From assembly GCF_024437735.1 (NCBI RefSeq), contig NZ_JANFQO010000001.1, positions 310,001 through 374,000 on the forward strand: 64,000 nt of DNA, read 5' to 3'. A model generated the notes under the pieces. It saw only the letters and a list, made by a program, of their open reading frames with translations. It did not search any database and had not been told where the DNA came from. Position numbers and translations under genes: made by a program. The stretch is from Tahibacter harae. GTDB lineage: Bacteria > Pseudomonadota > Gammaproteobacteria > Xanthomonadales > Rhodanobacteraceae. Positions within the stretch are counted from its first letter, which is position 1, and every line of letters begins with the position of its first letter. Shown one piece after another: positions 1 through 64,000 of this stretch.

Positions 1-252
1 CTGGACCTGGCCGCGCCGGCCTCCGGCGCCCAGTTCGCCAAGCTCTCCTCGATCAAGGAAGAAACCGGCGTACCCGAGTGGCGCGACATGGTGGCCCAGT
101 TGGTCGAGGGCCATGAAACGGTCGCCCGCACCGCGCGCGAAGTGTTCCAGCTGGCCGACAAGGCTTCCGACCAGCCCACCGCCGACCTCGCCACCCAGCG
201 CATGCAGGCGCACGAGAAGACCGCCTGGATGTTGCGCTCCCTGCTCGCCTGA
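1..252 (+). CDS. dps: Dps family ferritin-like DNA-protection protein (C-terminal part)
   Basis: The frame is open from the first base and ends with TGA at 250-252, giving 83 residues; the start lies outside the window. The tail ADLATQRMQAHEKTAWMLRS matches the last helix of Dps proteins, where the sequence T-ADLL-T-R-x-x-x-HEKTAWMLRS is typical. Dps forms a 12-subunit shell that oxidises and stores ferrous iron with peroxide and compacts DNA in stationary phase. The ferroxidase residues belong to the missing N-terminal part and cannot be checked. Identification is from this C-terminal signature only, but that signature is strong. Confidence 0.85.
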   Translation: MDLAAPASGAQFAKLSSIKEETGVPEWRDMVAQLVEGHETVARTAREVFQLADKASDQPTADLATQRMQAHEKTAWMLRSLLA

Positions 253-571
253 GTGTCCCGGCCGCGCCGGCTTCGCGGCCGGCGCGGCCCTGTCGCGGCG
301 CGCTGCCGCGCCCCTGTGCGCCAGCCGCGCCGCAGTACATGAAAACGTCAAATGGGCGTGATAGCCTGCCTGGCCTTTCGACAGGCGCGCGGCCGAGCGC
401 CCACGCCTGCCCCGATGCGACGGGCGAGTCGCACTGCCCGGCCCCTGCGCCGGACGGCCGGGTAAGCGCACCGCAGGGCGCGGCGCGCAACGAATTGCAG
501 GACCCTGAATTCCTTGAATTCAAACCCCTGGCCGCTCGTGGCCGGGCATTCATTACACGTGGGGATCACAC
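253..571. other. 319-bp intergenic region, no gene seen
   Basis: No frame here has a convincing start, ribosome site or family resemblance. The region must hold the promoter of the nuclease gene at 572. The only clear structure is the short inverted repeat at 506-522, listed separately. Confidence 0.6.
506..522. promoter_or_regulatory. 7-3-7 inverted repeat upstream of the nuclease gene
   Basis: TGAATTC-CTT-GAATTCA is a perfect 7-bp inverted repeat with a 3-base centre, 49 bases before the nuclease start codon. Position and AT-richness in a GC-rich neighbourhood fit an operator. No regulator can be named from the sequence, and it could be chance. Confidence 0.3.
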
Positions 572-3500
572 ATGCTTCGCAAGCACCGAGCCTTGTTTGC
601 CGGACTCGCGTTGTTGTCAGCCGTGACGAGCGCCGATGCGGCCGTCGTCATCAGCCAGGTCTACGGCGGCGGCGGCGGCACCAACGCGGCGACTTCGTAC
701 AAGAATGACTACATCGAGCTGTTCAACAGCGGCACCACCGCGGTGACCTTGTCGAGCTATTCGATCCAGTACGGTTCTTCCGGCGGAACCGGCGCCTGGA
801 GCGTGCACAACCTGCCCGCGCTGACGATCCAGCCCGGCGCCTATGCACTGATCCAGGAAGGCGGCGGCACGGTCGGCGCCACGCTCCCCACGCCGGACGC
901 GACCGGCGGGCTCAACCTGTCGGCCACGGCCGGCAAGGTCGCCCTGGTGTCGAACACGACCGCGCTCAACGGCGCCTGCCCGACTGCCGGCGTGGTCGAT
1001 GTCGTCGGCTTCGGCGGCGCAAATTGCTTCGAGACGGCGCCGACTGCCGTGCTGAGCGTCAGCACCGGCGCGCTGCGCAATGCCAACGGCTGCACCGACA
1101 CCGGCAACAACTCCACCGATTTCACCGTGACCACGCCGGTCCCGCGCAACAGCGCCAGCCCGGCCAATCCCTGCGGCGGCGGCACGCCGACCCTGTCCAT
1201 CGCCGATGCCAGCATCGCCGAAGGCGTCTCCGGCACTACCGTGCTGACCTTCAACGTCAGCCTGTCCGGCCCGGCCCCGGCCGGCGGCGTGGGCTTCACT
1301 GTCGATACCACCGATGACACCGCCACCAGCGCCAGCGGCGACTATGTCGCCATCGCCGGCGGCAGCGGCAGCATCGCCGCCACCCAGTCCAGCGGCACGG
1401 TCAGCGTGACCATCAACGGCGACGCGCTGTACGAAGCCGACGAGACCTTCAAGGTCACCCTGAGCGCTCTCTCCAACGCCACTGCAGGCGATGTCGAAGC
1501 CGTCGGCACCATCACCAATGACGACACCGCGCCGACCCTGTCCATCGACAACGTGGCGATCAACGAAGGCAACGGCAGCACCAACCCGACCGCGACCTTC
1601 ACGGTCTCGCTGTCGGCCGTCTCCGGTCTGCCCGCTAGCTTCGACGCTGCCACCGCCGACGACACCGCCACCGCCGGCAGCGACTACACCGCGACCAGCC
1701 GCAGCGTCAGCATTCCGGCCGGCCAGAGTTCGGCGCAGATCAATGTCCCCCTGCTCAGCGACGACACCGCCGAGCCGGACGAAACCTATTTCGTCAACCT
1801 GAGCAATCCCGTTGGCGCCACCATCGCCGACGGCCAGGGCCTGGGCACCATCCTCAACGACGATGTCGCCGTGACGCCCAGCCTGTCCGTCGACAACGTG
1901 ACCGTCACCGAAGGCGGCAGCGGCACGGTCAACGCCGTGTTCACCATCAGCTCCACGCTGGCGGCGCCCGCCGGCGGCATCAGCGTCAGCGTCGCCACCG
2001 CCGACGACAGCGCCACCACCGCCGACAACGACTACGCCGCGCTGGCCACCACCGCGACCATCCCGGTCGGCCAGACCTCCACCACGGTCACCGTGCTGGT
2101 CAACGGCGACACCAAGCTCGAATCCGACGAGACTTTCCTGGTCAACCTGAGCGGTCCCACCGGCGGCGCCAGCATCGGCGACGGCCAGGGCGTGGGCACC
2201 ATCACCAACGACGACTTCGCGCCGGACCTGAGCATCGGCGATGCCTCGGTGACCGAAGGCAACAGCGGCACCACCGCGCTGACCTTCCCCGTCACCCTGT
2301 CCGGCCCGGCCCCGGCCGGCGGCATCAGCTTCACCGTCAGTACCGCCGACGGCACCGCGACCGTCGCCAACAACGACTATGCCGCCCTGAACAGCCAGGC
2401 CGGCAGCATCGCCGCCGGCGCCAGCAGCGGCAGCGTCGTCGTCACGGTCAACGGCGACACCGCCTACGAGCCGAACGAGACCCTGACCGTCACCCTGTCC
2501 GGCGTGACCCAGGCCAACGTGCTCGACGGCAGCGCCACCGGCACCATCACCAACGACGATTTCCTCGAAATCCACACCCTGCAGGGCGCCGGCATGGCCA
2601 CGCCGCTGTCGGGCACCGTGGTCACGCGCGGCAACATCGTCACCGGCCGCGGCCCGCAGGGCTTCACCATGCAGGCGCCGGACAACCGCGCCGACGCGGA
2701 TCCGAATACCTCCGAAGGCATCTACGTCTACACCGTCACGGCCCCGGCCGTCGCGGTCGGCGACATGGTCGACGTCAGCGGCACCATCACCGAATTCAAC
2801 GGCCTGACCGAGATCACCTTCGCCACGGTCACCATCACCAGCAACGGCAACCCGCTGCCCACGCCGGTGGAATTCAACGCCAGCGTGCCGTCGCCGGATC
2901 CGCACAACCCGACCTGCGTCACCGCCGGCAGCAACTTCGAGTGCTTCGAGTTCATGCGCGTGCGCATTGCCGACGGCCTGGTCAGCACCGGCAACCAGCG
3001 CTTCGGCTCGCCCGCCACCGAGACCTACGCGGAAGTCTTCGTCACCGCCAACGGCCGCCGCGGCATCCGCGAACCGGGCCTGCTGTATCCGCTGACCACC
3101 ACCGCCGGCAACATCGCCGCGGGCCAGTGGGACGGCAATCCGGAGCTGTTCGAGATCGACGCCGACTATTTCGGCGGCGTGCCGCAGGACACCGCCATCA
3201 TCGGCGGCACCCGCTTCAGCGCCGTCGGCGTGATGGGCTATGACTTCGGCGACTACGAACTGTGGGCGACCGAATTCACCGTGACCCAGGCCGCCGCCGT
3301 GCCGCGGCCGGTGCGCGATCCGGGCAATGCCGGCGAGCTGCGCATCGGCGCGTTCAACATGCTGCGCTTCTGCGACACCACCAACAACGCGCCCAGCGGC
3401 TCCGACCCCTGCCTGGCGCCGACGCCGACCGCCGCCGGCTTCAACTACAAGGTGGCGCGCCTGGCCAAGTACGTGAACGAAGTGCTCAAGCTGCCCGACG

Positions 3501-4444
3501 TGCTCGGCGTGGTCGAAGTGGAGAACCTGACCGTGCTGCAGGCGCTGGCGAGCAAGCTGACCGCCGACACCGGCGTGCCCTATGCCGCACGCCTGGAGGA
3601 AGGCAACGACGTCGGCGGCATCGACGTGGGCTTCCTGGTGCGCACCGACCGCGTTTCCATCACCAGCACCACCCAGCTGGGCAAGACCCTGACCTGGAAC
3701 GACCCGACCGGCAGCCCCACCGCCCTGCTCAACGACCGTCCGCCGCTGCTGCTGCAGGCGACCTTCACCGCCAGCGGCAACCAGCCGTTCGGCGTGATGG
3801 TGGTGCATCCCAAGTCGCGCTCCTGCGTCGACCAGACCGGCGGCGCCTCCTGCACCCAGGCCGATGTGGACCGCAACCGCCAGAAGCGCTTCCTGCAGGG
3901 CAAGTACCACGCCGAGCAGATCCAGGCCTTCCAGCAGGCCAATCCGGGCATGCTGTTCGCGGTGGTCGGCGACTTCAACGACTACCAGTTCAGCGACGGC
4001 TGGACCCACATGCTCGGCGCCATGGCCGGCACCTATGACGATGCCGCCAACCTGCTCGACTACGCGCCCAACACCGTGGTCAACCCGCCGCTGTGGAACG
4101 CGGTGATGTCGCTGCCGGAGAACGAGCGCTACTCGTTCCTGTTCACGGAAAACTTCGGCGACTTCCAGGGCTTCAGCACCCGCGACCTGCCGACCCTGCA
4201 GTCGCTGGACCACGCCCTGCTCAGCCAGTCGGCCAAGGCCATCTTCACCGGCTTCGACTACGGCCGCGCCGCCAACGACGCCCCGGCCGAGTGGGAACGC
4301 CTGTGCAACGTGGTGCCGACGGCGCCGGCGACCATCCCGCCGGGCTGCCCCAACATCGCGATCGCCGCCTCCGATCACGACGGCTTCGTGTTCGGCCTGG
4401 ATGCCGACCATATCTTCAAGGACGGCTTCGAGTCGGCCCAGTGA
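572..4444 (+). CDS. Secreted modular nuclease: lamin-tail, four Calx-beta, OB and EEP nuclease domains (ExeM/NucH-like)
   Basis: This 1290-residue protein has a signal peptide (about residues 1-23, ending SADA before AVVISQVYGGGG). A lamin-tail-like domain follows (about 24-190). Then come four Calx-beta repeats (about 205-315, 320-430, 435-545, 550-660), each closing with a G-T-I-x-NDD motif. An OB-fold-like segment (about 675-900) begins LSGTVVTRGNIVTG. An endonuclease/exonuclease/phosphatase domain starts at about 923 (RIGAFNM, GVVEVEN, VGDFNDYQ near 1132, SDHDGF near 1267). This order resembles ExeM/NucH extracellular DNases. The probable role is cleavage of external DNA, with calcium binding by the Calx-beta units; this is inferred from families. 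The protein ends HIFKDGFESAQ, a tail shared with other secreted proteins in the window. A strong terminator follows. Confidence 0.85.
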   Translation: MLRKHRALFAGLALLSAVTSADAAVVISQVYGGGGGTNAATSYKNDYIELFNSGTTAVTLSSYSIQYGSSGGTGAWSVHNLPALTIQPGAYALIQEGGGTVGATLPTPDATGGLNLSATAGKVALVSNTTALNGACPTAGVVDVVGFGGANCFETAPTAVLSVSTGALRNANGCTDTGNNSTDFTVTTPVPRNSASPANPCGGGTPTLSIADASIAEGVSGTTVLTFNVSLSGPAPAGGVGFTVDTTDDTATSASGDYVAIAGGSGSIAATQSSGTVSVTINGDALYEADETFKVTLSALSNATAGDVEAVGTITNDDTAPTLSIDNVAINEGNGSTNPTATFTVSLSAVSGLPASFDAATADDTATAGSDYTATSRSVSIPAGQSSAQINVPLLSDDTAEPDETYFVNLSNPVGATIADGQGLGTILNDDVAVTPSLSVDNVTVTEGGSGTVNAVFTISSTLAAPAGGISVSVATADDSATTADNDYAALATTATIPVGQTSTTVTVLVNGDTKLESDETFLVNLSGPTGGASIGDGQGVGTITNDDFAPDLSIGDASVTEGNSGTTALTFPVTLSGPAPAGGISFTVSTADGTATVANNDYAALNSQAGSIAAGASSGSVVVTVNGDTAYEPNETLTVTLSGVTQANVLDGSATGTITNDDFLEIHTLQGAGMATPLSGTVVTRGNIVTGRGPQGFTMQAPDNRADADPNTSEGIYVYTVTAPAVAVGDMVDVSGTITEFNGLTEITFATVTITSNGNPLPTPVEFNASVPSPDPHNPTCVTAGSNFECFEFMRVRIADGLVSTGNQRFGSPATETYAEVFVTANGRRGIREPGLLYPLTTTAGNIAAGQWDGNPELFEIDADYFGGVPQDTAIIGGTRFSAVGVMGYDFGDYELWATEFTVTQAAAVPRPVRDPGNAGELRIGAFNMLRFCDTTNNAPSGSDPCLAPTPTAAGFNYKVARLAKYVNEVLKLPDVLGVVEVENLTVLQALASKLTADTGVPYAARLEEGNDVGGIDVGFLVRTDRVSITSTTQLGKTLTWNDPTGSPTALLNDRPPLLLQATFTASGNQPFGVMVVHPKSRSCVDQTGGASCTQADVDRNRQKRFLQGKYHAEQIQAFQQANPGMLFAVVGDFNDYQFSDGWTHMLGAMAGTYDDAANLLDYAPNTVVNPPLWNAVMSLPENERYSFLFTENFGDFQGFSTRDLPTLQSLDHALLSQSAKAIFTGFDYGRAANDAPAEWERLCNVVPTAPATIPPGCPNIAIAASDHDGFVFGLDADHIFKDGFESAQ

Positions 4445-4472
4445 TCGGCTAGACTTGCCCGTGGAAGCGAAG

Positions 4473-4502
4473 ATGGGGCCGGGTTTCCGGCCCCATTTTT
4501 TT
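4473..4502 (+). terminator. Rho-independent terminator of the nuclease gene
   Basis: A perfect 10-bp stem (ATGGGGCCGG / CCGGCCCCAT, 4473-4482 and 4487-4496) with a GTTT loop is followed by a run of T to 4502. It lies 29 bases after the nuclease stop codon. Confidence 0.95.
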
Positions 4503-4767
4503 GTCCGCGCCACGGCGGCGACGGCCGGATGCCGGCGCTGCAGCGGGGAAACGCTGCGCGCGGATCCGATAGCCGGCGCCTGGACTGACTGCCGGCCCCG
4601 TACCTGCCAGACCTGCCGCGGAATGCACTCCGCCCCGCGGCGGTTGTCCGCTGCCGGCCGGTCCGCAAAGCGCTCGCTGCCGTTGCAAATCCTCCCCGGC
4701 GACGCCAGTTGCCGCGGAGGCCCCAAGCCTCCCGCGCCATGCGCGCGTCCTGGATCATCGCCGCGGC
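4503..4767. other. Intergenic region between nuclease terminator and TVP38 gene
   Basis: GC-rich sequence with several open frames that look like chance frames. No repeat, RNA gene or convincing promoter was seen. The promoter of the gene at 4768 should lie here. Confidence 0.5.
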
Positions 4768-5475
4768 ATGAAACGCCTACGCCCGCTGTTTCCGCTACTG
4801 CTGCTGGCCGGCCTGGGCCTGGCCCTGTTCGCCTCGGGCCTGCTCGACCACTTCCGCCCCGAAGTGCTGGCGCGCGAGCACGACCTGCTGCAGCAGCAGG
4901 TGGCGCAGCATCCGCTGCTGGCGCCGCTGATCCTGGTCGGCGTGGTCACCCTGGCCATATCCACCGGAATTCCCGGCGGCGTGGTGCTGATCATGGCCGG
5001 CGGTATGTTGTTCGGCGGCTGGTACGGCGCCCTGCTTTCGTCCATCGGCGTCACCCTGGGCGCGCTGGTGCTCTACGGCGCCAGCCGCTTCGCCTTCGGC
5101 AGCCACGGCGAGGCCGGTGCGCCGGCCCTGGTCGAGCGCCTGCGCGGCGGCTACCTGGCCCACCCGGTCAGCTATACCTTCTTTCTGCGCCTGGTGCCGT
5201 TCTTCCCCTTCGGTGCGGTCACCGTCGCCCTGGCCTGGCTGCGCTGCCCGCTGTGGCTGTTCCTGCTCGCCACCGCCCTGGCCGGCTCGGTCATGACCAC
5301 GGTGGAAAGCCTGCTCGGCGCCGGCCTGGCCAAGAACCTGACCGAAGGCGGGCATCTGGACGGCAGCCTGTTCGTCGACCCCTGGGTGCTGGGCCCGGTG
5401 CTGCTGATGGCGCTGCTGGCCCTGCTGCCGGTGGCGCTCAAGCACTGGCGCGGCAGCCCGCCGCCGGCGCCCTGA
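4768..5475 (+). CDS. TVP38/TMEM64 (DedA-like, VTT domain) membrane protein
   Basis: 235 residues with an N-terminal membrane segment (about 5-25) and several further hydrophobic helices. The central block with ISTGIPGGVVLIMAGGMLFG (about 68-87) and the following glycine-rich helix is the VTT/SNARE-associated core of the TVP38/TMEM64 family, as is the later LRLVPFFPFGAVTVALA stretch. Members sit in the inner membrane; DedA relatives act in lipid-carrier flipping and membrane homeostasis, but the substrate of this one is unknown. The ATG at 4768 has only a weak ribosome site. It is followed after about 90 bases by the NdvB-like gene, possibly in one transcript. Confidence 0.82.
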   Translation: MKRLRPLFPLLLLAGLGLALFASGLLDHFRPEVLAREHDLLQQQVAQHPLLAPLILVGVVTLAISTGIPGGVVLIMAGGMLFGGWYGALLSSIGVTLGALVLYGASRFAFGSHGEAGAPALVERLRGGYLAHPVSYTFFLRLVPFFPFGAVTVALAWLRCPLWLFLLATALAGSVMTTVESLLGAGLAKNLTEGGHLDGSLFVDPWVLGPVLLMALLALLPVALKHWRGSPPPAP

Positions 5476-5567
5476 GGCGGCCGCCGCGGCCGCGTTGTTA
5501 GGCCCTTCGCGCATGGGCTATCCTGCGCGCCACTTTGCGTTCTTGCCCGCATTTCCCGAGGTTTGTC

Positions 5568-8156
5568 TTGAGCGATCCGCAGCCCGCTGTCGTCCAGAAA
5601 TCGCTGTGGAGCGCCATCCTCCTCGCCTTCATAGTCGCCGCGCTGAACATCGCGCTGTGGGCCTACGTCAACCGGCCGGTGCAGATTCCCAACTGGGAAG
5701 GCAAGATCGAAGGCTTCGCCTTCTCCGCCTTCCAGCGCTACCAGAGCCCGCTGCGCGACAACTACCCGACCGAGGAAGAACTCGCCTCGGACCTGCGCAT
5801 CATCGCCAAGAACGCCAAGCGGGTGCGCACCTATTCCTCGCTGGAGAGCGCGGCCATACCGCGCCTGGCCCGCGACCTGGGCCTGGATGTGATGGCCGGC
5901 GCCTGGCTGGACCGGCGCACCGAGCACAATGAGCTGGAGCTGGATGCGCTCATCAGCGCCGCGCGGCGCTGGCCCAACATCGACCGGGTCATGGTCGGCA
6001 ACGAGACCATGCTGCGCGACGACATCAAGATCGAGCAGATGATCGACTACCTGGACCGCGCCCGCGCCGCGATCCGCCAGCCGGTGTCCACCGCGGAACC
6101 GGCGCATATCTGGAAAAAGTATCCCGAGCTGGTCAAGCACGTCGACTTCATCACCATCCATACCCTGCCCTACTGGGAACAGGTGGACCGCAAGGAAGCC
6201 GTCGCCGCGGCGATGAACAACTACCTGGAAATACAGCAGCTGTATCCGGGCAAGAAGGTCGTCATCGGCGAAGTGGGCTGGCCCAGCTACGGCGACCGGC
6301 GCAAGCGCGCCGATCCCACCCTGGCCAACCAGGCGCGCTTCATCCGCGAGTGGCTGAACTTCGCCCGCGAGCAGAACCTCGACTACTACATCATGGAGGC
6401 CTTCGACCAGCCCTGGAAGGAAGAAACCGGCGGCCGCGCCGAGGCCTACTGGGGTGTGTTCGGCGCCGACCGCAATCCCAAGTTCTCCATGGTCGGCCCG
6501 GTCATCGAGGATCCGAGCTGGCCGTGGAAGGCGCTGGCCGCCTCCGGCCTGGCCCTGTTCCCCATGATCTGGTTCGCCTGGGCCTTCACCCGCTTCCGCG
6601 TGGCCGGGCGGCTGTTCTTCCTCACCCTGATCCAGCTTTCCGCCGGCGTGCTGGTGTGGTCCACCACGGTGCCCTACACCTTCTACCTGGACCCGATCGA
6701 CTGGGCCATGCTCGGCGTGCTCATGCCCGCCCAGCTCGCCATCATCGCCATCCTGCTCATCAACGCCTTCGAGTTCACGGAAGTAATCTGGCGGCGCAGC
6801 TGGCTGCGCGGCTTCGGCCTGCTCACGCCGGCGCCGGACGAGCGCCAGCCCTTCGTCTCCATCCACCTGGCCTGCTGCAACGAGCCGCCGGAGATGGTGA
6901 TACTCACGCTGGATTCGCTGGCCGCGCTGGACTACGACAATTTTGAAGTGCTGGTGCTGGACAACAACACCAAGAACGAAGCCGTGTGGAAACCGGTGGA
7001 GGAACACTGCGCCAAGCTCGGCGACAAGTTCCGTTTCTTCCACCTGAACCCCTGGCCCGGCTTCAAGGCCGGCGCGCTCAACTTCGGCCTGACCCAGACC
7101 GACCCGCGCGCCGAAGTCGTCGCTGCGGTCGACGCCGACTACGCCGTGCGCGCGGACTGGCTCAAGGCGCTGACGGGCTATTTCCACAATCCCAAGGTGG
7201 CCGTGGTGCAGTGCCCGCAGGCGCACCGCGACTGGGAGCACAACGAATTCCGCCGCATGACCAACTGGGAATACGACGGCTTCTTCCGCATCGGCATGCA
7301 CCACCGCAACGAGCGCAACGCCATCATCCAGCACGGCACCATGACCATGGTGCGGCGCGATGCGCTGGAGCGCACCGGCAACTGGTCGGAATGGACCATC
7401 TGCGAGGACGCCGAGCTGGGCCTGCGCCTGATGCAGGAAGGCATGGAACTGGTCTATGTCGACGAGATCATGGGCCGCGGCCTCACCCCGGCCGACTTCA
7501 CCGCCTACAAGTCGCAGCGCTACCGCTGGGCCTTCGGCGCCATGCAGATCCTCAAGGGCCGCTGGGACTGGATGACGCGCAAGGGCCCGCTCAGCGCCGG
7601 CCAGCGCTTCCACTTCCTCACCGGCTGGTTCAGCTGGTTCGCCGACGCGCTGCACCTGGTATTCACCCTGATGGCCCTGGTCTGGACCGCGCTGATGCTG
7701 TCCCTGCCCAAGTACTTCAATCTGCCGCTGCAGCTGTTCCTGGTGCCCATCATGGGCTTCTTCGTGTCCAAGGCGGTGTTCGGCATCGCGCTCTACCGCG
7801 TGCGCGTGCCCTGCTCGTGGAAAGACACCATCATGGCCTCGATCGCGAGCATGGCGCTGAGCCACGCCATCGCCCGCGGCATCTTCATGGGCCTGATCAA
7901 GAAGAAGGGCGAATTCGTCCGCACCGCCAAGAGCCGCCGCCTGTCCAAGCGCCCCAGCGCCTTCAGCTCGGTGCGCGAAGAACTGCTGATGTTCATTGCC
8001 CTGCTCTGCGCCATCGCCGGCATGGCCGTCACCTTCGGCCTGCAGTACACCGAAGGCGAACTATGGATGATCATTCTGGCGGCCCAGGCCGTGCCGTACG
8101 TCTCGGCCCTGGTCGGCGCCTGGATTGCCCACCGCTCGGGCGAGCAGGCCGGCTGA
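5568..8156 (+). CDS. NdvB-like glucan synthase: GH17-like domain fused to membrane GT2 glycosyltransferase
   Basis: I place the start at TTG 5568 (LSDPQPAVV), because CGAGG lies 6 bases before it; an in-frame TTG at 5535 is the alternative. This gives 862 residues. Order: an N-terminal membrane helix (about 11-30), a GH17 glucanase-like domain (about 40-320; IGEVGWPSYG is the usual GH17 catalytic-Glu context), membrane segments, and a processive GT2 domain with VDADY (near 520), CEDAELG (near 612) and Q-RYRW (near 650), then more membrane helices. Size and order match Pseudomonas aeruginosa NdvB, which makes cyclic beta-1,3-glucans linked to biofilm-specific tolerance. The product is inferred by analogy. 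The protein would polymerise sugar at the inner membrane, and the GH17 part may cyclise or trim it. Confidence 0.82.
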   Translation: MSDPQPAVVQKSLWSAILLAFIVAALNIALWAYVNRPVQIPNWEGKIEGFAFSAFQRYQSPLRDNYPTEEELASDLRIIAKNAKRVRTYSSLESAAIPRLARDLGLDVMAGAWLDRRTEHNELELDALISAARRWPNIDRVMVGNETMLRDDIKIEQMIDYLDRARAAIRQPVSTAEPAHIWKKYPELVKHVDFITIHTLPYWEQVDRKEAVAAAMNNYLEIQQLYPGKKVVIGEVGWPSYGDRRKRADPTLANQARFIREWLNFAREQNLDYYIMEAFDQPWKEETGGRAEAYWGVFGADRNPKFSMVGPVIEDPSWPWKALAASGLALFPMIWFAWAFTRFRVAGRLFFLTLIQLSAGVLVWSTTVPYTFYLDPIDWAMLGVLMPAQLAIIAILLINAFEFTEVIWRRSWLRGFGLLTPAPDERQPFVSIHLACCNEPPEMVILTLDSLAALDYDNFEVLVLDNNTKNEAVWKPVEEHCAKLGDKFRFFHLNPWPGFKAGALNFGLTQTDPRAEVVAAVDADYAVRADWLKALTGYFHNPKVAVVQCPQAHRDWEHNEFRRMTNWEYDGFFRIGMHHRNERNAIIQHGTMTMVRRDALERTGNWSEWTICEDAELGLRLMQEGMELVYVDEIMGRGLTPADFTAYKSQRYRWAFGAMQILKGRWDWMTRKGPLSAGQRFHFLTGWFSWFADALHLVFTLMALVWTALMLSLPKYFNLPLQLFLVPIMGFFVSKAVFGIALYRVRVPCSWKDTIMASIASMALSHAIARGIFMGLIKKKGEFVRTAKSRRLSKRPSAFSSVREELLMFIALLCAIAGMAVTFGLQYTEGELWMIILAAQAVPYVSALVGAWIAHRSGEQAG

Positions 8157-8311
8157 TCCCGCGCCGCGCCACCGGCAAGGTTGCGGCGCCGTTCCGGCGG
8201 CGCCGGACTTGCCGCTGCGCAGCCTAGCGCCTGGCCCTGGGTCCGGCCGCTGCAGCCGGGCGGGCGCGCCAGAGCGAGGGGGCGCCTGACGGCGCTACAC
8301 GGCCCGCCCCG

Positions 8312-8357
8312 AAGCGCCGGTTTCTTCCTCCGTGCCGATCATGCGCGGCGCTTTTTT
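8312..8357 (+). terminator. Possible terminator downstream of the NdvB-like gene
   Basis: AAGCGCCG (8312-8319) can pair with CGGCGCTT (8346-8353), followed by T to 8357. The 26-base loop is long for an intrinsic terminator, so this is tentative. It lies about 155 bases after the stop codon. Confidence 0.4.
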
Positions 8358-8397
8358 GCGGAAAGCCCCGTAGATGCCTCCGGTATTTCCATACGGA

Positions 8398-8426
8398 TGA
8401 ACACGCCTGGGCGCGCTTGCCATAAT
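8398..8426 (+). promoter_or_regulatory. Candidate sigma-70-type promoter before the first ECF gene
   Basis: TGAACA (8398-8403), a 17-base spacer and CATAAT (8421-8426) stand 30 bases before the ATG at 8456. The -10 is good and the -35 is poor. The call rests on spacing and position alone. Confidence 0.3.
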
Positions 8427-8455
8427 CTGGCGCACGCCACCGGCTACAGGACCTC

Positions 8456-9046
8456 ATGATGGCCAGCCCGCCCACCGAACTCACCGCATTGCTCGCCCGC
8501 TGGCGCAGCGGCGACCGCAGTGCGGAAAGGGAATTGTTCGACGCGATCTACCCCGTGCTGCGCGGCATCGCCCAGGCGCGGCTGCGGCGCCTGTCCACCG
8601 ATCTCACCCTCAGCGCCACCGAGATCGTCAACGAGACCTACGAACGCCTGCTCGGCTCGCGCCGCATCGAATACCGCGACCGCACCCATTTCTTCGCCAT
8701 GGCTGCGCGCGCCATCCGCCATTTCGTGATCGACCAACTGCGCACCCGCGGCCGCGACAAGCGCGGCGGCGGCCAGCCCTTCGTACGCCTGAGCGAACTG
8801 GACCAGGCCGAACCGGCCGGCGGCGACAGCATCGACCTGCGCGTGGACTGGCTGGCCGTGCACGCGGCGATCGAGGCGCTGGAACAGGTCGACGCCGGCT
8901 GCTCGCGCCTGGTCGAACTCAAATTCTTCTCCGGCCTGACCGTGGAAGAAATCGCCGAGAGCTGCGGCGTTTCCCGCGCCACCGTGGTGCGCGACTGGCG
9001 CTTCGCCAAGGCCTGGCTGGCGCAGCACCTGCAGGCGTTGAATTGA
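8456..9046 (+). CDS. ECF sigma factor 1 (Sigma70_ECF, kinase-associated type)
   Basis: 196 residues. Sigma region 2 covers about 25-95 (YPVLRGIAQARL, FFAMAARAIRHFVIDQLR). Sigma region 4 covers about 130-190, with a helix-turn-helix at GLTVEEIAESCGVSRATVVR. The family matches the Sigma70_ECF/Sig-70_X6 type that is repeatedly found beside Ser/Thr kinases. In region 2.2 the usual acidic DAEDLVQE stretch is replaced by LTLSATEIVNETYERL, with Thr55 and Thr61 as possible phosphorylation sites. No anti-sigma gene is next to it; the partner appears to be the kinase 127 bases downstream. Two paralogues lie at 17357 and 20893. Target promoters are unknown. Confidence 0.9.
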   Translation: MMASPPTELTALLARWRSGDRSAERELFDAIYPVLRGIAQARLRRLSTDLTLSATEIVNETYERLLGSRRIEYRDRTHFFAMAARAIRHFVIDQLRTRGRDKRGGGQPFVRLSELDQAEPAGGDSIDLRVDWLAVHAAIEALEQVDAGCSRLVELKFFSGLTVEEIAESCGVSRATVVRDWRFAKAWLAQHLQALN

Positions 9047-9173
9047 ATGATGATTTCTCAATGACCGGGATCCGGGTGCAACCTCGCAATCCACGGACGA
9101 AGCAATCGACGACCTGCATGATGTCCGCCCCGCCGGCAACCATCCGGGATCGCGCAAACGGACGAGAAAACCC

Positions 9174-11738
9174 ATGCCACAAGCCACCTTCCAGCGCCTG
9201 CGCCACCTGTTCAACGCCCTGGCCGACCTGACGCCGGAAGAACGCGAAGCCTTCCTCGCCGCCCAGCAGGATCTGGGCGCCGATACCCGGCGCCAGCTGC
9301 AACAACTGCTGCAATCGGATGAACAGCTGGCCGGCGTGACCGTGCGCAGCGCCATGAACACCGCCTATCAGCTGGCGGATGCGCACGCCGGACGCAGCGG
9401 CGAGCGCATCGGCGCCTATACCCTGCGGCGTCAGCTCGGCAGCGGCGGCATGGGCAGCGTGCACCTGGCCGAGCGCAGCGAAGGCGGCATCGTGCAGCAG
9501 GTCGCCATCAAGATCGTGCATCCGGAGCAGCTGGACGCGACCACGCTGGCGCGCTTCCGCCTCGAACGCCAGGTGCTGGCCCTGCTGCGCCATCCGCATA
9601 TCGCCAGCATGCTGGACCTGGGCGAGCTGGAAGACGGCAGCCCGTACGCGGTGATCGAATTCGTCGATGGCGTGCCCATCACGGTCCATGCGCGCGAGAA
9701 ACGCCTGGATCTGCGCCAGCGCCTGCACCTGCTGCTGGCGGTCTGCGACGCCGTCGCCCATGCCCACCGCAACATGATCGTGCACCGCGACCTGAAACCC
9801 AGCAATGTGCTGGTCGATGCCGACGGCCACGTCAAGCTGCTGGATTTCGGCATCGCCAAGCCGCTGATCAGCCAGTTCGGCGCCATCGACGTGGAGCAGA
9901 CCGCGACCGCACAGCGCTTCCTCTCGCCCAGCCACGCCGCGCCGGAGCAGTTCAAGGGCGAGGCCATCACCACCGCCTGCGATGTCTACGGCCTGGGCTC
10001 GCTGCTGTACGAACTGCTGTGCGACCAGCCGCCCTTCTCCACCGCCGACCGCACGCCGGGCCAGCTGGAGCGGGAAATCTGCGAAGTCGATCCGCCGCCG
10101 CCTTCGCGCCGCCGCGCCGCCGACGCCAGCATCGAAGCACCGCCGCGCGACCTGGACCTGATCGCCCTGCGCTGCCTGCGCAAGCAGCCGGCCGACCGCT
10201 ACAGCTCGGTGGAGGCGCTGGCGCAGGACCTGCGCAACTACCTCGCCGGCCGCCCGGTTGAGGCCCGCCGCGGCAGTTTCCTCTACCGCACCGGGCGCTT
10301 CGTCAGCCGCCATCGCAGCGCGGTCGCGTTGTCGGCCGTCATCGTCGGCGTTACCGCGGTCGGCTTTCTCCTGCTCGCGCAGCAGAACCGCGCCACCACC
10401 GAGCAACGCCTGCGCGCCGACGAAATGACCGGGCTGATCATCGACGCGCTGCGCTCGGCCGATCCCTCGCGCAAAGGCGCACGCGATCTCTCCGCCCGCG
10501 AAGTGTTCGAGCGGGTCGCCGGGCAGGTCCAGGCCAAGCCGGATCTGTCGCCACAGTCGCGCGCCAGCCTGATCAGCGCCATCGCCCGCATCGATCTGGA
10601 GCTGGGTCTGCCCAGACAGGCCGAGGCGCTGCTCGACCGGCTCGACGCCGAAGCCCTTTCCGCACGGGAGCGCGATCAGGCCCGCAACATCAGGGCGCGG
10701 GTGCTGATGTCCGCAGCCCGCTATGACGAAGCGCGCCTGATCATCGCCTCCGGCCTTGCCGAAGCTGCAAGCCCGCAACAGCGGATCCCGTGGCAGATTG
10801 CAGATACCCAGCTGGACTTCCACCAGGGCAAGATCGACGACGCACTGAAGAAGATCGATGCCGTACCAACCCAGGAAATCGACGCGGAAACCAGCGAAGA
10901 TCGCCTCAACCTGCGCGCGCAGATCCTGCTCGCGCAGGACAGGCGTCCCGAGGCGCTGGAGGAATTCAACCGCCTGCTGGCCGCCCAGCGCAAACGCCTG
11001 GGACGGGAGTCGCCAGCAGTATTTGAAACCCTGGGACAGATGGTTGTGGCCGAAGTGCGCGAAGGCAACTTCGACCGGGCCGAGCCGCTCAACAGCGAGC
11101 AGCTGGCGCTGGCAGAACGGCTGTTCGACAAAAATTCCGTCCGCTACGGCAGAGCCCTCAGCACCGCGCAACTGTATGAGCGTTACCGCGGAAACTACAA
11201 AAAGGCGCTCGAATACGAATATCGGAACAACGCCATACAACGCGAGCAGTACGGCGAGCCCAACCCTGCGCTGGCCCGGTCACATTTCAACCTTGCCGGA
11301 CTCCACACCTATCTGGAAGAGTACGCCGAGGCCGACGCTCATTTCGGCAAGGCGATCAGCAATGCGGAACGCGTCTGGCTGCCCTCGGACGGAAACTTGT
11401 TTCTGTTCCGCCTCGGGTTTGCCGTCCATCTCGCCATGAATAGCGATCGCCCCGCCGAGGCGCAGAAAGTCGCCCGCGTCGCGTTGAACAGCGCCGATAC
11501 CTATCCGGAGCTGAAAACCGAGGAAATCTATCTTCTGGGACTGCTGATCGACAGATACGGCGACTACAGCCGAGATCCGTCCAAGGCGAACCGCGCTGCG
11601 CTGATCAAGGCGCTGGACGAGGCAATCGCCGGTGGCAAAGGCATCAGCTACAAACGCACGCTCGGCGACTTCCTGCTTAAGCTCAAGACCAAAGGGATCG
11701 AACCGACGCCGGCAGCGACTGCAGGCTCCCCTGACTGA
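9174..11738 (+). CDS. Membrane-anchored Ser/Thr protein kinase with TPR-like C-terminal region (module 1)
   Basis: 854 residues. A conserved N-terminal segment (about 1-60, FQRLRHLFNALADL) is shared with the other two module kinases. The kinase domain runs from about 79 to 345: GSGGMGSV glycine loop, VAIKIV lysine, VHRDLKPSN catalytic loop (near 203), LLDFGIAK (near 224). The P+1 loop reads SPSHAAPEQF rather than the common GTPxYMAPEQ. One membrane helix (about 385-404) follows, then a helical repeat region (about 450-840) with TPR-like spacing (NLAGLHTYLEEYAEADAHF). The kinase is therefore cytoplasmic and the TPR part probably periplasmic, a plausible sensor. Pairing with the ECF gene just upstream suggests the sigma factor is its substrate, as for PknT/EcfP in Vibrio; that is inference. 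Confidence 0.92.
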   Translation: MPQATFQRLRHLFNALADLTPEEREAFLAAQQDLGADTRRQLQQLLQSDEQLAGVTVRSAMNTAYQLADAHAGRSGERIGAYTLRRQLGSGGMGSVHLAERSEGGIVQQVAIKIVHPEQLDATTLARFRLERQVLALLRHPHIASMLDLGELEDGSPYAVIEFVDGVPITVHAREKRLDLRQRLHLLLAVCDAVAHAHRNMIVHRDLKPSNVLVDADGHVKLLDFGIAKPLISQFGAIDVEQTATAQRFLSPSHAAPEQFKGEAITTACDVYGLGSLLYELLCDQPPFSTADRTPGQLEREICEVDPPPPSRRRAADASIEAPPRDLDLIALRCLRKQPADRYSSVEALAQDLRNYLAGRPVEARRGSFLYRTGRFVSRHRSAVALSAVIVGVTAVGFLLLAQQNRATTEQRLRADEMTGLIIDALRSADPSRKGARDLSAREVFERVAGQVQAKPDLSPQSRASLISAIARIDLELGLPRQAEALLDRLDAEALSARERDQARNIRARVLMSAARYDEARLIIASGLAEAASPQQRIPWQIADTQLDFHQGKIDDALKKIDAVPTQEIDAETSEDRLNLRAQILLAQDRRPEALEEFNRLLAAQRKRLGRESPAVFETLGQMVVAEVREGNFDRAEPLNSEQLALAERLFDKNSVRYGRALSTAQLYERYRGNYKKALEYEYRNNAIQREQYGEPNPALARSHFNLAGLHTYLEEYAEADAHFGKAISNAERVWLPSDGNLFLFRLGFAVHLAMNSDRPAEAQKVARVALNSADTYPELKTEEIYLLGLLIDRYGDYSRDPSKANRAALIKALDEAIAGGKGISYKRTLGDFLLKLKTKGIEPTPAATAGSPD

Positions 11739-12017
11739 GGTGACGTGACGCCTGGGATGCACTGCTGATCCGGGCCGCGGCAGTCCGGCTATACGGCGCA
11801 TGTCGGCAGTCCACGTGCCACGCGGGAAGCCCCGTCTCGCATCCAGTCCCGGTCAACACCATAGGCACTAGCTTGCCTGCCAGGGCGGCGGTAGCACCTT
11901 CGCACACCCGCGGCCGAACGTTCTCAGGCGGTGCGCCGATGATCATGTTTCATCCGGAACAGCGGTTACCACCGCAGCGGCCGCCCTCCTGCGGCCGTTT
12001 CAGCCGGAGAACAATCC
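11739..12017. other. Intergenic region between kinase 1 and the Rhs gene
   Basis: 279 bases without a supported gene. The end carries CCGGAG about 8 bases before the ATG at 12018, supporting that start. No attachment-site repeat or transposase remnant was seen at this junction. Confidence 0.5.
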
Positions 12018-15000
12018 ATGAGGTTTCCTCCAGATCCGCGCCATCCGCCAAGCCCCCACATCAACGCCGCCTCCCCGGCAACAGCAATCACGATCGCAGA
12101 AGCACAACGCCCGGCCTCGTCATGCAGCGTTGCTGCCGCGCTGGCATCGCTGGCCTTCCTCTTCATGGCCGCCAGCGCAACTGCCCAGATCAACTCGCAG
12201 TGCAAGGCCCAAGGCGGCGACGCGGAGTGCGTCGATCCGCTGCAGGGCGAGCCGGCCTGTATCGCCGCCGGCTACGTGTATACCTCCGATCCGCCGTGCC
12301 AGATCGACTACACCACCGTCACAGGCACCTGCAAGACCGAAGGCGAGGCACAGCAGGCCTTCCTGAACAACTGGAAAGCTGCCGTCAACCCAACCTGCCG
12401 GCAACCACGCATGGAAGTCTGCAGTCCGCCGCAGCAGTCGCTGACCTTCAAGCTGGGCGTGGCGCAGTACTGGTCCACCGGTTTCGACGGCTACATGTCG
12501 AGCAACCCGCCCGACGGCTCCTGTCCGGAGAACCTGGTTGCCTCCTGCGCCAGCGGCCGCGGCATCGCCAGCTCCTGCCGGCGCTGGGTGGAGTGTCCGC
12601 CAGGCTATGCGGAAGTCCATCCAGTCAACGGCCCCTGCAAGAAGATCGAAGGCAAGATCTGCCCTGCCGGCAATCCGATCGACTGCGGCGACGGCCAGAA
12701 ACTGCAGATGGAAGTCGATATTGCGGCCAACAGCTCAAGCTCGCTGAAATTCGCGCGCTACTACTCCAGCACCGGCTTCTACACCGCTCCGGGCAGCAAC
12801 CAGCCGCCCAATCCATTCGGCCGTACCTGGCGCCACAGCTACCAGCGCTCCATCGTGGTCGAGACCTCGGGGCCGCCGCACAACATCAGCCTCGCCCACG
12901 CCGTGCGGCCTGACGGCAAATACACACATTTCAAGCTGGTCAACGGCCAGTGGAAAGGCCGCGAAGACACCTGGGAAATCCTTGAGGAAGTCACCAGCCA
13001 GAACCAGCGCACCGGCTGGCGCTACACCAACGAAAAAGACGAGATCGAGCACTACGACGCCGCCGGACATTTGCTCAGCATCGTCACCCGAGCCGGTTTG
13101 GCGACCACCATCGACTACAACGGCAACTGGCAGCCGGTGCGGGTCACCGACGCCTTCGGCCGCAGCCTCGTCATCAGCTATACCGCGGCGGCCTATGTCA
13201 ACGGCCAGCTCGAACCGCGGCATGTGGACGTGGCCGATCCCGCCGGTGAGATCCATACCTATGAATTCAACGATCGCGAACGCCTCGTCCGGGTCATCCG
13301 TCCGGACAGCAAGGTGCGCCAATACCTCTACAACGAGGCAGCTCTGACGCAATATCCCACCAACGGCTGGGATCTGCTCACCGGCATCATCGATGAAAAC
13401 GGCAGCCGCTACGCCAGCTATCGCTACGATGCCTTCGGCCGCGCCGTTGAGGAATGGCACGGCAGCAACCAGGCAGACAAGCTCAGCCTGGAATACTACG
13501 GCCACTTCAACGACGCGACCTCCTTCACCACGCTGACGGACGCACTCGGCGCGATAACCCGGCGCCGCTATGTCGCTGTCGACGGACGTCTGCGCGACGC
13601 CGGAACCACCCGCTGCAGCGCGACGTCCTGCACCGCAACTAACCTGGAAAAGACCACACGGACCTACGACAGCAACGGCAATCTGAGCCAATCCACCGAC
13701 TTCCGCGGCACCATCACCGACTATGACCACAACACCCGCGGCCAGGAGCTGGTTCGCCGCGAGGGCTACATTCCCGCGGCAATGGGGTGTCCGCCACCAT
13801 CGACCTACAGCAGTTCGGCCTACGGATCCAGCTGCGTCGGCGGCACCTGCTGGTCGACTTCACCATTCGCCGGCAGCACCAGCGCAGCACCGCTGGGCTG
13901 GAACGGCTGGCAATACAGCTGTCTGGCCGCTGTCAGCCCGTCCAGCTATGTCCGCGCTACCGAAACCGACTGGCACGGCATCGTGCGCGCGCCGGTCGAA
14001 CGCCGGCTGCGCAATGCCAGCGGCGCGCTCGAGGCCAAGACGCAGTGGGCTTACAACAGTCGCGGGCAGGTCACCGCGCGCTGCGAGATAGCGCCTGAAG
14101 ATGCGGCGGCGATGGGCTACACCTGCAGCGATAGCATCGCTCCGTCCATTGACGCCAAAGTTCGGCGCTGGACTTATACCTATTGCGAGGCTGTCGATGT
14201 AGCGGCGAGCAATTCGACGTGTCCGATCGTAGGGTTGGAGAAGACGATGAATGGCCCACGCCTGACCAGCGATCCAGGCATGAACGGGCTGGATGACATT
14301 GCTACCAAAGCCTACTACCCAACCACGGACGAATCAGGCTGCGGCTCACCCGAAGGACCGTGCCACAGCAAGGGTGATTTGCACACAGTCACCAATGCAC
14401 TTGGCCATGTAAGAGAAAACGTCACCTACGATAAGGCTGGCCGACTGTTACGCAGCCGCGATCCCAACGGCACGTTAATCGATCTCGCCTACAACTGGCG
14501 CGGCTGGGCCACCTCGCGAAGGGTTCGTGCTCTCGCAAGCGGTGCGAACAACATTGATGATGGGACAATGACCATCACCTACGATGATGTCGGCCTGATC
14601 ACCCGGCTGGCTCACGCCGATGGCGCTTATCTCAGCTACGCCTATGATGACGCCTATCGTCTTACCGAAATCATGGACAATCTGGGAAATCGTACCAGGT
14701 ACACGCTGGATGCTTCGGGTAAACGCACGAAGGAAGAAACTTTCAATTCAACCTACGATGCAGCTATACCAGGCCAGGGGCTGAAGCGCAGGATAGCGCG
14801 GCATTACAATGTACTCGGACGCCCTGTAAAAACGCTCAACTCTGCCAGCATCCCGCTGCAGGACTCCAGCACATACGACACGACCGCATACCAGGACGGT
14901 TTCGATCCGAACGGCAACGCTGTCCGGTTTGACGACGGCGCGGGAAGTCGCTTCCAGCGCGACTACGATGCCCTGAATCGGCTTGTCCGCACCATCCACG

Positions 15001-17030
15001 ATGTCGCCGGCACAAATCCCCAGACGGCAAATGCGACGGTCGAAATAGGCTATGACGGCGCCGATCGAATTCGATCCGTCAAGGACCCTGACAATCTCGT
15101 CACGACGTTCCTTGTCGACGGACTCGGCAACCGCTCCGGCGTCAACAGCCCGGACACCGGACACACCAGCTACGAATACGATCTTGCCGGCAACCGCATC
15201 AGCGAAACGGATAGCAGGGGCATCTTGGTGCAGAAAACCTATGACCCGCTGAATCGTCTGCGCTCGATCAGCTATCCGGATTCCTCCTCGAACGTAAGCC
15301 AAGTCTACGAAGAGAGCAATTCGGCGACAGGCTGCCCGATTTCATTTCCGATATCCAGGTTGACGCGCCTCACTGATGCCAGCGGTAGCACCATCTTTTG
15401 CTATGACCGCCGCGGGAATGTGATCCGGAAAGTGCAAAATACGGACGGCGCCGTTTTTACGATCGAGTATGCCTATGACAATGACAACAGGATCAACCGA
15501 ATCGTGTATCCCAGCGGGAGCATAGTTCACTACACCAGGGATACAACGGGGCGGGTCGTCGGGATCAATTGGCAGGCATCGGCACAATCCCCTTCAGTTG
15601 CCATCGTGACGTCAGCGACCTACTACCCGTTCGGCCCCCTTAATGTGCTGACGTTCGGCAATGGACGCACGCTTGCGAAGGTTTATGACACCGACTACGC
15701 CATCGACAGCATTGCCAGTTCTGCTTCCGATGGCCTCGTGCTTGATCTGCAAACGGACGTTGTCGGAAACATTGTCAGTGCCAGCGGCACTACTGGGGCT
15801 ACAACTCCGGATCGTCACTATGCCTATGACCGCCTGTTCCGCCTGACGCAGGTCACGAACGCGAACGGAACCCTGCTCGAGGGTTACGACTATACTCGCG
15901 GCGGCGATCGCACTCGAAAAAGAATCGGAAGCGCCACTCAGAACTACTCATACGTTGCGGGCAAGCACAGAATTTCGGCTATCGACAATGTCAACCAGGT
16001 ACACGACAACGTCGGTAATATCGTTGATCGTAGCGATGGGACCACATTGACCTACGGTGACAACAATCGTCTCATCAAAGCGAGCGCAGGCAACAGTCAG
16101 GTCGACTATTCTTATACCGGCCGGGGAGAGCGCGTACACAAGAGCGGCTCTTTCGCCAGCTCGACCGATGTCGATGTTTACGTCTTCAACGAACAAGCCA
16201 AGGTACTGACAAACTATCGCGACAGAACCGGCAACGGTGGAGCACAGAACTTCATCGACTATATTTATCTGGACGATCTGCCGGTAGCCCAGATTCGCGA
16301 CGGCGCGCCTAGTTTTATCGAGACCGATCATCTGGGAACTCCGCGCGTAACTGCGTCCGCTTCGACGAACTCCAAGGAATGGGAATGGTCATTCCTGGGC
16401 TCCTCCTTTGGCGAACATGCGCCGGCGCTGTCGCCAAACGGAAAACCGTTGGACTTGCGCTATCCCGGACAATGGCAGGATGAAGACCTGCGTCTTGCCT
16501 ACAACGTCTTCCGCGATTTCGACGCGGCCACGGGGCGCTATGTCGAGAGCGATCCGATCGGCATTGCCGGAGGCTGGAATACCTACCAATATGCGGGCGC
16601 GAGCCCGTTGCGGCTAAGCGATCCTCATGGCTTGAATCCGATCATTACAGGCGCTCTTGCGTGCGGCGGAGGTTGCGTCGCTGGGATAGTAGGCAGCCAC
16701 GCCATTTGCGTTGGCCTGGGAATGTGGAATGGCGGCTCTTGGCGCGAATGCGACAAACGCTGCAGGCCAGATCCTTGCAAAGCGGCCAAAGTCTGCGTGA
16801 CCGGTTGTGTTGCGACTGTAGTTGTAGCCGGCACAGCGGGAAGCGCAGGAGTAGCCTTCGTTGGGCTTGGTGGTTTTGTTGCGGAAGAACTGCTTATTAC
16901 CTATATCGAGGAGCTTTTCCCATTTGACCCTTGCAAAGCGCTTGGATGGCCGAGTGGATGGTCCGACGACCAGCCTCCTGCCACGCCCTGGGACTTGTTG
17001 CCTGGTAATCAAGGCAAGATTCTGATGTAG
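12018..17030 (+). CDS. Rhs/YD-repeat protein with RHS-associated core and variable C-terminal tip
   Basis: 1670 residues. The N-terminus carries a long basic lead and a hydrophobic signal segment ending ASATA (about 42-58). A Cys-rich region (about 60-210) follows, then a DUF6531-like entry (GNPIDCGDG near 217; ARYYSSTGF). Many YD repeats (YDxxGRxxx) run from about 350 to 1400. The core is YLDDLPVAQIRDG, ETDHLGTPR (near 1434), FRDFDAATGRYVESDPIGI (near 1500-1518) and DPHGLNP (near 1537). After the core comes a tip of about 130 residues, Cys-rich with a hydrophobic glycine/alanine stretch, which I cannot match to a toxin fold. Rhs proteins enclose and deliver C-terminal effectors or act in contact with other cells. 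The DNA becomes visibly AT-richer from about 14.1 kb on. No VgrG, PAAR or obvious immunity gene is adjacent. Confidence 0.88.
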   Translation: MRFPPDPRHPPSPHINAASPATAITIAEAQRPASSCSVAAALASLAFLFMAASATAQINSQCKAQGGDAECVDPLQGEPACIAAGYVYTSDPPCQIDYTTVTGTCKTEGEAQQAFLNNWKAAVNPTCRQPRMEVCSPPQQSLTFKLGVAQYWSTGFDGYMSSNPPDGSCPENLVASCASGRGIASSCRRWVECPPGYAEVHPVNGPCKKIEGKICPAGNPIDCGDGQKLQMEVDIAANSSSSLKFARYYSSTGFYTAPGSNQPPNPFGRTWRHSYQRSIVVETSGPPHNISLAHAVRPDGKYTHFKLVNGQWKGREDTWEILEEVTSQNQRTGWRYTNEKDEIEHYDAAGHLLSIVTRAGLATTIDYNGNWQPVRVTDAFGRSLVISYTAAAYVNGQLEPRHVDVADPAGEIHTYEFNDRERLVRVIRPDSKVRQYLYNEAALTQYPTNGWDLLTGIIDENGSRYASYRYDAFGRAVEEWHGSNQADKLSLEYYGHFNDATSFTTLTDALGAITRRRYVAVDGRLRDAGTTRCSATSCTATNLEKTTRTYDSNGNLSQSTDFRGTITDYDHNTRGQELVRREGYIPAAMGCPPPSTYSSSAYGSSCVGGTCWSTSPFAGSTSAAPLGWNGWQYSCLAAVSPSSYVRATETDWHGIVRAPVERRLRNASGALEAKTQWAYNSRGQVTARCEIAPEDAAAMGYTCSDSIAPSIDAKVRRWTYTYCEAVDVAASNSTCPIVGLEKTMNGPRLTSDPGMNGLDDIATKAYYPTTDESGCGSPEGPCHSKGDLHTVTNALGHVRENVTYDKAGRLLRSRDPNGTLIDLAYNWRGWATSRRVRALASGANNIDDGTMTITYDDVGLITRLAHADGAYLSYAYDDAYRLTEIMDNLGNRTRYTLDASGKRTKEETFNSTYDAAIPGQGLKRRIARHYNVLGRPVKTLNSASIPLQDSSTYDTTAYQDGFDPNGNAVRFDDGAGSRFQRDYDALNRLVRTIHDVAGTNPQTANATVEIGYDGADRIRSVKDPDNLVTTFLVDGLGNRSGVNSPDTGHTSYEYDLAGNRISETDSRGILVQKTYDPLNRLRSISYPDSSSNVSQVYEESNSATGCPISFPISRLTRLTDASGSTIFCYDRRGNVIRKVQNTDGAVFTIEYAYDNDNRINRIVYPSGSIVHYTRDTTGRVVGINWQASAQSPSVAIVTSATYYPFGPLNVLTFGNGRTLAKVYDTDYAIDSIASSASDGLVLDLQTDVVGNIVSASGTTGATTPDRHYAYDRLFRLTQVTNANGTLLEGYDYTRGGDRTRKRIGSATQNYSYVAGKHRISAIDNVNQVHDNVGNIVDRSDGTTLTYGDNNRLIKASAGNSQVDYSYTGRGERVHKSGSFASSTDVDVYVFNEQAKVLTNYRDRTGNGGAQNFIDYIYLDDLPVAQIRDGAPSFIETDHLGTPRVTASASTNSKEWEWSFLGSSFGEHAPALSPNGKPLDLRYPGQWQDEDLRLAYNVFRDFDAATGRYVESDPIGIAGGWNTYQYAGASPLRLSDPHGLNPIITGALACGGGCVAGIVGSHAICVGLGMWNGGSWRECDKRCRPDPCKAAKVCVTGCVATVVVAGTAGSAGVAFVGLGGFVAEELLITYIEELFPFDPCKALGWPSGWSDDQPPATPWDLLPGNQGKILM

Positions 17031-17356
17031 AAACGGCAGACACTGCTGGAGGTGTATCCAGGATGTTCACTGATACAGTCCAGCGACAGACGCACAAGAC
17101 GATTGACATCAGCCTAGATCCGTATAGGCCTTCAATTCAGTCCAGCAACACGATCTGCGCGCCGGCCATTCCGGGGCGCAGATCTCGCACACGCTCTATA
17201 TGTCCCAAATCGACAACTGCTTAACAAAATACAAACGACACCGCAGACCACGCCTCAGCAAACTAGCGCCATGCAGTTGTAGCATCCGCCCTCACCACGT
17301 TACCTTTCGCGTTACGTCCGCCACATCGTTACCGGCCCGGCACTGCGCCGGCATCC
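17031..17356. other. 326-bp gap after the Rhs gene, no immunity gene seen
   Basis: The stretch is less GC-rich than its right-hand neighbours. Short open frames exist, but none has a good start and none resembles an immunity protein. It contains the inverted repeat at 17152-17184 and must hold the promoter of the second ECF gene. Confidence 0.5.
17152..17184. terminator. Hairpin after the Rhs gene (possible terminator)
   Basis: GATCTGCGC (17152-17160) and GCGCAGATC (17176-17184) form a perfect 9-bp stem around a 15-base loop. There is no T run, so it may be a Rho-associated or processing hairpin or an operator rather than an intrinsic terminator. Confidence 0.35.
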
Positions 17357-17944
17357 ATGAGCAGTCCCCCGCCAAGTCCCGAGATCACTGCCTTGCTGGG
17401 CCGCTGGCGCCAGGGAGACCGCGCTGCCGAGGGCGAGCTGATGCGTACGGTCTATCCGGTGCTGCGCGATATCGCGCGGGCGCGGCTGCGCAACTCCAGC
17501 GACGAGCTGACCCTGTGCGCGACTGAGCTGGCGCACGAGGTCTATGCGCGGCTGGCCCGCGCCGAGCACATGCACTACAACGACCGCGGCCATTTCTACG
17601 CCGTGGCGGCGCGGGCGATACGCAATTTCCTGATCGACCATCTGCGCGCGCGGGGCAGCGGGAAGCGCGGCGGCGATCTGCCGTTCGTGCCGCTGGAGCT
17701 GGCCGAAGACGTGGAGGATTCCGACCGCATAGACCTGCGCATCGACTGGCTGGGCGTGCACGAGGCACTCAACCGGCTGGAGACCGTGGATGCGGGCTGC
17801 GCGCGCATCGTCGAGCTGAAGTTCTTTTCCGGCCTGAGTACGGAGGAAATTGCGGCGGCCTGTGACATCTCGCGCGCGACGGTGGTGCGCAGCTGGCGTT
17901 TCGCCAAGGCCTGGCTGACCGACCAGTTGCGCCAGCCGTCATGA
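17357..17944 (+). CDS. ECF sigma factor 2 (Sigma70_ECF, kinase-associated type)
   Basis: 195 residues, paralogous along its length to the ECF genes at 8456 and 20893. Region 2 contains YPVLRDIARARLR and FYAVAARAIRNFLIDHLR. Region 4 contains the helix-turn-helix GLSTEEIAAACDISRATVVR. Region 2.2 reads LTLCATELAHEVYARL; Thr56 is the residue conserved in all three paralogues (T followed by E or D), while the second Thr of the other two is Val here. The partner kinase begins 322 bases downstream, the widest sigma-kinase gap of the three modules. The gene follows the Rhs insertion directly. Confidence 0.9.
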   Translation: MSSPPPSPEITALLGRWRQGDRAAEGELMRTVYPVLRDIARARLRNSSDELTLCATELAHEVYARLARAEHMHYNDRGHFYAVAARAIRNFLIDHLRARGSGKRGGDLPFVPLELAEDVEDSDRIDLRIDWLGVHEALNRLETVDAGCARIVELKFFSGLSTEEIAAACDISRATVVRSWRFAKAWLTDQLRQPS

Positions 17945-18266
17945 AGCCGGCCGGGCAAGAGCCGGCGGCAGCGACGCCGGAATCATGCGGAAAGGCGCCG
18001 GCAACCCGAAAACCCGCAGCCCTGCGCGGCGGCCGCCCGTGCAATGGCGCCTGCGGTTTTGTGGAATTGCGGTTGCAATCGCGTAAATAGCGCAATCACA
18101 GCATGTAATTTGGAACCTGCCGCCGCAAGCAGTTCGCGACGGGCAATCGAGGAAAGGCTCCGCACGGCCGGAAGTCGCGCGGCGGAACGGGATCCGTGCC
18201 TTTCGGGAAGTGGGCAAGGCCACGCGGCCCAAAGCGGCGCGGCAACGGGCTAAGGGGGCCCGGGAT
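17945..18266. other. 322-bp gap between ECF sigma 2 and kinase 2
   Basis: No supported gene. An AT-richer patch around 18055-18115 (GTGGAATTGCGGTTGCAATCG and following) could hold a promoter for the kinase, which would separate its expression from the sigma gene. The equivalent gaps in modules 1 and 3 are only 127 and 46 bases. Confidence 0.45.
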
Positions 18267-20792
18267 ATGACGCAGCAGGCGTTTCAGCGTCTACGGCAGT
18301 TGTTCGACCGGTTGACCGAGCTGCCGGCGGAGCAGCGCGACGATTTCCTCGCCGGTTGCGCGGAGATCGGCGAAACCACGCGGCGTCAGCTGCGCGATCT
18401 GCTGCAGGCCGACGCCGATGTGGGCGACCTCACCGTGCGTCCGCTGCGCAGCCCGGGCGAGGAAGCCGCCGCGGCCTGGCTGGGACGGCGCATAGGCGCC
18501 TTCGAGATCACCCGCGTACTGGGCCAGGGCGGCATGGGCAGCGTATTCCTGGCCAACCGTGTCGCCGGCGGCGTGGCGCAGCAGGTCGCGATCAAGGTCG
18601 TGCGCAGCGACATGCTCGACGCGGCCACGCGCGCGCGCTTCCGCCTGGAACGGCAGGTGCTGGCCCTGCTGCAGCATCCGAATATCGCGGCGATGCTGGA
18701 CCTGGGCGAGCTGGAGGACGGCAGCCCCTACGCCATCATGGAATTCGTCGACGGCGAAACCATCACCCGCCATGCGCGCGAGCACAACCTGGATCTGCGC
18801 CGGCGTCTGCAGCTGTTCCTGGAAGTCTGCAATGCGGTGGCGCATGCCCATCGCAGCATGATCGTGCATCGCGACATCAAGCCCGGCAATGTGCTGGTGG
18901 ATCGCGAAGGCCGGCCGCGCCTGCTGGATTTCGGCATCGCCAAGCCGCTTTCGGCCCAGCTCGGCGCTGTCGATGTGGAAGAAACCAGCGCTGCCCAGCG
19001 CTTCGTCTCGCTCAGCCACGCCGCGCCGGAACAGCTGCGCGGCGAAGCGATAACCACGGCCTGCGACGTCTACGGCCTGGGCGCACTGCTGTACGAGCTG
19101 CTCGCCGGCGTGCCGGCATTCGCACGCGAAGGGCTCACGCCGGCGCAGCTGGAACGCATGATCTGCGAGACCGATCCATTGCCGCCCAGCCGGCGCAGCG
19201 GCGCCGGCGGCGTGGCGGCGATTCCGCGCGATCTCGACCTCATCGTGCTGCGCTGCCTGCGCAAGCAACCGGCGGACCGCTACGTCTCGGTCGACCAGCT
19301 CGCCGGCGAGCTGCGCGATTTCCTCGCCGGCCGGCCGGTGCTGGCGCGGCGCGGCAATGCGCTGTATCGCGCCGGGCGCTTCTTCGCCCGGCACCGGCTG
19401 GCGCTGGCCCTGGGCGCGGTGATACTGCTCGGCGGCGTGACCGGACTGGCCCTGCTCTGGCGCCAGCAGCTGGCGACGCTGGCGCAACAGAGCCGCGCCG
19501 ATGCGATGACCGACCTGATCCTCTCCGCGCTGCACGGCGGCAGCAGCGACAATCCCGGCAGCAAGGACACCACCGCGCGCGAAGTATTCGAGCGCGTCGC
19601 CAGCGAGGCGCGCGCGCGCACCGACCTGGATCCGGTCTCGCGCGCCCGCGTGCTGGGCACGGTCGCGCGCGTCCACCTGGAGCTGGGCCTGCCCAAGGAA
19701 GCCGAGGCCGTGATCGCGCAGATCGACGACGCCGCGCTGCCGGCGGAACAGCGCGACGAGCTGGACCTGCTGCGGGTCAGCCTGCTGCAGGCGCTGAACC
19801 GCTTCGACGAGGCCCGCGCGGTGATCGCGCCGGCGCTGGCCAGGCCGCACGACGTGCAGGCCCGCGCGCGCTGGGATCTGGCCCAGGCCCGGCTGGATTA
19901 CGACGAAGGCAACAGCCAGGCGGCGCTGCAGCGCATCGATGCGATGACGCCGGCGGTGCTCAGTCCCGAACTGCGCGAGCAGCGCCTGAAGCAGCGCTCG
20001 GACACGCTGTGGGTGGCGGGGAAGCGCGCGGAGGGCATCGCCGACAGCGAACAGCTGCTCGCCCTGCGCCGCGCACGCCTGGGCGAGGAGTCGCCGGCCG
20101 TTTACAGCAGTCTGCGCGACCTCGCCAGCGGCTATCTCTACCAGGGCGATGTGGCCCGCGCGCAGCAATACAGCGATTCCATGCTGGCACTGGCAGGCAA
20201 GCTGTTCAGCGCCAATTCGCTGCGCTACGCCGATGCCCTGTCCATACAGCGCTCGCTGGAGCAGGAGCGTGGCGACTTCGAGGCCGCCCTCGTGCGGGAA
20301 CAGCGGGTACTCGCGATCCGCCGCGACCAGCTCGGTGCGGACGGCCCGCACGTGGCGCGCAGCTATTTCAATCTTGCCAGTCTGTACAGCCATAGCCGGC
20401 AGCTGGCTGCCGCGGAAGACTATGGACGCCGCAGCCTGGAAATCGCTGAACGGGTGTGGCTGCCCTCGGATCTCAACGTTTTCCTGTTCCGCGTCGTTTT
20501 CGCCGCGACGCTGATCGATAACGGCAAGATCGCAGAGGCCCGCACCGTCGTGCACAAGGCGCTCAAGGATTGCGAGACCTATCCGGCATTGCAGCAGTAC
20601 GACATCTATCCGCTGGCCCTGGCCATGGAACGGCTGGGCGCGTACGAGGCCGTACGCAGCGAGGAAAACCGCCTCGCCCTGAGCAAGGCCCTGCACGAAG
20701 CCAAGCAGGGCGCGGCCGACAATCAGACCCGTGCCTATGTCGACACGCTGCTGGCCCATGCCGCGGGCCGCGGCGTGGAGCCGGCGCCGTGA
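18267..20792 (+). CDS. Membrane-anchored Ser/Thr protein kinase with TPR-like C-terminal region (module 2)
   Basis: I choose ATG 18267 (MTQQAFQRLRQLF) because AAGGGGG lies 8 bases upstream and the N-terminus then aligns with its two paralogues; the frame is open further upstream. 841 residues. Kinase domain about 76-340: GQGGMGSVFLA, VAIKVV, VHRDIKPGN (near 200), LLDFGIAK, then SLSHAAPEQL as P+1 loop. A membrane helix lies at about 378-400 (LALGAVILLGGVTGLALLW). A helical repeat region follows, with the conserved linker TAREVFERVASEARART and a TPR-like stretch near 700 (SYFNLASLYSHSRQLAAAEDY). Overall plan equals modules 1 and 3, so it arose by duplication. The likely substrate is the neighbouring ECF sigma factor (inference). 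Confidence 0.92.
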   Translation: MTQQAFQRLRQLFDRLTELPAEQRDDFLAGCAEIGETTRRQLRDLLQADADVGDLTVRPLRSPGEEAAAAWLGRRIGAFEITRVLGQGGMGSVFLANRVAGGVAQQVAIKVVRSDMLDAATRARFRLERQVLALLQHPNIAAMLDLGELEDGSPYAIMEFVDGETITRHAREHNLDLRRRLQLFLEVCNAVAHAHRSMIVHRDIKPGNVLVDREGRPRLLDFGIAKPLSAQLGAVDVEETSAAQRFVSLSHAAPEQLRGEAITTACDVYGLGALLYELLAGVPAFAREGLTPAQLERMICETDPLPPSRRSGAGGVAAIPRDLDLIVLRCLRKQPADRYVSVDQLAGELRDFLAGRPVLARRGNALYRAGRFFARHRLALALGAVILLGGVTGLALLWRQQLATLAQQSRADAMTDLILSALHGGSSDNPGSKDTTAREVFERVASEARARTDLDPVSRARVLGTVARVHLELGLPKEAEAVIAQIDDAALPAEQRDELDLLRVSLLQALNRFDEARAVIAPALARPHDVQARARWDLAQARLDYDEGNSQAALQRIDAMTPAVLSPELREQRLKQRSDTLWVAGKRAEGIADSEQLLALRRARLGEESPAVYSSLRDLASGYLYQGDVARAQQYSDSMLALAGKLFSANSLRYADALSIQRSLEQERGDFEAALVREQRVLAIRRDQLGADGPHVARSYFNLASLYSHSRQLAAAEDYGRRSLEIAERVWLPSDLNVFLFRVVFAATLIDNGKIAEARTVVHKALKDCETYPALQQYDIYPLALAMERLGAYEAVRSEENRLALSKALHEAKQGAADNQTRAYVDTLLAHAAGRGVEPAP

Positions 20793-20892
20793 GAAACCGC
20801 GTACGTGCCGTTGTTTTTGATCCAATGCCGCCGGCTGGTCAGCCGTGCTGCCGATCGCCACAGACCGCGGCTTGCGGAGAATCATCGATACC

Positions 20893-21483
20893 ATGACCAC
20901 ATCGGCCGACGATACCGACATCACCGCCCTGCTCGCGCGCTGGCGCCAGGGCGACCGCGCCGCCGAAGCGGAGCTGCTGCGCTCGGTCTATCCGGTGCTG
21001 CAGGAGATCGCCCGGGCGCGCCTGCGCCGCACGCCGCAGGAACTGACCCTGGGCACCACCGACCTGGTGCACGAAACCTACGCCCGCCTGGCCCGCGCCG
21101 ATGGACTGGATTATCAGGCCCGCGGCCATTTCTTCGCCGTGGCGGCGCGCTCGATCCGCTATTTCGTCATCGACCACCTGCGCTCGCGCGGCAGCGAACG
21201 GCACGGCGGCCAGACGCCGTTCATCAGCCTGGACCAGCTCGAAGACGACGAGCCCGCATGCGACAGCATCGACCTCGGCGTGGACTGGCTGGCCGTGCAT
21301 GCCGCGCTGGAAGCGCTGGAAAAGGTCGATGCCGAATGCGCCTGGATCGTGGAGCTGAAATTCTTCGGCGGCCTGACCACCGAGGAAATCGCCGAAGTCT
21401 GCGGCGTATCGCGCGCGACCGTGGTGCGCAGCTGGCGCTTCGCGCGGGCCTGGCTGGCGGACCGGCTGCAGGCGTTCCGCTGA
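20893..21483 (+). CDS. ECF sigma factor 3 (Sigma70_ECF, kinase-associated type)
   Basis: Start at ATG 20893 (MTTSADDTDITALL) gives 196 residues and aligns with the other two ECF proteins; GGAGA lies about 11 bases upstream. The frame extends upstream without similarity. Region 2: YPVLQEIARARLRR and FFAVAARSIRYFVIDHLR. Region 4: GLTTEEIAEVCGVSRATVVR. Region 2.2 reads LTLGTTDLVHETYARL with Thr56 and Thr62. The kinase of module 3 starts 46 bases after its stop, the tightest coupling of the three modules, so co-transcription is likely. It begins 100 bases after kinase 2 and may belong to one long transcript with module 2. Confidence 0.9.
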   Translation: MTTSADDTDITALLARWRQGDRAAEAELLRSVYPVLQEIARARLRRTPQELTLGTTDLVHETYARLARADGLDYQARGHFFAVAARSIRYFVIDHLRSRGSERHGGQTPFISLDQLEDDEPACDSIDLGVDWLAVHAALEALEKVDAECAWIVELKFFGGLTTEEIAEVCGVSRATVVRSWRFARAWLADRLQAFR

Positions 21484-21529
21484 GAATCAATATTCCACAA
21501 CAGAACAAAATAGATCCGGAAGCTGCGCC

Positions 21530-24061
21530 ATGTCCGAAACGCCGTTCCGCCGCATCCGCGATCTCTTCGACCAGCTGGCGGAATTGCCCGCGGCCGAACG
21601 CGCCGGCTACCTCGCCGCCCAGGCCGACCTGGGCGAGGGCACCCGGCGCCAGATCGAAGATCTGCTGCTGGCCGATGCGCAGCTGGGCAGCGCAACCGCC
21701 CGCGCGGCAGTCAGGCCGGCGCCGTCTTCCGAGGCATGGACGGGCCGGCGCATAGGCGCATTCCGCATCAGCCGCGAGCTGGGCCGCGGCGGCATGGGCA
21801 GCGTATTCCTGGCCGAGCGCGTCGACGGCGGCGTGACGCAGCAGGTCGCCATCAAGATCGTGCGTCCGGAGATGCTGGATGCGGCGACGCTGGCGCGCTT
21901 CCGCCTGGAACGCCAGTTGCTCGCCCTGCTGCAGCATCCGAACATTCCGACCATGCTGGACCTGGGCGAGCTGGACGACGGCAGTCCTTACGCGGTGATG
22001 GAGTACGTCGACGGCATTCCCATCGATCGCTACGTGCGGGAACAGCAGCTGGACCTCAAGGCGCGGCTGCGCCTGTTCCTTCTTGTCTGCGCCGCGGTCG
22101 CTTATGCCCACCGCAACCTGATCGTGCACCGCGACCTCAAGCCCAGCAATGTGCTGGTCGATGCCGCCGGCCAGCCGCAGCTGCTGGATTTCGGCATCGC
22201 CAAGCCGCTGCTGGCCCAGGTCGGCGCGGTCGATGTGGAGGAAACCGGCGCGGCGCAGCGCTTCCTGTCGCTCAGCCACGCCGCGCCCGAGCAATTCAGC
22301 GGCGGCCCCATCACCACGGCCTGCGATGTCTACAGCCTGGGCGTGCTGCTGTACGAACTGCTCGCCGGCACCACGCCGTTCCGGCGCGAAGCGCTGACGC
22401 CGGCGCAGCTGGAGCAGCAGACCTTGCACGTCGACCCGGCACCGCCCAGCCGCGCCGCCGCAGCAGCGGATGGCAGCGGCTTGCGCATCGGTCAGGATCT
22501 GGACCTGATCACCCTGCGCTGCCTGCGCAAGCAGCCGGTCGACCGCTATGTCTCGGTGGACCAGCTGGCGGAGGACCTGCAGCGCTATCTCGCCGGCCAC
22601 CCGGTGCTGGCGCGCCGCGGCAACCTGGCCTATCGCCTGGGCCGCTTCGTCACGCGCCATCGCACTGGCGTGACGGCGGCGGCCGCGGTGCTGGCGCTGC
22701 TGCTGTCCGGCGCCCTGTTGCTGTGGCGCCAGCAGCAGGCCACGGCGCGGCAGCAGCTGCGCGCCGACGAGATGAGCGGACTGCTGATGGACACGCTGCT
22801 CTCGGTGGATCCGGACAGCGCCGGCGGACGCGATCTCAGCGCGCGCGAAGTGTTCGAGCGCGTCGCCGCCCAGGCCAAGGCCAGTCCCGATCTCAGCGCC
22901 GAATCGCGCGCGCGCATCCTGGGCACGGTGGCGCAGATCGACCTCGGCCTGGGCTATCCGACGCTGGCGGAAAATGCCGTGGCCGGCCTGTCACCGCAGG
23001 GCCTGGAACCGCTACAGCGCAATGAACTGCTGCTGCTCAAGGCGCGCACGCTGCTGGCCATGTCGCGCAACGAAGAAAGCCGCAGGCTGATCGACCAGGG
23101 CCTGGCAGAAAGCGCTGGCGATGCACGCCGCTCCGCGGTCTGGAAACTGCTGGACGCGAGCCACGACTATCACATCGGCCACGTGCCGCAGGCGCTGCAG
23201 AAGATCGACGCGATCACGCCGGACCTGCTCGAACCGGCGCAGGAAGACCAGCGCCGGCTGCTGCGCGCCGACGCGCTGCGGGTGAGCTACCGGCCGGAGG
23301 AAGGCATCAAGGAAATCGAGGCTGTGGTGGCGGCCCAGCGTGCGCGCCTGGGCGCGGATTCGCCGGCAGTGTTCCAGAGCCTGCAGAAACTGGCCATACG
23401 CGAAGCCGACGCCGGCGATCTGGAGCGCGGCGAAACGCTGTTCAAGGACGTGCTCGCCCTGGCCGAGAAAAGCTTCAGCCGCACCTCGGCGCGCTACGCC
23501 GAAGCGCTCAGCGTCGGCGTTTCCATCGAGACACGGCGCAGGAATTTCGCCAAGGCCACCGAGTACCTGCAGCAGATCATCCCTATCCTGATCGATCAGG
23601 TGGGCGAAGTGCATCCGCGCGTGGCTTACCAATATCTCAACCTGGCCAGCATCTACGAGGAATCCGGCCAGCTGCCGAAGGCCGGCGAGTACTACGCCAA
23701 GGGCGCGGCTGTCGCCGAGCGCGTCTGGCTGGGCGACGATACCAACCTGCTGCTGTTCCGCGTCGCCGCGGCCAGCCATTTCGCCCTGGTCGACGACTGC
23801 GCCAGGGCGCTGGAACAGACCACGCGCGGCGTGCAGGCGAACCTGACCTATCCCGAGCTGCTCCAGAGCGACGGCGCGCCGCTGATGGAAGTGCTGCACG
23901 CCTACTGCGGCTATCGGCTCAAGCCCGACCCGGCCGGCCGCAGCACACTGGCCCGCGGCCTGAAAAGGGCGCAGGAAGCGGCGCAGGATGCAAGCGTGAA
24001 GCAGGCCGTGGCCCAGGTGGTGCGCCAGGCCGCCGCCCTGGGCGTGCAACCGGCGGAATGA
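21530..24061 (+). CDS. Membrane-anchored Ser/Thr protein kinase with TPR-like C-terminal region (module 3)
   Basis: 843 residues. N-terminal FRRIRDLFDQLAELPAAER corresponds to the lead segment of the paralogues. Kinase domain about 75-340: GRGGMGSVFLAER, VAIKIV, VHRDLKPSN (near 199), LLDFGIAK, then LSLSHAAPEQF. Membrane helix about 378-402 (VTAAAAVLALLLSGALLLW). The long C-terminal region has TPR-like units, for example YQYLNLASIYEESGQLPKAG and a repeated A-x-x-A-x-x-x-L spacing. All core catalytic residues are present, so it should be active. The extracytoplasmic TPR part differs more between paralogues than the kinase part, which suggests different inputs. The aspartic protease gene begins 55 bases downstream. 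Confidence 0.92.
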   Translation: MSETPFRRIRDLFDQLAELPAAERAGYLAAQADLGEGTRRQIEDLLLADAQLGSATARAAVRPAPSSEAWTGRRIGAFRISRELGRGGMGSVFLAERVDGGVTQQVAIKIVRPEMLDAATLARFRLERQLLALLQHPNIPTMLDLGELDDGSPYAVMEYVDGIPIDRYVREQQLDLKARLRLFLLVCAAVAYAHRNLIVHRDLKPSNVLVDAAGQPQLLDFGIAKPLLAQVGAVDVEETGAAQRFLSLSHAAPEQFSGGPITTACDVYSLGVLLYELLAGTTPFRREALTPAQLEQQTLHVDPAPPSRAAAAADGSGLRIGQDLDLITLRCLRKQPVDRYVSVDQLAEDLQRYLAGHPVLARRGNLAYRLGRFVTRHRTGVTAAAAVLALLLSGALLLWRQQQATARQQLRADEMSGLLMDTLLSVDPDSAGGRDLSAREVFERVAAQAKASPDLSAESRARILGTVAQIDLGLGYPTLAENAVAGLSPQGLEPLQRNELLLLKARTLLAMSRNEESRRLIDQGLAESAGDARRSAVWKLLDASHDYHIGHVPQALQKIDAITPDLLEPAQEDQRRLLRADALRVSYRPEEGIKEIEAVVAAQRARLGADSPAVFQSLQKLAIREADAGDLERGETLFKDVLALAEKSFSRTSARYAEALSVGVSIETRRRNFAKATEYLQQIIPILIDQVGEVHPRVAYQYLNLASIYEESGQLPKAGEYYAKGAAVAERVWLGDDTNLLLFRVAAASHFALVDDCARALEQTTRGVQANLTYPELLQSDGAPLMEVLHAYCGYRLKPDPAGRSTLARGLKRAQEAAQDASVKQAVAQVVRQAAALGVQPAE

Positions 24062-24116
24062 AACACGCCGGCCGGCGCGAACGGGCGGCGGCGGCAATCT
24101 GGTATACGATGCCGCA

Positions 24117-25361
24117 ATGCCCACGTCGCCCCGGCCGCTGCAGCTGCGCACCACGCTCGCCTATGCCCGCGGCGGCTATACCGCGGCGCTGGAGGTGGGC
24201 AGCAGCAATGCCTGCGTCAACGTGCTGCTGGATACCGGCAGCAGTACGCTGGCGCTGACCGGCAGCAAATACCGGCCGGACAGCGACAGCGCGCTCGGCG
24301 CCACCGCACTGGCCCAGCAAGTGACGTACGGCAAGGGCGCCTGGGCCGGCCCGGTCCTGCATTCGCGCATAGGCTTCGGCGAAGGCGATCAGGCGCGGCG
24401 CGTGGACGGCGCGGCCTTCGCCCTGGTGGAGAACGATGCCAGCGCTTTCTTCCGCAATGCCGACGGCATACTCGGCCTGGCCTACCGGCAGCTCAATCCC
24501 GCCCACGACATGACGGCGCCGCTGACCCGGCAGGGCCGCGATCCGGCGCTGACCTGGCCCTGGCCTTACGATCTTTCCAACGCCGAAGCCCTGGCCGCCT
24601 TCAAGCAGGAACTGCTGCAGCAGCCGCGCGTGACCCTGCAGCCGCTGTTCTGCGCGCTGGAGGGCGAGGGCCTGTTCGCCGACCGCTTCGCGCTGAGCGT
24701 GCGCCGCGCCGTGGTACACGTGACCGACGCGGCGGCGACGCCGGCGCAGCTCGCCGCCGATCCGCTCAACAGCGGCGTGCTGGTGCTGGGCGGCGGCGAG
24801 GAATGCCAAGCGCTGTACCGCGGCGGTTTCCAGGACGTGCGCATCCTGCACGATCTCTACTACAACGCGAACCTGCTCTCGGTGCAGGTCGGCGACCAGG
24901 AACCGATCGCGGCGGCACAGGTCGCGCCGCAGTACCGGGACGGCTGCGTCAGCAACGCCTTTATCGACACCGGAAGCAGTTTCCTCGCGTTGGAAGGCAC
25001 GCTCTACGACGCCGTGCTGACCGGCTTCGCCGCGCACGATGCGTCCCTGCCGCAACTGATCCAGCGCTTCGAGGAACAGTTCCGCAACGAACAGGGCCTG
25101 CCCAACGAAGCCGTGGACACGCGCCGCTGGCCGGCGCTGCATTTCCGCCTGGAAGGCAGCAACGGCGGCGAAGTCTGCCTGCGCTGCGAACCGGCGCAGT
25201 ACTGGCAGCGCAATGCGAACGTGGCGGGACAAAGCCTGTTCCTGCTGCTGCGCTGGAGCCGGCAAAGCGTGCTCGGCCTGCCGCTGCTGTGCGGCCGCTA
25301 CTGCATCTTCGACCGCCGCGACGACGAATGCGGCCGCGTGCGCCTCGCCGATCTGCGCTGA
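24117..25361 (+). CDS. Pepsin-type (family A1) aspartic protease
   Basis: 414 residues with both halves of a pepsin fold: LLDTGSSTLALTG (Asp39) and AFIDTGSSFLALEG (Asp284) carry the two catalytic Asp residues. DGILGLAYRQ after the first half is a hallmark of A1 proteases, as is the hydrophobic-Gly motif GLPLLCGRYCIFD near the end. Such two-domain pepsins are uncommon in bacteria; shewasins are the best-known examples and, like this protein, have no signal peptide and stay in the cytoplasm. No prosegment is obvious before the first catalytic half. It stands 55 bases behind kinase 3 on the same strand, so it may be co-expressed. Substrate unknown. The start codon has no clear ribosome site. Confidence 0.85.
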   Translation: MPTSPRPLQLRTTLAYARGGYTAALEVGSSNACVNVLLDTGSSTLALTGSKYRPDSDSALGATALAQQVTYGKGAWAGPVLHSRIGFGEGDQARRVDGAAFALVENDASAFFRNADGILGLAYRQLNPAHDMTAPLTRQGRDPALTWPWPYDLSNAEALAAFKQELLQQPRVTLQPLFCALEGEGLFADRFALSVRRAVVHVTDAAATPAQLAADPLNSGVLVLGGGEECQALYRGGFQDVRILHDLYYNANLLSVQVGDQEPIAAAQVAPQYRDGCVSNAFIDTGSSFLALEGTLYDAVLTGFAAHDASLPQLIQRFEEQFRNEQGLPNEAVDTRRWPALHFRLEGSNGGEVCLRCEPAQYWQRNANVAGQSLFLLLRWSRQSVLGLPLLCGRYCIFDRRDDECGRVRLADLR

Positions 25362-25373
25362 ACGCGCGCCGTA

Positions 25374-25401
25374 CGCGCGGAACCGGAGCCGGCTCCGCGC
25401 G
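25374..25401. terminator. Hairpin between convergent protease and small secreted protein genes
   Basis: CGCGCGGA (25374-25381) pairs with TCCGCGCG (25394-25401). It lies between two converging genes, as expected for a shared terminator, but it lacks a T run on either strand. Confidence 0.35.
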
Positions 25402-25411
25402 CGGCACGGCT

Positions 25412-25711
25412 TCACTGGAAGCCGTTGCGGAACAGCACGTCCTTGCGCCGTAGGGTCAACTGGGGCGCGCTGTTGACGTCGTCGAGCATCACCGGCGCGA
25501 GCTTGACCAGGCCCCAGCCCGCGGCCGCGAGCTGGGCGACAGTCTTGCTGCCGGCCTGGGGACAGGCGAACACGGTGGCGCTGGTCGGCGGCGACGCGCC
25601 GGAGGCCGGCTGCGACGGGCCGTAGCAGATATCGGCCGCGACCTGGGCCTGTACGCCGGCGCAGGCCGCCAGCAGCGCTGCGCCGCCGGCGAAACGGATA
25701 AGGGCGCGCAT
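25412..25711 (-). CDS. Small secreted protein with C-terminal LFRNGFQ tail (paralogue B)
   Basis: Start ATG at 25711 (MRALIRFAGG) gives 99 residues; the frame remains open upstream but without signal sequence. A signal peptide ends near AGVQAQ (about residue 23). The mature part has ADICYGPSQ, a Cys in VFACPQAGSKT and AQLAAAGWGLVKLAPV. These blocks are shared with the gene directly upstream (25714-26001), so the two are tandem duplicates. The C-terminus DVLFRNGFQ resembles the tails of two other secreted proteins in the window. The two conserved Cys may form a disulfide. Function unknown. Confidence 0.72.
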   Translation of the reverse strand: MRALIRFAGGAALLAACAGVQAQVAADICYGPSQPASGASPPTSATVFACPQAGSKTVAQLAAAGWGLVKLAPVMLDDVNSAPQLTLRRKDVLFRNGFQ

Positions 25712-25713
25712 GA

Positions 25714-26001
25714 TCAGGGCTTCTGTATCACGAGCTGCCAGGTGGTATCGGGAAAGTTCGGATTCGCGCCGGGCGTGGTCACCGGGGAAAGCTGCACCAC
25801 CTGCCAGCCCGCTGCAGCGAGCTGGGGCAGGTTCAAATTGCCCGCTTGTGGACATTGGAACGTGACCGAGTTGGTCACCGGCGGCGGCGTAGGAATCGCC
25901 GCGACCTGGGGCGAATAGCAGATATCGGCCTGGCCGGCGAACGCCGGCGCCGCGAACACGGCCAGCACGGCGGCGAGGGAAAGCGGGTATTGCAACTTCA
26001 T
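25714..26001 (-). CDS. Small secreted protein (paralogue A)
   Basis: Start ATG at 26001 (MKLQYPLSLAAVLAVF), with AAGGAG a few bases before it, gives 95 residues. Signal peptide about 1-22, ending APAFA. Conserved blocks with the next gene: ADICYSP, VTFQCPQAG, PQLAAAGWQVVQLSPV. It ends LVIQKP and lacks the GF tail of its paralogue. Only two bases separate the genes, so they should be one transcript with this gene first. No known domain recognised. Confidence 0.75.
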   Translation of the reverse strand: MKLQYPLSLAAVLAVFAAPAFAGQADICYSPQVAAIPTPPPVTNSVTFQCPQAGNLNLPQLAAAGWQVVQLSPVTTPGANPNFPDTTWQLVIQKP

Positions 26002-26450
26002 CACGGGCTCCTTGGGAACGTTTTCCTTGCGTACACCGCCCGCGCACGGCGCCGGCGGCCGGCCAACATAGCAGTTCGTCGGGCCGGGCATGTTTGAACC
26101 GCGTTAGGTTTCGCCGCGGCAAGCGCAAACGCCAGCCCCGCGGGACGGACAGCACGTTGCGGTGGCCGGACGGAGCAATGTTTTTCCGCAGCGGCGGCCG
26201 GACGGCAGCCGTACTCGCCTGTTCCCTGATGCGGACCTTTGCGTCCCGGGGAAAGCGTCTTTTGAGCAGCGGCACCGCGACGGCGACGCCATCCGCCGGT
26301 CCGCGAATCCCGCGGCACGCCGTCGGCCGCCGCGCGGCGGCAGCCCGCGCGGCTACCGCTGCGGCAGGCACCGATGAAACGCCAGTGTGCGAAACGCGGC
26401 CGGCATTCGCGCAGACAGGCAGCCAGCCGCAAGCTGCCGCCGGAGAAGCG
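26002..26450. other. 449-bp gap without supported gene
   Basis: The gap lies between two minus-strand genes. It includes the AAGGAG ribosome site of the gene ending at 25714 and must hold its promoter. Open frames here on both strands have arginine-rich, low-complexity translations typical of chance frames in GC-rich DNA. Confidence 0.5.
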
Positions 26451-27695
26451 CTAGCGATTCACCTCGAAGCCATCGGCAAACAGCGCATCGGCCGCCACCG
26501 CCGCGACGAACACGCCGCTGCCCCATTCCACCTGGCTCTGTCCGTCCGGATGCAGCGCGGCGATGAACACCAGGTCGCCGCGGTTGTTCAGGGCCGGCGC
26601 GCCGGAAAACACCGCGTCCGCGTTGTGCTGGCCTACCTGCCCCAGGCCCAGGTCGGTCGCGAGCCGGTCGCCCTTGCCGACCACGCGGCGCAGGTTGTCG
26701 CCATCGCCCACGTAGATAGCCTGTCCATCCGCATCGCGCGCGCGGAAGGCAACGAGGCCGTCGTCGTTGATGCTGGGCGGGAAGAATTCCAGTTCGCGGA
26801 TCAGCCCGGCGGGATCGACCGCGGCAATCTCGCGCAATTCCACGCCGTCGTAGCGGTAGACCACGCGGCGGTTGTCGGCGAAGCGCGTGGCGATGAAGGC
26901 GATCCTGCCGTTGTCGCTGAGCGCGAGCGAATTGTCGAAGCGCGCGATCGGCGAGTTTGCGTCGGAGCCGCGGTCGGCGACCAGACGGGTGGAGCTGCCG
27001 TCGCTGGCGAAGCGGCGGATCTCGGTGGCGCTGGTGAAATCCGGCGAGGTCGCCACCTTCGCGACCAGGGCGCGGCTGTCGTCGAAGGACGGCGTGTACA
27101 GATAGGTAAAGCTGCTGCCCGGATCCAGCCCCTTGTCGGTGGCATGGAATGCCGCCGTGCCAGCCGCGACCGAGGCATAAGCGCGGCCGGCGCTGAAATT
27201 CGCCTGGAAACCGATCTGTCCGGCCGCATTGATCCCCGGCGCGGAATAGGTATTGGGGAATACCGGCGGCGTGGCCACGCGCGCGGCGGCAGCGGCGGCG
27301 TGATCGTAGCGGTAAATGCCGTCGGCGCCGCCGGTATCGCTGAGCAGGAACACGGCCAGGCCACTGTTATTGAGGCGCAGCGAAGCGGAAATCAGCGCAT
27401 CCACCGGTCCGGTGAACACGATACTGCCGGTGCCGCCGGCACCGAACCACACACCGGGCCGGCTGTCCGCGCCATCGGGCACGATCTGCACCGGGAAAGC
27501 GACGCGGCCGCTGTCGTCGATATCGGCCGTGATGCTGTTGAAGGACGCGCCCGGCGGCAGGTTGTAGCCGTTGTCGTTGACGATGAGGTTGGTGCGCGCC
27601 TGGAGTTGCGGCGCGGCATAGCCGGGCAGCGCGGCATGGACGTTGCCGGCCAGGCCGGCGCAGAGAACACAGAACGTGGCGATGTTGCGGGTCAT
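26451..27695 (-). CDS. Secreted NxxGxxxF-repeat protein with LFADGFEVNR tail
   Basis: 414 residues with a signal peptide (about 1-21, ending NVHA). At least six repeats carry the motif N/D-xx-G-xxx-F: DIDDSGRVAF, LNNSGLAVF, INAAGQIGF, LSDNGRIAF, INDDGLVAF, LNNRGDLVF. They are spaced roughly 50-70 residues apart, as in the NxxGxxAF tandem-repeat surface proteins that probably form a beta-propeller. The C-terminus DALFADGFEVNR matches the tail of the nuclease (DHIFKDGFESAQ), pointing to a shared export or anchoring signal. The function is unknown. It is transcribed alone on the minus strand. Confidence 0.75.
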   Translation of the reverse strand: MTRNIATFCVLCAGLAGNVHAALPGYAAPQLQARTNLIVNDNGYNLPPGASFNSITADIDDSGRVAFPVQIVPDGADSRPGVWFGAGGTGSIVFTGPVDALISASLRLNNSGLAVFLLSDTGGADGIYRYDHAAAAAARVATPPVFPNTYSAPGINAAGQIGFQANFSAGRAYASVAAGTAAFHATDKGLDPGSSFTYLYTPSFDDSRALVAKVATSPDFTSATEIRRFASDGSSTRLVADRGSDANSPIARFDNSLALSDNGRIAFIATRFADNRRVVYRYDGVELREIAAVDPAGLIRELEFFPPSINDDGLVAFRARDADGQAIYVGDGDNLRRVVGKGDRLATDLGLGQVGQHNADAVFSGAPALNNRGDLVFIAALHPDGQSQVEWGSGVFVAAVAADALFADGFEVNR

Positions 27696-27969
27696 GCGCG
27701 GATCCTCCTGCGTTTGCCGCCGTCCGGACCGGGCTCATGCCCAGACCGGCACGCGGAGCCGGCCCGGCCGGCGGGAAAGCCACAAATTAGCGGGAATGGT
27801 GTGAAAAATTGGGGGAAGGATCACATCGCCGCGTCCAGGCCATGCAGGATCTACGGCCAATGTCGTAGTCTTGTGCGGCGGACATTCCCTGTCGTGGGCA
27901 GACGGCAGTCGCGGGTCCGCGCAATCCATACCCTCACACGCCGGCTTCAAAGACCGGCAAGGAGATGTC

Positions 27970-28800
27970 ATGCGTGTTTTTTCTGCCCTGGGGCTCATTG
28001 CCCTGACCGCCGCCGGCCAGGCCCAGGCCGGCAGCTGCGAAACCAATTTCAGCAAGCAGGGCTCGCCCTTCACCGGCAGCAGCTACCGTTCCTCGGTAGC
28101 GCTTTCCGACCTCAGCGTCGCCAGCGCGATCAACCAGATGCGCGCCACCGCCCTGGAAAAGAAGATGAACGTGCTGGCCTTCGACGCCGAAGGCGGCAGC
28201 CTGCTGATCGAGGAGCCGGAGAGTTTCAAGCACAAGCCCATTCCCATGATCATCAGCGCGGCGCAGGAAAACGGCGTCACTACGGTGAGCATGGAAGTGA
28301 AGCTGGGCCGCGGCGCACTGACCAAGAGCGACGCCATGCGCGATGAAATCTGCAAGATGCTGGCGACGGTGAAGCCCGGCGCCGCCGGCGAACGCGCCGC
28401 CAAGGACGCCGAGGCGCGCACTGCCAGCGCCGGCCCGGAAAAGATCGACGCGCTGGCCTTCTCGCTCAAGCTGGCACGCCAGTCCAACGAGAACCAGTCC
28501 ACCATCAACCCGCGCTACAAAGGCAAGAAATTCACGGTTACCGGCCGCGCCGCCTTCATCATGGAAGACGGCGACGACTACAACGTCGGCTACGACATAC
28601 CCGAGCCCGGCGACATGCTGATCAAGCCGGGCCCGATGGATCCGCATTACAAGGTCTCGATCAGCTGCATCATGGCCAAGAACCAGACCGCCTACGCGCT
28701 GACCCTGCGCGAAGGCGACAAGATCGCCCTGACTGGCACCTTCTCGCGCTATGACCAGTTCAAGCACGTGGTCTGGCTGGAAGGCTGCGTCAAGAGCTGA
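27970..28800 (+). CDS. Secreted protein with C-terminal tRNA_anti-like OB fold
   Basis: Start ATG 27970 with AAGGAG a few bases upstream gives 276 residues. Signal peptide about 1-19 (LTAAGQAQA). The middle (about 25-150) is unrecognised. The C-terminal 110 residues (NPRYKGKKFTVTGRAAFI, VSISCIM, LREGDKIALTGTFSRYDQF, VWLEGCVKS) have the pattern of tRNA_anti-like OB-fold proteins, a small exported domain of unknown ligand. Two Cys (SCIM and GCVK) could form a disulfide across the barrel. Single-gene unit; the hairpin at 28810-28841 follows. Confidence 0.7.
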   Translation: MRVFSALGLIALTAAGQAQAGSCETNFSKQGSPFTGSSYRSSVALSDLSVASAINQMRATALEKKMNVLAFDAEGGSLLIEEPESFKHKPIPMIISAAQENGVTTVSMEVKLGRGALTKSDAMRDEICKMLATVKPGAAGERAAKDAEARTASAGPEKIDALAFSLKLARQSNENQSTINPRYKGKKFTVTGRAAFIMEDGDDYNVGYDIPEPGDMLIKPGPMDPHYKVSISCIMAKNQTAYALTLREGDKIALTGTFSRYDQFKHVVWLEGCVKS

Positions 28801-28809
28801 GGCGCACGG

Positions 28810-28841
28810 CGCCGCAGACGGCCGTAGGGCTGTCTGCGGCG
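28810..28841. terminator. Bidirectional hairpin between convergent genes
   Basis: CGCCGCAGAC (28810-28819) and GTCTGCGGCG (28832-28841) make a perfect 10-bp stem. It lies between the converging OB-fold and HAD genes. No T run follows, so termination by this hairpin alone is uncertain. Confidence 0.5.
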
Positions 28842-28860
28842 TCCGCGGCCGCGAGGCGCT

Positions 28861-29541
28861 TCAGTCCACGGGTTCGCCGCGGTAGTAGCGGTGCCGGGCC
28901 AGCTGCAGCAGCGCCAGGTCTTCGTGCGTGTCGCCGTAGGCGTAGATTTCGCCGTAGCGCGCAAGATCGTAGTGCGCGCGCACGCGGCGCGCCTTTTCCT
29001 CGCCGGCGCACTGGGCGCCGGCATAGCGGCCGCTGAGACGCCCGTCCATCACTTCCAGCCGCGAGCACAGGCAATCGACCTGCTGCGCACGGCACCAGTG
29101 CGCCAGATACACGTCCAGCGCACCGGATACCACCACGACCGTATCGCCGCGCTGCTGATGCCAGCGCAGCCGCTCCAGTGCCCGCGGCCGCAGCACCGGG
29201 GACAGCGCTTCGCGCGCGAAGCGTTCGCCGCTGCGGGCGTAAACCTGTTCGTCGAGACCGCGCAGGCAGTAGCTCACCAGCCGCTCGCGCAGGAAATGCG
29301 CACTGACCCAGCCCAGGCGGTAGCCCAGCAGCAGCGGCGCGAACAGCACGGTGCCCAGCGCCACCCGGGCACGCGGCGTGGCGGTGCGCAGGAAATCGGG
29401 GAACATCTCGCGGTCGGTCAGGGTGCCGTCGAAATCGAACAGGGCCAGGCCAGGCGCCTGGTCCATGCGGCCCGGCCCGGAAGGCTCCGCGGGCGTGGGC
29501 GGCGCGGCTTCCGCAACGGAAAGGTGAGCGGCGGTCATCAT
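28861..29541 (-). CDS. HAD-IB family phosphatase
   Basis: Start at ATG 29541 overlaps the TetR stop codon by one base (TGATG), giving 226 residues; ATG 29466 (MDQAPGLALFDFDGT) is an alternative. HAD motifs: LFDFDGTLTD (Asp36 nucleophile, Asp38), VVVSGALD (motif II Ser), EEKARRV (Lys) and YGDTHEDLALL (motif III Asp pair). A helical cap between motifs I and II fits the C1-capped HAD-IB group (phosphoserine phosphatase-like; several members act on phospholipid or phosphoamino substrates). The substrate cannot be told. Coupled to the TetR gene, it should be under that regulator. Confidence 0.85.
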   Translation of the reverse strand: MMTAAHLSVAEAAPPTPAEPSGPGRMDQAPGLALFDFDGTLTDREMFPDFLRTATPRARVALGTVLFAPLLLGYRLGWVSAHFLRERLVSYCLRGLDEQVYARSGERFAREALSPVLRPRALERLRWHQQRGDTVVVVSGALDVYLAHWCRAQQVDCLCSRLEVMDGRLSGRYAGAQCAGEEKARRVRAHYDLARYGEIYAYGDTHEDLALLQLARHRYYRGEPVD

Positions 29542-30191
29542 CAGCGCCGGCGCCGGACGGCGGACGGGGTTTTCTGCGCGGCGGCGGCGGGCGCGGCCAC
29601 CTGCCGCACCAGCCACAACATGGCCGCGCGCGTCGCCGCGGCATCGGCGCCCGCGTCGATCTGCAATGCGGCGCGATCGAACGCAGCGGCGAGCAGTTGG
29701 GCTATCGCATCCACCGCCACCGTCGCATCGGCCAGGCCGGTTTCGAGCAGACCGGCGCGCAGGCTGGCGGCGGCATTCGCCGCGTCCACCGCCAGGCTGT
29801 CGGCCACACCCAGCGCGGCCGGCCCTTCGATCAGCAGCAGACGGGTGCGGCCGGGGACGGTCATCGCATCCAGATAGGCCTCGCTGCCGGCCAGCAGCGC
29901 TTCCTGCGGCAACCGCTGCGCCGGCGCAGCGGCCTCGATCGCTGCCTGCACCGCCTGCGCTTCCTGCTGCAGCACCTGGCGGAACAGATCCAGCTTGTCC
30001 ACGAAGTGGTGGTACAGCGCACCGCGGGTGATGCCGGCCGCGGCGCAGATATCCGGCGTGGAGGTGTCGCCGTAGCCGTGCTGCACGAATAGTTCGCGCG
30101 CGGCCTGCAGCAGGGCGGCGCGGGTGGCCTCGGTGCGGTCGCGGTTGCTGCGCGGCGTGACGGGCGTGGGCTGGGCTTTGCGCCGTTGCAT
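29541..30191 (-). CDS. TetR/AcrR family transcriptional repressor
   Basis: 216 residues. The N-terminal DNA-binding domain (about 20-75) is typical: [20 protein letters not shown], then helix-turn-helix [27 protein letters not shown]. The C-terminal all-helical ligand domain is alanine-rich and unassigned. The start ATG (30191) abuts a palindromic operator, and a second copy lies 30 bases away toward the divergent VOC gene. It probably represses itself, the downstream HAD gene and the VOC gene, and is released by an unknown small molecule. Confidence 0.92.
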
Positions 30192-30208
30192 ACATACAGC
30201 CTGTATGT
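30192..30208. promoter_or_regulatory. TetR-type operator, copy 1
   Basis: ACATACAG-C-CTGTATGT is a perfect 8-1-8 palindrome directly in front of the tetR start codon. It matches copy 2 at 30222-30238 in both arms except one outer base. Typical position for an autoregulatory TetR site. Confidence 0.85.
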
Positions 30209-30221
30209 TAGTTTGAAATCC

Positions 30222-30238
30222 GCATACAGTCTGTATGT
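30222..30238. promoter_or_regulatory. TetR-type operator, copy 2
   Basis: GCATACAG-T-CTGTATGT repeats copy 1 with a centre-to-centre distance of 30 bases, about three helical turns, so two dimers could bind the same DNA face. It lies 20 bases before the VOC start codon. Confidence 0.85.
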
Positions 30239-30257
30239 AAATCCGGAGCGGCACAAC

Positions 30258-30683
30258 ATGAAAGTCAGCAGCTACTACCCCGTGCTCATGTGCGCCGATG
30301 TCGCGGCTACCGCGCGCTTCTACCAGCAGCACTTCGGCTTCGTCGCCCTGTTCAGCAGCAACTGGTACGTGCACCTGCAGCTGCACGACGATGCCGACGT
30401 CAACCTGGCTGTGCTCGACGGCCAGCACGAAACCATCCCGGCCGCGGACCGCGGCACCGCCGCCGGCCTGCTGCTGAACTTCGAGGTGGACGACGTGGAC
30501 GCGGTGCACGACCGCCTGCGCGCCGCCGGCCTGCCGATACGGTGCCCGCTGCGCGACGAGGCCTTCGGCCAGCGCCACTTCATCACGGCCGATCCCAACG
30601 GCGTGCTGATCGATGTCATCACGCCGATTCCGCCCTCGGGTGAGTTCGCCGCCCAGTACGCAGCCGGCGCGCTGCCGGACTGA
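30258..30683 (+). CDS. VOC-fold (glyoxalase/bleomycin-resistance type) protein
   Basis: Start ATG 30258 with GGAG upstream gives 141 residues; it lies just past both operators. Pattern [23 protein letters not shown] at the start, [21 protein letters not shown] in the second half and [13 protein letters not shown] at the end are the usual VOC landmarks. These proteins bind or modify small molecules (dioxygenases, lyases, drug binders). Control by the divergent TetR gene suggests a role in handling the inducer. The exact reaction cannot be deduced. Confidence 0.82.
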
Positions 30684-30752
30684 GCCGCGCCCGGGCTTCA
30701 CAGACGGGCCGCAAGCCGCTACGTTGGCCCGCCCCGCGCCGCGAGCCCGTCC

Positions 30753-31523
30753 GTGTTCACACAAGCCCTGGTACGTGCACCCAGCTCCAACTTCGCCGCC
30801 GGGCTGACGCGGGAAAATCTGGGCGTTCCCGACCACGCCCTGGCCCTGCGCCAGCATGCGGCCTATTGCGATGCGCTGCGGCGCTGCGGCCTGGACGTGC
30901 ACGAACTGCCGCCCGACCCGCGCCACCCCGACGCCACCTTCGTCGAGGACACCGCCGTGCTGCTGCCGCGCTGTGCCGTGCTGACCCGCCCCGGCGCGCC
31001 CAGCCGCGCCGGCGAAGTCGAAGCCGTAGGCCAGGCATTGCGCGCGCAGGGCCTGGTCCTGCAGCAGATCGAAGCGCCGGGCACGCTGGACGGCGGCGAT
31101 ATCTGCGAAGCCGGCGAGCACGTCTTCATCGGCCTGTCGGCGCGCACCAATGCGGCCGGCGCCGAACAGCTGGCGCGGTGCCTCGCCGCCGCCGGCTACG
31201 CCAGCAGCCTGGTCGATGTGAGCGACATATCCAGCATCCTGCACCTCAAGAGCGGGCTGAGCTGGCTGGGCGACGGGCGCCTGCTGCTGATCGAGGCGCT
31301 GGCCGGGCATCCGGCGTTCGCCGGCTACGACCGCATCGTGGTCGATTCCGACGAAGCCTATGCGGCCAATGCGGTGCGCGTGAACGCGCATGTGCTGGTC
31401 GCCGCCGGCTATGCGCGCACCACGGCGCGGCTGCGCGAGGCGGGCTATGCACCGCTGGAGCTGGACATGAGCGAATTCCGCAAGATGGACGGCGGCCTGA
31501 GCTGCCTTTCCCTGCGCTACTGA
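30753..31523 (+). CDS. ddaH: Dimethylarginine dimethylaminohydrolase (DDAH)
   Basis: 256 residues, GTG start at 30753. The enzyme hydrolyses N-omega-methylated arginines to citrulline and methylamines. Visible active-site features: DATFVEDTAV (Glu65, Asp66), LDGGDI, His164 in SILHLKSG, and Cys251 in DGGLSCLSL as nucleophile. Length and residue spacing agree with the P. aeruginosa enzyme (254 residues). Relatives include arginine deiminase, but the short length without the extra helical domain favours DDAH. It is followed after 11 bases by a GNAT gene, so the two may be co-expressed. Confidence 0.85.
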   Translation: MFTQALVRAPSSNFAAGLTRENLGVPDHALALRQHAAYCDALRRCGLDVHELPPDPRHPDATFVEDTAVLLPRCAVLTRPGAPSRAGEVEAVGQALRAQGLVLQQIEAPGTLDGGDICEAGEHVFIGLSARTNAAGAEQLARCLAAAGYASSLVDVSDISSILHLKSGLSWLGDGRLLLIEALAGHPAFAGYDRIVVDSDEAYAANAVRVNAHVLVAAGYARTTARLREAGYAPLELDMSEFRKMDGGLSCLSLRY

Positions 31524-31534
31524 GAGCCCGCCCG

Positions 31535-32041
31535 ATGAGTGTGACCACGACGCCGCGCCTGCGGCTGGAACGTTTCAGCGAAGCCGACGACGCCTTCATC
31601 CTGCGCCTGGTGAACGAGCCGGCCTGGCTGCAGTACATCGGCGACAAGGGCGTGCGCACGCTGGACGATGCGCGCGGCTACCTGCGCAACGGCCCCATGG
31701 CCATGTACGAACGCCACGGCCACGGCCTGTACCGCATCGACCACGCCGGCAGCGGCGCGCCCATCGGCATGTGCGGCCTGATCAAGCGCGACAACCTCGA
31801 CGATGTCGACATCGGCTACGCCCTGCTGCCCGAGCACTGCGGCCAGGGCTATGCCGAGGAAGCCGCCCGCGCGACCCTGCAGCTGGCGCGCGAGCAGTTC
31901 GGCCTGCGCCGCGTGGTGGCCATCGTCACGCCGGGCAATGCGCGCTCGACCCAGCTGCTGCACAAGCTGGGGATGCGCTACGAAAGAAACGTCGAGATGC
32001 AGCCCGGCAACGTGCCCGAGCTTTACGCCATCGAGTGGTAG
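31535..32041 (+). CDS. GNAT acetyltransferase (RimJ/RimL type)
   Basis: 168 residues. TPRLRLERFSEADDAFIL at the start is typical for the Acetyltransf_3 subgroup. The acetyl-CoA binding part is IGYALLPEHCGQGYAEEAAR (Q/R-x-x-G-x-G/A loop), and NARSTQLLHKLGMRYE is the usual C-terminal helix-strand. The substrate may be a protein N-terminus, an antibiotic or a small amine. Directly behind the DDAH gene. Confidence 0.88.
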   Translation: MSVTTTPRLRLERFSEADDAFILRLVNEPAWLQYIGDKGVRTLDDARGYLRNGPMAMYERHGHGLYRIDHAGSGAPIGMCGLIKRDNLDDVDIGYALLPEHCGQGYAEEAARATLQLAREQFGLRRVVAIVTPGNARSTQLLHKLGMRYERNVEMQPGNVPELYAIEW

Positions 32042-32116
32042 CCGCGGCCCGCCTGGTACGCCGCGGCGCCGCGAGCGCAAGCGCTCCGATCCAGGCCGCG
32101 TGCGAACCGCAGCCGT

Positions 32117-32482
32117 TCAGCGCCGCCATACCGCCCAGGCCAGAAGCAGCCAGCCCGCGATCAGCAGCGTGCCGCCGAGCGGCGTGACCGCGCCCAGCCA
32201 GCGCGGCGCGCCCAGCACCAGGGCGAACAGGCTGCCGGAGAACGCGCAGCTGCCCGTCAGAAAAGCCGCCGCGGCCGCGCGCGCCGCGCCGCCGGTGGCC
32301 GCGCCGGCCGCGAACAGCGCCGCCAGCACATGCCAGAACAGGTAGCTGGTGCCGGTCTGCCAGACGGCGAGCTGGGCCGGTTCCAGGCTGGCGCGCAGCG
32401 CATGCGCGCCGAATGCGCCCAGGCCGACGCCAAGCGCGCCCAGCACAGCCGCCAGGGCGAGAAGAGTTCGGGAGGAAGGCAT
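32117..32482 (-). CDS. DUF423 family membrane protein
   Basis: 121 residues with four hydrophobic helices. GALGVGLGAFGAHALRASL in the first helix and WQTGTSYLFWHVLAAL in the second are the conserved blocks of DUF423 (YgdD-like) inner-membrane proteins; the GAFGAHAL motif is diagnostic. Function not established. Convergent with the GNAT gene on its left. Confidence 0.85.
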   Translation of the reverse strand: MPSSRTLLALAAVLGALGVGLGAFGAHALRASLEPAQLAVWQTGTSYLFWHVLAALFAAGAATGGAARAAAAAFLTGSCAFSGSLFALVLGAPRWLGAVTPLGGTLLIAGWLLLAWAVWRR

Positions 32483-33087
32483 GCACGGGCTCCGCAGCGG
32501 CAGTGGCGGAGCATAGCCGCACCGCGGGCGCGGTGCTGCCGCTGCGACGCTGCGCCCCGCAGCGCGGGGCGAAGTCGCCGCGACGGCCGGTTGCAGCCGG
32601 ACCGGCGCGGCGACCGCTCGGGGGGAAGAACCAAAAACCTGCGCCGTCCGTGGCGCCTTGCGACTGCTCCTTGAACCTAACGCGGAAATTTGCGGCCCTG
32701 CGCATCAGCCGGGCCGCAAAAATCGCCGACATCCTTGCGGCGTCACGGTATTGCAGGATCGTTACAGTAGCGAGTCCGCTGCGCACCTCCCTTGCGGGAA
32801 AGCTTCCTGCCGCGGTGCGGCAGCGTGACTGCTGCTTCAAACGCCCTGCCCGGCCTGAACCGAACCGTTTCATCGCTTCCTGCGTGTCTGTTCCAGCGCC
32901 TGCGTCCGCTCCGCCGCACCCTGCCGCCATCGCGCGCACGCTGCCGCATGAAGGCGCAAGGCCGTCATGAAGAGGTGTCTGCCGTAGGGGTAGGACGATG
33001 AGGCCGGGCGACTGCGCCGGACGAAAAGCATCTTAATCCAGCCATGTCGCAACGCACAATACGTTGCTATTTCAGTTTTGTGCACAA
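32483..33087. other. Long non-coding stretch (about 600 bases)
   Basis: This stretch lies between the DUF423 start and the terminator of the Gld-type operon. It contains AT-richer patches near 32670-32700 and 33030-33095. A 71-codon minus-strand frame (32870-33085) has a basic, low-complexity translation and no ribosome site, so I do not call it. The DUF423 promoter should lie at its left end. Confidence 0.45.
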
Positions 33088-33118
33088 ATAAAAAAGCCGC
33101 AGGACCAGCCTGCGGCTT
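33088..33118 (-). terminator. Rho-independent terminator of the Gld-type ABC operon
   Basis: On the minus strand AAGCCGCAGG pairs with CCTGCGGCTT (plus-strand arms 33094-33103 and 33109-33118) around a 5-base loop and is followed by a T run (plus-strand A at 33088-33095). It lies about 85 bases after the DUF4340 stop codon. Confidence 0.92.
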
Positions 33119-33202
33119 GACTCAATGACTTGCGTCGATTTGTACGGACAGCAATGACGCTGTTTCGAATTTTTGGCAAAAATCCGCGCGTATGCGCAAC
33201 GC

Positions 33203-34417
33203 TTATTTCTTCGTTGCCGCGGGCTTCTGTTCCAGCGGTTTGAGCAGTTCGTCCACGCTCTTGTCCAGGTTGGCGAATTTGTGCTGCGGCAGGGCGAAGG
33301 TCCAGCCCTCGAAGCGCTGCTTCAGCGCGGCGACTTCGCTGTCCACCGCGGCGAAGCGGTCGGCCTTGTCCTTGGCCGGATCGCTGACCGCCGCTGGCGG
33401 CGCGGCCGGCTTGGCGTCCTTGGCGTCCTTGGCATCGGCCGGCTGGGCGGCCTGCTGCGCTTCGTAGTCCGCCTTGGCCTTGGCCTGGGCTTGCGTCACC
33501 GCCGCCTCCGCAGCAGCGGCATCCTTGTCGGCGCGGAACTGGGCGTAGAACTTGGTCTCGTCCTTTTTCCAGGCCGTCACCTCGACCACGACGCCGTCAA
33601 AGGTGGAGTATGTGGCGCGGAATACCTTGTCGGCCGGCGGCGGGTTCTGCGCGGCCGGGAACACGTCCTCGAAGTTCAGCCCGGCCAGGGTGGTGCCCAG
33701 GGTGTTGGCGGCGAACTCGGAACTGAGTTCGCGCCCCTTGGGCAGGTCGGCCACCTGGTAGTTGGTGTCCGCGGCCTGGGTCTTGAAACCGCGCAGCGGC
33801 TTGGCATCGGGCTTGTGCAGGCTGAACTCGCGCACGCGCGTGGCCGGGATGTCGGTGATGGACGCATCCAGCCAGTAGGTGGGGTTCTTGTCCGGCGCGA
33901 TATTGCCCTTGGCCAGCCAGCTCTGCTTGTCGCCGGCGCGGCGCACGAAGGTGCCGTCGCCGCGCGGGCTGACCGTGCCCACGATAAGCTGGGCCGGCTT
34001 GCCCAGGCCGTCCAGCGTCACCAGCACGCCCTTGGCCTCGGCCGCGCTGATGTCGCTGACGCCGAGGTCGGCGTAGCGCTGCTCGTTGGCGGTCTTCTGC
34101 TCGATCAGGCGCGCCTGGCTCAGCTTGAGCAGGTATTCGCGCACCTTGCCCGCATCGGCGCGGTAGCCGCCTTTTTCTTTCAGCGTCCAGCCCTGGCCGC
34201 CTTTTTCCAGCGTGGCGATCGGCTGCGAACCCGGGCCGGTCAGGCCCAGGCTCTTCACGTCGTTGAGATGATCGGCGAGTTCGGGCAGCGCGTAGCTGGC
34301 CGTCTGCGCGCCTTCGCTATGCGGCTTGCGCGAGCTGTTGATCGCCGCCGCGGCAATCAGCGCCACCGCCGCGGCCACGCCCAGGCCGATCACGGTCTTG
34401 GAATTCATGTGGTTCAT
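33203..34417 (-). CDS. DUF4340 domain protein, last gene of the Gld-type ABC operon
   Basis: Start ATG 34417 with GGAGAG 7 bases upstream gives 404 residues. One N-terminal membrane helix (about 8-26, VIGLGVAAAVALIAAAAI), then a long periplasmic region of the DUF4340 type (for example GWTLKEKGGYRADAGKVREYLLKL and LKLSQARLIEQKT), which is commonly coded after GldG-like genes. An Ala/Lys/Asp-rich low-complexity stretch (about 310-360, repeats of DAKDAK) precedes the tail. It begins 19 bases after the GldG-like stop. It probably works with that protein as an extracytoplasmic accessory of the transporter; molecular role unknown. Confidence 0.8.
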   Translation of the reverse strand: MNHMNSKTVIGLGVAAAVALIAAAAINSSRKPHSEGAQTASYALPELADHLNDVKSLGLTGPGSQPIATLEKGGQGWTLKEKGGYRADAGKVREYLLKLSQARLIEQKTANEQRYADLGVSDISAAEAKGVLVTLDGLGKPAQLIVGTVSPRGDGTFVRRAGDKQSWLAKGNIAPDKNPTYWLDASITDIPATRVREFSLHKPDAKPLRGFKTQAADTNYQVADLPKGRELSSEFAANTLGTTLAGLNFEDVFPAAQNPPPADKVFRATYSTFDGVVVEVTAWKKDETKFYAQFRADKDAAAAEAAVTQAQAKAKADYEAQQAAQPADAKDAKDAKPAAPPAAVSDPAKDKADRFAAVDSEVAALKQRFEGWTFALPQHKFANLDKSVDELLKPLEQKPAATKK

Positions 34418-34436
34418 GCCGGGTCTCTCCCTGTGC

Positions 34437-36296
34437 TCAGTTCTTGCCGCGGCGGCGCGCGCCGAAGCCGGCAAAACCGAGCGCAGCAATCACGATCAGC
34501 AGCGGCACCAGCAGGATGTTGATGAACTTCAGGCGGGTGCCCAGGGCCTCGATGTCGGCATCGAGCTTGCGCCGCACCTCGCGCAGTTCCTTGCGGATCT
34601 CGACCTTGCGCTTGAGGAAGTTGTCCAGTTCCTTCTTCTGCTCCGGCGACAGCACCATGGCCTGGTCCTGGCTCTTGGCGCTCTGCAGTTCGGTGAGCTT
34701 GCGCTCGGTCTCGCTCAGCTCGTTCTGCAGTTTCTGTTCGTGGCTGCGGAAGTTGTCGTCGGCCTCGCGCTTGAGTTCTTCCACGCGCGTGAACGGACGC
34801 TGCGAGGTGGCGCGGCCGCGAATGGAGATCAGGTCCGAATCGCCGGCCAGGTTGTCGACGGCATTGACCACCAGATCGCCGTTGTTGGCGAAGGCGTTCA
34901 GCACCTTCTGGCCGAAGAAGTTCTGCACCTGGGCCCAGAGCCGGTCGCTGAGGATGTCGGTATCGGCAAACAGCACTACCGCGTTCTTTTCCTTGGCCTC
35001 GGCCAGATGACCGGCGCCGCTGCGTTCCGGGAACGCGGTCTTGAACTGGCCTTCCAGGCGCGCGGCAAGCACGAAGGGCTGGCCGGTAGGCTTGAAATCC
35101 TGCAGCAGCGCGCTGGGATCGCTGAGGAACTTGAGGCGCTCGGCCGGCACGCTCATGGACTGGTCGCTGGACTGGATCAGCGCGACCAGCTTGGAAGGGC
35201 TGTCCTTGGCCAGCTCGAAATAGCCGACCGTGGACATGTTCACCGATTCCAGATTCGCCGTGATCACGTCGTCGCGGCTGAGATCCTTGTGGGTGAAGCC
35301 CAGTATTCCCGGATGGCGCACCGGCGGCGCGTTCGGCGCAATGCTGATCTGCAGTGCGTGGGCGCGGTCCAGCACCACCTTGTCCTTGGCGTAGTCCACG
35401 CCCCAGGCCTTGAACAGCTTGGCCAGATCCGAAGACTTGTCGGCGAACATGGCCGCCTGCGGGTTCTCCGGATCGGCGCCGGACTGATCCTGCTCGGCAT
35501 TGGGATCGACGAACACCAGCAGATGGCCGCCGCGCAGCACGAACTGGTCCAGCGCATAAAGCGCGTCGTCGCTGAGTTCCTTGGGATGCACCAGCACGGC
35601 GACGTTGACGTCCTTGCCGATCTCCTTGAGCTGGGTCGGATTGGTCTCGCGCACGTCGAACAGCTGCGACAGCTGCGAATACACCGCCCAGGGCTCGCGC
35701 ATCTGGCGCGTGGCCTGGTCGAAGCCCATGCTCATGGGCAGGCTGCTGATGAAGGTGACGGCGGGCTTCTTCACCACGGTGAGATCGTGGATCAGCTTGG
35801 CCACGTCATATTCGAGGAAGGTTTCTTTCTCCGGCTGGAAGAACGGAATCACCGCCGTGCCGTTGGTGGAATTGGTGCCGGCCAGGCCGAAATAAGCTTT
35901 CTCGCCGGCGGCGCTGATGGGCACGGCCTGCAGGCCGTAGCCGGCGGCGGCATCCTCCTCCTCGGAGAACGGCAGCGGGTCGATCACGCTGAGCTTGATC
36001 TTGCCGTTGGCGCGGGCGGCCATTTCCTCCAGCAGCTCGCGCACGCGCAGGTAGTAGGTGCGCAGCTGCGGGATGTCCTCGGTGGATTTGTCCGAGTAGT
36101 AAAGGTACAGGTTGATCGGCTCGTCCAGCTTGCCGAGGATGTTCCTGGTACCGTCGGACAAGGTATACAGGTTGCTTTGGGTAAGGTCCACGCGCGCGCC
36201 GCGGAACAGCACGTTGCTGATCAGCACGACGGCGACGAAGAGGACGGCGAGGATCAGCAGCGCGCTGCCGGTCAAGGTCTTGCGGTTGAATGCCAT
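34437..36296 (-). CDS. GldG family ABC-transporter auxiliary protein
   Basis: 619 residues. N-terminal membrane helix (about 10-32), an extracytoplasmic GldG-type domain (VDLTQSNLYTLSDGTRNILG is the classic opening; VFVDPNAEQDQ near 265), a coiled-coil-like charged region (about 500-590, QKLQNELSETERKLTELQ) and a C-terminal membrane helix (about 592-612, FINILLVPLLIVIAALGFAG) followed by a basic tail. GldG-like proteins form complexes with an ABC-2 type ATPase and permease; in Bacteroidetes this complex serves gliding, in proteobacteria its substrate is unknown. It starts 13 bases after the permease gene. Confidence 0.85.
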   Translation of the reverse strand: MAFNRKTLTGSALLILAVLFVAVVLISNVLFRGARVDLTQSNLYTLSDGTRNILGKLDEPINLYLYYSDKSTEDIPQLRTYYLRVRELLEEMAARANGKIKLSVIDPLPFSEEEDAAAGYGLQAVPISAAGEKAYFGLAGTNSTNGTAVIPFFQPEKETFLEYDVAKLIHDLTVVKKPAVTFISSLPMSMGFDQATRQMREPWAVYSQLSQLFDVRETNPTQLKEIGKDVNVAVLVHPKELSDDALYALDQFVLRGGHLLVFVDPNAEQDQSGADPENPQAAMFADKSSDLAKLFKAWGVDYAKDKVVLDRAHALQISIAPNAPPVRHPGILGFTHKDLSRDDVITANLESVNMSTVGYFELAKDSPSKLVALIQSSDQSMSVPAERLKFLSDPSALLQDFKPTGQPFVLAARLEGQFKTAFPERSGAGHLAEAKEKNAVVLFADTDILSDRLWAQVQNFFGQKVLNAFANNGDLVVNAVDNLAGDSDLISIRGRATSQRPFTRVEELKREADDNFRSHEQKLQNELSETERKLTELQSAKSQDQAMVLSPEQKKELDNFLKRKVEIRKELREVRRKLDADIEALGTRLKFINILLVPLLIVIAALGFAGFGARRRGKN

Positions 36297-36309
36297 GGCG
36301 GGTCGCTCC

Positions 36310-37044
36310 TCAGTCGGCCTTCTTCAGATCGATCACGATGGCCGTGGCGTACAGCCACACGCCGATCGCCAGCGCGAAATAGATCAGGTCGCGCAGATCG
36401 ACCACGCCTTTGGAAATGGCCTGGAAATGGGCGAACAGGCTCAGGCCCGCAATCGCATCGACCACGCCCTGGGGCAGGAACGACTGGAAGAAGCCCAGCA
36501 CCAGCGGGAAGCCGGCCAGCAGCAGCAGGAAGCAGATCACCACGGTGAGGATGAAGGCGACCACCTGGTTGCGCGTGGCGGCCGAGAGGCAGGAACCGAT
36601 GGCGAGGAAGGCGCCGGCCATGAGCAGGCTGCCCAGGTAGCTCGCGACAATGACGCCGTTGTCGGGATCGCCGAGGTAGTTGACCGTGATCCAGATGGGG
36701 AAGGTCAGCGCCAGCGCAATCGCAATGAAGGCCCAGGCGGCGAGGAACTTGGCCAGCACTGCCTGCCACATGGTGATGGGCAGGGTCAGCAGCAGTTCTA
36801 TGGTGCCGCTCTTGCGCTCCTCGGCCCACAGCCGCATGGCGATGGCCGGTACCAGGAACAGGTACAGCCAGGGATGGAAGCTGAAGAAGGGCTGCAGGTC
36901 GGCCTGGCCGCGCTCGTAGAAGCCGCCGAAATAGAACGTCATCGCACCAGCCAGGATCAGGAAGATGACGATGAAGACGTAGGCGACCGGCGTGGCGAAA
37001 TAGCTCGCCAGCTCGCGCCGGAATACGGTGCTGACCGGGCTCAT
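36310..37044 (-). CDS. ABC-2 type permease (GldF-like)
   Basis: 244 residues with six predicted membrane helices, starting with FRRELASYFATPVAYVFIVIF. AEERKSGTIELLLTLPIT between helices 2 and 3 is the conserved coupling segment of ABC-2 permeases next to NosY/GldF-like proteins. The start codon overlaps the ATPase stop by four bases (ATGA), so the two are translationally coupled. Confidence 0.88.
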   Translation of the reverse strand: MSPVSTVFRRELASYFATPVAYVFIVIFLILAGAMTFYFGGFYERGQADLQPFFSFHPWLYLFLVPAIAMRLWAEERKSGTIELLLTLPITMWQAVLAKFLAAWAFIAIALALTFPIWITVNYLGDPDNGVIVASYLGSLLMAGAFLAIGSCLSAATRNQVVAFILTVVICFLLLLAGFPLVLGFFQSFLPQGVVDAIAGLSLFAHFQAISKGVVDLRDLIYFALAIGVWLYATAIVIDLKKAD

Positions 37045-37994
37045 GCGCGGGCCTCCTTGGCGTGCGGCAGGGTAATGGCGCGGAACACCTCGTCGAGGCG
37101 GCCGGCTTCCAGCTGCAGTTCGCTGACGGCGATGTTCTGCGACTTCAGCACTTCGCTGATCGCGGTGAAGATGGCGCGGCCCTTCTTGGGGAAGGCGGTG
37201 ATGCGGTGATCCTGCGGGTCGATCTCGATGCTGTCGATATCGGCGACCCGGGCCAGCGCCTCGCGCGCGGCGCCGGTGTTGTGCGCGGTCAGCGACACGG
37301 CGCCGTGATAGCGCGAGCGGGCTTCCAGTTCGGCCGGGGTGGCGTCGGCCAGCAGCTTGCCGCCGGCGATGACCACGGCGCGGGTGCAGACCGCGTGCAC
37401 TTCTTCGAGGATATGAGTGGAGATGATGATGATCTTGTCCGGCGCCATCGCATTGATGAGGCTGCGCACCTCGTGCTTCTGGTTCGGATCCAGGCCGTCG
37501 GTGGGCTCGTCCAGGATCAGCGCGGGCGGATCGTGCAATATGGCCTGGGCCAGGCCTACGCGGCGCTTGAAGCCCTTGGACAAGGTATCTATGGACTGGC
37601 CCAGCACGCCTTCCAGCTGCAGCCGGCCGATCACGTCGTCGATGCGCTGCTTGCGCCGCTCGCCGGCGAGGCCGCGCACGTCGGCAATGAATTCGAGGAA
37701 GCTGCGCGGCGTCATCTCGCCGTAGCTGGGCGCGCCTTCGGGCAGGTAGCCCAGCGCGCGCTTGGCCTCGATGGGCTGGCTTTCCACGTCATGGCCGCAG
37801 ACTTTCGCGCTGCCGGCGGTGGGCGCGAGAAAGCCGGCGATCATCTTCATCGTGGTGGATTTGCCGGCGCCGTTGGGGCCGAGGAAGCCGAGCACCTGGC
37901 CAGGCTCGACCTTGAACGAAATGCCGTCGACGGCAGTGAAGCTGCCGTAGCGTTTCGTCAGTTGCGAAGTTTCTATCATCGTCCTGTCACTCAT
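37041..37994 (-). CDS. ABC transporter ATP-binding protein (GldA-like)
   Basis: 317 residues from ATG 37994 (MSDRTMIETSQL); ATG 37979 is an alternative and neither has a strong ribosome site. Walker A GPNGAGKST (39-47), signature LSKGFKRRVGLAQAIL, Walker B ALILDEPTDGLDPNQ and the H-loop ISTHILEEV are complete. The C-terminal 90 residues form the extra domain seen in GldA/NatA-type ATPases. First gene of an operon with permease, GldG-like and DUF4340 proteins. Confidence 0.9.
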   Translation of the reverse strand: MSDRTMIETSQLTKRYGSFTAVDGISFKVEPGQVLGFLGPNGAGKSTTMKMIAGFLAPTAGSAKVCGHDVESQPIEAKRALGYLPEGAPSYGEMTPRSFLEFIADVRGLAGERRKQRIDDVIGRLQLEGVLGQSIDTLSKGFKRRVGLAQAILHDPPALILDEPTDGLDPNQKHEVRSLINAMAPDKIIIISTHILEEVHAVCTRAVVIAGGKLLADATPAELEARSRYHGAVSLTAHNTGAAREALARVADIDSIEIDPQDHRITAFPKKGRAIFTAISEVLKSQNIAVSELQLEAGRLDEVFRAITLPHAKEARA

Positions 37995-38311
37995 GAATTC
38001 CAGTGCAAGCCGCTCCCCGGCCACGCGCTGCTGCGCGGACGAGCGGAACGACGATGGATTTTCCGGCGCGGATCACCAGGCCGGCATGCGCTCGCGGCAG
38101 GCGGAGCGCGTCGGAATGTACCGCAAAGTTAAAAGAAAGTTCCCGCCCGCCGCATTGTGCCGGACACAAAGGAATCTCTGGATTTGAGTAGCCGAGCCTC
38201 CGCGTCAAACAGCGGCCGGCCCCGGCGTAGCGGAGGCGGGGCTGCCGCACTGGCCCCGCGAGATCAGGAGAACAAGCCGCGGCAGCGCGGCGCTTGTCCG
38301 GCCGCACAAAG
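37995..38311. other. Promoter region of the Gld-type ABC operon
   Basis: About 320 bases upstream of the ATPase gene, ending at the terminator of the SRPBCC gene. An AT-rich patch on the minus strand around 38120-38140 (CTTTCTTTTAACTTTGC) is the likely promoter site. No gene supported. Confidence 0.45.
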
Positions 38312-38339
38312 AAAAAGCCCCCGCAATGCGGGGGCTTTT
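38312..38339 (-). terminator. Rho-independent terminator of the SRPBCC gene (could act in both directions)
   Basis: A 12-bp stem (AAAAGCCCCCGC with GCGGGGGCTTTT) around an AAT loop lies 21 bases after the stop at 38360. T runs exist on both strands, five on the minus strand. Confidence 0.93.
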
Positions 38340-38359
38340 CGTGCAGCGCAGCTGCAGAC

Positions 38360-39601
38360 TCAGTGCTGGCCGGAGGCCGCCGCCGGAGTCGCGGCCGGAT
38401 CCGTCGCCGCCGGCGGTGCCGGGGCCGGTTCGTTGGCGACTACGTTGTCGGTGATCGGCAGGTAGACCTTGAACTGCTGCTCGTCGACGGCAGTGGTGGC
38501 CGGATCGGTCAGCGGCAGGTCGAAGTAGCGGTTGGTGCTGTCGTTGAAGCGATAGCCCATCGACATGGCATAGGCCTTGAGCGCCAGGCGCATCAGCGGC
38601 AGGCCGGCCGGGCTGCCCACCCAGGTGGTGACCAGGGCCTTGCCGGTATAGCCGGTGCGCGCGACCACATTGCCGGAGACCACCAGGTTGCCCTTGCGGT
38701 CGTACTGGCCCGGGACCGGTGCCGGCGGCTCGGCTTCCTCGGCATTCTGTTCAGCCAGGCTGGGCGGCTGCGCCGGACCGATGACGAAGTCCTTGCCGTC
38801 GATCTTGATGTTGGGGCTGCTGACCGGCTGGGCCACTTCAAACACGTAGTTCTCGTCGCCCCACTCCACCGTGATGGTCTGGCGCGGGCCGGCGGCGGTG
38901 AGGTTGTTCTTCTTCATCACGGCCTGGATTTCTTCCATGGCCTTGACGGTGGCGGCGTCGACTTCGTCCAGGCTGCGCGGCGCGGTCGTGGCGACGACCA
39001 GCTGCGGCTGCGCCGGCACATCGGCGATGAAGATTTCGGTCTGGGTGTAGTCGACGTTGGGAATCGACGCCATCTGCTGCTGCAGGCTGGCCAGGTTGAG
39101 CTGGATCTGGGTAGCCGGGTCGCCGTTGATATAGAGACCGGAATAGCGCGCGATCAGATCCCAGCCGTAGTCCACGTCATAGGCCCAGGTCACCTTGGTG
39201 ATGCGGCCGTTCTTCTGCGGCTCCAGGCTGATGGTGTAGCGCTTGTTCTCGCCCTTCCACGGACCGTCGACCTTCCAGACGATAGTCTTGTCCTGGTCCT
39301 TCTCGACCACTTCGTAGCTGCCGTTGCCCGGATTGGGCTTGCTGCTGGTCCAGCTGATCTTGGCGCCCTTGCCCGAGCCCGGGCCTTCCAGGGCGAACTT
39401 GGCCTGGCTGTCCATCATCCGCACCGAACCCCATTCAGGGAAGCGGCGGAAATTGCTCAGCATGTCGTCGATGTGGCGCAGGTTGTGGCTGATGTCCACG
39501 GACCGTTCGATGTGGCCCGACGACGGCAGCGCCAGCCCCACTACGACGGCCAGCGCGAACACGATGATCGCGGCCACAATGAACTCAAGAATACGCGTCA
39601 T
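38360..39601 (-). CDS. Membrane-anchored SRPBCC (polyketide cyclase-like) protein
   Basis: 413 residues. One N-terminal membrane helix (about 5-26). It is followed by an SRPBCC/START-like domain (about 30-190): GHIERSVDISHNLRHIDDML, then FRRFPEWGSVRMMD, GKGAKISWTSSKP, YTISLEPQKNGRITKVTW. This N-terminal pattern is common in proteobacterial polyketide-cyclase-like membrane proteins. The C-terminal half (about 200-390) resembles a GyrI-like effector-binding domain only weakly. The tail is Ala/Pro-rich. Such proteins probably bind a hydrophobic ligand in the periplasm; no ligand is known. Single-gene unit with its own terminator. Confidence 0.72.
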   Translation of the reverse strand: MTRILEFIVAAIIVFALAVVVGLALPSSGHIERSVDISHNLRHIDDMLSNFRRFPEWGSVRMMDSQAKFALEGPGSGKGAKISWTSSKPNPGNGSYEVVEKDQDKTIVWKVDGPWKGENKRYTISLEPQKNGRITKVTWAYDVDYGWDLIARYSGLYINGDPATQIQLNLASLQQQMASIPNVDYTQTEIFIADVPAQPQLVVATTAPRSLDEVDAATVKAMEEIQAVMKKNNLTAAGPRQTITVEWGDENYVFEVAQPVSSPNIKIDGKDFVIGPAQPPSLAEQNAEEAEPPAPVPGQYDRKGNLVVSGNVVARTGYTGKALVTTWVGSPAGLPLMRLALKAYAMSMGYRFNDSTNRYFDLPLTDPATTAVDEQQFKVYLPITDNVVANEPAPAPPAATDPAATPAAASGQH

Positions 39602-39928
39602 TCCAGGTGTCTCCAGGACTATTCCGCCGGGCGGTCACGAAGCCGCCGCCTATCGCAGGGTAGAAACGGCCGATGCCCGGTGCACGCCCAAGCGCGACGC
39701 AGACCGGAATCGCCGAGTCGCGCATGGTACTTGCTCCGGATCACGATGGCTATTACCTGAATTGCAGTAACAAACCATCTTGACGAACCGGTGCGTGATC
39801 GGCGTCGCGGATGTAATTCCTTGTAACAACAGCAGCTTGGACGGGCACGGCAAAACCGCCGCCGGAGCCGGCGCAGGCATGCCCGGAGGTCCGGCCCGCA
39901 AGCAGCGCAACGCCGCCGCCGCGGCCGT
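39602..39928. other. 327-bp gap upstream of the SRPBCC gene
   Basis: No gene supported. An AT-rich patch at about 39750-39790 on the minus strand is the most likely promoter of the SRPBCC gene. I see no repeat or terminator for the response-regulator gene ending at 39929. Confidence 0.45.
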
Positions 39929-40570
39929 TCAGACTATGCCCAGCTCGAAGGCCTTGAGCACCGCCCGGGTGCGGTCGCGCACGCCGAGCTTGGAAAGAAT
40001 GTTGGAGACGTGGTTCTTGACGGTTCCCTCCGCCACGCCCAGGGAATTGGCAATCTCCTTGTTACTGTAGCCGCTGGCCATCAGCCGCAGAATCTCGGTC
40101 TCGCGGTCGGTCAGCGGATCGGGCCGGTCCAGGCTGACGAAATCGTTCTGCATGCGCTCCAGCCCGGAGTACAGCCGCTGGGTCGCGACCGGCACCACCT
40201 GGGAGCCGCCGGCGGCGACGGTCTTGACCGCGTTGACGAGCTGGTCCAGCGACACATCCTTGAGCATGTAGCCGCGCGCGCCGGCCTTGAGCCCGGCCAG
40301 CACCAGCTGGTCGTCGTCGAAGGTGGTCAGGATGATGGTCGCCGGCAGCTGGTTGGCCTGGGCCAGGGCGTTGAGCACGTCGATGCCGCTCATGCCGGGC
40401 ATGCGCAGGTCCAGCAGCACCACGTCGGGCTTCTTCTGCGGGATCAGTTCTACCGCCTGGGCGCCATCGGCGGCCTCGGCAATGACCCGGATATCGTCGG
40501 AAAGCTCAAGCAGGCTGCGGATGCCCTGGCGTACCAGGGTCTGATCGTCCACCAGCAGGACTGAAATCAT
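39929..40570 (-). CDS. NarL/FixJ-type response regulator
   Basis: 213 residues. Receiver domain about 1-120 with acidic pair Asp8-Asp9, phosphoacceptor Asp54 (VVLLDLRMPG), Thr in IILTTFDDD and Lys in YMLKDVS. LuxR-type helix-turn-helix about 148-210: LTDRETEILRLMASGYSNKE, then LGVAEGTVKNHVSNILSKLG. Start ATG 40570 overlaps the kinase stop by four bases (ATGA), so both are coupled. Targets unknown; the LiaR/DesR subgroup often responds to envelope or membrane-fluidity signals. Confidence 0.93.
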   Translation of the reverse strand: MISVLLVDDQTLVRQGIRSLLELSDDIRVIAEAADGAQAVELIPQKKPDVVLLDLRMPGMSGIDVLNALAQANQLPATIILTTFDDDQLVLAGLKAGARGYMLKDVSLDQLVNAVKTVAAGGSQVVPVATQRLYSGLERMQNDFVSLDRPDPLTDRETEILRLMASGYSNKEIANSLGVAEGTVKNHVSNILSKLGVRDRTRAVLKAFELGIV

Positions 40571-41733
40571 GCAGTTGTCTCCAAGGGCAGCCAGGCATCC
40601 AGGGCGAAGCCCCGGTCCCGCGCCGTAGTGATGTGCAGACGGCCGCCGAACTGGGCCAGGCGCTCGCGCATGCCGGCCAGGCCGTTGCCGGGGTTGAGAT
40701 TCTCGCTGCCGCGCCCGTCGTCGCGGGCGTGCACCACGACTTCGTTGCCGATCTGCTCGAAACGCAGCCAGAGGGTACGCGCGCCGGAATGGCGCACCGT
40801 GTTGGTGATGATTTCCTGGGCGCAGCGCAGCAGCACATGCGCCCGGTGCGGGTCTTCCACCGCGAAGCGCTGCGGCAGCTCCAGGCGGATATCCAGGTTG
40901 GGCACGCCTTCGATCAGGGTATTGAGCGCCTGGGTCAGGTCTATGCTGTCGTTGTCGCGCATCTGGCTGACCACTTCGCGCACGTCGGTCAGCAGCAGCT
41001 TGGCCACCGACTGGGCTTTGCGCACGTGTTCCTGCGCCGGCTGCTGCACCAGGTGGCTGGCCACTTCCAGGTTCAGGCTGAGCGCGGTCAGGTGGTGGCC
41101 GACCAGGTCGTGCAGTTCGCGCGCAATGCGCAGGCGTTCGGAAATGCGGCTGGATTCGGCCAGCAGCGCGCGCGTGGCGCGCAGCTCGGAATTGAGCCGG
41201 CGCTGCTCGTCGCGCGCCTCGCCCTGCTGCTTGGCGATCAGCGAGATGAAGAACACCAGCGCGGTGATGCCCAGGTACAGGCTGGACTGCATGATGGCCA
41301 GGCCCAGGGTGAAGCCCGGATAGCTCGCGATCACCGGCACCTGGATGTAGTTCTGCACCACCATGCAGATCAGCGCCACTTTCAGCGGCATCAGCCAGGG
41401 CAGCAGCATGGCCAGGATCACCAGCAGGTAGGCGCTGAGGCCGCTCTGGCTGTACCAGCCTATGGCGATGGCCAGGCCGACCAGCACCGCCAGCAGCACG
41501 ATCTTCAGCGGCACGAAGCGGCGGCTGCCGAGCTTCAGCAGCAGCAGCCAGAACACCAGGCCGAACACGGCATAGCTGATGATCCAGGCCCACAGATGCC
41601 ACAGCGGCCGCTGGTATTCGGTGAATTCCGCGACCAGGCCGTCGTAGCGCAGCAGCGGCATGCCCACCGAGAGATAGGTGAACAGCCCGGCGTAGCGCAT
41701 CAGGCGGATGTGGTTGATCTGGGTTATCTGCAT
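40567..41733 (-). CDS. Sensor histidine kinase (HisKA_3, DesK/LiaS type)
   Basis: 388 residues from ATG 41733. Five or six membrane helices occupy residues about 10-165 with almost no extracytoplasmic loops, so it probably senses within the membrane. A short coiled coil leads to the dimerisation/phosphoacceptor helix RIARELHDLVGHHLTALSLN (His near 207) and a HATPase_c domain with NTVRHSGA (N box), DDGRGS (G1) and GNGLAGMRERL (G2). Partner of the response regulator coded directly downstream. The architecture resembles DesK, a membrane-thickness sensor; the actual signal is unknown. Confidence 0.92.
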   Translation of the reverse strand: MQITQINHIRLMRYAGLFTYLSVGMPLLRYDGLVAEFTEYQRPLWHLWAWIISYAVFGLVFWLLLLKLGSRRFVPLKIVLLAVLVGLAIAIGWYSQSGLSAYLLVILAMLLPWLMPLKVALICMVVQNYIQVPVIASYPGFTLGLAIMQSSLYLGITALVFFISLIAKQQGEARDEQRRLNSELRATRALLAESSRISERLRIARELHDLVGHHLTALSLNLEVASHLVQQPAQEHVRKAQSVAKLLLTDVREVVSQMRDNDSIDLTQALNTLIEGVPNLDIRLELPQRFAVEDPHRAHVLLRCAQEIITNTVRHSGARTLWLRFEQIGNEVVVHARDDGRGSENLNPGNGLAGMRERLAQFGGRLHITTARDRGFALDAWLPLETTA

Positions 41734-42032
41734 GGCCGCAATGATAGGCGCGGCGCGGCCGCGGCGTACCTGTCCGAAGTCATCGCAATGCAGCAAAGGC
41801 GTTTCCGTCCGGATTGCCGCGCCGCGGCCGGCCCGGACCGGCGCCCAAAAAGTGGACCGCGACGGGGCCGCTGCCGGACCGGTTTGTACTTACCAATCCT
41901 TAACATACCTGCCTTCTCCCCGCCTGCGAACTTCCCGCGCTGCGTCATGGCTACCGCCCCGGCTGCATGCGATACTTGCCCAATCCGTGGGCGCCTTCGG
42001 TAGGCCGCCCCGCAATACCGCTGGAGCAACGA

Positions 42033-42647
42033 ATGGCCATCGCCATCCGCGACGTGCGCGAGCACGAGCTGGATTCCGTCCTCGCCCTCAACAACGCCGC
42101 CGGCCCTACCATCCTTGCCCTGGATTCGACCCGAATCCGCTGGTTTTTCGACAATGCCGACTATTTCCGCGTCGCCGACGTCGACGGCCACATCGCCGGC
42201 TTCCTCATGGCCATGCGCGAAGCCAGCGACTACGACAGTCCGAACTACCGCTGGTTCTGCGAGCGCTACGCGAATTTCGTCTACATAGACCGCATCGTCG
42301 TGGCCAAGCCCTACCGCGGCCTGGGCCTGGGCCGGGTGTTCTACGCCGATGCCACCAGCTTCGCCGAGGTGCGCGTGCCGGTGCTGTCCTGCGAGGTGTT
42401 CCTGGAGCCGCGCGACGATGTCTCGGTGCTGTTCCACGGCACCTACGGCTTCCAGGAAGTGGGCCAGCAGATCATGCCGGGCCTGAGCCGCCGCGTGAGC
42501 CTGCTGGCCAAGCAGCTGCCCAGCTACGAGTTCGTGCGCAGCACCTACCTGGAAGGCCCCACCGGCCAGTTGCCCAACCAGCCCTGGCTGGCCCAGCGCA
42601 AGCGCAGCGGCCCGCCCACGCCGCGCCGCGCCGCCGGAGGACTCTGA
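42033..42647 (+). CDS. GNAT acetyltransferase preceding minC
   Basis: 204 residues; CTGGAG lies 6 bases before ATG 42033. GNAT features: IRDVREHELDSVLALNN at the start, FVYIDRIVVAKPYRGLGLGR (acetyl-CoA loop R-G-L-G-L-G) and a long C-terminal tail. Substrate unknown. Only four bases separate it from minC, so it is probably the first gene of the min operon transcript; the promoter lies in the 299-base divergent region shared with the histidine-kinase gene. Confidence 0.87.
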   Translation: MAIAIRDVREHELDSVLALNNAAGPTILALDSTRIRWFFDNADYFRVADVDGHIAGFLMAMREASDYDSPNYRWFCERYANFVYIDRIVVAKPYRGLGLGRVFYADATSFAEVRVPVLSCEVFLEPRDDVSVLFHGTYGFQEVGQQIMPGLSRRVSLLAKQLPSYEFVRSTYLEGPTGQLPNQPWLAQRKRSGPPTPRRAAGGL

Positions 42648-42651
42648 TCCC

Positions 42652-43428
42652 ATGGCGCGCCCCCTGCCCAGCTTCGAACCGGTGGGCGAACTGAAGTTCG
42701 GCCAGGTCGGCATCGCCAACCTGCGCCTGAAGAGCCTGGACGAGGCCGCCCTGGCCCAGGAACTCCGCAACAAGCTGGAAACCGCGCCGCAGCTGTTCCG
42801 CCGTGCGCCGGTGGTGCTGGATCTCAGCCACCTGCCGCAGCTGCCGGACGAGGCCACCGTGCGCTCGGTGCTCGCCGTGATCCGCTCCAGCGGCATGCTG
42901 CCGGTGGGCCTGGCCTACGGCACCAGCGAGAACGAAGCCCTGGCCGTGGCGCTGGATCTTCCACTGTTTGCCAAATTCCGCGCCGCCTACGAGAGCGCCG
43001 CCGGCGCGATCGAGGCCGCACCGCCCGCCGCCGCCGCGCCGGAACCGCCGGCCCGCGCCACCCCGCCGCCGCCCAGCGCCCAGCGCGGCCCGGCCAGCCT
43101 GCTGCAGACGCTGCCGGTGCGCTCGGGCCAGCAGGTCTACGCCCGCGGCACCGACCTGGTCATCACGGCCATGGTCGGCAACGGCGCGGAGGTGATCGCC
43201 GACGGCTCGGTGCATGTGTACGCGGCGCTGCGCGGCAAGGCCATCGCCGGCGCCCAGGGCGACGCCAGCGCGCGCATCTACTGCCAGGATTTCCAGGCCG
43301 AGCTGGTTTCCATCGCCGGCCACTACCGCGTATTCGAAGACATCCCGGCGGACCTGCGCGGCAAGCCCGTGCAGGTCTGGCTGGAGGGGGAAAAGCTGCT
43401 GCTGGCCAGGCTCGGCCCGCAGCAATAA
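42652..43428 (+). CDS. minC: Septum site-determining protein MinC
   Basis: 258 residues. The N-terminal FtsZ-inhibiting domain (about 1-115) contains the beta-alpha pattern VVLDLSHLPQLPDEATVRSV. An Ala/Pro-rich linker (about 123-148) leads to the C-terminal beta-helix that binds MinD: RSGQQVYARGTDLVITAMVG, NGAEVIADGSVHVYAALRG, ARIYCQDFQAELVSIAG. The RSGQ and G-x-E-V-x-A-D-G-x-x-H-V-Y-G/A motifs are diagnostic. It blocks Z-ring formation near the poles together with MinD. Downstream minD starts 39 bases later. Confidence 0.95.
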   Translation: MARPLPSFEPVGELKFGQVGIANLRLKSLDEAALAQELRNKLETAPQLFRRAPVVLDLSHLPQLPDEATVRSVLAVIRSSGMLPVGLAYGTSENEALAVALDLPLFAKFRAAYESAAGAIEAAPPAAAAPEPPARATPPPPSAQRGPASLLQTLPVRSGQQVYARGTDLVITAMVGNGAEVIADGSVHVYAALRGKAIAGAQGDASARIYCQDFQAELVSIAGHYRVFEDIPADLRGKPVQVWLEGEKLLLARLGPQQ

Positions 43429-43467
43429 ATAAGCAAAAAGAGCCAAAGTGGAATTGGAGAGAGCAAC

Positions 43468-44280
43468 TTGACTGAATTCATCGTCGTCACCTCCGGCAAG
43501 GGCGGAGTCGGCAAGACCACTTCCAGCGCCTCGATCGCCGTAGGCCTGGCCAGGCACGGCAAGAAAGTCGCGGTGATCGACTTCGACGTGGGCCTGCGCA
43601 ACCTCGACCTGATCATGGGCTGCGAACGCCGCGTGGTCTACGACTTCGTCAACGTGATCCACCAGGAATGCACGTTGAAGCAGGCGCTTATCAAGGACAA
43701 GCGCTACGAGAACCTGCACGTGCTGGCCGCCTCGCAGACCCGCGACAAGGATGCGCTGACCAAGGAAGGCGTCGAGCGCGTGCTCAACGAGCTGCGCGAC
43801 GAAGGTTTCGACTACGTGGTCTGCGATTCGCCGGCCGGCATCGAGAAAGGCGCCTTCCTGGCCATGTATTTCGCCGACCGGGCGATCGTCGTGGTCAATC
43901 CGGAAGTGTCCTCGGTGCGCGACTCCGACCGCATCCTGGGCCTGCTTTCCTCCAAGACCCGGCGCGCCGAGACCGGCGCCGCGCCGGTGGTACAGCACCT
44001 GCTGCTGACCCGCTACAACCCCACCCGCGTCGCCGCTGGCGACATGATGAGCATAGACGACGTCAAGGAAATCCTCGGCATCGAAGTGCTCGGCGTAGTG
44101 CCCGAATCCGAAGGCGTGCTGGCCGCTTCCAACGCCGGCATCCCGGTGATCCTGGACGAGAACTCCAACGCCGGTCACGCCTATGACGACGCGGTCGCGC
44201 GCCTGCTCGGCCAGGACCGTCCCATGCGTTTCCTCGAAGCACCGAAGAAAGGCATCCTGTCACGACTGTTCGGGAGCTGA
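43468..44280 (+). CDS. minD: Septum site-determining ATPase MinD
   Basis: 270 residues with a TTG start at 43468, preceded by GGAGAGAGCAAC. Deviant Walker [12 protein letters not shown] (about 10-20), [19 protein letters not shown] and [10 protein letters not shown] are classic MinD segments. The C-terminal amphipathic helix [11 protein letters not shown] binds the membrane. MinD recruits MinC to the membrane and is released by MinE. Two bases separate it from minE. Confidence 0.97.
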
Positions 44281-44282
44281 GC

Positions 44283-44570
44283 ATGGGCCTGTTCGATTTC
44301 CTGCGCGGCAGCCCCAAACAGACGGCGACCATCGCCAAGGAGCGCCTGCGCATCATCGTCGCCCAGGAGCGCAGCGCCCGCGGCAGCCCGGACTACCTGC
44401 CGCTGCTGCGCCGCGAACTGCTGGAAGTGATCCGCAAATACGTCAACGTCGACCAGGATGCCATCGACATCCAGGTCAAGCGCGACGGCGACCACGAAGT
44501 GCTGGACCTCACCGTGACCCTGCCCGACAAGGCCGGCGCCGCCGCCACCGCGGCCGCGCGCGAAGCCTGA
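44283..44570 (+). CDS. minE: Cell division topological specificity factor MinE
   Basis: 95 residues. N-terminal membrane-targeting segment MGLFDFLRG, the MinD-contact helix [17 protein letters not shown] and the dimerising beta part ([20 protein letters not shown]) are all as in the family. It drives pole-to-pole oscillation of MinCD. Last recognised min gene; a small protease-like gene follows after 25 bases. Confidence 0.96.
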
Positions 44571-44595
44571 GGCGCCGCGCCGGCGCGAGTCACGC

Positions 44596-45096
44596 ATGCC
44601 GCCTTCCGCGACCCATCCGCCGGATCATTGCGCCGCCGGCGCCGTGCTGACCCTGGCCGAACTGGACCCGGCGCCGCTGCGCACGCTGCTGGCGGCACAC
44701 GGCCTGGAACTGGTCGAAGTGGCCGACGGCGCGCCGATTCCCGGCAGCTACTGGGGCGAACCCGAGGCCGGGCTGATCGGCTGCAAGGTCTATGTGCGCG
44801 GCGATACGCCGGTGCATTCGGCCCTGCACGAAGCCTGTCACCTCATCGTGCAGCCGCCGGAACGGCGCGCCCTGGTGCATACCGACGCCACCGACTCGGT
44901 GGCCGAGGAAGACGCTACCTGCTACCTGCAGATCGTGCTCGCCGGGCAGCTGCCCGGCGTAGGCTCGGCGCGGCTGATGCAGGACATGGACAGTTGGGGC
45001 TATACCTACCGCCTGGGCTCCACCCGCGCCTGGTTCGAACAGGACGCCGAAGACGCCCGCGCCTGGCTGCTGCAGCGTGGGTTGCTGACAGGCTGA
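44596..45096 (+). CDS. Small HExxH-motif protein of unknown function downstream of minE
   Basis: 166 residues, no signal peptide. HSALHEACHLIVQ contains an HExxH motif (His78, Glu79, His82), followed by AEEDATCYLQIVLAGQLPG, where Glu104 or Glu105 could be the third zinc ligand. This is the arrangement of small cytoplasmic zinc metallopeptidases, but I recognise no named family, and the remaining sequence (WGEPEAGLIGCKVYVRG) gives no further clue. It starts 25 bases after minE in the same direction and may share its transcript. Activity is inferred from the motif alone. Confidence 0.7.
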   Translation: MPPSATHPPDHCAAGAVLTLAELDPAPLRTLLAAHGLELVEVADGAPIPGSYWGEPEAGLIGCKVYVRGDTPVHSALHEACHLIVQPPERRALVHTDATDSVAEEDATCYLQIVLAGQLPGVGSARLMQDMDSWGYTYRLGSTRAWFEQDAEDARAWLLQRGLLTG

Positions 45097-45135
45097 GCAT
45101 TCCGCGGCACGTCCGTCACGAACCGAGCCGAAAAC

Positions 45136-45181
45136 ACGCCCGCTCCCCGACGACGTCGGGAGAGAGGGCCGGGGCGAGGGG
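45136..45181. repeat. REP-like hairpin element, copy 1
   Basis: CTCCCCGAC (45143-45151) pairs with GTCGGGAG (45155-45162) with one bulged base, followed by AGAGGGCCGGGGCGAGGGG. The same plan (CCCGCTCCCC, hairpin, GGGAGAGGGCYGGG, AGGGG) recurs at 51911-51960 and, inverted, at 52052-52099. Dispersed in intergenic DNA, as expected for a repetitive extragenic palindrome. Confidence 0.6.
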
Positions 45182-45390
45182 CTACGTCTGAACCGCCACC
45201 GCGTCTGGATTTTCGCCGCAATTTTCAACAAGCCGGCAAGGCAAATCCCGCACGCGATCCAGCCCGCGAACAACGAGCGTACCGGCGGCCGCCCGACAAG
45301 CGGCCCCGGACATTCAATCACCGGGCAATCCGCCCGGAATCCACTGACCCGGCACAAAAAACTTGCTTGTCCGGCATCAGCACCAGAACC

Positions 45391-45852
45391 TCACTTCACC
45401 GTCACCGTAATCTTCGGCGAAACAATCGGCGGATCGAACGGGATATGCAGCGCATCGCCAAGAATCAGCTGCAAAGTGTGCTTGCCCGGCGGCAGGCTGA
45501 GGCTGACTTCCGTCTGCCCGCCGCCGAAATGCTTGTGCTGCGCATCGTTAGGCAGGGGCAGATTCATCGGCGGCAGTTCCGCCACGTCGATCAGCAGATG
45601 ATGATGGCCGGTCTTCTCCGTGGTCACACCGGCCGGCGCCACGCCCATGCCCTTGAGGCCGAAGCGCACGGTGAATTCCTTGCCCACGGTGGCGCCGTCG
45701 GCGGGCGCGATGAAATACAGCTCGGCGCCGGCCGGCGCGGCGGTGCGCGGCAGCGCCGGCGCGGCGGCAGGGGCCTTGCTGTCCTGGGCCTGGGCGGAAG
45801 CGGCCAGCAGGGCGACCGCGGCGGCGCAAAGGAGACGGTACTTCATGGCCAT
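45391..45852 (-). CDS. Secreted DUF4399 domain protein
   Basis: Start ATG 45852 with GGAGAAG 7 bases upstream gives 153 residues. Signal peptide about 1-24 (ASAQA). The mature part begins with an Ala/Pro-rich stretch and then shows the DUF4399 pattern: AELYFIAPADGATVGKEFTV, GMGVAPAGV, GHHHLLIDV, PLPNDAQHKHFGGGQTE and PGKHTLQLILGD. His clusters suggest metal binding in the periplasm, but no function is established. Divergent from the ABC exporter gene at 45955. Confidence 0.85.
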   Translation of the reverse strand: MAMKYRLLCAAAVALLAASAQAQDSKAPAAAPALPRTAAPAGAELYFIAPADGATVGKEFTVRFGLKGMGVAPAGVTTEKTGHHHLLIDVAELPPMNLPLPNDAQHKHFGGGQTEVSLSLPPGKHTLQLILGDALHIPFDPPIVSPKITVTVK

Positions 45853-45954
45853 TGATCTTCTCCAACGATGGAAAACCCGATCATATACCCCGCCGCCGGT
45901 TGATCGCCGCCGCGCCGTCCCCACCTGCCCTGCGTCCTCCATCCGGTGCGATCC

Positions 45955-47742
45955 ATGAGCAACGCCGCCGCAACGCCCGATCGCTCCGTCTTTGCCACGC
46001 TGCGCCTTATGCTGCCGCAGGTGTGGCCCTACCGCGGCCGCGTCGCGCTGGCGCTGGCCTTCCTGGTCGCGGCCAAGCTCGCCACCATCGCCGTGCCGCT
46101 GGCGCTGAAGGAGCTGATCGACCGCCTCGACGTCGCTCCCAGCCTGTTGCTGCTGCCGCTGGTGCCGCTGGTGCCGCTGGTCGCCTACGGTGCCCTGCGG
46201 CTGGCCTCGTCGCTGTTCCAGGAATTGCGCTCCATCGTGTTCGCGCGCGTGCTGGCGCGCACCTCGCGCATGGTCACGCTGAAGGTGTTCCGTCATCTGC
46301 ACGCGCTGAGCCTGCGCTTCCACCTGGACCGCAAGACCGGCGGCGTCGCGCGCGACCTGGAACGCGGCATGACCGCGATCTCCGACCTGCTGGACTGGAC
46401 CCTCTACACCATCCTGCCCACCCTGTTTGAAGTGATCGTGGTCAGCGCCATCCTGATCTGGCGCTACGACTGGACCTTCACCGTCATCACCCTGGGCACG
46501 CTGGCGGCGTATATCGCCTTCACCTTCGCCGTGACCGAATGGCGCCTGCGCTACTACCGTGCCGCCAACGAGGCCGATACCGAGGCCAATGCGCGCAACG
46601 TGGATTCGCTGCTGAACTACGAGACGGTCAAGTACTTCAACAACGAGGAACACGAGCAGCGCCGTTTCGACGGCAGCCTGGTGCGGCTGGAAGAGGCGAC
46701 CGTGAAGAGCCTCAAGACGCTGGCCGTGCTGAACATAGGCCAGGCCGGCATCGTCGCCGTGGGCCTGACCCTGCTGCTATGGCGCGCGACAGTCGGCGTG
46801 ACCGAGGGGCGCATGGCCCTGGGCGACCTGGTGCTGGTCAACGCCTTCCTGATCCAGCTGTCGATCCCGCTCAACTACCTCGGCATGGTCTACCGCGAGG
46901 TCAAACAGGCCCTGGCCAATATCCAGCGCATGTACGCGCTGCTGGACGAGGCGCAGGAAGTCAGCGACGCGCCCGGCGCGCCGGCCCTGCGCGTGAACGG
47001 CGCGGAACTGCGCTTCGCCCAAGTCGATTTCCACTACGACCCGGCCCGTCCCATCCTGCGCGATGTGGATTTCTGCATTCCGGCCGGCAAGACCCTGGCC
47101 GTCGTCGGTACCACCGGCGCGGGCAAGTCGACCCTGGCGCGGCTGCTGTACCGCTTCTACGACGTCAGCGGCGGCGCCATCCGCATCGACGGACAGGACA
47201 TACGCGAAGTCACCCAGGACTCGCTGCGCGCGGCCATAGGCATCGTTCCGCAGGATACGGTGCTGTTCAACGACTCGATCTACTACAACATCGCCTACGG
47301 CCGGCCGGAAGCCAGCCGCGAGGAAGTGATCGCCGCGGCGAAGTCGGCGCATATCCACGATTTCATCCTGTCCCTGCCGCAGGGCTACGACAGCGCGGTG
47401 GGCGAGCGCGGGCTGAAGCTGTCCGGCGGCGAGAAGCAGCGCGTCGCGATCGCGCGCACCCTGCTCAAGAACCCGGCCCTGCTGGTGTTCGACGAGGCCA
47501 CCAGCGCGCTGGACACGCGCACGGAGAAGATCATCCAGGCCGAGCTGGAGGAAATCGCCCGCGACCGCACCACCCTGGTCATCGCCCATCGCTTGTCCAC
47601 CATCGTCGACGCGGACGAGATCCTGGTGCTGGAACAGGGCCGCGTCGCCGAGCGCGGCACACACGCCAGCCTGCTCGCCGCGGGCGGACGCTACGCGGCG
47701 CTCTGGGCCATGCAGCAGAGCGAGACGCCGGCCGCGGCCTAG
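45955..47742 (+). CDS. ABC exporter of the Atm1/HMT1 type (fused membrane and ATPase domains)
   Basis: 595 residues from ATG 45955. Six membrane helices (about 25-310), with LNYETVKYFNNEEHEQRRFD near 215-235, a segment characteristic of Atm1/ABCB7 homologues. ATPase domain about 350-580: Walker A GTTGAGKST (near 385-393), Q-loop IVPQDTVLFNDSI, signature LSGGEKQRVAIART (near 489), Walker B LLVFDEATSALD, H-loop IAHRLSTIV. Atm1-type exporters move glutathione-linked persulfides or metal-thiol complexes out of the cytoplasm. Homodimer expected. The DUF4399 gene is divergent. Confidence 0.92.
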   Translation: MSNAAATPDRSVFATLRLMLPQVWPYRGRVALALAFLVAAKLATIAVPLALKELIDRLDVAPSLLLLPLVPLVPLVAYGALRLASSLFQELRSIVFARVLARTSRMVTLKVFRHLHALSLRFHLDRKTGGVARDLERGMTAISDLLDWTLYTILPTLFEVIVVSAILIWRYDWTFTVITLGTLAAYIAFTFAVTEWRLRYYRAANEADTEANARNVDSLLNYETVKYFNNEEHEQRRFDGSLVRLEEATVKSLKTLAVLNIGQAGIVAVGLTLLLWRATVGVTEGRMALGDLVLVNAFLIQLSIPLNYLGMVYREVKQALANIQRMYALLDEAQEVSDAPGAPALRVNGAELRFAQVDFHYDPARPILRDVDFCIPAGKTLAVVGTTGAGKSTLARLLYRFYDVSGGAIRIDGQDIREVTQDSLRAAIGIVPQDTVLFNDSIYYNIAYGRPEASREEVIAAAKSAHIHDFILSLPQGYDSAVGERGLKLSGGEKQRVAIARTLLKNPALLVFDEATSALDTRTEKIIQAELEEIARDRTTLVIAHRLSTIVDADEILVLEQGRVAERGTHASLLAAGGRYAALWAMQQSETPAAA

Positions 47743-48017
47743 GCGGCCGGGGGCAGCCGCAAGAACCGCCCCGCGGCCGCGGCCGCAGGCGGATTCTGCC
47801 GCGCACGGCACGCCGGCCCAGCGCCGCGCCGCCGGCCGGATGGCGAAGCCGGCAAATTCAATGCTTGGAGCCGCCGCCGCCGCGTGCAACCATCCCGCCC
47901 TCGCATGACAGCCAGCAGTTGACGACCCTGCCCCGTTCGCGACAATGGCTGCAACATCAATCTGCCATTCGCCCGGTCCTGCAGAGGATCGCGGCAAGCT
48001 CAGGGGGAGCATCATTC

Positions 48018-49106
48018 ATGGCCTACAAGATCGCGCTGGTCGGCGCGAGCCCGGACGAGGAAAACGAGTTCCGCTCGCTGCTGGCCGCAGCGGCGCAACG
48101 GCTGCGCCAGTCCTGGGAAGTCAGCAACGAGCGCGACGCCGATCTGGTCGTCGTCGATGTCGATTCGGTGTTCGGCCACATGGCCTGGCTCAAGGCCAGC
48201 GGTGCCGGCAAGCGCACCGCCGCTTTCACCAGCCGCGAGACCGCGCGCGAATCCGACCTGCTGCTGGGCCGGCCGCTGAGCCTGGAAGGCCTGGTCAAGC
48301 TGTTGCTGATGTTCAACCTGCCCTCGGGCGCCGCCGCACCGGCCACGCCAGCGGCCGCGGAACCGCGCGAAGGCTATGCCAGCGAATACACGCCGGGCGA
48401 GGCGCGGCCGCAGCGCCCCACGCCGCCGCCGGCACCGCGCCAGGAAGCGCCGCCGCGCGCTGAGCCGGCACCCCAGGCCGAGGCCCCGCGTCCCGCGCCG
48501 CGGCCGGCGCCGGCCGCACCGCCGCCCGCGGCCGCGCCGCCGCCGCCGGCCCGCGAACTCAGCCTGGCCGATTTCCTCACCGGCACGCCCCTGCCCGGCC
48601 CGGCCCGCCTGGTCACCGAGGGTGCGCCCGACCTGTTGCTGGATCCGGCCAGCCAGTCCTGGTACAGCAGCGCGACCGGCCTGCGTCCGCTGGCGCCGCA
48701 TTGCACGCGCAGCCTGACCAATGCGGACTGGCAGCTGCTCAATGCCGCCGATTTCGCCGCTGCCAAGGGCAGCCTGGCCGCGCAGCCGTATTCGCGCCTG
48801 CTCTGGTTCTATACCCTGCACCGCTCGCGCGGCGAACTGCTGCCGGGGCTGGACCGGGTCGCGCGCTACAAGCTGGGCCGCTATCCGCAGAGCGAGCGCG
48901 AGTTCGCCAAGCACTTCCGCATCAGCACCTTCATGATGAAGGACTTCGCCAGCCTCGAAGAAATCGCCGAAGCCAGCGGCGCTGCGCTGGCCGACGTGGT
49001 CGACTACGTCAACGCCTACACCGCCGTGGGCTTCGTGGAGAACGACCGCGTGCGCTATGACGCGACTGATGCCCGCGGCAAGCTGCGCAATCCCTACGCG
49101 CGCTGA
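48018..49106 (+). CDS. Protein with receiver-like N-terminus, Pro/Ala linker and unknown C-terminal domain
   Basis: 362 residues from ATG 48018, CAGGGGGA upstream. The first 105 residues (YKIALVGASPDEENEFRSLL, DADLVVVDVDS, RTAAFTSRE, GRPLSLEGLVKLLL) have the length and strand order of a receiver domain; VVVDVDS sits where the phosphoacceptor would be, but the acidic pair after strand 1 is missing. About 80 residues rich in Pro and Ala follow (about 108-188). The C-terminal 170 residues (LSLADFLTGTPLPGPARL, WYSSATGLRPL, YSRLLWFYTLHRSRGELLPG, STFMMKDFASLEEIAEASG) are unassigned. Cytoplasmic. A strong terminator follows. I do not know the function. Confidence 0.75.
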   Translation: MAYKIALVGASPDEENEFRSLLAAAAQRLRQSWEVSNERDADLVVVDVDSVFGHMAWLKASGAGKRTAAFTSRETARESDLLLGRPLSLEGLVKLLLMFNLPSGAAAPATPAAAEPREGYASEYTPGEARPQRPTPPPAPRQEAPPRAEPAPQAEAPRPAPRPAPAAPPPAAAPPPPARELSLADFLTGTPLPGPARLVTEGAPDLLLDPASQSWYSSATGLRPLAPHCTRSLTNADWQLLNAADFAAAKGSLAAQPYSRLLWFYTLHRSRGELLPGLDRVARYKLGRYPQSEREFAKHFRISTFMMKDFASLEEIAEASGAALADVVDYVNAYTAVGFVENDRVRYDATDARGKLRNPYAR

Positions 49107-49166
49107 GCTGCGGCCGGCGGAGGCATCCGTCCGGAGTGACTGAATCGACCCTGCGGAGTCCGCAGA

Positions 49167-49196
49167 GCACGCGCCTTCCGGGGCGCGTGCTTTTTT
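49167..49196 (+). terminator. Rho-independent terminator after the receiver-like gene
   Basis: GCACGCGCC (49167-49175) pairs with GGCGCGTGC (49182-49190) around a 6-base loop, followed by six T. It lies 61 bases after the stop codon. Confidence 0.95.
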
Positions 49197-49382
49197 GTGC
49201 GCGTGCCACGGAGCGCGGCTCCGGCCCGGACCGGAGCCGTCCATGCGCACGCGCCAGCGGTGCCGCGGCACGTAGCCGTCCGATAACGGGAAACTTCGAT
49301 CTGCCCGGCCATACCGGACGGCAGCGCACTGCTCAGTTCGCGGTGGTACGCCGATGCGACAGCAGCGGCCCTGCGCCGCGCC

Positions 49383-50288
49383 TCAGGCCTCGACGCACTG
49401 GAACTGCAGCACGTAATCCGGATTCAGCGCCGTTTCCTGGCCCAGGCTGATGGTGCCGACCTTGCTGCGCAGCTGGATCTCGTCGCGGTGCAGGCGCAGT
49501 TCCTCGGCTTCGCCCAGGCGCACCCAGGTGCCGTTGGTGGAGCGGTCGCCCAGCACCCAGTAGCCGCGCTTGTATTCCAGGGTGGCGTGAGTGCGCGATA
49601 CCCACTCGGCGTCGACCATCAGATTGTTGCTGGCCTCGCGGCCCAGCGAGAACGTCGGCGCCAGCTCGTCGATCTCTATGGCCTGGCCGCGGTAGCGCAG
49701 CAGCAGGCGCGCCTTGCGCGGCTGCGCCTCGACCAGCTTGACCACGCGCTGCACCGTGGTGACGTTGGAGATGTCGTCCTGCCACATCACATCGACGATC
49801 TCGATGGGCTGCAGCTTGCCCGACACCCGCGCCGTGCCCAGCGAGCGCGTGCGCAGCGGGCCGGTGTTGGTCACGCCGGTGACCGTGGAGGCGGTGGTGA
49901 CGATCTGCTCGCGCTTGGCCAGCGAGGCCATGCGCGCAGCGGTGTTCACAGCATCGCCGTAGACATCGCTGTCTTCGATCAGGGCCTCGCCGTGGTGCAG
50001 CCCGACGCGGATGGCCAGGTTGTCGCGGATGAAGGCCGGGTCCGAGGACACGCGCTTCTGCATGTCGGTGGCGGCGAGCAGGCCGTTGAGCGCTCCCGGG
50101 AAGGTGCACATGACTTCGTCGCCGATGGTCTTGATCAGGCGCCCGCCGTGGCGGCGGGTGATCTCCGCCAGCGCCTGCAGCACGCCGGCCACAATGCGGC
50201 GCGCGGCTTCGTCGCCGAGGGTCTCGAACAGCTTGGTGCTGCCGGAGACGTCTGCAAAAAGGATGGTGAGGGGCTGGCGCTGACTCAT
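49383..50288 (-). CDS. Class III adenylate/guanylate cyclase fused to an FHA domain
   Basis: 301 residues from ATG 50288; an in-frame GTG lies two codons upstream. The cyclase domain (about 5-180) has the metal-binding Asp13 (LFADVSGST) and Asp57 (KTIGDEVMC), a Lys at 53 suited to ATP, and the transition-state pair in DAVNTAARM. A linker leads to an FHA domain (about 210-295): FSLGREASNNLMVD, VSRTHATLEY and DRSTNGTWVR contain the G-R, S-x-x-H and N-G residues that bind phosphothreonine. It could therefore make cAMP in response to a Thr-phosphorylated partner, which is notable with four Ser/Thr kinases coded nearby. No membrane segment. Confidence 0.9.
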   Translation of the reverse strand: MSQRQPLTILFADVSGSTKLFETLGDEAARRIVAGVLQALAEITRRHGGRLIKTIGDEVMCTFPGALNGLLAATDMQKRVSSDPAFIRDNLAIRVGLHHGEALIEDSDVYGDAVNTAARMASLAKREQIVTTASTVTGVTNTGPLRTRSLGTARVSGKLQPIEIVDVMWQDDISNVTTVQRVVKLVEAQPRKARLLLRYRGQAIEIDELAPTFSLGREASNNLMVDAEWVSRTHATLEYKRGYWVLGDRSTNGTWVRLGEAEELRLHRDEIQLRSKVGTISLGQETALNPDYVLQFQCVEA

Positions 50289-50476
50289 CTGCACCGATCA
50301 TAGGCGATTCACCGGAGCGGCTCCAGAACTGCCGACTGCCGCACATCCCGGCCCCGGCCGCCCGCTGCGCGCGGCCCCTGCCCTTCGGCCTATGCCAACG
50401 CGCAGCCCCCGCCACCTCGCGGCCTTGGCGCCGCTGCCGCGCTGCCGGCATGGTAATCCCAGCCCCGGAGCCCGCC

Positions 50477-51580
50477 ATGACCCAGCACCTGTGTTCCCGT
50501 CCTGTCCGTCCACTGGCCGCCCGCTTGCTGCTGGCCTGCCTGTGCGCCGGCGGCCTGACCGCTGCCCGGGCCGGGCCGCCGGCCGCGCCGGGTTTCCGCA
50601 TCGAGACCCTGGCCCCGGGCGTGCACGCCGCCGTCCGCACCGATCCGCCTGGCCTCATGGTCGATGCGAACTGCCTGTTCATCGTCAACGACGCGGATGT
50701 GGTGGTGGTCGATGCGCCGGAAGCCTCGGCCGAACTGATCGCCGCGCTGCGCACGATCACCGACAAGCCGGTCAGCTATCTCGTCAACACCCACTGGCAC
50801 GACGACCACGTGATCGGCAACGCCGCCTGGCGCGCGGCCTATCCCGGCCTGCGTTTCATCGCCCATCCCAGCCTGCGCGACTACCTGCCCGGCACCGGCG
50901 CGAAGAACCGCGCCGGCATGATCGCCGGCGCGCCCCAGGCCGCCGCACAGATGCAGGCGCAGCTGGACCAGGGCAAGAACCTGGCCGGCGAGCCCATCAG
51001 TGCGGAGGAACGCACCAGCTACGCCAGCGATATCGCCCTGGTCGCGCACTACATGAAGGTGGTGCCCGGCACGCCGGATGTGCTGCCGGACCTGGGCGCC
51101 GCCGGCGATCTGGTTCTGCAACGCGGCCAGCGCCGCATCGAGATCCGCCGCGCCGGCCGCGGCCATACCGAATCCGACCTTGTAGTCTGGCTGCCGCAGG
51201 AACGTATCCTGGCCAGCGGCGATCTGGTGGTCTGGCCGGTGCCGCTGGTCGGCGGCGAGCAGTCCCACGTCAACGACTGGAGCGCCAGCCTGGACGCCCT
51301 GCTCGCCCTGAACCCCGCCCGCATCGTCCCCGGCCACGGCCCGGTACAGCAGGACCAGGCCTACCTGCGCCAGCTGCGCGACCTCTTCGCCGACATCAGC
51401 CGCCAGACCGCCGACGCCCGCCGCCGCGGCCTGGACCTCGCCGCCGCACGCAAAGCCGTCAACCTGGACGACTGGCGCCGGCGCTTTGCCGGAGACTCGC
51501 CGGTGCGCAATGCGATGTTCCGCATGTATGTAGTCGGGCCGGGGGTGCAATCGGCATGGGGCGTGGAGGGGGCGAAGTAA
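50477..51580 (+). CDS. Secreted metallo-beta-lactamase-fold hydrolase
   Basis: Start ATG 50477 with CCGGAG 6 bases before it gives 367 residues. Signal peptide about 1-33 (ending TAARA). The zinc site motif NTHWHDDHVIGN (HxHxDH), later GRGHTESDLVVW and PGHGPV provide the remaining His/Asp ligands of the fold. Substrate cannot be deduced; exported members include beta-lactamases, quinoprotein-linked hydrolases and lactonases. Divergent from the cyclase-FHA gene and followed by a repeat-rich intergenic region. Confidence 0.87.
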   Translation: MTQHLCSRPVRPLAARLLLACLCAGGLTAARAGPPAAPGFRIETLAPGVHAAVRTDPPGLMVDANCLFIVNDADVVVVDAPEASAELIAALRTITDKPVSYLVNTHWHDDHVIGNAAWRAAYPGLRFIAHPSLRDYLPGTGAKNRAGMIAGAPQAAAQMQAQLDQGKNLAGEPISAEERTSYASDIALVAHYMKVVPGTPDVLPDLGAAGDLVLQRGQRRIEIRRAGRGHTESDLVVWLPQERILASGDLVVWPVPLVGGEQSHVNDWSASLDALLALNPARIVPGHGPVQQDQAYLRQLRDLFADISRQTADARRRGLDLAAARKAVNLDDWRRRFAGDSPVRNAMFRMYVVGPGVQSAWGVEGAK

Positions 51581-51653
51581 GGCGCGAGCCGAGGTCACGG
51601 GCAGGTTCGGGAGTGGCGGTTTGCGGTAGGGTTTTCTGGTGTCGGCGCTCCGT

Positions 51654-51835
51654 GTGTTGACCTTTTCGTATTGACCTCTCCGTGCCGACCTTCCCGCGTC
51701 GTTCTTCTTGTACCGACATGCCTGTGTTGGCCTTTCTCTGCTGAGTTTTCGGTGTTGATCTCCCGGCATCGGCGTCTGGGCGGTGTTTTTTGCGGTATCA
51801 ACTCGCGCGGCGTAGACCTTCGTGGCCATACCCAA
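51654..51835. repeat. 14-bp degenerate tandem repeat (minisatellite), about 13 copies
   Basis: Read in steps of 14 from 51654: GTGTTGACCTTTTC, GTATTGACCTCTCC, GTGCCGACCTTCCC, GCGTCGTTCTTCTT, GTACCGACATGCCT, GTGTTGGCCTTTCT, CTGCTGAGTTTTCG, GTGTTGATCTCCCG and so on. A consensus near GTGTTGACCTTTCC fades to the right. A period of 14 is not a multiple of three, so it is not a coding repeat. A shifted partial copy may precede it at 51639. Confidence 0.8.
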
Positions 51836-51910
51836 GGCGGGCACGGCAATAGCAGCAAACAGAAGCGACACCGCAACAGCTGCCCCGGCCGCAAATCCAG
51901 GCTGGAAAAG

Positions 51911-51960
51911 CCCGCTCCCCCAGCGCGAATGCGCTTGGGGAGAGGGCTGGGTAAGGGGCG
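51911..51960 (+). repeat. REP-like hairpin element, copy 2
   Basis: A stem of 12 pairs with one mismatch (51915-51926 with 51931-51942) and a GAAT loop, followed by AGAGGGCTGGGTAAGGGG. Same orientation as copy 1 at 45136. Confidence 0.7.
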
Positions 51961-52051
51961 GCGCATCAGATTGCGAGGCAGCACGGTCTTCGCCGGCCTC
52001 TCAGGCGATGAATATTTCGGCAAAAGTTCAAACAGCGAGGCGCGTTGGTCG

Positions 52052-52099
52052 TCGCCCCCCGCCCAGCCCTCTCCCCCATGCGAAGCTTGGGGGAGAGGG
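52052..52099 (-). repeat. REP-like hairpin element, copy 3 (inverted relative to copy 2)
   Basis: CCCTCTCCCCCA (52067-52078) pairs perfectly with TGGGGGAGAGGG (52088-52099). Read on the minus strand, the hairpin is followed by GAGAGGGCTGGGCGGGGGG, the same trailing sequence as copy 2. Copies 2 and 3 face each other across about 90 bases, as in paired REP elements. Confidence 0.7.
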
Positions 52100-52167
52100 A
52101 GCTTTCTGCTTCTTGTCGAAGAAACCGGCAATTGCCAGGAACCACGGATCCCGCCGCACACGAATGC

Positions 52168-55358
<3,191 letters not shown>

Positions 55359-56357
55359 TCAGTGGTCATGGCTGGCCTCTCCCTTGGCGAGTTCGGCCTT
55401 GAGCACGAAACTGCCTTCGCCGACGACGTTTTCGCCCGCGCTCAGGCCGGCGAGTATCTCCACCCGGCGGCCGTCGTCGCGGCCGGTCTTGACCCGGCGC
55501 GGCGCCAGACCGGCGGGGCCGTCGACGAACACCGACGTGCCCTCTTCCAGCTGTTGCAGCGCCGCGACCGGCACCGACAACGCCGCTTCGCTGCGGCCGA
55601 CCGCGACATCGGCACGCACGTACAGGCCCGGCGTCCACTCGCCCTTGCTGTTGTCCAGCAGCACGCGCGCGGTGACGGTCTGGGTGGCGCCGCTGCCCAG
55701 CGGCGAGACGAATACGATCTTGCCGTCGGCAGCCAGCGCGCCTTCGGTCGCGCTCACGCGCACGTCCTGGCCCAGTTGCACGCGGGCGCGGTCGCGCGGG
55801 AACAGCGAAAGTTCCACCCATACCGTGCCCAGGTCGGCCACGGTGAACAGCGGCGCCGATTCGGCCTGCTCGCCCGGATTGGTGAAGCGCTCGGTGACCA
55901 CGCCGCTGAGCGGGCTCGCCGTCGTATACACCTGCAGGCTTTCGTTGCTTTCCACACTGGCCAGAGCCTGGCCCTGGCGCACCGTATCGCCGACCTTGAC
56001 CGCAACGCTGCGCACCACGCCGGGAAAGCGCGCGGTGACGCTGCGCACGCGCTCGGCATTGGGCTTGATTACGCCGTACAGCGGCAGGTTCTCCACCAGC
56101 GTCGCCGGTCCGGCCGGCGCGATCACCAGGCCGGCGGCTTCGCGCGCGGCCGGCGTCAGCTTCAATGCTCCGCCGGCGCCTTCCTCGCCGCGGCCTCCTT
56201 TGCCCTGGCCTTCGGTTTCTTCGTGGCCGTGCGCATCGGCTTTCGCGGCCGGTCTTGCGTCCTGCGGAACCTTGCCCGGTGTCTGCGCGGCTTCGCCGCA
56301 GGCGGTCAGGCTCAGCGACAGCAGCAACAGGCTGCTGCTCAGAATGGATTTATTCAT
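55359..56357 (-). CDS. czcB: Metal efflux RND periplasmic adaptor (CzcB family)
   Basis: 332 residues. A lipoprotein signal ends in LSLTAC (Cys about 20), so it is anchored to a membrane by lipid. A His/Glu-rich segment (DAHGHEETEGQ, about 40-50) may bind metal before the barrel-sandwich hybrid domain (VRSVAVKVGDTVRQGQALAS near 115) and the beta-barrel parts. The C-terminus ends EASHDH, again potential metal ligands. It links CzcA to CzcC. It overlaps czcC by four bases (ATGA) and lies 33 bases ahead of czcA. Confidence 0.92.
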   Translation of the reverse strand: MNKSILSSSLLLLSLSLTACGEAAQTPGKVPQDARPAAKADAHGHEETEGQGKGGRGEEGAGGALKLTPAAREAAGLVIAPAGPATLVENLPLYGVIKPNAERVRSVTARFPGVVRSVAVKVGDTVRQGQALASVESNESLQVYTTASPLSGVVTERFTNPGEQAESAPLFTVADLGTVWVELSLFPRDRARVQLGQDVRVSATEGALAADGKIVFVSPLGSGATQTVTARVLLDNSKGEWTPGLYVRADVAVGRSEAALSVPVAALQQLEEGTSVFVDGPAGLAPRRVKTGRDDGRRVEILAGLSAGENVVGEGSFVLKAELAKGEASHDH

Positions 56358-57625
56358 GGCTGCGTCCTTTCGCTCAGCGCGGTGCCGCTGAGGCGCTCTA
56401 TCTCGATCAGGGTGAGGTGGTACTGGGTTGCCGCGGTGATGCGTTCGCGCATGACAGCGAGCAGTTCGCGCTGCGCATCGACGAATTCGAGGTAACCGTA
56501 GCGGCCGCGCTCGTAGGCGTATTCGGTGTTTTTCAGCGCCGACTCGGCCGCCGGCAAGGTGCGCGCCGACAGGGCTTCGAGTTCGCGCCGGCGGTCGAGC
56601 AATTCCTGATGGAAACCGAACAGCGCGGTGCGCGCCTTGACCAGGGCGGCGGCGCGATCGGCGTCACTGCCGGCGCGGCGCGCGCGCGCTTCGGCGATAG
56701 TGCCCTGGTTGCGGTCGGAAACCGGCAGCGGCATGCCTACCGAAAACAGCAGCGCGGTGTCGCCGCCGGCCTGCAGCCGGCGCAGGCCCACGCCCACGTC
56801 CAGGCCGGGCCGGCGGTTGGCCAGGGCCAGGCTGATTTCCGCATCGCGCAGCCGCGCCTCGCTCAGATAGCGGGTGAAGTCGGGGGTTTTCTCCAGTTCC
56901 GCCAGCAGCACGGAGTAATCGGCGATGGCCGGCAATTGGTAGAAATCCGCTGCCGCCAGCTCGAAATCCGGCTCGGCCGCGCCCCAGGAGGCCGCCAGCT
57001 GATAGCGCGCGGTGCGCAGTTCATGCTCGGCATGGGCGTCGTCGTTGCGCGCGCGTTCCAGCGCGACCGCAGCGCGTTCCTGTTCGGCCAGCGGCGACTT
57101 GGCCGCGGCGACGCGGCGGCCGACCGCGGCCGACGTTGTTTCGGCCAGCGCCACGGCCTGGTGGCTGAGCTGGTGCAGCTCCTGCTGGCTGACCAGCACG
57201 ACGAAGCGGCGCGCCGTCTCGGCGACAACATCGAGACGGCGCGCGTGACCGTCCACTTCCAGCAGTTCGCGCTCGCCGCGGGCCACCGCGACGCGCTTCT
57301 CGCGCAGACCGCCCAGCTCGATCAGCTGGCTCAGCGAAAGACTCAGTTCCGCCGACCTGACGCCGCGCACCTCGCCACTGCCGAGCACGTTCTCCAGCGC
57401 AGCGGAAAGATTCGGATTGGGCCGCAGGCCGGCCTGCACGGTGCGGCCGTCCTGGGCCTGCAGCAGGTATTGATAGGCCGCCAGGTCCGGATTGGACTGC
57501 AGCGTGCGCGCCAGCGCCTCGCGCAGCGTCAGCGGCGGCGGCTCGGCCGCCGCCGCCGCGGCCGCCAGGAATAACAGTACGAACGCGCAGCAGCGCAGCG
57601 CGCGCGCGGAAAAACGCATGACCAT
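56354..57625 (-). CDS. czcC: Outer-membrane efflux protein (CzcC, TolC family)
   Basis: 423 residues from ATG 57625; GGAG lies 8 bases upstream on the minus strand, which favours it over GTG 57631 and ATG 57619. Signal peptide up to AAAAAEPPP. LTLREALARTLQSNPDLAAY is the usual start of the TolC-family repeat, followed by long coiled-coil helices in two repeats (for example LRDAEISLALANRRPGLDVG near 265). It forms the trimeric outer-membrane exit channel of the CzcCBA pump. Second gene of the unit, after the Cys/His-rich leader protein. Confidence 0.92.
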   Translation of the reverse strand: MVMRFSARALRCCAFVLLFLAAAAAAAEPPPLTLREALARTLQSNPDLAAYQYLLQAQDGRTVQAGLRPNPNLSAALENVLGSGEVRGVRSAELSLSLSQLIELGGLREKRVAVARGERELLEVDGHARRLDVVAETARRFVVLVSQQELHQLSHQAVALAETTSAAVGRRVAAAKSPLAEQERAAVALERARNDDAHAEHELRTARYQLAASWGAAEPDFELAAADFYQLPAIADYSVLLAELEKTPDFTRYLSEARLRDAEISLALANRRPGLDVGVGLRRLQAGGDTALLFSVGMPLPVSDRNQGTIAEARARRAGSDADRAAALVKARTALFGFHQELLDRRRELEALSARTLPAAESALKNTEYAYERGRYGYLEFVDAQRELLAVMRERITAATQYHLTLIEIERLSGTALSERTQP

Positions 57626-57774
57626 GATCACTCCAACGCAGGTTCAAGCCGGCGCGCCGCGACCGCGCAGAGGCGGGCGGCAGGCCGGATGGATTCGGGA
57701 TCGCGCAGACGCCGCCCGCGCCGCGGCCGCTCAGGCCGCGACGCGGCGCGCTGGCGCGCCGTCTGGGAGCGGAA

Positions 57775-58161
57775 TCAGGCTATGGGCGGACGCAGCTGGT
57801 CTTCCGGCGGCGCCGGCAGCGTGCGTACAAGTGCAGAAGGGAACAGTGCCGCAACGACGGCAATGGAAACAGGCGCGGCCTGGCTCATCAGCAGCGGCGC
57901 CGCATGGGCGCAGGCGCAGTGGCAGCCGCCGGAGCCTTCGTGCCAGCAGCCGCCGGCACCGGGTTCCACGCAGGCGGCCGCATCGGTGGAGAACGCGGCC
58001 TGCAGCTGGACGGGAGCGTAGTCCACATCGCCCGCATAGGAGTCGGCCGCACAGCTGACCGCAAACAGCGACTTCAGCAGCAATACGCCGGCGAACAGCA
58101 GCGCGGCGACGCGCAGATGGCGGCGCAGCAAGGCTATCAGCGGGGACGTGGCGGCGGACAT
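57775..58161 (-). CDS. Cys/His-rich small exported protein leading the czc operon (CzcI/CopL-like)
   Basis: 128 residues from ATG 58161 (MSAATSPLIALL); a TTG three codons upstream is an alternative. A hydrophobic segment (about 17-35, VAALLFAGVLLLKSLFAV) anchors or exports it. The mature part contains CWHEGSGGCHCACAH, with four Cys and three His within 15 residues, a likely metal-binding site. A second hydrophobic stretch follows near 95-110. Small proteins of this kind (CzcI, CopL) precede czc or cop genes and tune their expression. The family link is by context and C/H pattern only. About 150 bases separate it from czcC. Confidence 0.65.
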   Translation of the reverse strand: MSAATSPLIALLRRHLRVAALLFAGVLLLKSLFAVSCAADSYAGDVDYAPVQLQAAFSTDAAACVEPGAGGCWHEGSGGCHCACAHAAPLLMSQAAPVSIAVVAALFPSALVRTLPAPPEDQLRPPIA

Positions 58162-58230
58162 GGCGCGCAATCTAGCGGCCCGGCCCGCTGTTAGACAATT
58201 ACAGACTACGGCGCGGCGAACCGGACCGCG

Positions 58231-58653
58231 TCAGGGCTCGACCTGTACCGTTCCGGCCGGCTCCGCATGCAACGAATAGCGGCTGCGCGGCAGTCCGCTG
58301 ACCACGTAGGTCAGCCGTACGGCACGCAGGCAGGCCAGCGTGGGACGGGAACTGTCGATATCGACCTTGCGCGGGGCATAGCCCAGCTCCAGGACGGATT
58401 CCTTCAACTCCACCCAGGCGCGGCTTTCATCGACACGCCATTCGCTGTTTTCCGTTCCCCAGACCTGTACTTCCAGTTGCTCCGGCCCAAGCCAGCGGTA
58501 GTCGACCTTGCGTTCTTCCTCGCGGCTGCGCGGCCCTTCCGCACCGTCGCAGCCACAGTCGCGCGTGCGCAGGCTGACCTGCAGCGCCGCCATGGCCGAC
58601 AGCGGCAGCGCCACCAGCAGCAGCGCTCCCGCACAGCCGGCGAGAATGCGCAT
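58231..58653 (-). CDS. Exported protein of unknown function coupled to the E1 dehydrogenase gene
   Basis: 140 residues. Signal peptide about 1-22 (LPLSAMA). Mature sequence has a charged patch (EEERKVDYRWLGPEQLE) and a beta-rich pattern (LEVQVWGTE, RAWVELKESVLELGYA, LRAVRLTYVVSGLP) that might form an immunoglobulin-like sandwich. Cys at 33, 35 and about 108. No family recognised. Its start codon overlaps the stop of the E1 gene (TGATG), and it precedes the czc leader gene by 69 bases, so it may bridge the two units. Confidence 0.65.
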   Translation of the reverse strand: MRILAGCAGALLLVALPLSAMAALQVSLRTRDCGCDGAEGPRSREEERKVDYRWLGPEQLEVQVWGTENSEWRVDESRAWVELKESVLELGYAPRKVDIDSSRPTLACLRAVRLTYVVSGLPRSRYSLHAEPAGTVQVEP

Positions 58654-60917
58654 CAGGCCAGCGACTGCGCCGCCGCGACGATGTCCTCGTCCGAAGGCAG
58701 CACCAGGAAGGCCGCGCCGGCCAGCGGCGTGTAGGTGTCCACGCCGACCACGCGCTTGAGCGGCTTGTCGCCATGGCCGGACTCGACCACGGCGGTGATG
58801 ATGCCCTCGCCCACGCCGGCGCTGCGGCGGCCTTCATCGGCGACGACGATGCGCGCGCATTCGCCCGCATGGCGCGCGATCGCCGCTTCGTTCAGCGGCT
58901 GCAGCCAGCGCAGGTCGACCACGCGGGTCTTCCAGCCGTGCGAGGCTTCCAGCGCCCGCGCCGCGCGCAGGCTCATGGGCACGGTGTTGCCGTAGCAGAA
59001 GATGACCAGGTCCTTCGCGGCCGGCGCGTAGACGCGCTCCTCGCCCAGCGGAATGTGCTGGTCCGGCGCCGGATACGAGGTCAGCCACTGGCCGTCGCCG
59101 GCTTCGTACAGGTCCTTGGTCATGTACAGCGCGATCGGCTCCAGGAAGGCGCAGACACGGCCGTCGACCTTGGCCAGCGCGGTCAGCGTGCGCAGCATCA
59201 TGGCCGCGTCGTCGCCGCGGCTGGGGCAGCCCACCACCAGGCCGGGAATGTCGCGCAGCGCGGTGATCGACGTATCGTTGTGGAAATGGCCGCCGAATCC
59301 CTTCTGGTAGCCCAGCGAGGCAATGCGCATCACCATCGGATTGCGGTACTGGCCGTTGGAGAAGAACTGCAGCGAGCAGGCCTCGCCGCGGATCTGGTCG
59401 CAGGCGTTGTGGAAATACGCCAGGTACTGGATTTCCGGCAGCGGCAGCATGCCCATGTTGGCATAGCCCTGGGCCAGGCCGAGGATCATGGTCTCGTCCA
59501 GCAGCGTGTTGAACACGCGGTTGCCCTTGAACGCCTTGTGCAGGCCCTTGGTCACCGTGTACACGCCGCCCTTCTGCGCCACGTCCTCGCCGAACAGCAG
59601 GGTCTCGGGATATTTGCAGAACAGGTCGTGCAGCGCGTTGTTGATCTGGATGGCCAGATGGCGCGGCGCCTGCTTCTCCGGCAGCTTTTCCTCGCCGCCG
59701 AACACGGCCGCGCGCTTTTCGGCGTAGTCGACGCGCTTGGCCTCGACATTGACCTGGTTGGGATGGTACGGCGCCAGCGGTGCGATCACCTCGGCCAGGT
59801 CGGTGAGCTTGGGCCGGCGGTCGGCTTCCTCGGCCGCGGCAAAGCATTTCTGCCGCACCGCCTCGTAGCGCGCGAGCAGGGTGTCCTTGGTGTACAGGCC
59901 GGATTCCAGCGCGATCGCCGCCGAGCGCAGCAGCGGATCGGTCGCCTCCACCGCCATCAGTTCTTCCACGCTGCGCCATTCGATTTCAAAGTCGGTACCG
60001 GCGTGGCCCATGATGCGGGTGGTGCGCAGGTGCAGGAAGGTCGGCCGGCGCGTGGTGCGGCAGTGGTAGACGGCACGGGCCACCTGTTCGTAGCCCTCGG
60101 CCAGGTCCAGGCCGTTGGCGTAGAAATAATCCAGATCGCGGCGGCCGCTGAAGCTGGCCGAGATCCAGTCGGCGGGCGTCTTCACCGAGATGCCGATGCC
60201 GTTGTCCTCGCACACATACAGCACCGGGGCCGGCAGCTTCTGGTAGGCGGTCCACTGCGCCGTATTGAAGGCGACCTGGGCGGTGGCGTGGTTGGCCGAG
60301 GCATCGCCGAAGGAGCAAATGGTGATCGAATCCTCGGGGATGGGCAGCTGATGACCGATGCGCCGGGCCTGCTCTATCGCCACCGCCGTACCCAGCGCCT
60401 TGGGCAGGTGCGAGGCGATGGTGGAGGTCTGCGGCAATACCCACAGCGGCTTGGAACCCCACACCTTGTGGCGGCCGCCGGAGGCCGGATCGTCCTTGCT
60501 CGCGGCGAAGGACAGGGCCGAATCCATGATCGGATCCATGCCCGGCAGCTTGCGGAAGCGCTCGGCCATGAAACCGCCGGAGCGATAGTGCAGGAAGGCC
60601 GGATCGGTATGCCGTGTCAGGCGCGCGACCATGGCATTGCCTTCATGGCCGGAGGAACCGATGGTGTAGAACACCTTCTGCTTCACCCGCAGCACGCGCG
60701 CCATCAGGTCCAGATGCCGGCTGACCAGCTGCGATTCAAACAGGGCGATGAAATCTGCCGCGGTGCACAGGCTGCCCGGCAGCACCGCCTCGTCGGCGGC
60801 GGGGCGCTTGCGCACCTGGCCGCTCCAGTCGCGCACGAACTCCTGGAAGTTCTGGTCGCAGACTTCGGCGCGATTGACGTTCTTGTGGCGGGCGGGAATC
60901 GGAGCAACGGCGGACAT
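58653..60917 (-). CDS. Fused E1 alpha/beta 2-oxoacid dehydrogenase (thiamine diphosphate-dependent)
   Basis: 754 residues from ATG 60917. The N-terminal half is the E1 alpha part: IGSSGHEGNAMVARL, then the thiamine diphosphate motif starting FGDASANHATAQVAFN (near 213) and ending YVCEDNGIG. The C-terminal half (from about 410) is E1 beta: NALHDLFCKYPETLLFGEDV, MILGLAQGYANMG, then LRALEASHGWKTRVVDLRWL and VADEGRRSAGVGEGI. It decarboxylates a 2-oxoacid (branched-chain 2-oxoacid, pyruvate or acetoin cannot be told apart) and passes the acyl group to a lipoyl E2. No E2 or E3 gene is adjacent. Divergent from the orphan kinase gene. Confidence 0.88.
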   Translation of the reverse strand: MSAVAPIPARHKNVNRAEVCDQNFQEFVRDWSGQVRKRPAADEAVLPGSLCTAADFIALFESQLVSRHLDLMARVLRVKQKVFYTIGSSGHEGNAMVARLTRHTDPAFLHYRSGGFMAERFRKLPGMDPIMDSALSFAASKDDPASGGRHKVWGSKPLWVLPQTSTIASHLPKALGTAVAIEQARRIGHQLPIPEDSITICSFGDASANHATAQVAFNTAQWTAYQKLPAPVLYVCEDNGIGISVKTPADWISASFSGRRDLDYFYANGLDLAEGYEQVARAVYHCRTTRRPTFLHLRTTRIMGHAGTDFEIEWRSVEELMAVEATDPLLRSAAIALESGLYTKDTLLARYEAVRQKCFAAAEEADRRPKLTDLAEVIAPLAPYHPNQVNVEAKRVDYAEKRAAVFGGEEKLPEKQAPRHLAIQINNALHDLFCKYPETLLFGEDVAQKGGVYTVTKGLHKAFKGNRVFNTLLDETMILGLAQGYANMGMLPLPEIQYLAYFHNACDQIRGEACSLQFFSNGQYRNPMVMRIASLGYQKGFGGHFHNDTSITALRDIPGLVVGCPSRGDDAAMMLRTLTALAKVDGRVCAFLEPIALYMTKDLYEAGDGQWLTSYPAPDQHIPLGEERVYAPAAKDLVIFCYGNTVPMSLRAARALEASHGWKTRVVDLRWLQPLNEAAIARHAGECARIVVADEGRRSAGVGEGIITAVVESGHGDKPLKRVVGVDTYTPLAGAAFLVLPSDEDIVAAAQSLA

Positions 60918-61192
60918 GGCAGACCTGATAGGCAAGAGCACGCCGGCAAACAGGCCGCCGCGCGCAAAAAAAGGGCGCCAAGCATAGCCTCAGGCCGGCG
61001 GCGGCGGAACTCAATGGCTCCTGTGCAGGGCCGGTGGCTCCCCGGATTTGCGCCGCATTGGCACCGTCGCGGCGCGGCGCGGATCACCCTGGGCAAGCTG
61101 CCGCTGCCGCCGTCGCGGCCGCCCCTGCCGTACGCCGGCGTTTCGCGGCACCATAGTCCGGCCATGGCGTGGACGCCAGGAGGGGGCTCTGC
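60918..61192. other. Divergent promoter region, E1 dehydrogenase / orphan kinase
   Basis: 275 bases without a gene. Near the right end AGGAGGGGG (61179-61187) is an unusually strong ribosome site for the kinase. No operator palindrome recognised. Confidence 0.5.
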
Positions 61193-63631
61193 ATGAATAC
61201 GCCGGTCGAACCAACCTGGCGCAGCGATCTGCCGCTGCCGGACGGCAGCGGCGCCGAGGCCGGCGAATTCAGTCCCGGCCAGCGCGTGGGCCGCTACGTC
61301 ATCCGCGATCTGCTCGGCCGCGGCGGCATGGGCGTGGTCTACCTGGCCGACCAACTGGAGCCGGTGCGGCGCACGGTGGCGCTGAAGCTGATCCGCCCGT
61401 CCTTCGCCGACAGCCTGGCGGAAGCCTATTTCGAAGTCGAGCGCCAGGCCCTGGCGCGCATGGACCATCCCGCCATCGCCAAGGTGCTGGAAGCGGGCAC
61501 CACGCCGCAGGGCCTGCCGTTCTTCGCGATGGAATGGATAGACGGCCCGACGCTGGACAGCTACGTCGCCGCGCAGGCGCCGGATCTTTCCGCCCGCCTG
61601 GACCTGCTGCAGCAGGTCGCCCTGGGCGCCCACCACGCCCACCAGCGCGGCGTGGTACACCGCGATCTCAAGCCCGGCAATGTGCTGGTGGCGCTCGTCG
61701 ACGGCCGCGCCACGCCCAAGATCATCGACTTCGGCGTCGCCGTCGGCCTGGGCCAGGGCGGCCGCGGTTCCGGCGACTATGCCGGCACGTCGCTGTACAT
61801 GAGTCCGGAACAGTCCGGCCTGGTCGATGCCGATGTCGACGTGCGCAGCGACGTGTACTCCCTCGGCGTGATGCTGCTGGAACTGCTCGCGCCGCCCGGC
61901 ACGTTGGAGCAACTGCGCCAGCGCGGCGTGGGTGCCAGCCAGCTGTCGCAGCTGCTGCGCACCGGCCAGCGCCCGGGCCAGCCGCATCACGACGCGACCG
62001 AGTGGCTGACCCTGCCTGCGCTGCACAGCATTCCGCGCGAACTGCGCCATGTGATCGCCCGCGCCACCGATGTGGAGCGCGCGCGGCGCTACGGCTCGGC
62101 CCAGGCCCTGGCCGAGGATCTGGCCAATTTCCGCAGCCATCTGCCGCTGGCTGCGGTGCCGGCCACGCGCGCCTACCTGGTGGCCAAGTTCGTGCGCCGC
62201 CACCGCCTGCCGCTGGCGGCCGGCGCGGCAGTGGTCGCGGCGCTGGTAGTCGGCCTGGGCGCAGCCCTCTTCGCCTTGCAGCAGGCCCGGGCCGAGCGCG
62301 AACGCGCCGAACAGGCCGCCGCCAGCGCCACGCGCGAAGCCGCGCGCAGCCGCGGCATGGCCGATTTCCTCGGCAACGTGCTGGCCGGCATAGAACCCGA
62401 ACAGGCGCGCGGCCAGGACACCCGCCTGCTGCGCCAGGTGCTGGACCAGGCCGCGGCGGGCGCCCAGCGCGACCTCGCCGGCGATGCGGCCCAGCTGGCC
62501 GAGATCGAATCCACCATAGGCCGTGCCTACCGCTCCATCGCCGAACTGGACAAGGCCGAGGAATTCCTCGCCCGCGCGCTGCAGCGCCAGCAGGCCCTGT
62601 TCGGTGCGGATGCGGAAACCACGCTGCAGACCGAGCGCTACCTGCTCTGGTCCATCGCCGACCACGGCCGCGAGAACGACGCCTTGCCGCGCGCCCGCGC
62701 CCTGCGCGAGCGCAGCGAAAAGGCACTGGGCGCGAACGCACGCGAAACCCTGCTGCAGGATCTGGCCACCGGCTGGTTCGAATACCTGGCCGGCAATATG
62801 AAACCGGCCGAAACCCATCTGCGCGCCGCCAGCGAAGGCCTCAGCGCGCTGGCCGGCGCGGAAGACCCCAAGGCGCTGGACGCCACCGGCCGCCTCGGCG
62901 TGGTGCTGGCCGATTCCGGCCAGTACGAAGCTGCGCGCCCGCTGTACGACCGCGTGCTGGCCGGCTACGGCAAATTGTTCGGTCCGGAGGATCCGCGCAC
63001 CCTGGGCGTGCACAACAGCCTGGGCATTCTGGCCATGCAACAGCGCCGCTACGCCGATGGCGAAGCCGAATTCCGCCCGATGCTGCCGATCTACGAACGC
63101 CTGTACGGCGCCGACCATCCGCAAACCCTGGCGCTGGTACTGAACATGTCCGGCGCGCTGCGCCAGCAGGGCAAGGTGGCCGAATCCGGCCCCTATTACC
63201 GACGCGCCTACGAAGGCATGAAGGCGCGCTACGGCGGCGACAACCTGCGCACGCTGATCGCGCAGAACAACCTGGCCAATTATCTGATCGACGCCGGCGA
63301 AGCCGGCAACGCCGTCGCGCTGGCGCAGGAAGCCGTGGCGCGCGCCCGCGAAACGTACGCGAGCAACCGCATCGTGCTCGGCGAATTCCATTTCACCCTG
63401 GGCAAGGCCCTGCTCGCCGCCGGCAAGCCCGCGGATGCGGAAGCCGAACTCAAGACCGCCTGGGAAATGCGCTCGGGCGAAATGGGCGCCGAAGCCGAGG
63501 ATGCGCGCGATGTGGCGCGCAAGCTGGCCGAACTCTATCGCGCGCAGAAACGCGAGGCGGCGGCACTGGAATGGCAGGGCAAGGCAGAGGCGGCAGCCAA
63601 GGACGCGGCCAAAACTGCCGCGGGAAAATAA
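61193..63631 (+). CDS. Orphan membrane-anchored Ser/Thr kinase with TPR-like C-terminal region
   Basis: 812 residues from ATG 61193, chosen for the ribosome site 6 bases upstream. Kinase domain about 35-310: LLGRGGMGVVYLADQ, VALKLI, VHRDLKPGNVLV (near 156), IIDFGVAVG, then GTSLYMSPEQ, a conventional P+1 loop unlike the SHAAPEQ of the three module kinases. A membrane helix (about 340-362, LAAGAAVVAALVVGLGAALFAL) is followed by TPR-like repeats (about 430-800), for example HNSLGILAMQQRRYADGEAEF and AQNNLANYLIDAGEAGNAVAL. Same overall plan as the module kinases but a separate lineage, and no ECF sigma gene is adjacent. Confidence 0.92.
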   Translation: MNTPVEPTWRSDLPLPDGSGAEAGEFSPGQRVGRYVIRDLLGRGGMGVVYLADQLEPVRRTVALKLIRPSFADSLAEAYFEVERQALARMDHPAIAKVLEAGTTPQGLPFFAMEWIDGPTLDSYVAAQAPDLSARLDLLQQVALGAHHAHQRGVVHRDLKPGNVLVALVDGRATPKIIDFGVAVGLGQGGRGSGDYAGTSLYMSPEQSGLVDADVDVRSDVYSLGVMLLELLAPPGTLEQLRQRGVGASQLSQLLRTGQRPGQPHHDATEWLTLPALHSIPRELRHVIARATDVERARRYGSAQALAEDLANFRSHLPLAAVPATRAYLVAKFVRRHRLPLAAGAAVVAALVVGLGAALFALQQARAERERAEQAAASATREAARSRGMADFLGNVLAGIEPEQARGQDTRLLRQVLDQAAAGAQRDLAGDAAQLAEIESTIGRAYRSIAELDKAEEFLARALQRQQALFGADAETTLQTERYLLWSIADHGRENDALPRARALRERSEKALGANARETLLQDLATGWFEYLAGNMKPAETHLRAASEGLSALAGAEDPKALDATGRLGVVLADSGQYEAARPLYDRVLAGYGKLFGPEDPRTLGVHNSLGILAMQQRRYADGEAEFRPMLPIYERLYGADHPQTLALVLNMSGALRQQGKVAESGPYYRRAYEGMKARYGGDNLRTLIAQNNLANYLIDAGEAGNAVALAQEAVARARETYASNRIVLGEFHFTLGKALLAAGKPADAEAELKTAWEMRSGEMGAEAEDARDVARKLAELYRAQKREAAALEWQGKAEAAAKDAAKTAAGK

Positions 63632-63776
63632 ACTCCTGACGGCACAGCGGTCCGCTGTGCGGGCGCGGCATTGCGCGAACGTGTTGCGCAAGCCGCGTCG
63701 GACAAGTCTCAGTGCTGCATTCAGTGCCGCCGGAAGGCTGTTCTGCCGATACCGGATCTTTTCCGAACCGGTCGCA

Positions 63777-64000
63777 CTACTGCACGCTCTGACGCCGCGC
63801 GCGCCATTCCTCGCGCGTCTGTCCCCAGGCGTCGATGGTCATGGTGTCGTACGGCGCCGGCAGCGCGACACGGCGCAGATTGCGCGCGCCCAGCCGCTGC
63901 GCCACGCGCTGCGAGGGCTCGTTGTCCGGGTCTATACAGTGGATGATCTCGCTCCAGCCCAGATTGTCGAAGGCCCAGTCCATTGCCGCGGCCGCGGCTT
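63777..64000 (-). CDS. GNAT acetyltransferase (C-terminal part, cut by the window end)
   Basis: The frame is open through the right edge; the visible C-terminal part is about 74 residues. MDWAFDNLGWSEIIHCIDPD followed by NEPSQRVAQRLGARNLRR is the typical last helix and strand of GNAT proteins of the RimJ/RimL kind. The acetyl-CoA loop lies outside the window. It converges on the orphan kinase gene. Confidence 0.82.
   Translation of the reverse strand, partial: AAAAAMDWAFDNLGWSEIIHCIDPDNEPSQRVAQRLGARNLRRVALPAPYDTMTIDAWGQTREEWRARRQSVQ

Follow-up and report, generated by a model that had tools for sequence, protein, structure and literature searches.

Between positions 8456 and 24061 of a 64,000-nucleotide stretch of Tahibacter harae DNA (here called the window), three genes for ECF sigma factors each precede a co-oriented gene for a Ser/Thr kinase with one transmembrane (TM) helix and a TPR part. 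This arrangement raises the question of whether the three modules serve as separate signalling channels, how they arose and to which extent each kinase is dedicated to its own sigma factor. Few pairs are described in which a Ser/Thr kinase directly activates a sigma factor; in the accounts given in PMC13147305 and PMC8999054 they are EcfP-PknT, EcfK-PknS and one pair in Hyphomonas neptunium. Among the titles listed for open papers on ECF43, on Tahibacter sigma factors and on wider topics, none was on this locus.

Gene content and layout of the locus

Module 1 consists of sigma factor 1 (196 amino acids; 8456..9046, plus strand, as for all genes described here; region 2.2 motif SATE) and kinase 1 (854 amino acids; 9174..11738), in which an N-terminal region is followed by the kinase domain (residues 82-351), one TM helix near residue 384 and the TPR part. 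Sigma factor 2 (195 amino acids; 17357..17944; motif CATE) precedes kinase 2 (841 amino acids counted from ATG; 18267..20792), and sigma factor 3 (196 amino acids counted from ATG; 20893..21483; motif GTTD) precedes kinase 3 (843 amino acids; 21530..24061), both kinases sharing the plan of kinase 1. An in-frame GTG lies further upstream of kinase 2, at 18210, and the listed open reading frame of sigma factor 3 begins at a GTG at 20845. All six genes are full length, and the three kinases contain intact Gly-loop, VAIK, HRD, DFG and APE motifs and a single hydrophobic segment near residue 380 that is followed by the TPR region.

The initial annotation had described three ECF genes with downstream kinase-TM-TPR genes at gaps of 127, 322 and 46 bases and without an anti-sigma gene. 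Open reading frames and family scans confirm this plan, the gaps of modules 1, 2 and 3 are correct with ATG starts as checked on the sequence, and Pfam scans of 15 window proteins named no anti-sigma family. The description as three tandem modules holds for modules 2 and 3, which alone are strictly tandem, but not for modules 1 and 2, which are split by a 5-kb gene for an RHS/YD-repeat protein of 1670 amino acids (12018..17030).

The modules occupy a variable island. Its left border is a conserved glycosyltransferase family 2 gene (5535..8156), which is 85-92% identical across seven relatives, and its right border is a gene for a pepsin-like (family A1) peptidase (24117..25361; PF00026, E 1.5e-13), which begins 55 bases past kinase 3. 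The peptidase resembles the bacterial family A1 pepsin homologues described in PMC2761423 by its two active-site motifs (DTGSS in both cases here) and by the lack of a signal peptide, as judged here by eye or by a crude rule. Unlike these homologues, it adjoins sigma or sigma-kinase genes in four of the five genus genomes that contain the gene. In the fifth, G091, neither a sigma nor a kinase gene adjoins it, which indicates that the pepsin-like gene is independent of a neighbouring module.

The window modules are few among about twenty such switches in the genome. TIGR02999 matches 23 proteins over its cut-off, of which 19 have a co-directional kinase directly downstream and four do not; the count of 21 paired sigma factors in this genome includes two ECFs below that cut-off (L049, L050). 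A fourth close sigma/kinase pair, L046, is encoded on another contig, and two domains of the phosphatase family searched, PP2C_2, compare with 41 kinase domains genome-wide. The find is real and useful, though of an already known type: with 19 directly linked pairs, of which three share a single locus and have 69-73% identical kinase domains, the genome is a natural test bed for insulated versus leaky pathways.

Sigma factor family and the region 2.2 threonine

Sigma factors 1, 2 and 3 score 174.0, 174.0 and 169.9 bits against TIGR02999 (cut-off 126.15) and reach E-values of 2.8e-42, 7.5e-46 and 6.8e-42 against PF07638, so that the family assignment is more than chance. In all three, a Thr of the phospho-acceptor type (residues 55, 56 and 56, the first counted by hand) occupies the EcfP/EcfK phospho-site position (T51) in place of the DAED motif; this position was set by the motif given in the papers, as the alignment contains no EcfP or EcfK row. 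The fourth motif position is acidic (E, E and D). A motif free of acids, as in EcfP, is typical of ECF43 but does not define it, and the acid does not exclude the three proteins from this group, since 15.8% of ECF43 members, EcfK included, are reported to have a negative charge at this position of region 2.2 (PMC13147305). A linked Hanks-type kinase gene, an ECF43 trait, is present in all three cases. For kinase 1, the one kinase compared, the best PDB match is Xanthomonas citri PknS (9eed, E 3.9e-54), and the match spans residues 5-357 and thus includes the N-terminal region. By these sequence features the three modules appear to be members of the known ECF43-type (EcfP/EcfK) sigma/kinase kind, in line with the comparison with EcfP drawn initially.

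EcfK-PknS of X. citri (ECF43; T6SS and amoeba resistance) is alike in that the sigma gene lies beside a Ser/Thr kinase gene encoding a TM segment and a periplasmic TPR-rich part, and the EcfK motif QATE likewise has an acid beside the phospho-Thr (PMC13147305). However, EcfK-PknS is encoded inside a T6SS cluster, whereas the neighbours of the window pairs are RHS and pepsin-like genes. In addition, a linker site of the EcfK T106 type looks absent in sigma factors 1 and 2. By alignment and residue count without the EcfK sequence, the putatively equivalent position is R, P and S in sigma factors 1-3; according to PMC13147305 it is Ser, Thr, Asp or Glu in 87.9% of the Xanthomonadales ECF43 members. 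From Vibrio parahaemolyticus, the ECF43 pair EcfP-PknT (polymyxin response) shares the Thr replacing DAED, the linked kinase and the lack of a reported anti-sigma factor, but its motif as published, STTA, has no acid (PMC8999054), whereas the window sigma factors retain one. The QATE motif was absent from the five readable TIGR02999 matches (L118, L120-L123) in a set of seven over the cut-off from five genomes of two other genera.

Across the surveyed genomes, 97 of 100 sigma factors with a co-directional kinase have Thr (96) or Ser (one) at the phospho-site, and the three exceptions include the sub-cut-off L049 and L050. The Thr alone is no proof of kinase control, since it is also retained in 19 of the 21 sigma factors that lack a co-directional kinase within 1.5 kb; for 13 of these 21, a kinase domain is encoded at another place in the fetched stretch, and for eight there is none. 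In the multi-genome survey, up to 21 candidates were scored in each genome. The sigma factors of relatives are those that match sigma factor 2 at E 1e-25 or better, more distant ones being missing; the overlapping copies L116 and L117 were excluded and four contig-end sigma factors were set aside.

Co-inheritance, proposed duplication and apparent re-pairing

For 98 pairs of the genus, L049 and L050 being left out of the trees, sigma and kinase tree distances correlate with r = 0.75, compared with 0.00 +/- 0.03 and a largest value of 0.098 in 1000 within-genome re-pairings. Because one kinase of G065 had been assigned to two sigma factors, the calculation was repeated with 97 distinct kinases and gave r = 0.749. 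This agreement indicates that the modules are mostly co-inherited. Within the T. harae genome, keeping only one of the four close pairs lowers r to 0.43, a value reached by 14 of 5000 shuffles, and in the close clade of eight pairs r is a marginal 0.65 (251 of 5000 shuffles). Agreement between sigma and kinase at this site is lower than genus-wide.

The initial annotation had invoked local duplication into three modules, to be seen in congruent trees. Whole-module duplication is in part supported by the genus-wide congruence, but a recent local origin is not: a tree in which the three window kinases form one clade is disfavoured, though weakly (AU p = 0.044), and kinase 3 clusters with a kinase of another species (support 95/96), while the corresponding constraint on the three sigma factors is not rejected (AU p = 0.069). 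The window paralogues appear older than the related species. Non-congruent trees, which the initial annotation had named as the refuting outcome, occur at a shallow level for one pair, L046: its sigma factor groups with window sigma factor 1, and its kinase with one from T. aquaticus. The swapped placements are rejected with AU p = 0.007 and 0.0003, in tests whose groups were named after inspection of the trees. A full-length tree of eight kinases again places the L046 kinase with T. aquaticus (100/100) and does not resolve the window kinases. Holding sigma factor 3 with the sigma factor that precedes the G065 kinase gives p = 0.109, so congruence of module 3 is not rejected.

In relatives, the stretch from the glycosyltransferase gene to the pepsin-like gene carries zero to two modules. 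In all three relatives with sigma genes at the site, these outnumber the kinase genes when the sigma gene past the pepsin-like gene is included: three to one in G065, two to none in G014, where both sigma genes are intact, and four to two plus a kinase fragment (L086) in G036. Sigma genes at the site that no kinase gene directly adjoins have open frames and encode the Thr, except for the DTGV sigma factor of G036. The glycosyltransferase-proximal sigma gene of G014 and its G065 orthologue differ with a dN/dS of 0.23, a value that spans both lineages. At this site kinases were lost, and at least one sigma factor and kinase seem re-paired.

Signalling model, rival readings and candidate outputs

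Pairwise identity among the three kinases is 69-73% in the kinase domains and 38-41% in the extracytoplasmic sensor parts. Such divergence of the sensor parts beyond the kinase domains is expected if inputs differ and fits the earlier proposal of TPR parts with different inputs; the modules are likely to be parallel channels, each with an input of its own. An AlphaFold2 model of kinase 3, built from eight sequences of which that of L046 was partial, reaches a mean pLDDT of 74.6. It has a patchy kinase domain, a TPR part mostly above 80 pLDDT and helices throughout past residue 438, and the 50 Foldseek matches listed are kinases, with PknS at rank 6; the model adds little.

Gene content, motifs, co-inheritance, the divergence pattern and copy-number variation, all observed here, are in our view best explained by three old paralogous membrane-kinase/sigma switches of the EcfK-PknS and EcfP-PknT kind, in which each kinase probably phosphorylates mainly its own sigma factor. 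By analogy with the studied relatives, the TPR part of each kinase would sense something outside the inner membrane, upon which the kinase would activate itself and phosphorylate mainly the linked sigma factor on the region 2.2 Thr. Phosphorylation would be activating in that the added charge would aid binding of the sigma factor to core RNA polymerase, and the sigma factor would then turn on a small gene set, most plausibly including, to go by position, the genes adjoining the module. Gain or loss of modules would have shaped this site, together with at least one re-pairing.

The kinases could instead form a shared network, in which close-family kinases phosphorylate several sigma factors while sigma factors outlive their own kinase and swap partners. 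The surplus of sigma genes in G065, G014 and G036, the open frames of their kinase-less sigma genes with the Thr in all but the DTGV protein, the dN/dS of the G014 gene, the different nearest relatives of the L046 sigma factor and kinase, and the low number of PP2C_2 domains relative to kinase domains speak for this reading. It is nevertheless a tentative one, as the strong genus-wide co-inheritance of partners argues for cognate preference, deletion within a tandem array can re-pair genes without functional meaning, the AU groups were picked after the trees had been seen, and a dN/dS spanning both lineages does not fix the date of kinase loss. Slightly more speculative is an extension in which the site would be an evolving switchboard whose halves are lost, kept apart and re-paired, where one kinase might drive several sigma factors and kinase-less sigma factors might stay in use, switched off by few shared phosphatases.

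That the sigma factors are active without phosphorylation is unlikely. The acid beside the Thr would then suffice for core binding, control would operate at the expression level and the kinases would act elsewhere; SATE, CATE and GTTD each keep one acid, kinase-less sigma factors persist in relatives, and EcfK with the T51A exchange alone remains functional in X. citri (PMC13147305). Yet the site Thr is near-universal in paired and unpaired sigma factors alike, sigma factors are co-inherited with kinases, and T6SS expression in X. citri is reported to require PknS (PMC13147305). The retained acid and the functional T51A variant rather suggest that Thr phosphorylation may be neither the sole nor an all-or-none switch. 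Most improbable is that the cluster is decaying, has no distinct functions and is retained by chance in this genome: module number does differ between species and G036 carries a kinase fragment, but the full-length window genes and the intact catalytic motifs speak against decay. Co-evolution at the residue level between sigma factors and kinases was considered and rejected as clade history. With plain mutual information over the 98 pairs, eight of 46314 column pairs exceeded the highest value from 60 within-genome shuffles, and several of the strongest lay in the kinase activation segment and the sigma helix ahead of the Thr. In 41 phylogeny-controlled nearest-neighbour contrasts with near-identical rows dropped, this block gave no excess on three measures (p 0.72, 0.74 and 0.87).

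In 21 upstream regions, no promoter motif common to the sigma, pepsin-like and RHS genes of the clade was found; the best dyad was present in five of them, a number also reached by one of 30 shuffles, and the top sets were mostly orthologous glycosyltransferase ends. One sigma-70-like match lies ahead of sigma factor 1 (8398-8426), compared with an average of 2.4 in shuffled versions of this region, and 17 terminator-like sites compare with 12.5 +/- 3.3; neither means much. In a look for secreted outputs, the next gene was obtained for 84 of the 98 pairs, and 43 of these genes are co-directional, close by and of sufficient length. By a crude home-made rule, 21 of these 43 genes, many of them mutual orthologues, are signal-peptide-like, compared with 79 of 246 other genes. 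By position, the pepsin-like peptidase is a candidate output of module 3 and the RHS protein a candidate output of module 1; in T. aquaticus, a relative of the RHS gene (49% identity) likewise follows a kinase of the same clade.

Sigma-kinase modules in the window and in the genome

The three window modules are members of a known sigma-kinase kind, located in a genome unusually rich in them and at a site of turnover. For the pairs of ECF sigma genes (sigmas 1-3, 8456-9046, 17357-17944 and 20893-21483) and downstream Ser/Thr kinase genes (kinases 1-3, 9174-11738, 18267-20792 and 21530-24061), all on the plus strand, the ORF list and the printed sequence bore out the coordinates and gaps of the initial annotation. 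Of its three-in-tandem plan the pairs are present, but modules 1 and 2 are not contiguous, as an RHS/YD-repeat gene intervenes. Family scans assigned sigmas 1-3 to TIGR02999/PF07638 and kinases 1-3 to PF00069 with TPR_12 repeats; each kinase contains every catalytic motif sought and one membrane segment. For kinase 1, the one compared, a sequence comparison picked 9eed, titled PknS of Xanthomonas citri, as the nearest solved structure (E 3.9e-54, residues 5-357).

The host genome (5.99 Mb, 79 contigs) contains 41 Pkinase domains and 23 TIGR02999 matches over the cut-off (29 at E 1e-3). A kinase gene lies directly downstream on the same strand of 19 over-cut-off sigmas, while four have none. 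A phosphatase search with the single family PP2C_2 (PF13672) revealed two domains. The sigma family is rich genus-wide (22-35 matches per genome in eight genomes at E 1e-3, those below the cut-off included), and over-cut-off members occur in at least 88 of 147 genomes of the taxonomic family, among the up to 21 matches listed per genome.

The site in related genomes and the age of the modules

The glycosyltransferase gene on the left-hand side (5535-8156) is present in all eight genus genomes. A gene for a pepsin-like family A1 peptidase (24117-25361, plus strand), which follows kinase 3 after 55 bases, was found in five of the eight and adjoins sigma or sigma-kinase genes in four. Between glycosyltransferase and pepsin-like gene, the window has three pairs plus the RHS gene, G065 two sigmas and one kinase, G014 one sigma, and G091 nothing. 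On the glycosyltransferase side, T. aquaticus (G036) has two sigmas of different types, then a kinase and an RHS gene; beyond about 14 kb of other genes come a sigma, a kinase and a kinase fragment. G065, G014 and G036 carry an extra sigma past the pepsin-like gene and, after that sigma, a large gene; these large genes belong to one family, and a scan of the G065 copy identified a subtilase. The stretches taken beside the glycosyltransferase in G050 and G079 contained no sigma-kinase genes, nor was the pepsin-like gene found; in G079 a kinase-less sigma belonging to the clade (L088) lies 33 kb away. In G103 the contig stops behind the glycosyltransferase. No kinase was found at the G014 site, where the glycosyltransferase-proximal sigma is intact and keeps the motif SATE; its dN/dS against the G065 orthologue is 0.23, with 0.06 for the glycosyltransferase, 0.21 for the pepsin-like gene, 0.28 for the sigma past it and 0.31 for the subtilase-type gene.

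The proposal of whole-module duplication with congruent trees was upheld in part. Across 98 pairs from eight genomes, distances in the sigma tree correlate with those in the kinase tree at r 0.75, and 1000 within-genome re-pairings gave r 0.00 +/- 0.03 (maximum 0.098). The 19 host pairs gave r 0.69 (reached by none of 5000 permutations), or 0.43 with one of four close pairs retained (14 of 5000), and the eight pairs of the close clade 0.65 (251 of 5000). Sigma and kinase of a module thus tend to be inherited together, which is less evident among the closest modules. Against congruence, the two genes of L046, a close pair on another host contig, have different nearest relatives: its sigma joins window sigma 1 (94/91), its kinase the T. 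aquaticus kinase (100/99). Kinase 3 joins the G065 kinase (95/96). In AU tests, with constraint groups picked after the trees were seen, p was 0.044 for the three window kinases together, 0.069 for the three window sigmas and 0.109 for sigma 3 with the sigma preceding the G065 kinase; the tests rejected trees that unite the L046 sigma with that of T. aquaticus (p 0.007) and trees that place kinase 1 beside the L046 kinase (p 0.0003). We read the modules as old paralogues shaped by differential loss and at least one partner change, which deletion within a tandem array could have caused.

The phospho-site threonine

In an alignment of 125 sigmas from eight genomes, 97 of the 100 with a co-directional kinase have Thr or Ser at the position of T51 of EcfP and EcfK; Thr stands there in 19 of the 21 that lack such a kinase and in all four at contig ends. 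The window motifs are SATE, CATE and GTTD. Among the 97 paired sigmas that have Thr or Ser, 49 are acidic at the fourth position, as are 11 of the 19 unpaired ones with Thr. X. citri EcfK has the motif QATE, a functional T51A variant and a second site, T106, in the linker (PMC13147305). At the T106 column, placed by alignment and residue count with no EcfK sequence in the comparison, sigmas 1, 2 and 3 have R, P and S, respectively. With R and P at this column, sigmas 1 and 2 may, judged from sequence, have the region 2.2 threonine as their main site. The second T. aquaticus sigma (L053:8053-8643), between first sigma and kinase, has DTGV at this motif.

Sensor parts and further sigma-kinase genes

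Pairwise identity among kinases 1-3 falls from 69-73% within the kinase domain to 38-41% for the part outside the membrane, where a run of helices is predicted for kinase 3. Different inputs, as initially suggested, are likely, although quicker drift would give the same picture. Neither the residue covariation nor the promoter-motif check gave firm support, nor did the secreted neighbours of modules. Insulated channels versus a shared network is a testable question.

The window has a fourth gene for a TPR-repeat kinase (61169-63631, plus strand; PF00069, TPR_12, TPR_10), with no adjoining TIGR02999 sigma. A second kind of sigma-kinase pair exists within the host genome: ECF genes under the TIGR02999 cut-off (L049:8702-9271, L050:6366-6929) carry the acidic motifs ETED and DTAD and are followed by a kinase. 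At L041, a kinase ORF (5724-8294, plus) and a TIGR02999 sigma ORF (8212-8823, minus) converge, their 3' ends overlapping by 83 bases. Six loci (L037, L095, L097, L099, L100, L101) each have a module from a single clade and, after it, a gene whose product of 147-170 residues looks secreted; at L098, a relative of L037, the next gene picked differs and lies 777 bases on.
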